NCBI GenBank assembly: GCA_948567375.1
Contig: OX419756.1
Location: forward strand, 71,438,333 to 71,502,332
Direction: 5' to 3'
Origin: Lunularia cruciata
Taxonomy: Eukaryota > Streptophyta > Marchantiopsida > Lunulariales > Lunulariaceae
Length of the DNA stretch: 64,000 nt
Below, piece after piece: positions 1 to 64,000 of this stretch. The notes beneath the pieces were generated by a model that was not told the DNA's origin, ran no database searches, and was given only the letters and a program-made list of their open reading frames with translations. The position numbers and the translations under genes are program-made. How positions within the stretch are numbered: the first letter of the stretch is position 1; every line of letters starts with the position of its first letter.

Positions 1-744
1 GAGCATGCTGCAAGTGTGTTTGCATGTGGGTACTTGACCGATAAAACGCTCACATGGTATGATGCTTAGGAACGATCCATGATGGCCGAGAGAAGGGAGG
101 TCACATGGACAGCAATGCAAGAAGGATTGCTGAAGAATTTCCAATCGGTGGATTCTGTTCAGATGGCTCTAACCTGACTATGGGGATTGAGATAGAAGAA
201 TAGTGTACAAGAGTATGTGGAGGCATTTCTAGATCTACAAGTCGCAATTACCAACATGATTCCAGCAGAGGCTCTTGACAATTTCAAACGAGGGTTGAAA
301 GAGCGGATTTGCCAAGAAGTCATGGTGCAAAACCCTTGCACGGTATTTGAAGCCATTGCTTGTGAGCAGAGAATAGCAAGAGCATTAGGTGGAGGTGAAG
401 GAGTAGTTCCACCTCAACATTATTGGGCAGAAATGCCACACATGGGTGAACCAATACCGATGGAATTGGGTAACCTTCAATTCCAAGATCGAGGAGCACG
501 GCCGCTTCAAGGGGAGCGGGGACGGGTAGAAGAACAAAGAGATGGAGTCCCACGAGGAGAAGGGACTCGAGGAGAACAACGCCGTTGTTACAATTGTGGC
601 CGTATTGGGCACATATCTATCAATTGTTGCACTCGTTTCCCTAGAGGCCCTCGGCCTTTGTACAAGCGATCTTTGAACAACATGGAGAGGCATATTGAAG
701 AGGAGGAGGTGGAAACCACTCCGGAAAACAAAGATTGCCAGTAA
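1..744 (+). pseudogene. gag: gag remnant with CCHC zinc knuckle
   Basis: Gag forms the particle that packages element RNA. The readable part (217-744) ends with a canonical CX2CX4HX4C nucleic-acid-binding knuckle, CYNCGRIGHISINC, near 586-627, preceded by an Arg/Gly/Glu-rich stretch. Upstream (1-216) the frame is broken by stops, as at 175-177. The start codon is outside the window. The protease frame follows with a short overlap near 735-744, which could be a natural shift or decay. Confidence 0.85.
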
Positions 745-1106
745 ATGTACCTCGTGGCCTTATTGGCTCAATAAAGAAGCAGAGAAGCGAGGGAAGGAAG
801 AAGAATAATGCGCAAAGATCCCAAAAGGCAACCTCACAATTGATTGTCGTGAATGGAATCCTAGAAGGTAATCAAGTGAGAGTATTAATAGATCCGAGAG
901 CAATAGAGAATTTCTTGTCTCGCTCTGTTGCAATAAGATTGGGAATGGATCTAGAGAGAGATGGAAGTGAGGAAGTAGAGTTACCAAATGGGCAAAAAAA
1001 GAGGATTGAATCATTACCTAGACGGGTAACCCTCTCTGTAGGAGAATATCAGGAAGCAATTGAGTGGCGAGTGATATAGTTAGCCCGTTATGATGCAATT
1101 TTAGGC
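735..1106 (+). pseudogene. retroviral-type aspartic protease remnant
   Basis: This segment lies between gag and RT, where Ty3/gypsy elements keep the protease that cuts the polyprotein. The surrounding pattern (VRVLIDPRA..NFLS, then YDAILGMPW read through a stop at 1077-1079) is that of a retropepsin. The catalytic D(S/T)GA motif reads DPRA, so the glycine is lost and activity is unlikely. Confidence 0.75.
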
Positions 1107-2080
1107 ATGCCATGGATGGAGCAGTACAACCCAATGGTGGATTGGAGGAAGAAAGTAGTGAGAACCCACCAATGGTCAATCCTTGGGGTTAAAGAAAAAT
1201 CACACAGGCAGAAACTGCCTCTATATGTTGTAGGGATGACAACTGTCTGTAAGACCAATAGATGTTTTATGGGTCTAATAAGAGAAGTCCAGAGTGCACA
1301 ACTCGTTGGACAAATTCCTGAGAAATTGAAGGATGTGGTGGATGAGTTTCAAGATGTCTTTCCCGATGATCTACCCTCAGGATTACCACCTAAAAGGCGA
1401 GTAGATCACAAAATAGAGACACTCCCAGGGAAGACACCTCCTTGTAAGGCCCCATATCACCTATCACCTCATGAGTTGGAGGAGTGTAAGACTCAAATTG
1501 AGGAGATGCTACAGAAAGGGTTCATCCAACCTAGCGTATCACCATATGGGGCCCCTGTCTTGTTTGTGAAGAAGAAGGATGGTACAATGCGTATGTGCAT
1601 TGACTATCGAGGTCTCAATCAACAAACACTGAAGAACAAATACCCCTTACCTCGCATGGATGACCTATTTGATCAACTCCATGGAGTGAGATACTTCACC
1701 AAATTGGACTTGCGGAGCGGTTATAATCAAATCCAAATTGCAGAGGAGGATGTGTACAAAATTGCCTTTTGAACCAAGTATGGCCACTTTGAGTATCTTG
1801 TGATGCCTTTTGGCCTCACCAATGCGCCTGCCACTTTCATGAGCCTAATGAATGACATATTTCGTCCATACTTGGATAAGTTTGTTATCATCTTCTTGGA
1901 TGATATCTTAGTATATAGTAGCACAATGACAGAATATAAACAACATCTATGAGAGGTCCTCCAGATTCTAAGATAGAATCAGTTGTACGCCAAAATCTCA
2001 AAGTGTGAGTTTGGCAAGTCTGAAGTAGACTACTTAGGGCATAGAGTAAGTGCGGAGGGCATTCAAGTATTGACAAATAA
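1107..2080 (+). pseudogene. reverse transcriptase remnant (Ty3/gypsy)
   Basis: RT copies element RNA into DNA. Typical blocks are present in order: [51 protein letters not shown] and, near 1890-1920, FLDDILVYS with the catalytic Asp pair. The frame is cut by TGA at 1770-1772 (where the family has Arg), TGA at 1951-1953 and TAG at 1975-1977. Sequence on both sides stays in the same frame, so these are point changes rather than rearrangements. Confidence 0.92.
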
Positions 2081-2732
2081 AATAGAGGTCATTCAAAAAT
2101 GGAGTGCCCCAGAAGATCAGACTCAACTTAAGAGCTTCTTGGGGTTGACGGGATTCTATCGTAGATTTGTCAAGGACTTCTCCAAGGTTGCACAACCTTT
2201 AACGGCTCTACTTGGCAAGGGGAAGAAGTGGACATGGGGAACCGCACAAGAGTTGGCCTTTCAAGAATTGAAGGCCGCCTTGCTACATGCACCAATCTTG
2301 AAGTGGTATGACCCAAAACGTCCAATCAAGTTGGCTATAGATGCATCAGGCGTAGCAATAAGAGCAGTCCTACAACAAGAGTGGCATGATGGATGGCATC
2401 CAATTGCATATTTCTCTTGAAAGTTGTTACCGGTAGAGCACAACTACCACACCATAGAACAAGAAGAGTTGGCCATCGTTCTAGCAACCAAGCATTGGAA
2501 GCACTACTTGGGCGAGAAGGCATTTGTAGTAGAGACAGACCACAAACCTCTAGTCTACCTCAAGATGCAGAAGGATCTATCTTGTTGCCAAATTTGGTGG
2601 GCAAAGTGGCGACAACGCTTCAACATGACAATCACCTACGTGGAAGGTAAGAAACAACTAGCATATGCATTCACCCGTATGCCAATGGCCAACAACTTGG
2701 TGGCTAAGGTTAAGATTAACCCTGAATTTTAG
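2081..2732 (+). pseudogene. RNase H remnant
   Basis: This continues the RT frame through the connection ([15 protein letters not shown]) into RNase H, with [14 protein letters not shown] and TDHKPLVYL recognisable. TGA at 2418-2420 splits the domain, and TAG at 2730-2732 separates it from integrase. In this family RNase H removes the RNA strand after first-strand synthesis. Confidence 0.85.
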
Positions 2733-3770
2733 CAAGAGACTCTAGCTGCTACAAAAATTGACCCACAGATTGTAGAAGCGCAATCGTCCAAAGGTGTCAC
2801 CAGCACCCAAGGACTCACCTTTTGGGATGGCAGATTATGGATCCCAAATGTCCCAGACTTACGCACCACCATTCTAGCAGAATGTCATGATTTGGCCATT
2901 GCAGCTCATGTCGGAGTAGACAAGACCTTGGATGCAGTCAAGCGTCATTACTATTTGCCCAAGATGAGCAATGACATGATGGACTATGTGCGTAGCTGCC
3001 TACTTTGTCAAAAGAACAAAGCTTCTAATCAAGCTCATGCATGGCTCCTTCAACCTCTCTCCACTCCTACCCAACATTGGGAACAAGTGAGTATGGATCT
3101 CGTCTGCGAATTACCCAAGACCACCTCAGGGTTTGACTCCATTGTGGTCTTTGTGGACCGGCTCAGCAAAATGATTCATGTACGCCCTACCACCAAGGAG
3201 GTGACCGCTCCACAACTAGCTCAACTACTTAGATTCAGTCTTTGCTCACCATGGCTTGTCTAGAGTACTCATCACCAATAGAGGCACCCAATTCACCAGT
3301 TTGTTTTGGCAAACACTTTTTGGTTTCTTCAAAACCAAGTTGGCCATGTCTATAGCTTACCACCCACAAATAGATGGCCAAACAGAGCGAGCTAATCACA
3401 CGATTGAAGACATGTTACGCGGCTTCACCTTAGAAGAGCAAGAGAGGTGGGACACCCTACTACCGTTGGTGGAATTTGCTTACAACAATTCAGTGAATGC
3501 CTCTACCCAGGTCACTCCATTCTTCCTCATGTATGGGGAGCATCCCTTCACACCTTCTAGCTTGATGAAGATCCGTCCAGTGATTACCAAGGTTGATGCA
3601 GTCAACACATTTGTTTCTAGAATCCAACAAGGTGTAGAGAGCACCAAGCACAGGTTACAGATTGCACAAAATCGACAAAAGCAGTATGTTGATGCACATC
3701 GTAGGCACATGGAGTTTAATGTTGGGGATCAAGTGTGGCTATTGATAACCAACCTCACATGAGTTGGATC
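2733..3770 (+). pseudogene. integrase remnant (zinc domain and catalytic core)
   Basis: Integrase inserts the element DNA. The N-terminal HHCC zinc domain (AAHVGVDKT ... CLLCQKNK, near 2906-3020) and the D,D-35-E core (MDLVCELP; HPQIDGQTERAN) are visible. A one-base frameshift near 3230 breaks the core. The second catalytic Asp reads as Asn (LITNRGTQF), consistent with a G-to-A change. A stop follows at 3760-3762. The domain is dead on several counts. Confidence 0.88.
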
Positions 3771-4167
3771 TTGTAAGCTCAGACCTCGTTTTATTGGGCC
3801 TTTCTCGATTCTTCATTGCATCGGCGTTGTGGCCTATCACCTTGAGCTACCACCACACATGAAGATCCATCCAGTGTTCCGTGTCTCCCTACTACGTAGA
3901 TATGCTCCCTGATCAGGCCAAGGTCCTTCCACACAGGACATTTGACCTTGTCCGACACTCATTGATGGCATAGAGGAATATGAAGTGGAGCGGATTCTCC
4001 AAAAACGCATGCGTGGTACTCGCCATCCGCGGGTGGAATATCTAGTACAATGGAAAGGTTACCCCCTCTATGAAGCAACCTGGGAACCCGTTGCCAATTT
4101 GGCACATGCACCGGTGTTGGTACAAGCATTTGAGCAACAATTGCGCAACGAGGATGTTACGTCTTAA
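3771..4167 (+). pseudogene. integrase C-terminus with chromodomain
   Basis: After the core come the GPF-type segment (LRPRFIGPFSI, near 3779-3811) and a C-terminal chromodomain (3985-4167) with the signature EYLVQWKGYP..EATWEP. Chromodomains at this position define chromoviruses and are thought to steer integration to marked chromatin. The chromodomain reading frame itself is open to its stop; upstream parts are broken. Confidence 0.9.
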
Positions 4168-4180
4168 AAGGAGGGAGGTC

Positions 4181-4911
4181 TGTAATACCAAGGGTTAGCC
4201 ATATGATCTAGATGTGAAATTCGGTTTGGTAACTTCTAGAATGATGTTATACGTGATGGTCAAAATAGATCAGATAGAAGTATCACCAAAAGAGTACTTC
4301 TACTAATAGGGCAGAAACCAAAATAGACTTGAGAACCTTAGAACCAATAGCTAGACATATGATTTAAAGGTGAGAATTGGTTTGGTAACATCTGGAAGGA
4401 TGTTACACATGATGGACTAAACAGATCAGAAAGAGGTATCACCAAAAGGGGACTTCTACTAATAGAGTAGGAACCGAAATATGCTTGAAATCTTTGAAGG
4501 CAATTTCGGAGGCCTAAACGGATGAATTAGGCCTCAAAAATGTGCAAATTCTCCCCCCCCCCCCTAATGATGGAATGGTTGGCCTTCCCTTTCCCCCTGC
4601 TTTGTCTTGTCAAGAGCTTTCCAACGGTACCTTACGTGATTCTGAGATTCCTACAAGAAGATTCACTCCGGACAAAGCTTGTTTGACCAACCAGATAGGA
4701 CCTAGACCAGACAGGTCACCCATCCAAGTAAGTAATCCAAGGGTGGAGCTTGCTGACATGTCACCTATCTTTGTCCCTAATCCTATGGTGGAACTTCCTT
4801 GGAGGAGATCCTCTTTGTCTATATAATAAAGAGAAGGTGCTCCCTTGGGGCATCGAATGTTTGAGTGTGCAATCTGTGTTTTCTCTCTTCTCTTGTCCTC
4901 AGAGTATTACA
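4181..4911 (+). repeat. 3' LTR of the chromovirus (family A, 731 bp)
   Basis: It starts TGTAATACC directly after a purine-rich tract (AAAAGGAGGGAGG, 4166-4178) and ends AGTATTACA, giving the short inverted ends TGTAATAC/GTATTACA. Near-identical copies lie on the other strand at 13267-13999 and 51706-52444, and shorter relatives on the + strand at 19599-20205 and 28501-29109. A 12-C run sits at 4553-4564. Confidence 0.92.
4820..4827 (+). promoter_or_regulatory. probable LTR TATA box
   Basis: The sequence TATATAAT about 85 bp before the LTR end is kept, with its flank CTATATAATAAAGA, in the other family A LTRs (reverse strand near 13350 and 51790; + strand near 20093; variant near 28998). Its position fits the element's own Pol II promoter. 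Confidence 0.6.
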
Positions 4912-5990
4912 GTTACCAAATAGGTAACATCGGAAATGTGCTACTGCCCAAACTGCTGCCAAGTACTCTCCCTCATATGAACTATACTTTGCCTCCACTG
5001 AATTGGTGGAGCAACTAGCATAGGCCACTATAAAATCCTTCCCCTCATCATCATGTTGGGTGAGCACCGCTCCAAGCCCCAACATACTCCAATCAGTATG
5101 AACCTAAAATGGTTGTCCTCTAATCAATCTCCTCAAAATAAGAGCAGATGTCAACCTCTCCTTGAGCTCTACAAAAGCTCTCTCCTGCTCATCTCCCCAA
5201 CACCACTCATGTGTAAGCTTGGTCAGCTTCGTCAAGGCCTTGGCAATGGCACTAAATCCTCTAACATAGCAGTGATAGAAGTTTGCCAACCCAAGGAATG
5301 CTTGCACTCTGCTCACATCCATAGGCCGAGGAATATGTGCAATAGCCTCCACCTTGGTCTGCTGAACACCAAGTCCTCCGGGATAGATAGTGTGACCCAA
5401 ATACTCAACCTGCTTGTGGAAGAACCTACACTTCCCAAGGATGTAATTTGAGTCCATAAGATCTCAACCTCTCAAACACCTCCAACAACTGTCTCTCATG
5501 CTCCTCCATAGTAGTGCTATAAACCAAAATGTCATTAATATAGCACCGAGCAAAATCCAATCTAGCTAGGATCCTATCCATGACCCTCTGGAACTCAACA
5601 AGAGCATTCTTTAACCCAAATGGTAAGAATTTCCACTGATATAACACATCCTTGCCATGAGGATCAATAGCACAAAATGCTATCTTAGACTTATCCTCCT
5701 CCTTGATCAGCAACTGATGATATCCCGCTCAAAGATCCAAAGTACTGAAGACCTTTGCATGCCCAATCGCATCAAAAATCTCCTCCGGTGTAGGCATGGC
5801 ATACCAATCAGCCCTAGTCTGTCGGTTGATAGGACGGTAATCTCCACACATCCGCCTATTTGTGTAGTTGACATGCATATCCTTCTTGGTTGGCATCACT
5901 GTCGCTGATGCATACTCTCCATGTGAAATCTCCACCAAACTAGCCTCAAAAAGGTCACTACTCCAGCTCTGAATCATTGTACTCTCTATG
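4912..5990 (-). pseudogene. RT and RNase H of the DNMT-bearing element
   Basis: On the - strand, RT blocks occur in order from 5990 downward: MCGDYRPINRQT, VFSTLDL, FLPFGLKNA, YINDILVYS (near 5517-5545), VEYLGHTIYPGG, FLGLANFYH, then RNase H (MLGLGAVLTQHDD, ending at the insertion). The catalytic YIDD reads YIND, a G-to-A type change; the second copy (about 16110) keeps YIDD. Stops and shifts occur near 5458 and 5726. This is Ty3/gypsy-type but distinct from the chromovirus at 1-4911. Confidence 0.88.
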
Positions 5991-6515
5991 TCCCTATAAC
6001 GATACGGGCGTCGGAAAACTGGTGTATCACTAGTCAGCTCAATCCATATACCAAGTCCTTTCAGAGCACCCTAATCCTTCATACTGAAGGCAAAAAAACT
6101 CGTGTGGCTCCTCAAGAACCTCCAAACCCTCCGTCTTTCCTCTCCAATAAGCTTGCGTCCAAGATCTGGCTCCCAAGTATCCTCTGTAACTATAGTAGGA
6201 GTGGAAGACGTACTGACTGGCTGCTACACTGGACCCTTGGGAGAAATAGTATCATGCTCCCGGCCACTAGAGGTCCCAACCTCTAAGTGAAAAACTCCCT
6301 CCACTCTGGCTGCAAGCTCCACACATCCTCTAGCTGCATCCCATGTGGATCAAGGGTGTAATCCAAGTAGCCCACGCTCACCTGGATGGACTCCAAGTAG
6401 ACCACTCTCCCTAGTAGCTACTGGATGTGTCCCAAGAATACCATGTCTACTCAGTCCATCGCCCCCAGCATGTGCCTAAATCGTCTCGATAGGCACAAGG
6501 CTCACAAGTGTCCAA
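5991..6515 (-). pseudogene. linker between methyltransferase and RT
   Basis: This is coding-like - strand sequence with scattered stops, linking the methyltransferase to RT. The segment just before RT (DTPVFRRPYRYRDIES, near 5980-6030) is a typical RT lead-in. The same linker is recognisable in the second copy (16560-17060), where similarity stops before the methyltransferase. No separate domain was recognised. Confidence 0.55.
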
Positions 6516-6544
6516 GTGGTGATGCCTATCAAGCGCATCCTACG

Positions 6545-7517
6545 CTGCTCTGCAGAGCCAAGGCTCACAATCCAGGTCAAATAGTTCAGGTCCATAGCCT
6601 GACCTAACACTTGACGCTTGGATGCCTCCGATACTCTTGGAACAGCGGTAATACCGGTGCAAAAACCCATTGCCCGCTCTCTCTCATCAACGTTGGGCTC
6701 CACCAACTATTGTAACTATGAGTCCCAAACAAGTCCAGGTCCTCCCTCTCAAAAAGCATGAGAGCATGGGAAACTCATGAGTGTGGGAAATGCGGCTCTA
6801 GGCTGTCCAACTAGGTTCACCATTGCCATAGGTGACCTATTAGCCACTACCACTATTTGAGACTGACATCCAACATCCAAGATATCATCAACAAGGATGT
6901 GGTCAAGTCGTTGAATCCCATCATAAGCGCGCTATAGAACCTCTTTGGGTAAAAGTTTTGTCCACCAAAGACAAAGACGATGAGCCCGTGATCCCACTTT
7001 GGCTGCATCTAACAATACAGTAGGTCCCATCCAAGAATGGACATGATGTGTACTCGCCACCTCTCTAGTGCGAGAATCACCCATCAAAGGAATGTTCTCC
7101 AAAAGGTAAGTTAGAGAAATAGACTTATGAACCTGGAGATGTCATAGTATCCGTAACATCTCCCAAAACACACCAGAACGAGGATCCTGTAGACCCAATC
7201 CTCTACCAACATGTGTATGTCCCTGACATGGCCATCCAAAAATCACCAAGTGAATAGGCACATGTCTCTCTAGGTCATGCGCTCCTAATAAGGAAATGTC
7301 TCTTGGTAGGGCCTTCTGGTAACCTCTAACTGCTGACATCAATAATAACTCCAGATACCGATAGGCCAAGTGTGCCACATGATGTAGAGCAACTTGCCTA
7401 GCAATCTCATCTCTCTCTACATAAAAGTACCTTTGTACTCGTATACCCGCCTGTAACACCGCAGCTAGTCCGGTGTTGATCCCACCAAACAACTCCAATA
7501 GGCATATCCCCTCTACT
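6545..7517 (-). pseudogene. DNMT3-like cytosine-5 DNA methyltransferase domain inside a retrotransposon
   Basis: C5 methyltransferases move a methyl group from S-adenosylmethionine to cytosine. The - strand frame shows the family blocks in order: motif I LLELFGGINTGL (near 7470-7505), motif IV IFGWPCQGHTHVG with the catalytic Cys (PCQ at 7223-7231), followed by GLQDPRSGVFWEMLRIL; motif VI LLENIPLMGDSR (ENI at 7091-7099); motif VIII LDAAKVGSRAHRL (about 6970-7020); and a C-terminal block ERERAMGF...SKRQVLGQAMDL (about 6580-6690) like the DNMT3 motif IX/X region. Block order and the AHR motif resemble DNMT3/DRM types more than DNMT1. Five in-frame stops (TGA 7142-7144; TAG near 6939; TGA, TAG and TAG near 6700-6760) break it, all without a frame change. 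It lies downstream of the protease-like ORF and upstream of RT. Confidence 0.87.
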
Positions 7518-7618
7518 AAATACTACCAAGCAATGAGTGTGATATCTAGAGGTGTCAAAGCAATCGCCTCTAGAGGCTCATCCTCACAATCATCTCCTAA
7601 TGGTACGAAGGCTCCACT

Positions 7619-8695
7619 TCAAGTTTGCTGCACTAACTGATCTGCATGTTGTTGCAATGCCTCCTCTGAACTCCACAATGGAACATCCAAGGTGGATGGA
7701 ACAATCCCAGTTTTACTCCAAAGCCAAGTGATCTCCTCTGGTATTGGAGTATCCTCTGCATGGGCGTTCCACTCCAACAAGTCACCAGGCCAAGTAACTG
7801 CACCACTGAAAGCTAAAACTGATGTTGCCATGGTCCCGGACTGTAGTGAGCCAAGACTGCCACCACTGAAGCGTACTCGTAGGCGACATACCCATCCCTC
7901 ACCATACTGCCAACCAGGTCTATAAGAGGCTATCTCCTCCCAATAGTCAATGTTGAAACCCATGGGGTATAACACTGCTCCCCCAACTAGCACATCATAT
8001 GACTCAACTATTGTTGCAATAGCCTGAGCTCTCACCACCAAGCTATTAGTTGGATGACCAGGCTGAACTTGGACAACAAGCTCTCCACATGTGATGTACT
8101 GTGTTGAACCACCACCTAGAGATGTTTGGATCTGAAATGGACACCTCTCCACATCGATCTTCCATAACTCCAGACCGACAACTGCAGCCTTTATAGAAGG
8201 GGTTGCGCACGAGAGTCTAACAAGACTCTTTGTGGTGTATAGACCTTCCCTGAAGGTCCCACCAAACAAAAAAATCCCCCTCTGGTTATCCAATAAGACA
8301 ACACCAGGTGTGAACCGTGCTCTCTCAAAGGCCGATCTAGCTGGCAACTCTTCCAATCTAGCCGCTGCTACCCGCCATAAACCATTGGTCGCTGAACGGA
8401 TCCCATGCTCCTCAACCAAGTCAGCTCCACTACCAACCACCTCTGCTCTAGTAGTAGGAACTGCACCATCCCTACTATCACACAATGTGGCAGCCAACCG
8501 GAACACAGAGGCTGGGTCAACTCCCAATGTAAACATGTCATTGGATGAAAACAAAGGATGCAGTATAATCAGCTGAGCCACCCCCAACATCATGCTAGAC
8601 TCAGTTTGTGTAGTAGAAGGTGGATGACTAGCAGGTAGTCCATCATGTACTCCATCACCACCTATCACACCTTCATTGGGACGTCTAGGAACCAT
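7619..8695 (-). CDS. protease-like ORF of the DNMT-bearing element, 358 aa
   Basis: This is the longest open frame in the element, unbroken for 358 codons while its neighbours hold many stops. The C-terminal half looks like a retropepsin of green-lineage gypsy elements: CPFQIQTSLGG, then YDVLVGGAVLYPMGF, then YRPGWQYGEG. An Asp sits in VVLLDNQRG where the catalytic motif is expected, but the usual D(S/T)G is absent, so activity is doubtful. The N-terminal half is acidic with no recognised domain. A stop at 7619-7621 separates it from the methyltransferase, 100 bp on in the same orientation; in an intact element they were probably one polyprotein. Confidence 0.55.
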   Translation of the reverse strand: MVPRRPNEGVIGGDGVHDGLPASHPPSTTQTESSMMLGVAQLIILHPLFSSNDMFTLGVDPASVFRLAATLCDSRDGAVPTTRAEVVGSGADLVEEHGIRSATNGLWRVAAARLEELPARSAFERARFTPGVVLLDNQRGIFLFGGTFREGLYTTKSLVRLSCATPSIKAAVVGLELWKIDVERCPFQIQTSLGGGSTQYITCGELVVQVQPGHPTNSLVVRAQAIATIVESYDVLVGGAVLYPMGFNIDYWEEIASYRPGWQYGEGWVCRLRVRFSGGSLGSLQSGTMATSVLAFSGAVTWPGDLLEWNAHAEDTPIPEEITWLWSKTGIVPSTLDVPLWSSEEALQQHADQLVQQT

Positions 8696-8731
8696 GGATG
8701 TCGTCTACAATGCCTCAGATAGCATGAAAGA

Positions 8732-10345
8732 CTAGGGAAGTCTGACCTGTCTCCCAATCTCTCCTCTTTGTGGGTCCAACTCCATTGATGCTCCTCTAGG
8801 CTCTAGAGCATGTACTGCATTCCTAGTCAGTGCTGTAGATGCATCCACCTGTGTTGCTCCGCACATGAAGTCCAAAGCATCTATATCACCAACATATAAG
8901 GTGGAAGCCTCAACACCCAAATCTGATCTCCTTTGAGCAATAGCCATACTAGCCAATCTCTGCTCCAACTGCTCAATCCAAGTAGCCATAGCTATGTCAA
9001 AAGTAAGGGCAGTTACTGCACCCCTACAAGGTGTAGATCCTCTACCACCACCTCTACCACCTCATCCTCCATGAATTGGAGTTCCTCTACTACCTGCCAT
9101 AGCAGCCCTACCACTCCGTAACTCCGGGTGTAGGTCAAAACACCGGTCACTAGTGTGACCAAATCTATGGCAATGCTCACACTGCCTCTATGCTGGCTGT
9201 GATGCACCTGAGGTATCAGGTCCACCACAAGTCCAACAAGCAACACCACCACTCACTGGCTGCTGCTGACCCAAAAATGAGGGCAAGGGTCTACCTCCAC
9301 TCGCTCCACCTGTGGGATCTGGGCTGTCCACCTTGTCCTCAAAAACCAATTGGGCGTGGTGTACTCTACTGCACTCTAGAAGAAGTCATAGTCGTGGATG
9401 AGGTCTCCCTACCAAATCCAGATGTCACCACCCTCTCTTCTACCATGTTGAGCTCAATACGCTCAGCCAAACCAAAGACCAGTGCCAAAGTAGGCAAAGT
9501 AACCTATAACAACGTAGCATCACAAACTCTATGTCACAACTCCCTGTCCAGTATCCCATACCAAAACTAGACTACCTGGGCCTCAGTAACTCACTGAGTG
9601 AAACTGATCAGCCGCCTCATGCGAGTATATGCCTCGCATAGGCTCTCTCCAGCCTTCCGCTGGAACACCTGCAAGCTCCTTAGCTTGTCAGTCCACACTC
9701 CCTAGTAGTTCTGCCTCAAACATAAGAAGAACTCCACCATGGGGTTAAACGCCAATACCACACCACCTCCTGTAGTGGTACCTCCACTCATAGTAGCACT
9801 ATCTCCAGCTAGTGCACCTCCACTAGCTCCACCCACACTACTCGACCTAGAACTCGTAGGTATAGCCGATCTACTCTTGGCCATTGAGCCTGAAGTGATG
9901 GAGACATAGTGTGGAGACCAGTACTGTCTCCATAACTCAATCTCCTCCAAATGAGCTCTCCTGAACTCATGGTAGTCATCCATCGGCGGACCCTCCAAGT
10001 GCTGAAACAACCTCTTCCATGCCATGAAGGGTGTGAACAAAGTCGGGTTCTGTATCTGCTGCAAATCACACCAACTATCAAACTCTTGGATGAAGTCATC
10101 CAACTCAATGGTATCCACTGTACCATAGTAACGCCTAGGGCCTTTGGAGGCCCCATAAATCTTGTCAATGTCCTACAACAATCGTGCGGACACACCAAGT
10201 GCACTCTCAACTGAATCAGCTCATGTGTCGAACTCCAACTCGGAGTCAATCTCCTCCCTCAATGGGACATGAGATACAGGCTGATACCGAACACCACTCC
10301 GAGTAAACCCACTGCGTATTGCAGGGCTAACTCCTCTAGAATCTC
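8732..10345 (-). pseudogene. gag: gag of the DNMT-bearing element, broken
   Basis: The - strand frame starts at an ATG near 10360 (MEFFGDSRGVSP) and shows gag-like sequence (LDDFIQEFDSWCDLQ, then LISFTQ and ILDRELRHRV), a Gly/Ser-rich tract, a CX2CX4HX4C knuckle CEHCHRFGHTSDRC near 9141-9182, then a Gly/Arg-rich stretch and a helical segment (MATWIEQLEQRLASMAIAQ, 8989 downward). Many stops interrupt it. The role would be particle assembly and RNA binding. Confidence 0.75.
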
Positions 10346-10392
10346 CAAAGAACTCCATCTTGACAAAGTAACCGTAACAGCAAACCCGAACC

Positions 10393-10437
10393 ACCAACTG
10401 CAACCGCAAGTCACAACCGCAAGTCACAACCGCAAGT
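10393..10437. repeat. short tandem repeat, about 12 bp x 3-4
   Basis: The unit AACCGCAAGTCAC recurs back to back, just upstream of the gag start of the - strand element, in its leader. Confidence 0.8.
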
Positions 10438-10803
10438 ACCCCGCCACGTGCCAATACCACCAAGTGACAATACCAACTAAGCACCACCCACTAATGTAAC
10501 TCTAATCGAGATAACTACACTAGGGGAAAGGGCAACTTGTAACCTGCCATCATAACACGTACTCTCACGGTCTGCAGGTCATCACTTCTTGCCTCACCGG
10601 AGAGAAACAAAGGTAGTCTAACTGGTCATCACTCTAGCCTCACCACCGAGAGCACACTAGAGCACCAACGCTCAAAGTCAAGGCACCTCACACAAACGTG
10701 GTGCACAAACAAGAAGCAGAGAATGGAGGGGGTCCAATCACAAGAAATCTAAACAAAAACCCTCAATCTCATAACACAACACATGATTGACTCTGCCACC
10801 ATT
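10438..10803 (-). promoter_or_regulatory. leader and primer-binding-like site of the DNMT-bearing element
   Basis: This untranslated leader lies between LTR and gag. Three bases from the presumed LTR end the - strand reads TGGTGGCAGAGTC (10789-10801), in the place of a tRNA primer site. It resembles, but does not match, the TGGTATCAGAGC site complementary to initiator Met tRNA that many plant elements use. Confidence 0.5.
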
Positions 10804-12191
10804 TGGCATTTGACATAAGAGAAGTTCATATCTAAGTCCTAAACTACCAAGATCACCAAGAATGGGATCAAATTGCCTCTCCTAGCCAAAGCTACATGGG
10901 TATAGATAACAGTGGCATAGTCACTAGGACAACAAGTGAGGGTGGACCAGTTGGCTAGGGCACCAGTCTAGGAACAAGAGATCTAGGGGTCAAACCCTAT
11001 TGCGCACAATCTATCAAGAAAGGCAGATTTTGCCAACCAATGACCAAGATCTACTGTAAACTAGCTAGCCTCACGCTAGCAAGCTGGCTTGCTGGCCCTT
11101 CAGGCCCTTTGTAGCCTCTCATAGCCCTATGCCTCGAAATGCCAAAATTCAGCCAAATGAGGCATTTCTTGTTGCCACTTCAAACCTCCTCCAAAATTGG
11201 AGAAACTTCTCCAAATCTGCAAAAGTCCTCCAAACTAGCAAAACTCCTCCAAATTTGGCCAAAATCTGACGTAAATTCCAACCAAAATCTAACGTAAACC
11301 CTAAAGTTGGTTGTCCGCCAAATCCCCCGCTAACTTTCCACTTGAGCCAAATTGACAACAAGGGTTTCTCCAAATCACAAATTCATGAGAATAGCTTCAC
11401 AACTCCACCTTCAATTTAACTTTCTGAGCCCAACTCGTAGCAAATTGGTCCTGCCTTCACCTCTTGAGCTCAAAATCACAACCACTACTCGAAATTGCTA
11501 CTTCTTTGCTCAAAATTTGGCCAACGCTTCCGCACACCATCTACCTTACTGCCAAATCTATATCAATCAAATGAGCTTCTACATACTAGGGAAACACTGA
11601 ACTTCAATTGAGCTACCAACGATCCATTGAGCTTGGGGATACCACCAACACTCACAGTTACTGCACCCGATTTCCCCTGACTTCACTTCTTTGATGTAAT
11701 CAGATTGCTTACCACTCTCAACTCAACTCAACTCAGATCAATACTTGATCTGTCACTCTATAAATTGCCAACAACTGGACATTGATTACAGTCAAGCCAC
11801 ACCCATTCAAGCATAGAGAATCCAAGTGACGTTTGCCGGCCTCTGTCCACCATAGCCAAGAACTCGAAGGCTCAACATCAGAGAAGTGAGCTCTCTAGAG
11901 CTCACTTCAAAACTATATCCCTTGGACTTGAGCTAGCTCTGAAACCCTAACGGTCCCACTGACGGCACACTTGATGGTGCAAACGGTGCAAAGTGACGGT
12001 GGGCCCCACTATGAAGTCAGTACCTCAAACACAAAATCTGATCGTCAGAAAGTAGTCTCTGAGAAACTACTAAAATAACTCTAACTACTATCACTAGAAC
12101 TCCAGTGTTTGAGCATCTAGATGCGGCACTACAAATGGCGTGACAAAGCGCAACTCACACATAAGTCATACATGAACTCTAAAGTGCCACA
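10804..12191 (-). repeat. 5' LTR of the DNMT-bearing element (about 1.39 kb)
   Basis: On the - strand it begins TGTGGCACTTTAGAG (12191 downward) and ends near 10804 in CA, just before the primer-like site. Its first ~480 bp (11716-12191) is repeated at 12218-12744. No coding sequence is seen in it. The far boundary rests on the adjacent primer-like site and on alignment of the two copies. Confidence 0.65.
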
Positions 12192-12744
12192 ATAATCAGT
12201 TCTTCATCAACTCAAATCAACTCAAATCAGATCAATACTTGAACATTCACTCACAATCTACCAACACTTGGACACTAATTATTGTCAAGCCACCCCTACT
12301 CTAGCTAAGAGATTTCAAGTGATGCTCATCGGCCTTATGTCCACCATAGCCAAGAACTCAAAGGCTCAACATTAGAGAAGTGAGCTCTTTGGAGTTGCAG
12401 TTCCAAGGTATACCTCTATTTTGACCTAGATCTCCAACCCTAATGGTCTTACTAATGGCACACCCAATAGTGTAAATAGTGCAAGTGATGGTGGATCCTA
12501 CCATGTAATGAGTACCTTGAACATGAAATCTGACCGTCAACAAGTTGTCTATGAGTAACTACCAAAATACATATGATTCTCAACACTACTACTCCAATGT
12601 CCGAGCAATCTAGGTGTGATGCTACAAATGGCGTAGAGTTATCATGCATCTATACATCGCTCCACAATATACACTACTATCAACATCATACACTATAGAA
12701 GCACAACTTACACATAAGTTATACATGAACTCTAAACTGCCACA
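12192..12744 (-). repeat. second LTR start segment, tandem with the first
   Basis: Parallel blocks are easy to see: CAACTCA runs, GATCAATACTTGA, GTCCACCATAGCCAAGAACTC, GCTACAAATGGCGT and CATAAGTCATACATGAACTC occur in the same order as in 11716-12191. On the - strand it starts TGTGGCAG right after a purine tract (AGGAGGACAAT, 12745-12755), as a 3' LTR would. Either it is the truncated 3' LTR of the upstream copy, or the two copies share one LTR with a duplicated first part. Confidence 0.7.
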
Positions 12745-12921
12745 ATTGTCCTCCTAGTTGGCGGTTAGATTCCTCTAACTCCAAATAGCCATCTAGTCCA
12801 AGTATATGGTATATCCTATGGTGAGAAAAGATCAAGAGGCCAGGTGCTATTGAGCCCCATTATTAGTTGCTTGTCTACAATCTATACCGTATAAAGGGTG
12901 AACTAGCTATAGGTCAAGTAC

Positions 12922-13056
12922 ACATAGGACATATAACCACCATCCTTGAGGAGCCACCATAAGGAGAGGAGTCAAACATGCCATATGCCATCCTCTCAAA
13001 CAACTATCACACACCACCATAGAAGTAGCTCCACCAAAAGAGCCGTATAACATACA
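12922..13056 (-). pseudogene. PHD finger downstream of integrase
   Basis: PHD fingers are C4HC3 zinc folds that often read histone H3 tails. The - strand frame (ORF 12907-13194) has VCDSCLRGWHMACL, and metal-ligand spacing matches the family exactly: C-x2-[Y]-x11-C-x2-C-x4-H-x2-C-x14-[Y]-x2-C. Two ligands read Tyr instead of Cys, each explicable by one G-to-A change (TGC to TAC, TGT to TAT). It sits between integrase and LTR, where chromoviruses carry a chromodomain. Short repeats (CACAATGGTG, 13130-13165) lie just upstream. Confidence 0.72.
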
Positions 13057-13266
13057 CCACAAGCTTACACCTACAAGTGCCAAGCTTGGGTCCATAGTGC
13101 CATCAATGTTTGTGAGGTTTAGGTGCACAATTCCGCACAATGGTGCACAATGGTGCACAATTCCGCACATGATCCTTCTAAACAACACCATCATCTCCTT
13201 TTAATACAAGGACTCCAAAAGGCAAAACCTCACTCACTCTCAAGATAGTGCGGCATGTAGTAATGT

Positions 13267-13999
13267 TATAATACTCCGAGGATAGGAGAAGAGAGAAAAC
13301 ACAGACTTCACACTCAAACATTCGATGCCTCAAAGGAGCACCTTCTCTTTATTATATAGACAAAAAGGATCTCCTCCAAGGAACCTCCACCATAGGATTA
13401 GGCACACAGATAGGTGACATGTCAGCAAGCTCCACCCTTGGATTACTTACTTGGATGGGTGACATGTCGGTCTAGGTCCTATCTAGTTGGTCAAAAAAAC
13501 TTTGACCAGAGGGAATCTTTTAGGGAATCTTCCTATAAGAGTCTCAAAATCATGTAAGGTACCATTGGAAAGCTCTCGATGAGACAAACCAGGGAGGAGG
13601 GAAGGCTCAATTTTCCTCCATTGGGGGGCTATCAACACATTTTTGAGGCCTAATTCATCCGTTTAGGCCTCCAAAATTCCCTTCAAAGATTTCAAGCATA
13701 TTTTGGTTCCTACTCTATTAGTAGAAGTCCTTGCTTGGTGAAACCTCTTTCTGATCTATTTAGTCCATCATGTGAAACATCCTTCTAGATGTTACCAAAC
13801 TAATTCTCACCTTTAAATCATATGTCTAACTATTGGTTCTAAGGTTCTCAAGTCCATTTTGGTTTCTGCCCTATTAGTAGAAGTACTCTTTTGGTGATAC
13901 TTCTATCTGATCTATTTTGACCATCATGTATAACATCATTCTAGATGTTACCAAACCAAATTTCACATCTAGATCATATGGCTAGCTCTTGGTATTACA
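13267..13999 (-). repeat. solo LTR, family A (733 bp)
   Basis: It is the reverse complement of the LTR at 4181-4911 over its length, with the first TG mutated to TA. Flanks read AATGT (13262-13266) and AATAT (14000-14004), a 5-bp target duplication with one transition. No internal element sequence is attached, so it is a solo LTR inserted in the second DNMT-family copy between integrase and PHD finger. Confidence 0.88.
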
Positions 14000-15300
14000 A
14001 ATATCAAATGTTGTCAATGTTATCTGCTATAGATATACATAATTGCATAGATGAAATCGTTACATTGAGTGTCTAAAACCTCCTCATTGAATAGTACCAT
14101 AGAGTAAGGTATCTCTATGTTAAGAAATCACCAAGTTCTCAAAGACCATTAGCATCACTATCCAAAAGATCTCTACCTATTGAGAACAAGTGCTCATCCA
14201 TACATTTGGATCATCCAAGTCCAAAACTATAGTAGCATCTTAAAAAATGGATATAGGTAAATTTGGATCTTGTCTATAGAGTGTAAAGTATGGAGAGAAG
14301 GATGCTAAGGAGGCTTGTAGTCCAAACCAATAGCCCATGGCCAACCAAGGTAATTGGAGATCGTAATCTCTTAGGGGGCCTCTCTACAAACCATACTTTT
14401 GCAATTCTCTCTTCACCATTTGAATCACTCTCTATGGTAAGCTATCTCTCTCAAGGTGATCTTGAGAGGTAGTATAATGATCAATCAAAGCCTTGTCACA
14501 CAAGACCTGAAACTCTCCCAGGAAGTTTATACCTTGATCAGTCAAAACTTCAATTGGTGAACCCGATCAAAAGAACAAAAGTCAAAATTACCCAATCTAG
14601 GAACAAGTAAGCCATCCCTTCACTAGACTTGTCAGGAAGTGCCACCAATTCAATCCACTTGGAGAAGTGCTTCACCATAACCAAAACATACCAATGATGT
14701 CTCATAATCAATGACAAAGGTCCAGTAAAAGTCTAAACTCCAATAGTAACCCAACTCCATGATAGGTTATGAGTGTAACTATGGTATAGGAGCATTAAAT
14801 GATGCTCTAACTTGGTCATGAACCACCTCAAGCAACAAATTGCTTTACATTGGTCTGCATACTACACCACCAATAATGACTTTGGAGTAAGCTATATGTA
14901 TGCTTCACTCCAAAATATCCTAGCTCCTCATGAGCATGACGGACCAACTATGGTCTCTAGGATAGAAGTGGTACTACTTGCACTCTATCATCCTCCCACA
15001 CACAAAGAAGTTGTTTTTCCTCTAATATGAACCACCTAGCTTGCTGAAGAACATGGTCTCTCTCCTTGGCCCCAACTGTGCTACCCACAACACCAATGCA
15101 AAGATAATCTATCATGAAGATATCATCATGAATGTCTCGCTGAACTATACCATTATCTCCACTCTCTAGATTTATAACCTCAATAACTCTTCCTATATGC
15201 ACTACAATAGATACCACTAAAGCCTCAAAAATATACAAAGAAAGGTAGATGTATGCTAACCTAGCACCATCTCCTCATTTGTCTCACCATGCCAACATGC
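14000..15300 (-). pseudogene. integrase remnant of the second DNMT-family copy
   Basis: Around 14470-14580 the - strand reads PIEVLTDQGINFLGEFQ, then ALIDHYTTSQDH: the second catalytic Asp block of a Ty3/gypsy integrase. Around 14800-15240 weaker - strand sequence fits the zinc domain and start of the core, heavily mutated. The frame is broken repeatedly. Confidence 0.7.
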
Positions 15301-15339
15301 TCTAGTCTAATCCTACTGCTTGGGACATGGATTTTGACT

Positions 15340-16560
15340 CAACCCATCTGTATTTTGGTTCACCACTCTAGGTCTATGAATAACCATGAAATCAGACTCT
15401 TGTAAAATCAAAGCCCATCGTGCAACTTTCCTTGAAAGCTTATCGGACTCCATTAACCACTTCAGTGGTTGATGATCAATGATGAGAGTAAAAGGGTTAC
15501 CAAATAGGTAACATTGGAAATGTGCTATTGCTCATACTTCTGCAAAGCACTCTCCCTCATATGAACTATACTTTGCCTTTGCTAAATTATTGGTGTGACT
15601 AGCATAGGCCACCATAAACTCCTTCTCCTCATCATCATGATGGTTGAGCACTACTCCAAGCCCCAATGTACTCCAATCAATGTGAACCTGAAATGGTCAT
15701 CCTCTGACCAGTCTCCTAAGAATAGGAGTAGATGTCAACCTTTCCTTGAGCTTTAGAAAAACTCTCTCTTTCTCATCTCCCCAGCCCCACTCCTATGTAA
15801 GCTTGGCCACCTTTGTCAAGGCCTTGGCAATGGTACTAAATCCTTTAACATAACAGCAATAAAATTTCACCAACCCAAGGAATGCTCACACTCAACTCAC
15901 ATCTATAGGTCAAGAAATACATGCTTGCAACTTGCACCTTGCACCTTGCTCTGCTGAACACCAAGTCCTCTAGGGTAGATAGTGTGACTCAAGCTACTCA
16001 TAGAAGAATCTAACTTCCCAAGATGTAGTTTGAGTCCATGAGATCTCAATCTCTCAAACACCTCCAACAGATGTCTCTCATGCTCCTCCATAGTAGTGCT
16101 ATAGACCAAAATGTCATCAATATAGCACCAAGCAAAATCCAAGCCTACTAGGATCTTATCCATGATCCGTTAGAACTCGGCAAAATTGTTTTTTAACCAA
16201 AGTGGTAAGAACATCCACTAATATAATACATCCTTGCCATGAAGATCAATAGCTTAAGCATTTGGACTTATCCTCCTCCATGATCAACAATTGATAATAT
16301 CTTGCTTGAAGATCCAAAGTATTGAAGACCTTTGCATGTTGTATTGCATCAAAGATCTTGTTTAGTGTAAGCATGGCATACTGATCATCCCTAGTTTGTT
16401 GGTTGATAGGACAATAATCTCTACACATCTGCCTATCTATGTAGTTGCCATGCATATCTTTCTTGGTTGGCATCACTATAGTTGAAGCATACTCTCCATG
16501 TGAAACCTCTACTAAACCAGCCTCATAAAGGTCTTACTCTTAATCAATGCTCTCCATGTC
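15340..16560 (-). pseudogene. RT and RNase H of the second DNMT-family copy
   Basis: The - strand blocks include MCRDYCPINQQT (about 16430), VFNTLDLQA, YIDDILVYSTTMEEHER (about 16070-16125, catalytic Asp pair intact), HTIYPRGLGVQQ, and RNase H ending LIIDHQPLKWLMESDKLS (about 15430-15485). Sequence closely follows 4912-5990, and 15490-15530 shows the uninterrupted site into which the chromovirus jumped in the other copy. Frameshifts and stops are frequent. Confidence 0.85.
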
Positions 16561-17060
16561 ACTACATTTGTATGGGCATCAAAAAACTGGTGTATCACTA
16601 GTCAACTCAATCCAAATACCAGGTCCTTTCAAAGCACCCAAATCTATCATATTGAAGGAAAAAAAATTCATGTAGCTCCTCAAGAACCTCCAAAGTCTCT
16701 ATCTTTCTCCTCCTATAAGCTTGGGTCCAAGATCTAGCTCCTCCCAAGTATCATCTGTAATTGATGTTGGAGTGGAAGACATACAAAGTGACTGCTACAC
16801 TGGGCCCTTGGGAGCAATAGTATCAAGCCCCCAACCACTAGAGATCCAAACCTCAATGTGGAAAATTCCCTTTGCTCTGGCTACAAGCTTTATGCATCCT
16901 CTATCTGCATCTCAAGTAGACCAAGGATGTAATCCAAGTAGACCACGCTCACTTGGATGGACCCTAAGTAGACCTCTCTCACTAGTGCCATTGGTTGCAT
17001 TCCAAGAATACTTGGCCTTCTTGGTCCATCACCCCTAGCATTGTGCTTGTATTGTCTAGG

Positions 17061-19598
17061 TGCAATCTAGGTGCAATGCTACAAATGGCGTGATAGAATT
17101 GGTGCAATTTCTCCAAAAAAAAAGTGCAAATCAATATTCCATTGTAATGCACACCAATTGATGGTGAAGCAAATTAAAAAATGTATGGAGAGAAGGATTT
17201 TAGTGATGGAAGAAGCCATGGACAAAAATACTAGAATGTGAAATTGATAGGCACAATTAAACACAAAGTTGGAGTGATGATGAATTTGCACTTGATGAAA
17301 ACAAGATAATAATGAAATGGTGGGATTTCTTACAATCAAGTTGATATTTGGTAGGAAGGAATGAAACTTATTGCACTACTAATTGCAAATTGGTTTTTTT
17401 GAGGTCTTGACTCTTTTGCCTTCAAAAAATTAGTTAAGATGGACTTGCAGTCCTTTCATCAATTTCTTAATGAGGTGAGGTGTTTGGAAATGACTCATGC
17501 ATGACAAACACTTGTTTGGCCACAACTTTCTATAGCACTCGACAGGTTTGGTCACAATGGAAAACAAGTGTATGTGGCTAAGGGCATGAGTTTATGAAAG
17601 ATAAGCGCTTGTTCAACCATCAGTTATATAGAAAGAGTCATGAAGGCCATTTTGTCTATTCTTGGAAATGAGGTGGTATGGCCTAATTGAGAAAAAGATC
17701 AAGAATTTCCAAAAAAAAATTGCCACAAAGGGATTTTGAGGATATATTGGATTGGTGGATATGACCTTATCCCTATTAGCACATAGGCCAAAAATCAATA
17801 GAGAGATTTATTTCAGTAGAAAAGTTTTATTTTCTATCAATGGGCATGTTGTATGTGATTACATGCTACAAATTATCCATTTCAATGCATGTAAATCATG
17901 AGAGTTTGAATTGTTCTTGAGTTTTTTCTATGCTTGAACTTTGCTCTTGTTTTGTCCTTGTTAGTATGATTGATAGTTAGTCCTTGGGTTATTGTAGTCC
18001 TGGTTTTATTAGTAGTCCTTGAAATTATACTAATTGAGTCATTAGACAAGGATGCCGAGGTGGTGTCATGACATGACTTGTATCAAGAAATCTTTGATAT
18101 GGAACAATTGAGCAGCAAGGTGAGAATAGTTTTGTTAGTAGTATTTACTAGGAGACTTGGGGTACATCCCCATGGATCACTTAGTCCCCTTGTTTAAACA
18201 TCCATGCATTGAGGCAAAAAAAAGAATTTTAAAAATGGGTTGCAAAAGCTAGTGTATTGAACAAGATTGCATAGGTGTGTTGAAGGTAAGATGGCATTCT
18301 CTATGCAAACTAAGTAATCAATTGAAGACCATGAGAGGGTGGAGTTGTGAGAGGAGGTAAAGAGATATTGCAATTAACGATTATTTGCCCAAGGAGTGAG
18401 GATGGTAGCCCATTAGTGGAGATTGAGTTTTGCATGAGGAAGTCTGACTTATTGGAGAGGGAGCGCCTTGTCTTTGAGAGGGAGAGAGATCTAGCTGAGC
18501 AAGAAGGTCAATTTAGGACCCAAGAGAGTGCACATGTACATATGATAGGTGAGTTAGATAGGGTCATGGTAGAGAGATATGCTCTTGCTGAGGATACTTG
18601 GCTTCATGATTTTACTAGAAGAGTTATGTATTACAATGGGATCGTTAGAGGAGCCTTAGAGAGCTGAGGACAAGTCTGAGGGTAAGAACATTCAAGTAGG
18701 TGTGCAAACTCAGATTGGCTACATAGAGTGTCACTCACCATACTCAGACCAACTATGTAGAGAGTGAGACTCAGCCTATTGATGTAGAGATGCAATCCCA
18801 TGTGACATAGACCAAGCCACATATACATGTAGAGCCTACCGCACAGCCTAGTGTGATTGAGCAGGATATGGATATTATAGTTTGGAGACCCCATTCCTCA
18901 CATTGCATCTCCCACCTTACTTTTCACATCCATGTGAGGAGATAGAGTGGCTTGAAGCAAGGAAGATGACACTAAAGGACAAGATTTGAGACTTGCCTAA
19001 TTACAAGAGACCATGATGAGAGCAAGACATTTCATTCCTCACATAGTGTTTGCGCATGAGAAGAGGAAGAAGATTCTAGTTTTGGATGTTGGTTGTCTTT
19101 TAGACATATGGTATGGTGAAATAGTCCTCTTTACACCCAATGGAGAGCCTTTGTGGAGCAATTAGGGTGGTCACTTTTTCCAAGCAGGAGTACATTTGCA
19201 TATGTAGCATGGCCTAGAGTTAGAGAGTTTGTGGAGTATTGTTGTAGATGGTTTGAGAGTATTATTTGAACCAATAGCACAAGGGTAGAGGGTGAGCACC
19301 TCCTCTAGTGCATTTAGGATGAGTTGTTTTATATTTGGGGGTCCACATAGTGGAACGCCTTATGGCCTTGCTTGATAGAAAGGATGGTTACTTGGACATC
19401 AAGAGAAGTTTCACACATAGACCATATATTGTATTTACCGCCCTAGATCTATCACTATATGACATTTTGATAGTTGATATTTCATCCCTTCCTTATTGTA
19501 GGAACCATCCCCATGGGTATTATCCATCCACTTCAATTTACTCTTTTCTTGAAAAATAGAGGACACTCTCCTACTTTAGTAGGAGATTGTACTCTTGA
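17061..19598. other. intergenic, one charged ORF, no recognised gene
   Basis: AT-rich sequence follows the truncated element. A + strand ORF at 18347-18667 (106 codons) is rich in Glu/Arg (LLERERLVFERERDLAEQEG) and would be helical, but I recognise no family and upstream and downstream frames are closed. It may be retroelement debris. Confidence 0.4.
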
Positions 19599-20205
19599 TG
19601 TAATACCATTAGCTAGATAGATTATCTAGAGGTGGAAATTGGTTTGGTAATATCTTTGGGGATGTTATATATAATGGTCTAAGTAGATCAAATAGAGTTA
19701 TTACCAAAAGAGTACTTCCATTAATAGAGCAAAGGCCAAAAACACCTTGAAAACTTGAGAGCCAATTTTGGAGGCCTAAACAAATGAATTAGGCCTCAAA
19801 ATAGAAGATTTCTCTTCTTCCAAGGGTAAATACATTGCCTTTAACCACCCCACTCCCTCCTCCATCTCATCAAGTGCTTTCCAATGGTACCTCGTCTATG
19901 TTGTTTTGAGCTTCCTATAAGGAGATTCTCCAAAGATTCTATGTGGTCAAACTTGTTTGACTAACCAAATAGGACAAGGATCAACATGTCACCAATCCAT
20001 GTAACTAATCTAAGGGTGACACTTGTTGACATCTCACCAATCTATGTATTTGATCCAAGGGTGTAGTTCTCTTTGAGTGAATCCTCTTTGCTATATAATA
20101 AAGACAAGATTTGTTCCTTTGGGACATCATAGTATTGAGAAATGAAACCTTATGTTTCTTCTCTTACGTTGCTCTTGGGATTTCTTCTATCCTTAGAACG
20201 TTACA
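19599..20205 (+). repeat. solo LTR, family A short form (607 bp)
   Basis: It begins TGTAATACC and ends GTTACA. It shares with 4181-4911 the blocks GGTTTGGTAA, GGAGGCCTAAAC.AATGAATTAGGCCT, CTATATAATAAAGA and the end. Flanks CTTGA (19594-19598) and CTTGG (20206-20210) look like a 5-bp target duplication with one transition. It is ~125 bp shorter than the 4181 form and more diverged, so older or another subfamily. Confidence 0.82.
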
Positions 20206-20288
20206 CTTGGGAGCTCCATAAGATAGATTTAAAGGACTTCAAGAAAAAGGAGTGGACTTTAGGTAATCTTAGAGAGTATAGTCTTTTA

Positions 20289-20796
20289 TGGACTATAATA
20301 ATATGGAGTTTACTGACGATTTAGTCAAGGTTAAAGAAGTAGCAAATAGGCCAAATTCACCTAGAATATCACAAAAATATCTAGGAAGCTACTTGGTACC
20401 TTCCAAGTATTGAATAACATGCATGCCAAGTGGTGACTTCCGGGAAGTTTCTTGGAAGCTTATTGGCTAGCTTAGCTTGCACTCCAAGTAAATAGCTTGT
20501 AGAATGAAGCTTCTTGGGAAATTTCCAACTAGCTTAGCTTAGCTTGCATGCCAAGTAGACTGCTTCTAGAAGGAAGCTTCTTGAGGAACTTCCCGGTTAA
20601 CTTGGCTTGCACTCCAAGAAAATTGCTTTAGAGAGTTTCTTGAGAAGCTTCTCAAGAGCCTTGTATGCTCTACATAAATACCAAGGCCTAAGCTCATGCT
20701 AGGCATTTGGAGTTTCCTTCATTCAAGTGTCTCAATGTGATTTTCCACACCGCTCTGCCATTCTCTTATTTCTCTCCTCGATCTCAGTCTTTTACA
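20289..20796 (+). repeat. LTR, family B (about 508 bp), solo or fragment
   Basis: It is the inverse of the LTRs at 23593-23947 and 28378-29345: shared blocks include ATAATATGGAGTT, CTAGCTTAGCTTGCACTCCAAG, AGCTTCTTG and the end TCTTTTACA. It contains internal duplications of a ~60 bp unit (ACTTCC/AGCTTCTTG with TTGCACTCCAAG), which explains its greater length. No attached coding region was recognised. Confidence 0.65.
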
Positions 20797-20799
20797 TGG

Positions 20800-21999
20800 A
20801 CCCTATATGTGCTCGACTGAGTGGGATTGGATGTGGGCATATAATCCAGTATTTTTCCATGCACACCTCTATAGGAGGCTTGAGGAAGCACTAGCACATA
20901 CTGTATATTGGCTACATCAAGATGCATGATAGCTTATGATTCTATTATATTTAGCGTTGTGATCACTTGTACGTATTTATATTCCTCTTGCACTTTTCAT
21001 TATTTTTGCACATTTATATTTATGTATTATGAATTATATATTTTCTTTTCTTTTATATACTATAAATTGTACATATAATTTAAATATGGAATAATATTAG
21101 ATGAATTATGTATTATGTATAAGGCTTCCACTCTCATATTTTGAATTTATAAACTAGACATTGTATATCTCACAAAATATATAAACTATACATTGTATAT
21201 TTACATTACCTGGTAGAGAATATATATATATAATGGAGATCCTAAACAATCATTTTTCTTACTAAACAATCCTTGAAGTTTATTGCTCTCACATTTATAT
21301 ACATCTTTAAAACACATCTTTGAAATTTGCTAATATAATAAGTGTATATATAATTGAGATCCTAAACAACCACCTTGAACTTTCATTTTACACTTATATT
21401 TATATATAATTCTCACATATATATATCTATCGAGAAGATCTATTTGAATTTTACTAATATAATTTTCTTCTAACATGTGATTACATTCTCACAAATAACT
21501 TAAAATTTTTAATCCAATCAAGCTACTCTAACATTTCTAATCCAATCAAACTATTTATAACATAATCTAATCACATCAAACTAATTATAACATAATTTAC
21601 CTTATTATTTAATCTCAAATTTATTTATTATTTAAATTTAAATTTTACATATATTATATCATAACATATAAAACACAACGTAGCCTCTTAGTTAATCTTA
21701 CATTTACTACATTTTAAATTTTAAATTTTACACATACTAAATTATAACATAGAAAAGATAACTCAGCCTATTAGTTAATCTTATATTTATTACATATTAA
21801 TTTTATATTTTACATATATTATGTTCTGACATATAAAACATAACTCAGCCGCTCAATTAATCTTACAAATTTTAAATACATTATATTCTACATGTGCAAT
21901 ACAACAAAATACTTTGATATATCAAATCATTTATATTTCAAAAAAATTTTATATTTATCATTTAACCCTTATCTTATCTACTGCCTCCCAAATAATCTC
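20800..21999. repeat. AT-rich intergenic DNA with about 90-bp imperfect tandem repeats
   Basis: Very AT-rich. Between about 21640 and 21880 a unit near 90 bp (TTAATCTTACATTTA ... TTTTACATATATTAT ... ACATATAAAACA.AACTCAGCC) recurs about three times with divergence. No coding signal. Confidence 0.6.
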
Positions 22000-22007
22000 C
22001 TATGCCC

Positions 22008-22245
22008 CCAAACAAACCTCTATTGAAATCTTATGCCCACAAACAAACCCCTATTGGAATGCATCCTAACTCAAACAAACCTCCACTATACCGCACCTTG
22101 ACCCAAACAAACCCCACCCACATTGCATCCCTACCCCGACCTAAACAAACCCCACCAAAATGCACTCACATCCAGACAAATGCTGACAAGAATGCAGACC
22201 AACCTGAACAAACCCCAACAAGACCAACCTAACCTGGCCAAAACC
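22008..22245. repeat. minisatellite-like C/A-rich repeat
   Basis: The motif CCCAAACAAACCCCAC(C), separated by variable ~15-20 bp spacers containing TGCA or GCATCC, recurs at least six times, with strong strand asymmetry (almost no G). Short ORFs here are by-products of the repeat. Confidence 0.7.
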
Positions 22246-22990
22246 CAGAGCCCTTATTCAAACCTTTTCTCAACGATGTATCTCAAAGGAGCCCAAGGGT
22301 TTATTTGGAATTGTGAGGTTGTAAATGGTGTGTTTGGTCTATATTCTACATCCGGTAATATATATATTCCACATTCCTAAACGAGTAATGGTGTTTAAAA
22401 CATATCAATGTAAACACATAATGGAGTTTAACAAAGATCATTAGTTGTAAACAAGAAGCAAGATGAGAACAATGGTGCAACATACATATCAAAAGTTATA
22501 AACAACATTTACAGTCTTATCAATAGTTGTAAATAGCAAGATGAGAAAAATGGTGTAAGCACAATAGATGTAGATAGCAAGATGAAAATTTTGGTGTAAA
22601 CATTAAGTTGAAAATATACATCTTATTTGGACCATCAAAGGAATAACTTATAAAAAAATTTGTTTTGAAACTTGGAGCAACAAAGGGTGTAGTTAAGTCT
22701 TTATCCAAACTTAGAATATTCATTAAGTCAAAATGCCAAAGTCAGAGTAGTGTTCAAGATAACTCCTATTGTGAGGTGGAAATACAAGGAAAAGGAGAGG
22801 TGTCAAAGAAGAAATGAGAGTGTGAGGACAAAATTCAAATTAGAACTTAGTTTGAAAAGTATAAAGATATGAAGTGAAAGTTATGAGAGTTTAGGATTCT
22901 TTGTGTTTTAGACTTAGCATTTACTCATGTGAGTTTGGATGTGAGAAGATTGGGGTTTTGAAGTTATAGAGAGATACAAAAAGGAGCATC
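22246..22990. other. intergenic, nothing recognised
   Basis: AT-rich; a short run of related phrases (AGATGAGAA..ATGGTG, GTTGTAAA) repeats around 22440-22600. No gene seen. Confidence 0.5.
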
Positions 22991-23592
22991 ATGTCTTAAC
23001 TATCATTATTCTTTTGCTAGTTGGGCTTCACTTCCTCATGTAGAGCTGCCCAAAGCGGCTCAAGATACACCATGCCCTATGTGTCACCAACTCTTTATCT
23101 TGCAAAAGTAAAGACCCACAAAGAGAAGATGTACAAGGACTATGATTGAACTACTTGCGATGCTCCCATGAGGCAACAACATTGTTGAAATTCAAGATTA
23201 TGCTTACTTTATTTATCTCTTTATTAACCATTCTAAGGATATTGATCAAGTTATGAGAGTGGTTTGCATCTCAAGCCATTGTATTTTGAGGTTGTTTAGG
23301 GCTATTTTTTCATGTCCATGCCAATTCCATAAGCTTCCCTATACATTCCATAATGAGGCTAGATAGGCTTTTTAATTACCATTTGATCAATTGAGATATC
23401 ATGCATTGGATGAGTTAGCATGGTTCTTATTCTTCTTGCTACCATGGAGGTGTTGTTATACTAAAGGGAGACATGTGGGGTGAAAAGAGGTGGTTGCTAG
23501 ACTTTGTAGATTCTGAGTAATCTACTTGGTCTACCTTATAGGGGGATTATGTTGCACATTGTATGAGACAAGTTCAACCACAAGATACTTTT
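22991..23592 (+). pseudogene. LINE-like ORF remnant, 5' part
   Basis: The + strand reads coding-like pieces such as ELPKAAQDTPCPMCHQL and, near 23450-23520, GRHVG.KEVVARLCRF, resembling the pre-RT part of LINE-like proteins from green plants and algae. It stops exactly where the family B LTR element begins (23593), and RT-like sequence of the same strand resumes after that element (29346 onward). The link is an inference. Confidence 0.35.
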
Positions 23593-23947
23593 TGTAAAAG
23601 ACCAAGCAGATAAATAGTAGAATGGAAGATCATAGTAGAAACTCTTGCTTGAGAGAACTCTAAATGCCTAGCTTGAGCTCAACTTTGATATTTATATGCA
23701 ACCTAAGTACAAGGCTCCCAAGAAGTTTCCAAGAGAAGGTTTATTTTAGAAGCCACCTTACTTGGAGTGCAAGCTAAGCAAGCCATCAACTTGGCATACA
23801 AGTAACTCAACCCTTGGAAAGTTCCTAGAAGCTTCTCACCAAGATTTTTCTTTGGTGATCCTAGAACATTCTTAGAGTTTCTTAGCTATATGTTGATTCT
23901 ATCTGCTATTATCTATATTAACTTCTATTAACTCCATATTTATTTCA
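23593..23947 (-). repeat. 3' LTR, family B
   Basis: It begins TGTAAAAGACCA and ends TATTTCA on the + strand. It aligns with 28378-29345 through ACTCTAAATGCCTAGC, AGAAGCCACCTTACTTGGAG, GCATACAAGT, TAGAACATTCTTAG and AACTCCATAT. Confidence 0.75.
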
Positions 23948-24190
23948 TATTTCTCCATCGGTAATTGGTGATGTCCTCATTGCCATAGAATCTTTGAGCT
24001 TTCATATAGCATTTTGTGCATTTTGGAGATGAGAAAGAGGCTCCTAAGTGGCATTGTGACAAGTGTACCTTTTCCAAAGGATATTATATTCAATGTGTCA
24101 TTGGCTGCCACATTGGATGACATTACGTGAAGGTATATGGTCAAATTTTCATTCTTCATGATAGTTAATATGGATCAAAGGAGGATGAGG

Positions 24191-24998
24191 TTAGAGATGA
24201 GTAGGGAAAGAAGATGGTAGAAAAGGAAGTTTAAATTTGGAAACATAGAATATATGATGGATTTGCATGTGATTAGGAAATGCAAGTTCATAAGAAGTAT
24301 GAGAAATAATCTGAAGAATACCAAAGGGAGCTATCCAATTGGGAGCAAGTTTACAAACTTGAGTGTTAAGAAGTAGAGGAAGGTTACTAAAGGAAAGCAT
24401 AACCTGATCACCAATTGGAAAAGTGGGATGAAGATGGCTATAAGCATATTTCTTTTGCAGATTTTGAGCAACAAGAAGACAAGACTTGACTTGGTGTAGG
24501 ACATAGATAGCCTAGACAAGAAGGTGGAAGTATAAGGGACATGAAATTCTAGTGTAGCAAGAAGAGAATTTGTAACAAGTGGACCTTACAAATAATTAAA
24601 GAAGAAGAGAGAGAAGCATGTACTTTCCTGATTGGAATTATAGTAGGTATATTTTGTATTCACAAGATAAGTATACCAATCTGTGTGATTAACATTGATA
24701 AAAGCACATAACATATCTTCCAAAGTGTGATTTGCTCATTCTATTTGCTCATCAATTTGAGGATGATAGGTTTTAGGCAAGGCACCTATTGGGCAAATGT
24801 AATTAGGAGTGGTTAGATTAGTCTATCTAGTTTTAAGTTGTTGGTCTTGTTGCATTGGTAGCTCTTACAAGATTGAATAAAATCTTGAACCTCTTGTGCC
24901 ATGTTTGGCCACCACCATTGACATTGTAGGTTAATCAAGGTATTTTCCACATCTATGTGACAAATGATTGGTAAGTGGTGAACCTCTTGAAGTTGCAC
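24191..24998 (-). pseudogene. integrase remnant (zinc domain and C-terminus)
   Basis: The - strand at 24813-24998 shows a Ty3/gypsy zinc-domain pattern (HHLPIICH ... WWWPNMAQEVQDFIQSCKSY), with the second Cys of the last pair read as Tyr. At 24191-24400 the C-terminal GPF-type segment is present (KLAPNWIAPFGILQ, SYELAFPNHMQIHHIFYVS). The core between is heavily damaged. Confidence 0.8.
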
Positions 24999-25229
24999 AA
25001 GTTATAGATCTCCAAGAGTTGGAACCTAGATTCAATTCTTGCAAAATAGAAGGGCATCTTTGAATGAAAATTTGTTGTACTTGTTGTTTTGCAAGGAAAT
25101 TTTGCACAAGATGAAAGAAAGGATCTTATTGTAAAACAATCTTGAACTTTGTTTTTACCTTGGTTTTCTTTCAACATTGTGATGATTGTTACTATTATGG
25201 GAGATTCAAGAAGAATCTTCAAGTCAAAT

Positions 25230-26480
25230 TTGCATCAAGTATGTCATGGAACCTTTTGAGTTTGTACTCAAGCTTGAAATCAAATAATTATAGTTTTTCC
25301 TCCCATTGATAATATCAACTCATCATGTGATCCAAATGTAAGATCTACAACAAAGGTTTATGATTTTATCTTTTTGCATTATCACTTGTTTCTCCTAAAG
25401 GTAATGGCTTCACACCTTTGTTACATATATCATTGCAAGTTGTTCTTGATCTTGAGAAAATTAGTTTTATTTTATTACATGTAGTTGTCAAGATGCAAAA
25501 GGAATGGGATGCACTCCATTTGGAAATTATTGTTTCATCACAACTCCAATTAAAAGTTAAAATCATCAAAATCAACCACACAAGGTAGTTGAAGATTATA
25601 TGGTTGAAGGATGTGGTATGAAGACACCATATCTTTAATTTTTTTGAATATTCTTCTTGTTTTGTGGTACGCTCAAACCTTGTTGTCTTCTTCAAGACAT
25701 CAATAGTAATGGATGAATCATCAATAAAAACTTCCAGATCCATTAAACTCATGAACTTTTGTGGTATCCTTAGGAGTAGGTAAATTGATAATGGCCTTGA
25801 TTTTCTCCTTCTATGGTATCCTTAGGAGTAGGTCAATTAATAAAGGCCTTGATTTTCTTTCCTTCCATCTTGATCTTCTCCCTTGAAACCTTATAACCCA
25901 AAAAGACTTTTTCAAAAACTTCCATTTGCCAAAAGACACTTGAACTTCTTGTAATAGAACTTCCATTTTTATAGTTGTCATAAGATTTATTGTATGTGAT
26001 TCTTATGTTCTATCTCTATGTTATTGTAAACTAAAATGTTATCTAAGAAAACTACCATTTATATTTATATTTATATTTATATTTAATAGCACATTTAAAA
26101 CTTGATGCATTTATTCCATGAAGACTATCAAAATATTAGTGAGCCCAAAAAGTAAAACTCTTAATTCAGAATGCACATACCTTGTACAAAATGTAATCTT
26201 TTGCATGTCTTCTCCATCAATTGGAATTTTTTGTTAGCTACTTTGAAGATCCAACTCGGAGAAGTATTATGCTTTATTTAATTAATCCATCAAGTCATCA
26301 ATTCAAAGCAAGAGACATTATTTATTTATTAAGACCATGGTAGTCAATCCAAAGCAAGATCATCCATCCTTATTTGGTACAAGTAGCATTTGTGTTCCCT
26401 AAGGGGATGTACTATATCTTATAAAATCTTTCTCCAACAACTTAATTAGTGTTTTCTTAAGTTCTTCTAACTCCTTTAGT
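25230..26480 (-). pseudogene. RT/RNase H remnant of the family B element
   Basis: The - strand carries LVPNKDG (about 26365-26390), the expected start of RT, and near 25850-25925 a connection-like block (VFLGYKVSREKIKMEGKKIKA) that follows the catalytic region. A 55-bp tandem duplication (about 25757-25860) repeats part of this connection. Frames are broken throughout. Confidence 0.6.
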
Positions 26481-28360
26481 GAAAGCCAATAGATAGTTCT
26501 ACTTACTAGAGAACTACTTGGCAATAGCTCAAACTTGAAGAGCATACCTCAATCAAAGAATAACTCATTTGGAAGGTCATCCAAAAATATGTTTAAAAAC
26601 TCTTGAACTATTTGATCAACCATTGCTTTTGAGGGTTTTATCTTCATCAAATTCTTCTTGCATATTTGGCTTGATCAACACAACAAAAATAAAAATTTAT
26701 TCCTCCAAAGTTTTGTCTATAACCATTATATTGATAAACTTCTCATCTTGGTGTTGACTACTCTTAGGTGTATTCCTCAAAGTTACCACACAAATTAGTT
26801 GGTAATCCTTACCTTGGTATTGTGCTCAAATTTGTCATTTGGTCCAATTAAATTTAACACTATGACATTCAAGCTAAGGAAGACCTAGAATAAAATCATA
26901 ATATAGTGGAGCTACTACAAATCTCATAAATTATAATTACTACTTCTCAATCTTGAATGCAACAAGATGTGACATACAAAATGTAAAAATGTTTTTTACC
27001 ATTTTCCATCATCAATTTGCTACCTAATGCCAATTTCATAAGAATACATAATTACTTTTCTAATTTCATGGACATTTAATTCCCATAATCAAACAAAATT
27101 ATACAATCATGATTGTATATCATACATTCGAAATGAATCAAACTTGCATATATAAAGCTTTGAATCATGTTGGAACAAAGCAAGTTCCTAGTAAGTGGTT
27201 CAATATCTCCTATTAGGACTCTTTATTTCCTTGATACTCATGCTCCAAGAATTTCATTTGGGCAATGTGCCAAGTTCATCCATTCCTAGTTGTGCATTAG
27301 GTAATGAAATCTCCAATTTGGCAACAATATAAGCAACCACCATTTTTTCATAATCTTTTTTTGGTTATAGTGCTAAGAAGCCTTTGTTGGATGGCATCAA
27401 TCTCATTGGTGTTAGTTTCTCCACTTTTGTATGGTGTGTTTGCAAGTTCTATGAAGGTCTAGGTCAAGACCAAGTTGTGATAACTAAGGAATCAACTCAG
27501 CCAACTACATAATTTCTTCTAAATGTTTGGGCTTGTGCATGGTATTTCTAATTGGTGTGTGATTTCAAGCCTCTCACAAACCAATCTAGAGTTGTGCCTT
27601 TTCATATCTTTGGAATCTATATCATTATGTTTTGGAATTGAGTGATGTAACTCCTCAGAGGTACCAAATCTAACTCAATTCTACCAATCTATTTTGTGCA
27701 GCTTGTGTAACATTCATAAATTAGAATTTCCCAATTATTGCACTTCTAAATTCTTTCAATGTCAAGATTGGATCAACAATTTTTTTTGAACTTGCTCTAC
27801 TTGGAATTCACCATTGTAGTTCTTCCACTCATTCTAATTGGCTTGAATCCAAGCTGATCAATCTCATCTATCCAGAAGATTTGTATTTCCAAAGTATTGC
27901 TCACAATCAAATATAAAGCTCTCCACTACACCCAATAATTCTTGCTTTCAAATGGCTTAGGGTTCAAAAAGGGCATTCAATCTTTTTCTTCTTTGTCTTA
28001 CAAAATTTCTCTCTCTATTTGGTGTTATCATTGACACTCACGATCTCTCTTTTCCAACAATAGAGTAAGATGCTATATATATTGTTGCATAACAATGATA
28101 ACTTTGTGCATCACCACCATTGCTTTTACTACTCTACCAAATTATTTACTTGCAAAATATTTAGTTTAATACTTAAATGCAACATGTTTATTACTCTCTG
28201 TAAGTTAAAATCAAAAGGATCAGTGGTTCATCAAACAAGGTGATTGTATTCAAAAAATTTGACAAAAGTGTGAAATGATGCTTTGGTAGTACATGAATAC
28301 AAAATTCCAATGGTTTAGGTGAAAATAGACTTGGTGATCTATTTATTCGATCCATCATAT
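26481..28360 (-). other. 5' internal region of the family B element, decayed
   Basis: By position this should hold gag and protease. I see no motif good enough to name, and no long open frame. Confidence 0.35.
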
Positions 28361-28363
28361 TCT

Positions 28364-28377
28364 TTCTTTGATACTAA
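28364..28377 (-). promoter_or_regulatory. primer-binding-like site of the family B element
   Basis: Immediately inside the 5' LTR the - strand reads TTAGTATCAAAGAA, a decayed form of the TGGTATCAGAGC site complementary to initiator Met tRNA. Confidence 0.55.
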
Positions 28378-29345
28378 TGTAAAAGACCAATGAGAGAAAT
28401 ATGAGAATGGAAGGTCATATTGGCAACTCTTACTTGAAGAGTACTCCAAATGCCTAGCCTAAGCTAAGCTTTGATAGTCATACACAACTTGGGTACAAGG
28501 TGTAATATCATTAGCTAGACAAATTATCTAGAGGTGGAAATTGGTTTGATAATATCTTTAGGGATGTTATGTATGATGGTTGAAGTAAATCAGATAAATC
28601 TATCACTAAAAGAGTAAGTTCGCTAATAAGGTAGAGGTCAAAAACACCCTAAAAATTCAAAGCCAATTTTGGAGACCTAAATGGATAAATTGGACCTCAA
28701 AAAATAAAAGCATCATACTATCAAAGCATCAAGGAGGAACAAGGGTTATCTTCTTCTTCCTCCTTGTTTTTCTCATTGAGAAGTTTCCAATTGTACCTCA
28801 TCTATGCTATTCTGAGCTTCTTACAAGAAGATTCCCCAAATATTCTCTTTGGTCAAACTTGTTTGACCAACCAAATAGGACAAAGATCAACATGTCACTA
28901 ATCCATGCAGCAAATCTAAAGGTGGAGCTCATTAGTATATCACAAATCCATGTATTCAATCCAAGGGTGTAGCTTCCTTTGAGTGGATCTTCTTTGTTAT
29001 ACAATAAAAACAAGGTGTTCCTTTTGGAGCATCAGAGTATTGAGGAATGAAATCTTTTATTTCTCTTGTATTTCTTCTCTTTTGTTTCTCATGTCCTTGG
29101 AAAATTACAAAGCTACCAATAAGTTTCTAAGGAAGGTTCCTTTTAGAAGTCACCTTACTTAGAGTGCAAGCTAAGCTAACCAACAACTTGGCATACAAGT
29201 TACTAAACCCTTGGAAATGTACTAGAAGCTTCTTATCAAGAAGCTTCTTGGATGCTTCTAGAACATTCTTAGATTTACCTAGGTACATACTATTTCTACC
29301 ACCTTTTATTTATATTTAGCTTTTTTCTAACTCCATATTATTCCA
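28378..29345 (-). repeat. 5' LTR, family B, split by an inserted LTR
   Basis: The left part (28378-28500) and right part (29110-29345) together align with the uninterrupted copy at 23593-23947. The split falls at a point that reads GTACAAGGCTCCCAAG in the intact copy. Confidence 0.78.
28501..29109 (+). repeat. solo LTR, family A short form (609 bp)
   Basis: It begins TGTAATATCATTAGCTAGA and ends AAAATTACA. It closely parallels 19599-20205 (same length and order of blocks). It is inserted inside the family B 5' LTR. Flanks CAAGG and AAGCT give no exact target duplication. Confidence 0.85.
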
Positions 29346-29349
29346 TTGT

Positions 29350-32240
29350 AGATTCCTCTTGATTATGATGATGTAAGATATTTGGTCAAGCCAGATAGTA
29401 TAATAGAGCAGCACAAACCCTACCTCCTTTGTCTATAGCTCGTCACACCAATGATACTATGTCTTCCTTATATTTATTACATCCTTTTCCAAGAGAAAGA
29501 GTACTATTAAAGTTCCTAGGTTATAAGCCTAAAAACTTTTATGAAGCCTAAGGAGCTTTTATGTCTTGATAGATCACTTTTTTCATATGCATTATGCATT
29601 GCACCATGCCTCTCTATAGAAGGCTTATAAAAGGGTGGTTATGAGCATCCTAGAGACTATTTTTAGGAAGATAACTCCTTGGGTTGTTTTACCAAGCAAT
29701 TCCATGTGGTTGTAACAATAGCAAGAAGAAATATTCTTATGTTAGTTAATCAAGTGTTAGGTGCTAGTAGAGTTCTTATGATGAAGAAGGATACAAGGAA
29801 CATTAAATATATTGCTATTGGGGAGTCTTCTTATGTCTTATTAGCCATACTATTGTCCTTCAGTATTGTTCTCACCTCTATCTTAGTTCACATCAATTTG
29901 GAGTGGCTACATCTAGAAGTTGTGAGGCTATATCTTTAGGCATCAAAGCACTCCTAGATATAACCGGAGAGGGTTTTTCTACAAGTAGATATTGAGAGAT
30001 TTTATAACATCTCATGTGCATTTATATGTCTTTAGAAAGCTTAGGGAGGCTAGTGGATCCTTGTTGAGTCTTATTCTCCTTTGTGCAATCCCTTGATGGG
30101 TTTCTCTCTCTCTTCCCTTTATTACAAGCATAATTTCTCACTAGAGAGAGCCATTGTCTTGGAGTTGATAGATAATCAACTCCAATACACAATATTATTG
30201 ATACAAAATAGAGTGATATTTTATGAGGCTCTTTATTTACCATGGATCAATTTAGAGCTCTCTTATTTTGTACTCTAACCACTTCAAGTTGTATATTTTG
30301 CTCCTTAGCAAATAATCCATACATTGTGCTCCATAGATCAAAGTAGGTAGACCTTTGACCACTTGAATATCAAGTTTTATCTTGTAGGTTTGAGAGTCAA
30401 GATGTCAAAGTGTAGAGCATAGTCCCCTTAAAGTATCACTCATAACCTCTAGCTTCTAAAGGGATGTATCACATCTTTGAATGACCTTTGTATTCTTGGA
30501 GTGCTTGTAGTATGAAAGGATTTTTTCAAAAAATTCTTAGATGTTGTTGTTGTAGAGTAAATTCTTCATATAATGACCTTAATTTTTCAAGAGATTTGTG
30601 GGTGGTATGTGGTGTACTCTCCTCTATTTTTGCATATCAACCAACTTATCTAATTTCCAAGATTACTCATTCTTTGACCTTCTTTGACCTTATCACATCT
30701 AAGAGCTTTTGATAGGAGGATCATGGGAGTCTTTGGTGATATCATTGGACCAATGAGATTTAAGTGTGTGACAAGGATTTTTTATGTAGATAAATATCTT
30801 TATCAATTTTTTGTAGAGAGGTTTTCCTATTATATATGTGGGAGATGGCCCGTATAATTTTTTGGATAGTTGGACTCTCTTGATACTTCTAGTTTCCTCT
30901 CATTTTTTGATTGTTGATAGTTAAATTTGGTGACGTATGTGACCAAGTAATAGAAGAGATCCTTTTCTCTTATGTATATAAGAGATTTCCTATCCCCACA
31001 TTCACAAGATGGCCTTCTATTCTTTGCTTCTTACCTTTTGATTGGACAAGAGATTTTAGTTTTTCTTGATGGATTGACAATTTCAACATGCATTGTATTC
31101 TTTCTTTGTTGATTCATCCATTCCTTATTCTACTACTGCTCATATTTTCTCTTACTCTGGCAAAGTTGTAAGTTCTTGGATCCTAGCTAAACCATGCATT
31201 AAGGCATTCAAACTTGTACCAACTACTTTCTCAATGAGATTTTCCCTAGGTTTTGTTCACTCATTTGCATCTTCATCATTCACTTGTGAGTGTGGTTCTA
31301 CTCTAGATGCAATAGGGGTCTATATTACACCACTTTTTTTTCTTTGGAGGATAGAGTATAGCTAGTATGATCTAATCAAGGATATAGTGTTTTTCATAGC
31401 ATAAGATAGTGGATACCTTACTTGGAATAAGAGTTGGTATGCTTTGCAGACGACATGAGTAAGGGCAGACTTATATTTGGTCTGAAATCATTAGATGATA
31501 GTAACCAATGTTGTGATTACTGATCCTACATGTGATGCAATTTTGAAGGGGGTGATTACTCATCTCCTTGATTGGGCAGCAAGCGGAGGAATAGGAGCCA
31601 AGGTATCCAAGTATAAGTGTGTGCATTGAGGTTATATTTTTTTTCCTCTAGCCTTGGAGCTATATGGAACTATGGATACAAAAAAAGGTCTCCATGTATA
31701 AAGGTTTGCAGCTAGGTCATCTCTTTGTTCTTCTAGCCTTGGAGTTATATGGAGCTATGGACCTAGGTTTGAGATATTTACCGATGAATGCAAAGAGTTT
31801 ATGAATGCAAAGAGTTTATCATAATAGATGTCAAAGTGTATTATTCACGTTTTACTAATTTTGTAATTTACTTTAAATTACTTACTTTTGTAATAACGAT
31901 GTATGCATAATACATAATGCATACTTTAAATAAAGATGTATAAAATTTATTTTAAATAACGATAAGTATGCATTGCTCTACATAGAGCATTGGCTGATGC
32001 AATCCAGAGGAGAACCATCATATTAAATGATGCTTCTTCATATGCTCTAATAGTATATGTATCATCTGATTTGATTTTCTTTGGTGCATAAAGATTTTAT
32101 TTTTCTTTGTAGCAGAAGGGCAAATTTTTCATTCCAATACTATTGGGGCTTAGCCCATTACCTCTTATATTTTTTTACCTTGTCCGATGCGATGGGACGA
32201 AGATTCTTGTTATCCTCCGCTGTAGCCTTTTTCCAAGCAG
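29350..32240 (+). pseudogene. LINE-like (non-LTR) reverse transcriptase remnant
   Basis: The + strand pieces follow the order of a LINE-like protein: an RT lead block (LMMKKDTRN.KYIAIGESSY, near 29775-29835), GGCEAISLGI..LLDI (near 29925-29970), a Cys/His-type motif CECGSTLDAIGV (about 31282-31320), then DWAASGG.GAKVSKYK and PLALELYG (31570-31665), then LADAIQRRTIILNDAS (about 31985-32035), and a 3' tail with the palindrome GGGGCTTAGCCC (32147-32158). This is not Ty3/gypsy-type. Frames are broken throughout. Confidence 0.5.
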
Positions 32241-33647
32241 TGTTAAGTCCATCCCCTTACGAGAAAGGGATACTTTTACGCTGATGTGTACCTCCTTCAG
32301 GTGCTTTTAACTAATCCACCAACAGCAAGAGCTTTGATTTACCTTGATCATCTTGTGGGGTGATTATGATAAGAAATTGATGTGAGATATGTGTAGGTAG
32401 TCGGGGCCAAGTTGTGACGTCCCTAAGTGACTTAATTGACATACTGTTGAATGATGCTCGTTCATTGGTGCTCTCCGTGACTGAGCCTGACATTCTATCA
32501 ACTTACGGCGTCAAGTTTCGCTGTCGAACTTAATGTCTTCCAACTGTGAGAGTAAATATTATCTTTTTGTACTCAAGAAAGGGTGGAGAATCAGTCTGAT
32601 AGCTGTCACCATCGAGGAAGTTTCGACATCCCCAGTGCTGTTAAAAATAAGCAAGAATATCTGAACGTAGATTGGCTCCAATTTAAACGTACAGTCAACT
32701 CTAACTTCTGAACTCCAGAAAGGAGATCGTTGATCCATTAAGCTGTCGTAAATCCGAGACTCTTGTTCACTTGGGGGAATCTCCTGGAGGACGTTGATGC
32801 TTTGAAGCAGGATGTTGATTAATAGCAATAATTAGCACAATGATCACAGGAACATGATGGACGGCAAAGTATTCATAACTTAACACGAGATAGGAGTGGA
32901 CGATAGGGAACGCGATGAAATAACGAGCAATCGACCAGCAACTGGGTTGTATTTTAGTGATAATTGACTTCAATAACATAATCCGAATTTCTACTTCAAG
33001 TAGCAGTAAACAAGATCCTTATGACTTGTCACCAAAGTCCGCGCTCGCACACCTGTTCACTTTCCTTGTTCAACTGCTGAAGTGAACTGGATATACGGCC
33101 CATGAGCAGGGATGGTCGATAATCTATCATTCATCGCAAGTTCCTTGCTAAGAACGGCCAAACTACTAATGAGAACAATTTGCTCTACTTCAACCTTGAA
33201 TTTACGGTCACCAATCAATGTCCAAAAGCTGAGGACATCCAAGAGTAATGGCACAACTCCGCACACTACTGAAATGACCAGGTAAGAAAGGAAACAGTCG
33301 AGCAATTTACAACTAACGATGCTGATCCATTTGAACATGGCTATGAACACCTACATACCAATAAGCGTAATTACAGTTAACTAATGAGCTATCTACCAGC
33401 AACTGCAGGACTTGACAAAGGCCCTGCTTGCTCCACAAGCTCGTGGGAATGACGGAATAGTATGGATCATTAAACACCCACCTTCACTTGCCCACATATT
33501 TTCCCAAAACGAACTCTGCGCCATTGCCTCCTTTTTACAAGCTGGTTGATCCAAGAGCAAGTCTCAACCAGAACCATCACCAATCCATCTTACAGGGTTC
33601 CGGTCACCAGAATGAATTCCATTATATTCACACAGGCATATCTGTAT
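32241..33647 (-). other. unassigned region with membrane-like ORFs
   Basis: Base composition rises towards that of the host genes. The - strand ORF at 33057-33350 (97 codons) is strongly hydrophobic (DCFLSYLVISVVCGVVPLLL) followed by a charged stretch; 32767-32979 and 32559-32828 are shorter. They could be exons of a small membrane-protein gene, or chance ORFs in the 3' flank of the coiled-coil gene. No family recognised and no splice model tested. Confidence 0.25.
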
Positions 33648-36600
33648 CTATTTATTCTTCGGGCTTTCCTCTTCTTCAAGCTCGTCAAACTCCCATCCCT
33701 CCGTCTCGCCCTTAGGGGAATCTTTGTCTTCTTTATCTTCTTCTGTACTTTCGGTTGGAGCCGACTCCCTCACCTCCACCCTAGCACTAGTCACCTCCTC
33801 TTTGGCGACAGCTTGAGCACGTGACTCTTTCATTGAGCTACTTTTTGTTGTAGCCGACTTTATCTGCGCCCCTGTCTCAATGACCTGAGCCCTGGCCTTT
33901 TCTAACATAGCTCGCCCTTGCTGAATGGCCTTCTTCTCAATCTCCATCTCTGGTCTCTGTCGAGCCTCGTACTGTTGTCCCAGTATTGTTACGGCTTCAA
34001 ACGCTTTACTCAATTTCACCTCAGCTTCGTTCTTCTCCCTGACCAGCATAACAGTGACATGGTTCGGAAGGTCATACTGGTAACTTAGTATTAAGTCTGC
34101 AGTTTTCTCTGTTGTTTCATGAAAACGAGATGGGACGTACAAAATGCTATCAAGGAGAAAAGAAAAACGGTTTATGTATGATAGCAAATCTAAATAACTT
34201 ACTCTCCCTCTTCTTTTTGATATGCTTGTACTTCTTCTTCAAGCTGTGCTATCAACTTCAGGGTCTTCTCCACCTGCGCACACCATGGATTCGTTATCCT
34301 TACAGGCTTCTGACGACTACAACCAAGCTAAATGGTATTCCTAAACTAGCAATGAGAGAAATTCTTAAAGCGCGTGGCAGATATGCCGTACTTGACTCTC
34401 AGTCTCCAAGTAGTTGTCCTGAGTTTTCCGAATTGCTCGGACGATATCAGGAATTACTCCCTCCATTCCCAGGTCTGCCACATTCGATCTACGAATTTCC
34501 AGATCATGAAAGATTTTCAGTGAGTATTCAGTAATCTAAGCACAACCAAAGCACAGAAGGCTCCGCAAGATTGTAGGCAGTGTCCGAGTGTGAACGTTCG
34601 TTTACTTTCGGTGTAGAGGGTGGAGTAGAATCAAGAAGATACATACTCGCCCACAGGTGAAACTAATTGAATGAACTAGGTCTTGAGGAGAATGTAAAGG
34701 CTTGCACGCCGAACACTCAGCAACCACCTCGCAACAAACCGGATGCAGTGGAAGATTTGTACGTACTTCTTTTGTCTTAAAATCTCAAGTTCTTCTGCAC
34801 AGAAGGTCAATCTCTTAAGAAGCAGCGCCAACTCCTCCTGTTCAACACGATGAAACGATAGCAGCTCAGGAAAATGAAACATGAGAGACTACAATGGAGA
34901 TTATCGGACTATCCGGAACCCCATCGATGTACTAGAGAAAGGCCTGCTGAAGGACATTACGAGGCAAAATCAACTGACTGAAGGGACATCATGATTTAAG
35001 CAATTTTCTGACTCCAAAACTACTATTTCAATGTCTTTGAACTGTGGGCTACAGAACGTTTCGCACCATCAACATCGCATTTTGATGGAATGATAGTCTC
35101 ATCCAGCAGATTGAAAGAGTAGTGCTGCACAATTTAGTGGAAAGAAGTGTAGCAATAATTTCAGATGCAACTTGTCATCTAGTATGAGTACTTAATGTAT
35201 GGTACCAATATAACGGTAGGATAAGTTTTTCATATGCACCTGACGGTATGCCAAGTTGATGGCAGCAATCTGCAGAAACTGCTGTTTAGACTCCTCCCAT
35301 GAAGCCCTTCATTTCAAGCAACATAACAAAATGATGAGAACAGTTGCGGGTCACAACTACATAATTAAGATTGGGCAATTCAAGCCTGGTAACTTTTTCA
35401 GCACACAATTTGCCATGGTTGTCACTTTTAAAGCAGCGGCTAATAGTGCACAATACTGCAGGAAAGCCAAAGATTGTGTCCGAGAGTGGAAGTCTTCTTA
35501 ACATACTCTATCTCCTTTACTTTCTGTTCCAGAGATGCTGACTGGAGCACCCAAGTATCCTCCAAGAAGTTAACCCAAGTACTAGCAACGCTTGCTTCGG
35601 TTTTGCATGCATTGATTGATCTTGACAGCTCTTCTTCCTGATTACACAACGAGTTCAAGGGTCAAGACAGTCAGATTCCTCGGTAAGACCACAAGAATCA
35701 GTGTATATTCCAGATGATAAGATTAATTTGATCTAGCTGACGACTGTTCCTCACTCATCAAGGGAGAACTGGAAGTCAGCACATAAAAGAACATACCGAA
35801 CAAAGGGTGCTTCCGATACAGAACGTTAGCGGTCTGAATAGCTAAAAGTATTAGATAGAAGGCTGCACCGTTAAGTCTTGTAGATTGTAAAGAAGCAGCC
35901 AGCAATCCCTTAAATATGTCAATGTTACACCCGTCATGAGACAGTCCCAATATCTTGGGGATATAAAAAGCTTCCAGCTCAATGCTTGATCAATATCAAC
36001 CAAGCTGCCAGTATTAGTCTAGACAATTCTACCGTACGGCTGAGCAAGGAGAATATGGTCTATACCTTGATCGATAGATGAGCAACGATATTGCTGCTCG
36101 CTACGTCAAACTGTTCTTTCTCTTCCTGGATATTGATGTGTCGCACCGTTGCTGCTGCTAGTGCTGCCTTGACCTGAGAGATCCACAGCGTAATCAGAAT
36201 CCTGCGGTCTACATCATGTGACGGTATATTGGGAAATGAGAATAGAAACCGTTCAAAGAACGAGCAATCATGATCCCATTAAAAGTGCATATGTGCATAA
36301 AGTAAATTGGGAAATTTCAATGAAATGATCGAATTAACAGAAAATAACTGAAAGGAACACGCAGAAACTTGTTAAACAACGTGTGTAAACGAAAAGGTGT
36401 AATCAAAGGATGGAGAGGAATGGAAATGCAGAGTAACGCCATCGATCGAAAGGAAGGTAAACACCGAACGAATTGTAAATTGAAGACCCTAAAGTAGCCG
36501 AAGGAGCCGTTCGAATTGTAATTTAAGACCCTAAGAGTGGCCAACGGACAGGGGAAGAGCCGTTAGGAGGAAACGGCGGACGAGCTAGGCGTTAAGGGAC

Positions 36601-39600
36601 TGGATATGGGGACATGAGAGAAGAAGCTGTTCGCAGATCCAGAACTCCTTAAATGCAAATAAAATGCAGATGAAATGTGAACATGATATTGGATATAGGT
36701 AGGTGAGAGCAGAAGCCTTCCTAGAAACGGGTGATCCCGAACTCATTAAATGCATATGATCCGGTAACCAAGATATACTTTCTGCACCGTGCTAGAATAG
36801 TGATAAATGCGGATTGTAGTATGCATCGAATGTAACCTGAAGCGAAGGCATAATTGCAACAAATCGAGAACAACATATATCTAAAGGACTAATAAACAAC
36901 TTGAAACGATAACAGCTATTCAAACGAATTCGAGATATATAAAACATTGTGTAATTGACCACCAGTAAACAGTGCATGAACGATGAAAATGAAACTGTAG
37001 GCTCGAGTCGGGTAGGAACACTGGAGGTCGAAAGTCATGAATGAACCATGAAGCAGGCAACGAGCGAAGGGAAAAATAATAGGGAGGGAATTAGCTGGGG
37101 AAGGGAGGAGTGGAACAATGCGGGAGCTTAGTGGATGGTGCTTCTGCAGAGAGATAGTGTAGCAGTGTAACGAGAGGGAGGCGAAAGAGGACAGGATATA
37201 AAGGTATATGAGAGCAGAAGCCGTTCTGGGAACGGGTTATCCAGAACTCATGAAGTGCAAATGATCGGTAAGCAAGATGTACATGATTCACAACGCTAGA
37301 ATAGTGAGAAATCCATAAAGTAGAATGCATCGACTGTAACCTGAAGCAAAGGCATAATTGAGAGGGTATATAGGTATCCGAAAAGAGATGCCGTTCTGGG
37401 AACGGGGTATCCAGAACTCATGAGGTGCACATGATCGATAAGCAAAATGTACATAATTGACAATGCTAGAATAGTGAGAAATCCATAAGGTAGAATGCAT
37501 CGAATGTAACTTGAAGCAAAGCCATAATTGAAACAAATTGAGAATAACATATGGCTAACAGACTAGTAAACCACCATGAAATTGAGAACTCTATGCAAAC
37601 AACTGCGAGAAATAGGTAACGCTATGTAAAAGACTGCCAGTAAGCAGTGCATGAACGATAAAAATAAAAAACTTGGGCTGGAGTCGGGTAGGAACACTGT
37701 ATACACAAGAGGTCCCATGAATCGGGCAAAGAGTGAAGGAAAAATAATAGGGAGGGAATTAGCTGGGGAATGGAGGAGTGGAACAATTCAAGAGCTATAG
37801 GATGGTGTGGCTGCAGAAACCAGTCGAAGTGTAACAGGGTAACGAGGGCGAAGCGAAAAAGGACAGGATATAAAGTATATCACAACAAGCGCTATGGACG
37901 CTTGAGTCCTGAGACGCTAAACAGCAAAGGGGAAGCAGAAGGCGCCCATAGTAAACCTTCACGAAAACACCTGCGACTTCATCAGTGCCGCACGCAGTGC
38001 CGAATTGAGAGGGTATATGCGTGTTGGTATCCTGGACAGATCTGTTCATGTTTATGGTAGATTGGCAACATATCTCTTTAATAGCTACAAATTGCCTTCT
38101 AGTTTCAAACTGTGAAGGACCTTCACATTTCCAAATCTCACATGCCTTAATTTAGCACTAGGTTCAAAGGCACTCCACATTCATTTCTCTGACAATGTAT
38201 GAACGGGTCCTACGAGGAGATAACCAGATCAAAACTTACATCCGCCAATTCAGCTTCTAGCGCTTGCCTTCGTTTGTCCAATTCCCGAACTTCCCCAGCC
38301 ACAACCTATAGACGTTACATCGTGTGGGGAGATAGTCAACACAGTAAGACACCTGTTGTACTTATAACAAGTTCAAATCTGGTGTTGGTAGCAACCAAGA
38401 ATGAAGATTAGAGTGAACACTGTACCTTCCTTGCTTGGAGGGAAAGGAAAGTGAACATATATCCTATGTCGATGATCATTGACCTTACTAGGACTTACTA
38501 GGTTGTGTGATGACAAACAGGCCTATAGAGGCAAGAGTCAGGTTTCAGTGGGTGTGACCATTTGTTAAAGGAATTCAACAAGGCTTAAAGCTACGACTGT
38601 GTATCACAGTAGTAGCTTTAAGCCGTTCACACCCACTAAAACCTCACTCTTGCCTCAGTAAGCCTGTTTGTCAAAACTTGCACCCTGGGTGATCTGTCCC
38701 CATAACACAAAAGCATCACACACCAGCGCTTACTGCTGATAAGTGGAATCCTGTATTATAGCAAGATTACCTTCTCCGCTTCTGTTACTTCTAATGCTTT
38801 GGCTACGCGGTAGTTCACAGCATCTAGCTTTTGCTGCCTGCGCCAGAAACAGGAAAAGTGTGGATGAGCACCTAAACAGAAAAAGCGAAGATGAGATATC
38901 TAGTTAACCACCAACCGTTAGCCATGGGATGGACTTCACCAACAGGAATCTCCATCTCAACTGCACTTAGTAATTCTAGCCTCTCAAGTCCTAATGGTCG
39001 TACATAAGCTATATCCCTTGTCTACACTAGTTCTACTAGACCTCAACCTGAAGCTTCGGGCCATAGGACTGCAGTGCCTCCTATGCCGGAGTCTTTAACA
39101 ATCTTTAGGATTGGCCAGGCTTACCCGTGGCTGCTGAAATGCTGGCCTGGGCACAGCAAAGACAAGTTTTCTCGATACAATAATCAAGTTCGATGGCATA
39201 TTTGCCCCAAGAGTAGGCATGAGCCGAACTTACCGGTTCTTATGGATTTGCTTCTCTGTCTCATCAGAAGAATGGTTGAGAGCAACAGTAAGCTCCTTCA
39301 GCGTCTCAACCTGTAAGTAGAGTTTTATAGATGGATTCCAGTTATCTCACGTCCTCAAGCTGATTGAAAGTCGGTACATGGTCATCTAACCATCTCAATA
39401 TATTTCACTCAAATTAGCAAGCATGCTGATGCTTACCTTGCGGGAACGCTCTTCTGGAGTATCTCCTTGGTGTAACACGGACGCTTTCTTTTGCAGACAT
39501 AGACGGAGCCGCACTTGGAGCTGAATGATATCAGCGGTGGTGTTGCTTTCCTGATACACAAAGCAAACCAACGAAAAGCTCGTGTTACGTTACGCTTAAA

Positions 39601-42600
39601 CTGAAAGGGAAAAAATATAAAATATAAAACTGAACCAAACTTTCATTCAGTTATTTGACAGTCAGCAAGAGCCAGGTCCCCTATTGATACCTTGATACAG
39701 CAGGTAGGATACAAAGCGACGGAAAGAGAACAGATGTCGAGGAAAGGCAAGATCCACAAAAATAGCTCGCACTTCAGGATATACGAAGAATGACCTCCAT
39801 GCGGTTGAAGGCAGTTTTATATACTCTCACGTGGGATACTATAGGAAAGGGGGAGGCCATGGTATAAGTAATAAATATAGAACCCTTTCATTCCAAGACG
39901 ATTTCATACCCACGTAGGGCTGGACAGGACATGACATAGTATCCAAGGTATGAAAATTAAATCTCCCATAGCTGTCATTGACACACATGGGGAGCTAAGT
40001 CTCCTGTTGGTCCTATATACCTGCAGAAGAGGATTAGTGATAGCAGGAGTAAACTCGACAATTGGCAAAGCCTAGTGTAAAGTTTGCACCTGCAGACGAC
40101 GTTAAGTTTCAACAAGTGTTACCTCCAGGATAAGCGATTAGAGTCAGTTGTGCAGCGGTATCAGCAGTAATTACTTCATGGTTTCATTACATAGATAACG
40201 AAACGTCCTAAACCCCATGAACCTGTATATAATGACCGGGATTCAGGTAGGGCATGTATTGCTGGAAAGACAGTCCTGGTCCAAAGCGAAGGTGCTACTT
40301 GCACGAGAGAGATGGCGAAAACAGGGGAACATGAAAAAGTTTGATGCTGCACGCCGGTGAGTTGAGAACAACGTGGCATCAGCAAAGACTTCTTCTACTT
40401 CTTACACTAGTAAAAGAGAACTGAAAGTAACAACTCAAAGAACTGATTAACCACTAGTGCCTACAATTTGGTCAAACACACTCTATGAAAGCGGCTTGTA
40501 ATATGCTGCCGTCCAGATTGTCATTTGAGAAAGCAATGGATGCGAAAGAGATGGGACAAGAATCGCACCAGACCAGGCCTAGGTGGTTGCATGATTCCGC
40601 TTTCATCATTCACTCCAAGAGCACCTCCTTTTTCTAGAATCTGGTGCTGAAGAGATGCTATCTCAGAATCTAATCTGGAATATCATGCCCACAGGAGTAC
40701 AGCTTAGGAAGCTAGATGGTCCAATGGTATCAAACAATTGTCAAACCTGGTGGACCGCGTGATGGAATCCCAATCTTAAAATATGTTCAACCCCTATTTG
40801 TTCAGTGACGGCTTGACGAGACTACCAGCATTCAACTTGTACAGGCGAGCATAAAGCGCAGATATTTTTATGCATGGTCAAGGTTTGCTGAACAAGTCAA
40901 CTGAGAACTGGACTTCTCCAATTGAAAGAGTGTGTTTCCTCCAAACATAAACAAGTAATCAGGATCTCAAAGCTGTGGCTTTGTTTCCGGATCTCAAAGA
41001 AAAAGCTCTCCATACTACTCAAGTTCAAGATATGAGACGAATTCACACGATCCAATCATCTAACAGAGAAACTCAGCTGATCCGAAAACTGCTGAGTTAC
41101 AATCTACAAAAGAGCCCAATAACAGCTCAAGACAAATTTGTCCGTCCCGTCACCTCACAGCTCCTGTTGACTGTCCTGTTCTCTTATATGAGAAGATAAA
41201 CAGATAATCAAGTCCTAAGAGAACTCGTGCCATTACTACACAGTAAGGCCATGTTTCCGGCATCATAGGAACGACAACCAAAATGGCAACTCACTGTGCA
41301 AATACTCTTATAGGCGGACATCTTTCACCTTGCTGTGGGGTATCTAGCGTGACAACAGGACCAAAAAGAGCTTACTGTATACCTTTCCACCTCCGGATTA
41401 AGTTTCAAGCCAGTGACCGCGTCCCGAACCATCTGAAATAGCTCTTCCCTCTTCATCTGAGACAACGAGAGAACGACATGTTCTTGAGTATCTTACACGC
41501 AGTTTCAACAATGACCCGCACAAGGCTGACCATACGATAGGACTGGCTTGCGTATATTATAATACCGTAATGGTAACATTGAACTGGGGACGAGGGGGAC
41601 AAATTACCAGTACTTCATCCACATATGTGGAAGATGACTTGGCCAAATCTTGAATGCTGCTGATAATAGCATTATGCAGCTCCTGACCTCCGTTAAGGCA
41701 TAATCTACATTAGCGTCAGGGACTCTGTAAGGTTATAGTACGTTGCCTCCTCTGTACAAGTTCTTTCCATGGATACTCCATGAAATCCACTATCATTAAA
41801 CCATCAGACCCACTCATTTTCTCACCATTTTATGAGCCAGAAGAAATAACCAATTCACAAACCGACTTTTTATTTTAAACCCTGTCCCCAAAGTTGCACG
41901 AGTATACACCTCTCTGCAAACGTAACCTGCATGGAGTGGTCATCTCGTTGAGAGCATATGTCTAGGCATCACGTCTTCAGATAGGGGCCAAGGGAAAGAA
42001 GGTATCTTGTTAGTCGGAGGAAAGGATTCTTGAACTTAGTCTGAACCTGCCGGACTAACTAAGTCGACCAAATAACAAACAATAGCACCGAGGAGCTTCT
42101 TATAAGGAGCAAGGCATATGGCACGGGCTTCGTAGAGTAGCACCGAAAAAGTTGTGAAATTACGATACTTGATTAAATGTCGAAGCAGTATCATATGGCG
42201 ATTCCTTTCCTGACTGACAGAGGATACTTTAAAACTACAAAGCTGTCTCTATCTGTTTTGCAACTGCATCAAGAAAACAACCTATATGTCGCTGGACACA
42301 ACCTCTAGCTACCTATTCTCATCTCAGTATCCTCAAAACGTGGCATGTGCACAATCTGCAACAGGAAAACATGAGACAAGTAGTTTCTTCAACACAAATG
42401 GTGATAAGTAATCTCCGCACGTACCCAAAGATCTCCAAAAGCATACTAATCTCCTCTTCTTCGGGCGCCTCTAGGATCTGCTCATAACAAATAAGATAAT
42501 TCACTGAGATGTGGTCGTCGAATCCTCATGTAAATAGAGCAACAAAATCACAAACCTCCCAGATTTAAAACCAGTACTCAGGCTCTGCAAAGTGCAAATT

Positions 42601-44696
42601 GAAAACTTGTAGAGTGTGAAACACGATCAACTCAATACTTTCTATACGAGTACTGAAACAGGATCTTCGTTCTCTGTATTCACTCACTCTGTACTACTCT
42701 GTGTTCTGAATTTCTGTGGATCCGATGATACAGCATGTACTTCGCACATTTTTATAACGAACCATACACTTGCATGAATGACGGATCCAAGTGTTGGTTT
42801 TGATCTTTGCTACAATCAAGAATTCTCATTTCTTGGAACAAAGCGAAAAGTAGACCAAGTTAATCTGATGAATTTGCGTGTAATTATATCAAATTAAAGT
42901 TTTTCTTTTCATTCGCGCGTACTTGATAAAACATAAAACTGAAACACGGGAAACAGCATAGTTTCTTGAGAAAAAACCTCACCAAAGATGTAACAATATT
43001 CTCCAACGCATGACTTCGAAGGAACACATCTCTGAAGTTGAGTGGTTCTCCGCCTGTATCAGAGTCAAAGAACAGGACCTGCAAGTGACAGGAGAAATCT
43101 CATCTTCTGTTCAAAGCCACACAGATCCACGTCACTAGCAAGCGACAGATCACCCAACTTCCAGACTATCGCCTAAGAACTGCTGGAAATGGAAACTGGA
43201 GGGGAAAACTTGTGACATAAGAGCACCCGGATGATACACAATACCATATTGTGTGAAGAACTATGGCAGTCCGTGAAAAGCAAGAATTCTCGCGAGTTAC
43301 TCTCTAAGAGCTGTCCAAACGGTAGGTTGTGAAAAAGTGCAAGGTGGGCTATTCCTTTTGAGCCACCATCAACTACTCCTGAAAGGGTGAAGTAGGAGGG
43401 CGTTTAACTTGCAGAAAGCTACTCTTGTAGGTGTGACCTTTATCACCCCTTTAGCAAATGCCAAGGAAGGGGTTGCAGAGAACCTACGTTTTGCCTACTC
43501 GTGGAACAAGCATACCGTCCATGGAAGGCACATAAATGACCTAGTCTCATGCCAAGCTCTCCCTGGAGATCGTGAGCTAGACTCAGCGGGCAAACCAGAG
43601 TCCAAAGTACAAGACCATAAATTACCATAGACGCTCGTCTTGGCGAAAGACCTGGCTCGCTAGAGTCCAAGGAATTCCTTGGTGAGCCTGAACCATCTAG
43701 AGAGCCATGAAAACTTTCGCGTCTTGAGGGTTGCTTCGTCTCTTTGTCAATATCTTTCAGGGCTCCCAGCCATCTTATTAGGGCCTGCTTCCGTTCCTCG
43801 CCCCGAGAACTGAGAGCAACTTCATCCAGCCTTTTGACAGCATGTTTGAAGTTGTTCAGATTTCGCCCTGACTGCAAGAACAAAGACGAGGTCCATTCAG
43901 GGATTGTAAAATATTGTCGAAGTCAGCTTGCAGGAACATTCACTCAGACTCAACTGCGAGAATACAAGTTGCATCACGACATAGGTGCTCGGAAACATGA
44001 ATTTTAGGAGCTTAATTACAAGGGCTAGGAAAAGTGATCCATGCTCCTTATGGCCAACGGAACACTGTATAGCAATTTATACTCTGAGACCTGGGTGTGA
44101 CAGAAGTATAAAATCATAAAAAATATCATAACATTGCAGGCTAACACTGACTCAAAGGCTACACCTCATTCAGGAAATCAGGGGGCGTTTCAAATGTGAA
44201 GTCATTGTCTCGCGAGTAAGCGTCACAATCACTTGAAATCTGTGGGGATGGCCCCTTCAAGCTTCTGGTACAATTAAGCGAATAAAAGAGTTGATGAAGA
44301 TAGATCCTCAAAAAGATCACACCTTCCACGATTCTGAACGAAGAATACGTTTCGGAACACAATAGGTGGAACGCATTCCGGAAAATTTCACACCTGAGCT
44401 GAGCTGAAAACAAGTCTATGGAGGGAAGAAGCAATTGATCTAAAGATTTTGATCTGAATTTTTCACGTTGGTAGTTGGTAGTTTAGTCATTAGAAACAGC
44501 AAGATCAGCTCTGATTAGAAAGAGTGGGCTTCAGTACCAGGCGGTCCTGCACAATCTTGGCTCCACCTGCCACCGCATGACCTGCTTGCTGATACACGGA
44601 TCCCGCATAAGTCCTCACAGTCTTGGTCAGATTTGGCCCTAGATTTTTTCCTCCAACCTCTGCAGCTTTATTGAACGCTGATTTGAGCCACGACAT
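33648..44696 (-). CDS. plant coiled-coil protein, 749 aa, 18 exons, function unknown
   Basis: Exons in transcript order: 44538-44696, 43626-43871, 42983-43078, 42425-42477, 41608-41704, 41383-41456, 40569-40674, 39437-39550, 39234-39310, 38771-38837, 38240-38305, 36066-36173, 35507-35637, 35240-35306, 34763-34837, 34392-34535, 34203-34273, 33648-34146. All introns are GT-AG, phases agree, and the sum is 2250 nt (749 codons plus stop). The protein starts MSWLKSAFNKAAEVGG, has LYS/ARG-rich SPRRAS (~130), LFFDSDTGGEPLNFRDVFL (~137-155), FGLCLNGGQELHNA, then long charged heptad-like helices, NFLEDTWVLQ, and an acidic tail ending EEESPKNK. I recognise the arrangement from a conserved land-plant family usually annotated as golgin- or myosin-like; its function I cannot state. 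No signal peptide or membrane segment. Least certain junctions: exon 13/14 (acceptor AAG) and the donor of exon 15. Confidence 0.82.
36600..37880. repeat. tandem repeat array inside intron 11 of the coiled-coil gene
   Basis: A ~165 bp unit (GAGAGCAGAAGCC ... CCAGAACTCAT ... GCTAGAATAGTGA.AAAT ... AATGCATCGA.TGTAAC.TGAAGC.AAGGCATAATTG) occurs at about 36690-36858, 37194-37353 and 37362-37530, with a partial copy near 36601-36660. Two further blocks are duplicated in the same order: ending GAGTCGGGTAGGAACACTG (36859-37023, 37531-37700) and starting AATAATAGGGAGGGAATTAGC (37075, 37744). Overall this is a ~670 bp tandem duplication with an extra copy of its first part. Confidence 0.85.
38511..38673. 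repeat. foldback element / long hairpin in intron 10
   Basis: Outer arms of ~48 bp (38511-38558 and 38626-38673) pair with a few mismatches: TGACAAACAGGC...GAGGCAAGAGT...AGTGGGTGTGA against its complement. Inner arms of 20 bp (38582-38601, 38605-38624: GGCTTAAAGCTAC.ACTGTG) pair with one mismatch around a 3-base loop. A 23-base insert on the left side (38559-38581) can itself form a small stem. It may be a MITE-like insertion or a small-RNA hairpin. Confidence 0.8.
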
Positions 44697-45631
44697 CCTC
44701 TCCGACTAATCTTTCCCTCTGTATCGCTCACAATTGCTGAACCCGTCCCTTAACGAAATCGACGCACATTGGCAGGCAGCCTGGCAAGCTCCCAAGCTCC
44801 AGTCCTTCCACTTCAATTCCTACTTCCCAACTTCTACCACATCTTCTTTGGTGTTCTTCCTCCTAATCCTCTTCTTCCCAACGCGACCCGCATATGCTCA
44901 AGACTCAAAGACACACAGACACACACAGCCAGCAAGAATCCAACCACCTCATCCACTTCCTGTCCTTTCAAAGCATCTGGATTTCTACATATCTTTCTCT
45001 CATATCCAGCAGTAGACTTCAACACACTCCGATCGAAAATGCTCAGGGATTGTCACCACTTCCATCAGATCGCTCACCCTTTTCTCAAATACAATCCATC
45101 TCTGCTACTCCTTTTCCCTCGAGTCTTCTGTTCAGATGACCTGCCACGCCGGTAACCCGGAGTCTATCTCCCATCCTAAGTCAAAGACGGACGGAACCCT
45201 AGTAGTCATACCATGTTTCTTGTCCCTTCCCATACTGCATTATTCAGCCGGGGACGGAAAGATTGTGCAACGAATCCTGATCACGGCGATGGACGACGAG
45301 AGTTTCTATCCATTTTCCCGGTCTTTCCGTGCGACGCACGCAGTTTTCCAGCGGAGTCACACCCGGTTTGCATGACACTGACGTGCGGGCCTCCTACCAT
45401 GTCAGTGATCGAGGTCCATCTATGAACGGAAGGTCCTCCTACTGTACGACTGTGAGTGAGGGTCCACCCCGCTCCATCCCCAAAATCGAGGAGTTTTTGT
45501 GAGAAATTGACCATGCGTGACGAAATAAGTGGGACTTTACACACCGTCAGCTCCTGCATTCTCACATGGGCATAAGTTTAAATGAATGCCCATGAAACTT
45601 AGCGAGAGAGAAGCCGATCCAATAGAACACA
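44697..45631. promoter_or_regulatory. upstream region of the coiled-coil gene
   Basis: GC-rich relative to the window average. The start codon context on the - strand is GAGAGGATGTCG. Pyrimidine-rich stretches (CTTCTTCCC, ACACACAG repeats near 44911-44930) are present on the + strand. Several ORFs on both strands overlap here, none recognised. No clear TATA box was assigned. Confidence 0.4.
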
Positions 45632-45822
45632 AGAAAGATGTGAAGACCTTATCAAGTCCATACCAAGGAGAGACAAAAGATGCAGATAGAATGGAGCTAG
45701 GCTCCAATAGTATCTATATGAGAAATTTGTTATCAAGTCCATACCGAGGAGAGACAAAAGAGGTAGATAGAATGGGGCTAGGCCCCAATAGTATCGATAT
45801 GAGAAATTTGCTCAACCATATC
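45632..45822 (-). mobile_element. two tandem LINE-tail fragments
   Basis: A ~85 bp unit occurs twice (about 45645-45730 and 45730-45815): TCAAGTCCATACC.AGGAGAGACAAAAGA ... CTAG...CCAATAGTATC.ATATGAGAAATTTG. On the - strand it matches the 3' ends of the LINE-like elements at 51610-51700 and 56995-57060. The palindrome GGGGCTAGGCCCC (45775-45787) is kept in the second copy. Confidence 0.7.
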
Positions 45823-46029
45823 TAAAATATCCGAACTTTACAAATCGTACGATCTATCAACTATTAGAAAATCCGAATAAACATCACCATGAATAAACAT
45901 CACCATGAATGATTGCTCTCCCATGAAACTTAGCCGGACCTCACCCTTTCGGAGAATGTTTTATTTCAATTTGTAGAGATGGTTCTTCATTCTTGGTTCT
46001 TCTTCTACTTATAGTTCAGACGCGAAGAA

Positions 46030-46150
46030 GGGGAACCGCGTGTGATAACGAAGAAAGAGAGGAAGACTCTATCAAACCGACAAAGAAAAGACAAGGATAA
46101 AATAGGGATAAACCCCAATAGTATCGGTAGGAGGAATCTGCCCTGCAGAT
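46030..46150 (-). mobile_element. LINE-tail fragment
   Basis: The - strand order matches the other tails: GATTCCTCCTACCGATACTATTGGGG, then TCTTTTC, then GTCGGTTTGATAGAGTCTTCC. It is more diverged than the tandem pair 300 bp away. Confidence 0.6.
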
Positions 46151-47618
46151 TAGACCACCACAGGTAAAGCACTGCTGAGCGGACGTGTTCGCCCTCGATT
46201 CGATAAGATGAAAGTAATACAAAAGCCAGCAGCAGAGCTGAAGTACCCTCACGACGATAAGGAAACTTTTATGTCTTATATCTCGTCGATGTTTGATGGC
46301 ATTTGTTCCCGTCTACTTCACGTGCTTTTGAGTTGGCGGATTTTCCGTTGGTGATGCAAGTGTTAAGGTAGGCAGACCGGATACAGTAGATACTTTATTG
46401 GTTTCTTTAATTGTATGTGTTCTTTAGTAGTAAATAACTATAAAAGATTTATAAAAAGTAGCCTGAATTTGAAGACCAAAAGGCCAAGAGAAGAGGGGTG
46501 GAAATATTGGATGTCATAAAAAATCTACAAAAAGGATTTAGAAATGTTGTAAGTATTTAACCTGATAGCATTTTGTATGAGTTTCGGACCCTAACTCCTA
46601 TTACAGGTTCTATTCCAAATTTATTTTTCTTTCCCCCAACGACAAATTTCCAATGGGGATATGCTATAAAAATAATTTGGAGCACCATATAGAAGAAGGT
46701 TAAGGACGATATGTATAAGTGACTTTCTAATGTAGGTGGAAATTTGGAATTTAAACAACCAATGGAAATTAACTAAAAATGTCTCACAATCAAGAGGAGA
46801 ACGAACATCGAATACTTTCCATTTATGAGAGAAGTAAAGAAAACACTGCAATGGTAAGAGCGACACGAGAACAATGAAGTAGGTTAACATAAATATTCAC
46901 TCTGATTATTGTATATTATGCTATAATATATGTGCAAAAATCACACGGAATGCCTTATTATATTTTATAGTTGATTCTTGTACAAGTAATATCAAGGTAA
47001 GAAGATTGACTTTCTACAATGCAACCGTATAATCTGAAATATTCTACTTACTTACCTTTTAACCACGTTTATTTTACTTGTATCCTCCCTCTACCTTTCC
47101 TTATTGGCCACATATATAACATTCTTTATGCTCTATGGAATTATTCTCTTGTTTTTCTTAAAATTTAGTTTGCATAAAAATATGAATAAATTAAAAGATG
47201 TATTTTATCTAATTAATTATAAATTTACCCCCAATAATCTACCAACATTCACCAAATAATTCCTTACTAATTTCAAACTAAATGTATTAAATTAAATCTC
47301 ATGAGGATAATATCTTTACAATTTAATTTTGAAATTATTATAACTCTCATAATCAAGGTTCTATCAATATCCAGAATGCCTAATTTAAGAAAGAGACTTG
47401 AAGGTTAAGTCTAAATAGAAGCTCAAAGGCTAGAGCCTAAGACTGGAATTAGAGCACGGGTCTCAAATGAGATGCAATAGATAAATGTGAGTCTTTACAT
47501 GTTTAGGGATATAACTACTAACATACAGTTTCCAATGATCTTTACCTTCTTGACAGGCCTTAATCAATTAGTTCATACGTACTAACCTAAGATATAATTA
47601 GGCATAGAAGATTATACC

Positions 47619-47745
47619 TTATATCTTGAACTTGTCTCTAGACTTAGAGTTGAGCTACAACAATATTGTGATTGAACCATACTTATATCTTGAACTTGTC
47701 TCTAGACTTAGAGTTGAGCTACAACAATATTGTGATTGAACCATA
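47619..47745. repeat. 64-bp tandem duplication, nearly perfect
   Basis: The units 47619-47682 and 47683-47745 (TTATATCTTGAACTTG ... GTGATTGAACCATA) are identical as read, apart from the junction base, so the event is recent or preserved. Confidence 0.9.
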
Positions 47746-49176
47746 GGCAAAGAACCATGATTTGTAGCAAAAGATAAGCAAATTGTGCTCTGTAGACAAT
47801 TGCTCTATGGAATGAATGGACATTATACAAGTACTCTCCATTACAAATAACTTTCCTCTCAAATTCTTTGCTCGTATTGGAGGAAAGTGGTTATCAAAGA
47901 TAAACATATAATCCATCTTGAAGGGTGACTAAGCTCAAAGTAAGTAGATTTAAAATTGATTGAAGATAGACTTGCTTATTTTGTGCTCATTAGGTATAAC
48001 ATATTGTTGAGATTATAAACTACCATTGGTAACCATCACTACATGCATAAATCAACATTATAGGATGTAGAGGGGTAAAAGAGATACTTACTATGAAATA
48101 TAAATATCATATTATTATTAATGAATGTAAATACCATTTATTGTTTCTTAAGAGTTTGGGAACTAGACTATGCATCAAGTATAAGGTTGCAAGGAAATAC
48201 ACTTAATAAATAGGAAGAGGTGGCTAAGTATCAATTTTACACATGTAAAATTTAGGATTTGCGGTCTACAAGTACAAATTGATATCTAGATCTTCCGCAA
48301 TCTTATATAAGCTTCAATTTTTTATTGTTTAAGAGATATATGGATGATTGTAAAACATTTGGATTCTAGTATTGTGAAATGTGGTTATTTAGAGATATAA
48401 TTAAGATGAATAAGTCTAAAAATCCAAGCTCTAGTCATATATTTGGACTTTGAATAATTGAATGAATAAATTCAAGAATGAGTACAAAGAGCAACTTTGA
48501 GATAAAAAGTAAATCAAATTCTCCATATGCTTCCTTCAAAATGATGAATGAATTTGGCCAAACCTAAGTGTCTTGAATGTGGAACTCTTACAGGGAAGAA
48601 CTTTGCATGGGATAATTTTACTTGATAGACTAGAACTTCATAGTAGTTATATACCAAATATTGTTATAGATACATAACACATATGCTTTGAAAGAGAAAT
48701 GACTCCTTGATTCTTATGCAACCCTTAAAATCCGTGCACAAGCAAGACAATAAACTATAAAAATGGATTTCATCATTTGATAGCACCTTTGGTTTTGATG
48801 GGTGGTTTCCACAAAAAAATAAAATCTTTATCATTTCACTCAAGAGTGCTTCCACTTTGAATTGGATATTATTTATTTCCCTATCTTTGCACTTGCAATT
48901 CTAGCATCTTTACTTTAATTGTCTTCTACTTCCTTGTAGAGGCAATCAAATCACCTAATTTTAAAATAACAAGTCATTTCAATGTTTGCCTAAGATCAAA
49001 TCACACGTAAAAATTTCAATCCATTTTTTAAGAAATTCAATATTCTCTAATATAAGATTTATACTAATAGCTATGGTCTCTTGTCATTTTACGCATGAAA
49101 TAATAGTACAAATAAGAAATCATATGCAACCTTATGCATATCCAAAATTTGAGTAGCATATACAAGTCATAAGACA

Positions 49177-49376
49177 ATACCATGAGAGTGCTTAGATGCC
49201 TCATAAAATGGAAGTAAGTTCTTCCACACTAAATGTTTCTATTCATAAAACTATTGCAAGTAGATTTGTAAGCTATAAGCAGATACCATGAGAGTGCTAA
49301 GATGCCTCGTAAAATGGAAGTAAGGTCTTCCACACTTCATATTTCTATTCATAAAACTATTGCAAGTAGATTTGTA
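49177..49376. repeat. 94-bp direct duplication, period 106
   Basis: The units 49177-49270 and 49283-49376 (ATACCATGAGAGTGCT ... GCAAGTAGATTTGTA) differ at only a few positions and are separated by 12 bp. Confidence 0.88.
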
Positions 49377-51481
49377 GCATATAGTTTTGGCATGATATCT
49401 TCACCTTGATTATATGTTCTTTGAAAACTACACTTGTAATTTTTTTATCCATTCAATTTTCTCTTTGCATTTAGTTCACTCTATTGAGAAGGTTGTATGA
49501 TAATTAGAAGTGGTTGCTAAATCTTGTTGATGTTGGTGTTGTGATCTACTTGCTAAGAAAAATACTTGAATTTCTTTCTATTGTCTTAAGATTGTTTTGT
49601 GCATTCTATTTTGATAAATTATCACTTAAATCTGTTGATTCACAAGGAAAAACTTTTGAACTATGAGCAACATGAGAACTTATGTGTTGATTTTTGACAT
49701 TTTGATGTCCTTTATCTATAAGTATGTTAATATTAAACCATCAGATATAATAGAGTGTACATTAATTCTATAGATTTGCACAATTGGATTTATGATTCAT
49801 TTGTAATTTGGAAATGTTCCAAAGACATCTATTGAATGTCCATTGTTTATGGCACATTGACTTGTATGGTGGAGATATCACAATTCATATCATCTATTTT
49901 TTCATGAGTATCCCTTATAAGAAGGGATGGTTGATGAGATAATTTTTTGCATAGTTTAAAGCTTCATTTGAGAATTTCACCCTAATTTATATATAAGTTA
50001 ATTATCTTGTTTTCTTGTTAAGATTTTCTACCCATCCTTATAATTTAAACTTAAAATATTTCTTACTCTCATAAAAAATCATCAAACAATGAGATTTATG
50101 TACTTACTTTTTGAGTTAACAATTTCATCAACTTTGGCCATAGAGTTGTAATAGTACAATATAACATCTATTTCTTAAATGTTGCTTTGAACTTTGTCTA
50201 ATTATCTATCTACTGATATAAGAAAATTTAAATCTTCTACTATATTTTATGTATATAACTTATCTTACCTTTCAAAGTCTATCATTTTCTTGATTTTATT
50301 ACAAACCTTCAACCAAAGCCATCTTTTAAGAGTTTATAAGCAATGTGTAAGTAAGTGTATGAAAATTAATCACACTAGTACTTAGAATCAATTCATTCTC
50401 TTAGAGTTAAATTTTGTATAAGAAATAAATCAATAATCTAGGAAATTATTATTTAAGATATAGTAGTAAATTTTATGATAGATTTGGATCACATATATAT
50501 CAATATGTAGTGTTGAAGGTCTTCATAGATATTGAAGTCCTTTTTAAAGGACTTGGACTCCAAAATCATATAAAGTGGATGAGATTTTGAGCACTTAAAT
50601 AAGAAACATGGAATATTATCATAGGAAATACTAAGGTTTCAAAGATTGTAATATGAAACATATAATAACATTTGAAACTAATTTCACTATTTAATAGTAG
50701 ACAATACCATAGATTTGGATTCAATATTCTAGATAGGATCAAGATCTTGAAATATACTACAAATTTGGACTCCAATTTATAGAAAAAAGAAAGATTTCTT
50801 AGGAATTAAAAGGATATGGAATGAAATTTAAAAGGCAAGACAAAGGTTTGTTATTCCAACCAAATTTGACTCCAAACCATAAACAAAGAATAATTTATGA
50901 AGACTTGAATGGATTTAAAACATAATATAATAGATAAAATAGAATGTGTTTAAGATTGTAATAATTTTTTATTTATCTATGAGTTTTTTATTACAAATAA
51001 TTGATAAGAGTTCTTGGATTGGAGTGGATTTGGATGTCATATCAATAAGGAGCAAAAGAGTATTAAAGTTGGCTATGGATTTAGATTCCAAATGCATCAA
51101 GAGAGGAAGATGTCTACTAAATAGACTTGGACTAAAAGATCATACATAAGAAGGAATCCAAAAGTAAAAAAATTAAAAAGTGTTGATTTTGTGGAGAATT
51201 TTAAGGTGTTGAAGTAGGTAACAATTATCTACTTTGAATCCTTAATGAGAGATTAATATCTGAAATATTTTTATTAGTTTGGTACTTTGTATATATGGGA
51301 GAAAGGAATTTTATCTCCATCATAAATTTGGATATTATATCCATAGAAAAATGAATTATTGCCCATAATATTCAAATATTAGCAATCTAAGGTGCAAGTA
51401 AATGAATATCTTCTACATGAAGTTCCTCAATTATCTTATTTAAATCATCTTCAAGCTCAACTACCATTATAATTCCTTTAC

Positions 51482-51705
51482 AAAGCAGTGGCTGGTGCAA
51501 TCTATAGGAGAGCAATCACACTAGGTGATGCTTCTTTGGATGCTATAGTTGTTTGTAGACCATACAACTTGCATAGCTTGGATATCTTAGGTGGGATAGG
51601 GCAGATTTCTCATATAGACTCTATTGAGGCCTAACCACATTATACCTTTTTTGTCTCTCCCTTGTACGGCTTGATGAGGTCTTCCCATTCTTTGTGTTCT
51701 CTATG
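51482..51705 (+). mobile_element. LINE 3' end, truncated
   Basis: The + strand reads KAVAGAIYRRAITLGDAS, matching the C-terminal block near 31985-32035 of the longer LINE-like remnant, then continues into the tail (CTATTGAGGCCTAACC ... TTTTTTGTCTCTCCCTTG). It ends where the solo LTR begins. This ties the tail repeats elsewhere to a LINE-like element. Confidence 0.6.
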
Positions 51706-52444
51706 TGTAATACTCCGAGGACAAGAGAAGAGAAAAAACATAGATTACACACTCAAATATTTGGTGCCCCAAAGGAGCACCTTCTCTTTATTATATAGAC
51801 AAAGAGGATCTCCTCCAAGGAAGCTCCACCATAGGATTAGGCACACAGATAGGTGACATGTCAGCAAGCTCCACCCTTGGATTACTTACTTGGATGGGTG
51901 ACATGTCGGTCTAGGTCCTATCTGGTTGGTCAAACAAGCTTTGACCAAAGGAAATCTTTAAGAGAATCTTCTTGTAGGAATCTTACAATCACGTAAGGTA
52001 CCATTGGAAAGCTCTCGATGAGACAAACCAAGGAGGTCAAAAGGTAAGCCTTTCCTCTATTGGAAGGGGGGAGGAATCTGCACATTTTTTAGGCCTAATT
52101 CATCCGTTTAGGCCTCCAAAATTGCCTTCAAAGATTTTAGGTATATTTTGGTTCCTACTCTATTAGTATAAGTTCCCTTTTGGTGATACCTCTTTCTGAT
52201 ATGTTTAGTCCATCATGTGGAACATCCTTCCAAATGTTACCAAACCAATTCTCACCTTTAAATCATACGTCTAGCTATTGGTTATAAGGTTCTCAAGTCT
52301 ATTTTGGTTTCTGCACTATTAGTAGAAATACTCTTTTGGTGATATTTCTATCTGATATATTTTGACCATCATGTATATTATCATTCTAGATGTTACCAAA
52401 CCAAATTTCACATCTATATCATATGCCTAGCTCTTGGTATTACA
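51706..52444 (-). repeat. solo LTR, family A (739 bp)
   Basis: It begins TGTAATACTCCGAGG and ends GGTATTACA on the + strand, the reverse complement of 4181-4911, and closely similar. Flanks CTATG (51701-51705) and ATATG (52445-52449) are a 5-bp target duplication with one change. It is inserted in the LINE tail. Confidence 0.9.
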
Positions 52445-52449
52445 ATATG

Positions 52450-55400
52450 CTCTTGGCTTTTTCTTTTTGATTCCTTTACATTCAATCTCTTACGTTGTAG
52501 GAAATTCCTCTCCGCCTACCACTCTTTGGTCTTATTGTCAAATTCTCCTAATCTTCAAGCATCCATTTTTATTCCACTCTTTTATTTTCCTAGAAGTTGT
52601 ATCATTTGTTTATATTGTATATTGTATCTATTATATCTACTATAAGTCTTTTTAAGTTATATCATTTATTATTACCATTGATTAAATATTATCTCCAACT
52701 TTACTTTGATTTCTCCAATAAAAAATATGTTCCTCTTGCAACCTACCATGCTTAGGAATTTCTCATAATGAAACTACAAGTCACAAGTGGATTGAAACTC
52801 TTTAAAATACTTGGAAGTGTCATTGGTAGTATTATTAACTATAACTTTGCATGCATATACTATTATGTAGACATCTAATATGCAAATAGAATCACAATGG
52901 TGTTGCTTGGTGGAAGCTAGTGTAAAGACAATATAGCTCATAATACAAAAATATCATGTATCAAAGATAATAAGAATGGGATAATTGATATGGTATACTT
53001 TTGTGTGTTATTGTTGGTAGATTGAAGATGATCTATGGAAAACTAACTCCAAATTTACTCACATAATTTTGCAAATAAAATTTTATCCCCATGTAAGTTT
53101 TGTAAAAGACTACAAAGAGGTCCTTTCTGCATATTGTAAAGATACATATAGTGAGATAACTCTTGATATGGGTTTCTATAAAGAAGACTGGAGAATTTAG
53201 CATATTCTCTTAGTTACTTGTAAAAGAAAAGAAGTTTACACATAAAATGAATGATTGTAGATACGAACAAGGATTCAAATGGAATTTTTATGGATACCTT
53301 TAAAAAATTACTCCAATAAAATCTTTGATGGTTGGAAAAACTTATTATATGCAAACTTTAGGATATAAATTTTTCTCCTTGTATCATCTAGATTACTTGT
53401 AATCTCTAAAAATTGTATGGATAACCTTTTGGTGCTCCATACAATTTTAATATGGCTACAAATATTTATTGTAAAATTCACTTACCCTTGCTATGCAACA
53501 CTTCTAGATTTTAGAGATTTCCCATACAAGCAATTATAAGCATCCATAAATGCTATTTGAACTCCTTAATATAGTAAGTCTTCTACATAAATCACCAACA
53601 ATAACAAACTATAACGTGATGTGATGTGGAGAAGAAAGAATCTAACAGAAATTTATTAATTAGACTAATTGTACTCCATGGAAAATTGAGGTATTAGAAG
53701 TTAACCTTCATAAAAAGACTCTAAATTATAAGGAAAGTATATTTTTACTTTTGATGGGATTGCTTATGTCATTGGGAAAACATAAAAAAAGGTTAGCTTG
53801 AAGGATAACTTGTGTTAAAACTATGTAGAGCTAGTGCTACTTGGTGCTATACTTACTAATGATGGGTCTTTATTTAGTGTAATAATTTGCTGAGATCATA
53901 AATTTTGAAAGTGAACTTCCTCTACATGTAAAGATTATATAGACTATGTATAAAGACCCTATTTAGACTATTTTTATAAAAGGTATTATGAAATATTAAA
54001 CAAAATTTTAAATTACTCTTGCTACACTTAAGATTACCACATCCAATGCTTCTTGATCTACCATACTATTGTTCTTGTGGAGTCTTTTGTGACACTCAAG
54101 ACATACAATTTATACAATGTGCTTGAGTAGAGAGCATACCAAGGTACATGATAACATCTAAGATATAAAGGCATAGATCTTTTAGTCTATACTCCCATGT
54201 AAAATAATATAAATACTTTTGTCTACATATTTCCAAGTATATATTAAGTGGTTGTTGGACATACAAATTTTATTCTCTAAACGAGTGAGAGTTGATACCA
54301 TTAGCATATTCAATGTATTAGATCCAAACTTATAGATCCAACCGCACATTTGTTCTTACATGCATATTGTATTGCATTTGGATTTAATAGTTTCATCCTC
54401 CCAAGGAATGAGAGCTAACATTGTAAGCTTCATATATAGTAGATGTACAATAGAAAGCTTTGTGTCTACATAGATAAAAGTCTTTGTAGTGCTCCCAAGT
54501 TTGGGTTTATTTACATGTGCAACTTCAAAGGAAACTCATATTGGACATTAGTGGACACATAGTTAGTTGTATTAATTGATATCTTTATCACATATATTGT
54601 CATTTGATTTATTAGTATAATTTTCTATTTTGCTTATTATTATTACTTTTGTTTTTTTTGTGTTGGGCCTCTCTTATATTTTGCATTTCTTATCAAAGCA
54701 TGTTTTTTATTGCTTGTACCTTTTTTTGTATTGGTTGGAGGATCTCTATCATGGTACATTTAAATTTGGGGTGGACTTCTTTTGTGTGAGCTAAGATTTC
54801 AAAAAGCATGAGAAGCAAGTTGGTTTAGTGACATTCTTAAAATTGTACATTATATACTTGCCAAAATTACATTAATTTTGCCAAATCATTCATTAATTTT
54901 ATATATTCAAAAGTAAACATATATTGCTTTGTAGATTATAGTGTTAAAGTCACTCCATTCTGCTACCATCCTTGTCTTTAAATCTCATCTTTGATTATAA
55001 TATAGATTTAAAAGCAAGCAATTGATCCATATACATATAACTGTTATGGCAATAAAAAATTGTTACCAAGTTTGCTCTCCCAAAATCAAGATTGGCCACT
55101 TTACGCTTTGATGCTACTCTCTTATCATGCAAATCCAAATTTAACATTGCACATCCGTTTCTTTGTACATGCAAGGTCTAGAGTACACAAGCAATCCTTA
55201 ATCCATTGGACGTCCTACAAAGGTTTTAGTTTCTAGTAGAAGGTTTGAAGGCATTGGGTTATAGGAGAGTATAAAGTTTTTAGTTCATTATCTTAGACAC
55301 TTTAGTTCAAGCTAGTATTTATTTCCTTGTATTTATTTGATCATTGGATTATAGAAATATTCATATATCTCAATGAATGTATGAACACTCATACCCTTGC

Positions 55401-56985
55401 CAACATCCTCATTGATGTGCTTTTACATAATATAGTTAGGATTATCTCTTATGGATAGAAAGGCTTTAGACTTAACTCCATGCCTCCACTTTGATTGAGT
55501 ACTTTTGCTTTACATTTTAGGATTTTATTATTGCACTCCACCTAAAGTTGTATGTACTACATCCAACACTTTTAGGGCTACAAGACTAATAGTGTTTTAG
55601 GACTTCAAGATTGGTGTACTTGTGGATCTACATATGACACACATGGCATACACATTTTTATGAGGTACTATAGATGTAGAGCACAATATAATTCATGATA
55701 TCATTCAAGTTACAATGGTATATACATTGTGATCTACTTGATCCCAAGTACATATTGAGTGGTAGTTTGATATGCCTAGACCGTCTCCTTGGCAGACGAG
55801 GGCCAATATAGTGATATTCAAAGATAGACGATGCACCTTGTTTGATGTGGTGCTTGCAAATCCATAAGAGCAAAGTCATTTGCAAGAGCAAGCTTCCAAG
55901 TAAGAGCTACAATGATCATCATTACTAAGTGGAAGGAGTACCATTATGCAACATAAGTACTCTCTTATACTTGAGAGTCTTTGGCTATGGAGATCTTTAA
56001 GCATTCACATGATCAATTGATGATTTCCTTTGAGATGCAATATAAGGTTCCCTATAGAGGACAAGAGCTTTGGTTATCTTTCCAACTATGCTCACTTATT
56101 ATTTCTAATTAAAAAACTTGGTCACTTTACAATGCTCTCATGCATTGGGTTTTCATAGACTGACAACTTGAATAAGAGTTTGTATTCTGTCTAGAGTACT
56201 CCCTTTCTTTTTACTATAAATAATAGTAATAATAATAAAAACAAATAGAATAAATTAAATTAAAGGACCTATATCACATCCTTTAAGTATATATTACTTT
56301 GTTCCTTTCCTCCTTAGTTGGCCGTGTGGGCAGTGCTGTAGTTCTGCTTTGGATTTTAGCCATTTTTCTTTAGGCTAAGTGCTTTTTATCTCTTTTACGT
56401 CTCTTGTTGCCCTTGCATTCCCTTTTCATAGGTACTTTGAGTATACTATTTGATGTTCCAAAAGCTTCATCTGCAGTCTCCTTTAGCGTCTTATGCAGTA
56501 ATTTAATTTAATTTCTACAGATATGCATTTGGTAACATATGGGAAACGAAGATCTAACCGGTGATTGCCAAGAGTAGAAACTCGTAAGCTCAAACCAATC
56601 TACACATGCAAGATAAAAGTTTGTTTTATTTTTTTAATGAGTCTAATCATAAAAACCTTTAACTGGATAATAACAAATGGTATTGGAACGGACATGAGTC
56701 TCCATTAGGAGTGTATCGTACTTTATTTCGGAAAAAGATACACTACTGTTATTTATTTCTCCAGAAGTTTCATTGCCAAACGTTCCGAAAAGAAAATAAT
56801 TTCACACCTGGATGACCTCAACAATCACTTAAATTGTGAAGTAGAGTTAAATATGTGTACATTAGATCATTTTTTCTTAATGAATACAGTTTGAATCTTA
56901 ATCATAAAACATTATTTCTGAATCCTTGCTAGAGGGTGAAACTTGTCTTTATTTTTTGAATCATTTCCTCTGGATGAAACTCTTT
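52450..56985. other. AT-rich intergenic DNA with two possible LINE fragments
   Basis: No host gene seen. At about 54070-54110 (YCSCGVFCDT) and 55611-55645 (WCTCGSTYDTHGIHI) the + strand reads a Cys-rich motif like the one at 31282-31320, and both are followed by a similar stretch ending AGTATATATT.AGTGG / AGTACATATTGAGTGG. They may be two decayed LINE copies. The rest is unassigned. Confidence 0.4.
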
Positions 56986-56989
56986 TAAA

Positions 56990-57095
56990 CAAAACTCTAT
57001 TGGGGCTTAGCCCCATGTTACCTTTTTTTTTCTCTCCCTTGTACGGCTTGATGGGTCTTCCCATCCTTCCTTTTTCCTACGCGGTCGCCTTTCTT
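56990..57095 (+). mobile_element. LINE-tail fragment
   Basis: It contains the perfect palindrome TGGGGCTTAGCCCCA (57000-57014) followed by a T-run, TCTCTCCCTTGTACGGCTTG and GGTCTTCCCATCCTTCC, then GGTCGCCTTTC. It is the best kept of the tail copies. Confidence 0.65.
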
Positions 57096-57157
57096 TAAAC
57101 ACCTGATTTGCATATTTAGGTTAACGTACTCTCCACTCCACAGTCTTGACTAAGCGT

Positions 57158-57171
57158 GGGGGGGGGGGGGG
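57158..57171. repeat. poly-G run (14 G)
   Basis: This is the longest G homopolymer in the window, in the upstream region of MED4; such runs can form unusual structures and are prone to length change. Confidence 0.9.
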
Positions 57172-57594
57172 AAGGAGAGGTGAATAGCACTCGCGAAACA
57201 TGTAAATAAATTTTCAAACGACAAAATTCAGATTATACAGTCTCGTCATATGTGCTTGTTCATTACGTTGATTTCTCGGGTGACATGGTATGTAGCGTTT
57301 ACACATCGAGTAGTTGGCCTTGTAACCTACATTAACAGGTTTACTCCTTTCTGAAAACCTTTAACCTCCGGTTATTTTGTTTTTTCTTACCACTTCCTCA
57401 GTTTGAGCCTTTGCGGATGGAAGGTAGCTGCCGTAAAACGGAAAGTATATCCCATGGGAACTCGGCTTCAGAGACTCTTCGTCTAGCGGGGAATGCGATC
57501 GTTACTGGTTGGTTCTCGGGGTGCTTTTCGGATTGTGGGTGTTTGGTAGCTCACATTGGATACCAGTTCACTTGTTACTGATTTGGGGTCATAG

Positions 57595-57725
57595 GCCAGT
57601 TCAGCGAACATATCATAAATTGCAGAGGAAGAAGTCTCGAAAAGGCGACCACCTAGAACAAAAGAAGGATGGGAAGACCCCATCAAGCCGTAGAGGGAGA
57701 AGAGGTTTGATCGTAACGATGAGGG
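57595..57725 (-). mobile_element. LINE-tail fragment, inverted, in the MED4 upstream region
   Basis: On the - strand it reads CTACGGCTTGATGGGGTCTTC, CCATCCTTCTTTTGTTCTAGG and TGGTCGCCTTTTCGAGAC, the same order as 57040-57095. It lies ~240 bp before the MED4 start codon and may be part of the promoter or 5' UTR. Confidence 0.65.
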
Positions 57726-57958
57726 AAAGCGTTCTGCCAAATTTACGGGTGGACGTTGTGGTGTGACACTGGCTGAAGACATTCAAGAGAGTCGGGCACA
57801 CGAGTCGAAATGAGCACGAGAGCGCTGTCTGAGCGGTATATTCTGTGGGAGTAAGTTTCGTGATTAGGTTTACCACTGGCCGATCCAGGGCTTCTAATGC
57901 CAGAGAGTTCAGGATTGTTTAAAGTTTGACCGGTTGGAATTTTAGTCGAGTTTCAAAT

Positions 57959-59804
57959 ATGGCGACCGCGGAAGTCCTAGTGCAAAACCTGTCTAGCAGA
58001 GGAGGTGCACAGGCGTTGCAGAGTGTTCCTCCACAGCGCCGTGCACAGCTGCTCTTGCTGCACATGGCTGGCCTCTCTAATCGCCTTCTCGAGCTTGCAG
58101 GTACTGCATACTCCTCGTCTGGCTTTTGACCGGGTGTTGTGGTCATGTTGTGTATTGCAATTGTGGTTGGGATTTTTTTAATTTTTTTGGTTCTGCTTCC
58201 TTGTCGAGAATTTGTTCCAAAATGTCGAAACCTAGACTCTCCTGCCAATGTGCATAAATTTTATCACTATGTTACCTCCTCTTGCAACGAGCTGAGTGGC
58301 TGCTCACGGATCACTGATATAGAATTGTGACGAATGATTACAAAGCTATGCGTTATCTAAATGCACATCGGCTAAAATGTAACAGGTTTGTAGTCCGTTG
58401 CAAATCATCATACAAAAACGGGTTGTCTTTATGAGCTCTGTGTGTTAACCTGGTCACTCACTACCTGGAAGTCGCAGCTCCTTAGTCAGCCCGCTAAGAT
58501 ATATCAAAGAGGTCATGTGTACCTGTTTAGCTGGCTGGAATTATCTGCACCTTCAGGAGGGTTTATCACCCCTTGCAAGACAATGAAGACTCTCTGAGTT
58601 AGGCTTGAGGTTGTGAACTATTGTTTTACGTGCATTCCAGAGATCGCCTCCTTTCACTGGTGCAAAGAGCAAGTAATCTCTTGTAAGCAGACTATTCGCT
58701 CTTTACACTTTTGGTATGGATATCACAGGCAGTCGTAGTTTTCGAACGAATCCAAGTTTCTGTACTCAGAGGTTTATTTCACCTTGAAACATAAATGCAA
58801 CCGCAGGCAGCAAGGATTGGCAGGGTGGTCAGAACAAGCCTGCATTGCCTTCGTTGTTACCAGGTGCAGTGTTGCCACCCGAGGGAGCGGCAGCCACCAC
58901 CCCAAAAGACGTACTGGCACTGCTTGACCACCACCAGACACTTCTGTTTGAGGCACTAGCGGAGCTTACAGAGCTCCAAGAGATGGAGGCAGAGAAGCAA
59001 CGAATTGTGGAGGCTATTGCGTCCAAGGATTTGGCTATGCGAGACTTCGCGAAGCGCTTGCGAGATGCCCAACAAGTTTTGGAGGCGACCGTGGAGGAGT
59101 TCGAGGATTATCGACGACCTAAGAGGAAGCCCGGTTCAGACGCGAGTAGTGGTATAGGGCTGGGAACCATCAACGTCCAGGAACTAGTGGCTTACGCGCA
59201 CCGCATCAGTTACACTACATTTGCTCCCCCTGAGTTTGCCGAAGGTGCCGCTTTGCGAGGCGCACTTCCTCCAGCTCCTCAAGACGAACAAATGCGTGCA
59301 TCCAGATTGTATCACGTCAGTGAACTTGATCTTGGACTCCCTAAAGCAGTTGAGCGGGTTGTATCCCCTCTCACAACTGCAGATGGCCTATCTAATATGA
59401 GAGTCGATGGTATGCAAGCTGTAGGCCTGGTTGGTTTGCCTCCTCCTCCACCCGGATGGAAGCCTGGTATGCCATTAGAGTTGCCTTTGGAGTTGCCACC
59501 CATGCCTCCGGGATGGAAACCTGGAGATCCAATACCTTTACCTGCAGACATGCCCCCACTTCCACCAGCAGGATGGAAACCTGGAGATGCTGTGGTTTTG
59601 CCGCCCGCCTTTGCACCCTTCCCCGGCGTGGAGGGAGGACTACCTGCTGGACCTATCAAAGCTCCACCTCTGCCTGGTCCCCCTATACCAGCTCCAGGCG
59701 TCATTCAGGTGCCATTCGTGCAGCTTGATCTTAATCCTGAGCTTGAGGATGAATTTGGGAGCGAGTATAGCGATGAAGATGGCACCTCCGACGATGATGA
59801 CTAA
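57959..59804 (+). CDS. MED4: Mediator complex subunit 4 (MED4), 379 aa, two exons
   Basis: MED4 is a middle-module subunit of Mediator, which links transcription factors to RNA polymerase II in the nucleus. Exons 57959-58100 and 58807-59804 join in phase 1 (LLELAG / SKDWQGG) with a 706-bp GT-AG intron and total 1140 nt. The ATG has A at -3 and G at +4. Seen in the protein: a helical region (LLDHHQTLLFEALAELTELQ, then EKQRIVEAIASKDLAMRDF), the plant MED4 signature YAHRISYTTFAPPEF followed by LRGALPPAPQDEQMRAS, a Pro-rich part with three PPGWKPG-type repeats (about residues 230-290), and an acidic tail (SEYSDEDGTSDDDD). Length is a little under what I remember for flowering-plant MED4. Possible - strand ORFs here (59312-59704) are shadows. 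Confidence 0.88.
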
Positions 59805-62800
59805 CACGTTGGCAAAAGGAGTTTCCTGGTTACAAGTGGTGAGTCCAATTCATATCCCACCCTTTCGCTATTCCAACTTCAGTATGGATACGTGAGAGTC
59901 AGATTAGATCAGTAAGTTTTCAGACGTCAGTTGTTGGTAGATGATAAATGCCTTGTTTACGTTCAGGTCATCATCTAGAAATTGAGTGCCCCATGCAGCC
60001 CAATTGATGATTCCGTTCTGTTGGTGGTTGGTGGCTCTGTAGGGTACCTTTCAAATCGAAAGCTGGTTGTAATATCGGCGGAAAGATAAGATTGTCGTCC
60101 AGACGTGATGAATGTTCTTACCAAGTGGTCACAGTGCGGAAAAACTCCAGTAATCATCTATTAGAGCGAATAGTACGAGCTCGTATCTCCTTAGTTTCGG
60201 AGGCTTTTCGTCCTCGAGATATCAACTCTTGGAGTTGAAGCTTGAGAACTGATATGTATGAGCAGCCCTTGAGTTTGTTTTTGTCCCATGCAGTGGGCTC
60301 ACTCACAAGGATCCTAATGAGCTATGGAGTTCAGCAGGACCGTATGTTGAGGTCAGATCTGTTCTAAGCGATCGGGTGACTGGATGTTTAAGAAGCAACA
60401 CACCTTCAGCAACACAGCACCCACTGGGACGCCGTCTTTCGTCTTCGAGATTTCAGAAGAAATCAAAGTTTGGAAGTGAGTAACTATGCTATCATTACCT
60501 CATGCAAATTTGGTAGGGATGATGTAGGTCGTCATTATTTGTTCTTTGTAATAAGTTTCGGCTTGTCGGACTAAAGTCTAAGACGTCGTACTTGTTGTCC
60601 TGGTCGAAGGATGGAGGACATGAATTGCTGGTTACGGACTGAACTTCAGGGCGCTTTCCTCCGAACCACGGTGTCTCTTACGGTGCGTAAGAGGTCTGAC
60701 TGCAAATAGACTTCTGGTATGCCCTTCAATGTGACCAGGTGAAGCGCCATGGGGCTTAAGGTGCTCGATTGTTCAGTTCCTACAAGTTGGAAACTTGCCA
60801 GCGTATACCATCACTTTCAATGTACGTAGAGCACTATCTGCCAGCTGCCGTCTGTTCTCGTCTACAAGAGATGGAGACCTTACCACATCTAGGTGAGATC
60901 TGCCCACTTATTCTGAGGGTGTAAGTTCGGGACTATCATGTCCTCCAGGAGCATCGAAGGAATTAGAGGAGGGTATTCGTAGTACCGGGAACCAATCCAC
61001 AGCTAGGTGGGGAGGTTCTCCTATTTCTTTCAGGCCGTGAAGTTTGTCAAATCGTCAGCTGTTTGCTGTTTTTGAAGTTCAGTAGAATTACTAGAGAGTA
61101 ATTCATCTGCTCTTGAGAGTACCTACTTCCAGTGCTGAAGGATGCGCTTAGTGGAGACATTATTGAAATCAGGGGCCCCGAGTCTATAAAGTAGGTGTTT
61201 GTGCTTGAAGCTTTACATGTCGCCGAAGACACGACCGAGAGATTCCATTCCCTTCTTTGGAGCTCCGGGGATGCCTGGCCTCAATTTGAACTCATCTGGA
61301 TTCTTGGTGGCAACTCCTGGACATGAGATGTATCCGCAGTAGCGTTGCGGACCACGTGAAAGTTGTCTTGCTGTCGATACCCCCGGTTATTGTGTTAGGA
61401 GCAAGCCGATGAAGTGTTCTTATCAACGTGAAATTTTCGGGAACCAGAAGGCACATCTAAGAAAATTATAGAACTAATAACAAACGAAAATATATATTAA
61501 ATTCGTGGCTCTACCTTGCTTGTGCTAACTTTTGAGGAATTTTTAAAAGTGATCTTGGTAGTAGAGCAAGTTCTCGATCTTTCAAGGAAGTGGGTGGAAG
61601 TTCACCAAAACAACAGTTACAGTGGTTATCTCAAGTATGAGGTTGCGGGACCTAGAGTAAAAATGATGAGTACGGGGCCTCATTCAAATCCTAAGTTGGA
61701 ACTTTGTGATTATCTGCTTTGTATAGCGAACAATCAATCTACAATTCTTAACCCTCTAAGAGATTATGAATCTTTTGGAAAATGCTAGGTTTCTTTTTGA
61801 GCTGCAAGTGCAAGTGCCAGGAACTTCAGAAGAAGTAGAGGAAGCACATCACGAGACATATTTTTCAAGAGATAGAAACATCGCCCCCAATTAATGATAA
61901 GGAATGATGTGGTATAGATATAGATAAAGTGGAACTCATTCCTTATCTACACTACGGGTAAGCGTTCCATAATGGTTGCACTGACGCAGCCGACGGGATG
62001 AATAGCGTATGAACCTCGAGAACTCCATGACTATACGATGACCTCTATCTGAGTGTGCGGCTTCTCTGTATAAGTGACGTCGAGGATATGTTCTCTAAAT
62101 GCAGTGGACTTGATCCACAAGGATGCATCGTGACTGAATGAGTGCGTGACAAGCGTAGGCCTTATCACACCGATTGCAGATACAGATCGTTGGATAGAAG
62201 CAGCCACCACGTGTCTCCGTGTCTGACGAGAATAACGTCACCATGCCATGGTATGACACAGCGGAATGAGTAAACAAGAGAATTAGCAGAAAGGAATCGA
62301 CCGCAGGAGTTCGGTGGAAGAACAATTAGACGGTCCTAGAAAAGTTCGTACCGGATGCTAATCAATCTTTAATCAGCGCCTTATGAAGTATGTGCGAAAT
62401 GTTCCTGACGAACTTCCACGGTTCACAAACAGAAAAGTTCCGGCAGCAAGTCCTTGTTTCGTAGTTATTCTCTTTTGTATTCATTGTTGTAGACCAAAGC
62501 AGGGATGAGCAACTAATCACGCGCTCCTAGCTTACAAAGTCGGTGATGAGTTGAATTCCCCGAGGATGATCGATGAGAAGCCAGTCCTTGATGTAAGGTA
62601 TCAGTTCAGAGTCGAGCATATTATGGACTTCAGGTTCATGGGGACAAACGTACTGCTTGAAGGTGACCTGATTGTAGACATTTACTGCCTGAGCTCGCTG
62701 ACGAGACGGACCAGGTTCTTTCCACAATGCTCAATACGGGTTTCAAATTTAGCTATTTGGAGAACTCGCAGAAATCCATACAAACTTTTATGGGTAACCC

Positions 62801-62880
62801 ATGAATATTTTATTGGTACCAAAATGGAAAAGACCAAAATTTTATACTTGTAGCTGTAAAATTTGAGTGGAAATAAAAAC
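59805..62880. other. MED4 3' flank and intergenic region, no gene recognised
   Basis: Base composition is gene-like (higher GC than the AT-rich blocks) and the first part probably holds the MED4 3' UTR, perhaps with an intron (AAGTGGTGAGTCC near 59837). ORFs at 61516-61788 (+) and 62527-62727 (-) match nothing I know. A decayed gene or long non-coding transcript is possible. Confidence 0.4.
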
Positions 62881-63021
62881 TATCACTTGTAGCTTTTTAT
62901 GGCTATGGGTGCTCTTTAAGTGTTCTGGAAATATTAAGACTCTAATCAAGTTAGTGTTTTGAAATTTGAATACATACCACGGGCATGAGTATGTCCATAC
63001 TCAAGAATTCACTTTGAATCA

Positions 63022-63228
63022 CACTTTGAGTTAGTTTTTGGAAGAACAACAAAACCACCACACCTACCACAAACTAATAGCCGTACTCTTATGCAATCAA
63101 ATTGAAAAATTGATTAATTTACTTTGAGTTATATATTTTTTGAGTTAGTTCTTGGAAGAGCAACAAAACCAACAAAACCACCACCACGATGCCCCAAACT
63201 AGTAGTCGCCCTATGCACCGCAATGAAA
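63022..63228. repeat. direct duplication, about 90 bp, period about 117
   Basis: The block TTGAGTTAGTT.TTGGAAGA.CAACAAAACCA ... CCCTATGCA.C..CAA.TGAAAA (63022-63110) recurs at 63139-63228, with divergence. It lies in AT-rich DNA that continues to the window end without a recognised gene. Confidence 0.75.
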
Positions 63229-64000
63229 ATTCATATGGATGATTTGGGAGGATGAATAAGAGAGTGGTCTCTAGATTTATGATTGGAATGATGATTGGAG
63301 TGCAAAAGAGGAGGATGGACATCCCATACACTTGTTAATGAAGGGTTGGAATTTTAAAGAGGAATTTTGATATTTGCAAGGCAAAGTTCAATGCACTTGT
63401 AGCATTGAATTTGTTTTGAAATATTTTAGATTATGGATCACATTGCTTTTAGACACTTAACTAGAATGGATCTAATTTCTTTCAATACTTAGTAGATGCT
63501 ATCAAAGATAACTCAATATTTAGAAATTCATCCAAACGAGACAAAACTCTTGTACGGATTCAAGTAGCCCTTACTCTTAATAGATTTGTTCATCACTACA
63601 TTGGAGTAATGTGTAAAAAGAGGTTCAAATATATGGGAATTATCGAGTGCTCTATTGTTATATTTACACAATGAGTAATGACTAAAAAAGATTGTCTCTT
63701 GGGTAAGGAAGTGAAATGGCATGACATGGAAGGGAGAGCACAAATCTTTCTATTTTTCACATAATTGTTTCCTTGGATGTGTGACTTTAGTTGATGGTAC
63801 CTCATTATGCCTATCTCAAAGATTCACAATTGATAGTAAGATTTATTGTAGCATGAACTGATTTTATTCCATAAATGGGAAGGTGGTGTTCAACCATTGG
63901 AGAAGGATTATAAATTTTGCAAGAGAGATATTTTTCTTGAATATTTTGTGTGTGTTTATTGGGCCATTCTTGTTGTGTAGAAAATTATATATTCATGATT
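63229..64000. other. AT-rich intergenic DNA
   Basis: No coding or repeat signal that I can name; ORFs are short and on the - strand. Confidence 0.5.

Follow-up and report, generated by a model that had tools for sequence, protein, structure and literature searches.

The closest described system is KnitGypsy-Dnmt3 of Klebsormidium nitens, a Gypsy element that carries a DNMT3 and has DIRS-like repeats; its original description takes it as an independent gain in the Klebsormidium lineage (de Mendoza et al. 2018, PMC5890265). The same paper describes SymbioDIRS-Dnmt3 of Symbiodinium, a high-copy-number element of the DIRS class that encodes a tyrosine recombinase and a DNMT3-type enzyme in one ORF with the reverse transcriptase (RT). 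SymbioDIRS-Dnmt3 enzymes gave CG methylation in yeast; the KnitGypsy-Dnmt3 enzyme gave none, a result that the authors call inconclusive (PMC5890265). A 2019 paper called such elements absent from land plants, and no report of them from bryophytes appeared among the titles and starts of abstracts listed in our searches of mainly open-access papers. An earlier note on the present DNA had mentioned elements of this kind in dinoflagellates and Klebsormidium and had allowed that their range might be wider. The range does extend to land plants, as copies occur in the genome of the liverwort Lunularia cruciata and relatives occur in Marchantia, Calypogeia, and Sphagnum. The identity of the liverwort element is nearly certain: it is a variant of the Gypsy-Dnmt3 kind, hosted by a land plant.

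The window, by which we mean the whole stretch of L. cruciata DNA analyzed, is 64,000 nucleotides long (contig C2, positions 71438333 to 71502332), and its DNMT3-type C5 methyltransferase domain lies on the minus strand at positions 6533 to 7549. That extent was set by alignment to L009, an open copy in the same genome, and is slightly wider than the 6545 to 7517 proposed earlier; the alignment covers the full length of the domain (339 codons) at 91.3% DNA identity without an indel. The sequences LFGGI, GWPCQ, LENI, AHR, ERERAMGF, and LGQAMD, which correspond to C5 methyltransferase motifs, follow one another in order in a single frame. Read with its stops as X, the domain matched human DNMT3A best among PDB sequences (E 5.9e-7) and DNMT3B second, and DNMT2, HaeIII, HhaI, and DRM scored far lower. 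In a search with the PF00145 profile, the check first suggested for this claim, the longest natural enzyme piece (7142 to 7522) reached 21.7 bits (E 1.6e-4) and just missed the cutoff of 22 bits. Moreover, the frame leads with few stops from a CCHC knuckle (~9181) through a protease-like stretch and the methyltransferase into RT (~6000 to 5400). Thus, the original claim of a DNMT3-like methyltransferase within a Ty3/gypsy element, located between gag/protease and RT on the same strand, holds, and the methyltransferase in the window is real and beyond chance. The enzyme is complete but has six in-frame stops, all of them C-to-T changes (four CAG to TAG and two CGA to TGA), and this copy is therefore a pseudogene.

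The element around the domain, here called element 1, reads entirely on the minus strand. At its 5' end is repeat unit A1 (11697 to 12145), which begins TGTCACGCC, is 91.8% identical to A1 of L009, and has a border that fits a 4-bp target duplication with the left flank. A 5' untranslated region (10169 to 11696; 88.2% identity to L009) is followed by gag (8206 to 10169; 90.9%), in which a CCHC zinc knuckle, CEHCHRFGHTSDRC, was recognized by eye at about 9181 to 9140. The protease region, YDVLVGGAVLYPMGF (7550 to 8191; 93.0%), gave no match in a Pfam search of the window copy itself, and the aspartyl protease profile PF13650 matched the protease region of two relatives, P0143 and P0216. Downstream of the methyltransferase, a 306-nt spacer (6227 to 6532; 93.5%) ends at UAG CAGCCA (6218 to 6226), a stop in a type I (CARYYA) readthrough context. 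RT and the start of RNase H (4912 to 6226) are then interrupted by another gypsy element, the 3' long terminal repeat (LTR) of which lies on the plus strand at 4181 to 4911 with a 5-bp target duplication, GTTAC. Element 1 resumes beyond the left edge of the window with RNase H, integrase (INT), a PHD finger, and the repeat units B1, A2, and B2.

The methyltransferase belongs to a family rather than to one insertion. A PF00145 scan of the 565.8-Mb assembly (74 contigs) gave 2,161 first-look candidates, of which at least 123 were scored, all above the cutoff, and rough sorting removed six to leave at least 117 element-type matches. The six were L001 and L002, which a reading of their frames identified as a multi-exon host DNMT3 and a host DRM; L003 and L004, which did not align to the family; and C8:33122909 and C6:13140246, set aside unread by profile range. 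Twenty-nine matches were read (the 10 with the longest open frames, L005 to L008, and a further 15 taken toward the bottom of the list). The element-type enzyme aligned in every one. The domain therefore is not a separate insertion foreign to the family, the outcome that the earlier note had named as fatal to its claim. A search for intact copies succeeded in part: the enzyme was free of stops and gaps over the full or nearly full domain in 13 copies (9 of the 10 long copies, 3 of the 15 lower ones, and L006), but none of the 10 long copies was open from gag to PHD, and in all 10 a UAG preceded RT. L041 was open across the part of the enzyme covered.

All 10 long copies share one layout, gag-protease-methyltransferase, UAG, RT-RNase H-integrase-PHD, and RT-RNase H and INT were matched in each; Pfam matches in the L009/L010 copy were RT_RNaseH, H2C2, and rve. 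ORF1 of L009 runs for 1,428 amino acids without a stop, such that the DNMT3-class domain is intronless within the element polyprotein. Frames are shifted in gag in L017 and L019, in RT in L011, and in INT in L015; L025 lacks the earlier part of gag, and at least one extra stop occurs in each of the remaining long copies, in L009 within ORF2. We hold with high confidence that the element in the window is a decayed copy of a young, high-copy-number Ty3/gypsy family in which a DNMT3-type enzyme is a standing gene. Counts of DNMT genes in bryophytes may have been inflated by copies of such elements.

The ends of the element resemble those of the described systems. The left end is A1 (~450 bp), and the right end consists of B1-A2-B2, with B measuring ~110 bp. 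All 10 long copies have two B starts, and an A1 start was found in 8, among them L011, which lacks the end of A1. A1 and A2 were 97.3 to 99.1% identical in six of seven copies and 88.2% identical in L017. The junction of B1 and A2 is GACAGCTGTC in most copies, and a G-rich purine run stands immediately before B1. The element ends are TGTC...GACA, and a 4-bp target duplication flanks seven of the eight copies that have both ends. DIRS elements are not known to make target duplications, and the liverwort element, with these duplications and an rve integrase, falls outside the DIRS class. It shares with SymbioDIRS-Dnmt3 the DNMT3-type enzyme, the A-coding-B-A-B repeats, and the high copy number but differs by its DDE integrase, target duplications, and gypsy RT and RNase H in place of a tyrosine recombinase (PMC5890265, passages on that element). 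With KnitGypsy-Dnmt3 it shares Gypsy domains, an intronless DNMT3-type enzyme, the DIRS-order repeats given in a figure legend, and purifying selection, which is reported there and suggested here (PMC5890265, legend and related passages). The liverwort element differs in that its host is a land plant, and it may differ in ORF layout: a UAG parts its enzyme from RT, and the corresponding text of PMC5890265 speaks of a Pol polyprotein ORF. A PHD finger and 4-bp target duplications, both present in the liverwort element, find no mention in that text. How such elements replicate is a question on which the combination of A-B-A-B repeats, a DDE integrase, and target duplications bears; on one reading, B-A could be the real LTR, and the integrase could act on a circle, opening it where B meets A. 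By-eye inspection found no tRNA primer site after A1, and we note a short hairpin, TCTGAT-TAC-ATCAGA, also by eye, at the border of A1 with the internal region (L009 5' half, ~3537; window, ~11697).

The stop codon between enzyme and RT is conserved. UAG stands exactly 306 nt past the enzyme in all 10 long copies, followed by CAGCCA in nine and CAGCTA in one; both hexamers fit CARYYA, a motif known from plant viruses as that of type I readthrough (PMC5382211). By our own arithmetic, a hexamer fits CARYYA by chance once in 512, and since the 10 copies are kin, their hexamers count once. In L059, a locus whose enzyme is 52% identical, ORF1 is followed by UAG CAATCA, which again fits CARYYA, and then by an in-frame ORF2 with RT-RNase H-INT-PHD. 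Moreover, the protein ends 71 to 138 residues past the enzyme in 19 Marchantia and metagenome proteins. Among the listed relatives in which the enzyme precedes RT, at least 13 continue into RT in one protein, and several of these are gene models from Marchantia; thus, either some elements have no such UAG or the models read across it. The conserved UAG and CARYYA in the 10 copies and L059 suggest that the enzyme is probably made with Gag and at the level of Gag, and the readthrough site suggests a dose at which the enzyme is produced.

A further domain is at the other end of the coding region. The 732-amino-acid ORF2 part of one copy (L009/L010) ends in a PHD finger (43 bits), and the same part gave no match to a Chromo domain up to an E value of 0.05. 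The closest PDB sequences are the fingers of CHD4, PHF12, KMT2D, and KMT2C and KDM5-type fingers. Some PHD fingers of these types read unmethylated H3K4, and by this resemblance the element finger may read histone H3. Chromoviruses are gypsy elements with a chromodomain, and those such as the plus-strand element at 1 to 4911 likewise carry a chromatin reader C-terminal to the integrase, but the reader of the liverwort element is a PHD finger instead. Chromoviruses are not known to carry a methyltransferase.

How the enzyme might serve the element can be pictured from these parts. Ribosomes would mostly stop at the UAG and leave the enzyme in the abundant Gag-side product, and the virus-like particle would then take up more enzyme than RT. 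There, or just after insertion, the enzyme would carry out de novo methylation of the element's own double-stranded cDNA or of the newly inserted copy, and the integrase, perhaps aided by a PHD finger that reads histone H3, would insert cDNA that is already methylated. A new copy might gain by resembling ordinary silenced DNA, or copy number might be held down. We consider this account, taken over both the identity and the function of the enzyme, to be the best overall and somewhat probable; methylation by the enzyme of its own cDNA or fresh insertion, judged as a claim in itself, is put forward tentatively and is somewhat less likely than not. Marchantia polymorpha is a transformable model. 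Since this liverwort holds many young copies and related proteins come from M. polymorpha, what the enzyme brings to a parasite silenced by methylation could be tested with good genetics.

Alternatively, the enzyme might act on RNA or serve as a structural component of the particle instead of methylating DNA, a reading that we consider unlikely. A Gag-side location before the UAG would give many copies per particle, and in yeast the KnitGypsy enzyme did not methylate DNA. A dinoflagellate enzyme of a LINE-type element was inactive too, and for it the authors raise RNA methylation (PMC5890265). The nearest sequences and folds, however, are de novo DNA methyltransferases, and the tRNA enzyme DNMT2 matched the window domain far less well than DNMT3A did (E 0.023 versus 5.9e-7). 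The catalytic residues are conserved too: among the 99 relatives taken from 120 (21 shorter ones were left out), the Cys was kept in 92 of 93 rows with a letter there, the Glu in 94 of 96, the Asn in 92 of 96, and the Arg in 90 of 94. In favor of our main account, the dN/dS of the enzyme was 0.36 in 12 open copies, compared to 0.80 under neutral simulation (standard deviation, 0.14; minimum of 200 sets, 0.451). The value was 0.44 in the 10 long copies, and copies with stops or gaps gave 0.42, so part of the signal is shared history; purifying selection on the enzyme is suggested. We note separately that in 24 element rows of the tree the P of PCQ, which neighbors the catalytic cysteine, is replaced by E.

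Perhaps, instead, the enzyme serves a truce between host and parasite, raising methylation of family copies in trans such that transposition is limited and the host is spared, an idea raised in PMC5890265, in its discussion of such elements. We regard it as quite improbable. Decay from C to T at CG and CHG in dead copies is the footprint expected of methylated DNA, and singleton transitions in 12 dead copies were found at 15 of 803 CG, 30 of 1,427 CHG, and 33 of 3,946 CHH sites; in the 5' untranslated region of nine copies, the counts were 13 of 582, 19 of 880, and 20 of 3,517. Eleven open copies showed no CHG excess (CG, 5 of 737; CHG, 1 of 1,309; CHH, 12 of 3,619). The same excess as in the dead copies was present, however, in a different gypsy family of the window, represented by three LTRs (CG, 4 of 29; CHG, 8 of 68; CHH, 33 of 655). 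Moreover, the family is young and abundant, as the identity of A1 to A2 attests, so no strong limit on transposition is visible. Self-methylation had also been considered as the source of the C-to-T scars and was rejected on the same ground: scars common to unrelated gypsy LTRs point to host silencing.

Two further alternatives concern the origin of the enzyme. Descent from a bacterial restriction-modification or phage methyltransferase rather than a DNMT3 is very improbable: PCQ also occurs in the host DNMT3, the Calypogeia relative P0123 matched DNMT3A at 8.4e-11 and scored better with DNMT3A, DNMT3B, and DRM than with HaeIII and HhaI, DNMT3 led the fold comparison, and none of the 20 viral or prokaryotic loci fetched had an RT apart from L059. 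The element enzyme has the DNMT3 catalytic-domain fold and motif set, and it is of the same class as plant DNMT3 genes (L001, with PCQ as motif IV, and Physcomitrium DNMT3 as presented in part of PMC6453930), which differ as multi-exon host genes outside any polyprotein. That a host DNMT3 gene or pseudogene landed by chance in one retrotransposon copy is scarcely credible, for although the genome has its own multi-exon DNMT3 and DRM and the domain is missing from an older copy in the window, that copy also lacks gag and protease, which suggests one deletion, none of the 99 element rows of the tree groups with L001 or L002, and the order common to many copies (enzyme in all 29 matches read, after gag-protease in all 10 long ones) and to other species refutes it. 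The tree included only two host DNMTs, one of them a permuted DRM, its bootstrap had not converged, and it joins several long branches; hence, it does not decide the origin of the enzyme.

Relatives of the element are spread across hosts. Protein searches named Marchantia polymorpha, Calypogeia fissa, Sphagnum troendelagicum, S. fallax, and S. magellanicum, and among green algae Cymbomonas (34% identity over 89%), Closterium (35% over 95%), and Monoraphidium (62% over only 19%). Neither a vascular plant nor a Klebsormidium protein was named among the matches listed in two protein searches (78 and 59), both of which were limited in length and in number of candidates. The bryophyte enzymes and some further sequences form one clade (100/100), and as branching inside it does not follow the hosts, old lineages or host-to-host transfer are possible. 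Relatives have two main layouts, with the enzyme either before RT or between RNase H and INT, and the latter forms one clade of 16 (SH-aLRT, 99) in a quickly built RT tree with 25 rows, so one change of layout is needed. Such a broad family suggests a history that is older or more mobile than a gain in Klebsormidium alone. We speculate, with considerable doubt about the whole, that a single ancient LTR lineage may span green algae, mosses, and liverworts, or have been transferred among them, with an entire de novo methylation kit: a DNMT3 that would be dosed with Gag by UAG readthrough and, on the integrase side, a histone-reading PHD finger. On that same doubtful joint reading, the element itself would write the epigenetic state of each new copy, the Klebsormidium element would be a branch rather than an independent capture, and the enzyme would have moved once, from before RT to after RNase H.

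Scans of viral contigs (14 loci) and prokaryotic contigs (6 loci) gave partial matches of 27 to 50% identity without RT, except for L059. The L059 contig (CADCWO010000201.1), on which the gypsy element with DNMT3 and PHD lies, is labeled an uncultured Synechococcales cyanobacterium and probably comes from a eukaryote by misbinning; the two ends of the locus share a 57-nt direct repeat. P0150, named as a protein of an Obscuribacterales metagenome-assembled genome, falls among the element rows of the tree. Metagenome relatives carry further domains, a PTM/DIR17-type Tudor domain in P0172 and G-patch domains in P0222 and P0186.

The rest of the window holds an older copy of the same family and other repeats. 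The older copy (12146 to 17095, minus strand) has a remnant of A1 (17095 to 17062), then an internal deletion, and then RT from 16797, RNase H, INT, PHD, B1 (12746 to 12642), A2 (12634 to 12211), and B2 (12193 to 12146). The joint absence of gag, protease, and enzyme suggests that a single internal deletion removed them. Its B2 is broken by element 1, which begins at 12145, and resumes 4 bp back beyond element 1, which is the target duplication. A solitary LTR of the gypsy family that interrupts element 1 lies within the older copy at 13269 to 14000 (minus strand). We note that the gypsy element inserted in element 1 occupies 1 to 4911 (plus strand), with a chromodomain recognized by eye and its 3' LTR at 4181 to 4911; LTRs related to this one are found at 13269 to 14000 and 51708 to 52445, and more distant ones are found at 19599 to 20205 and 28501 to 29109. 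A diverged direct-repeat block at 36693 to 37880 includes a 170-bp tandem unit (37220 to 37531). Scans of the window with Rfam and for tRNAs gave no matches. Finally, a host among the thalloid liverworts other than M. polymorpha is what the gene for Mediator subunit 4 at 58788 to 59804 on the plus strand (Pfam Med4, 7.1e-12) points to as most likely: the best relatives of its ORF are in Marchantia polymorpha (85%), Riccia fluitans (80%), Riccia sorocarpa (77%), and Calypogeia fissa (70%).
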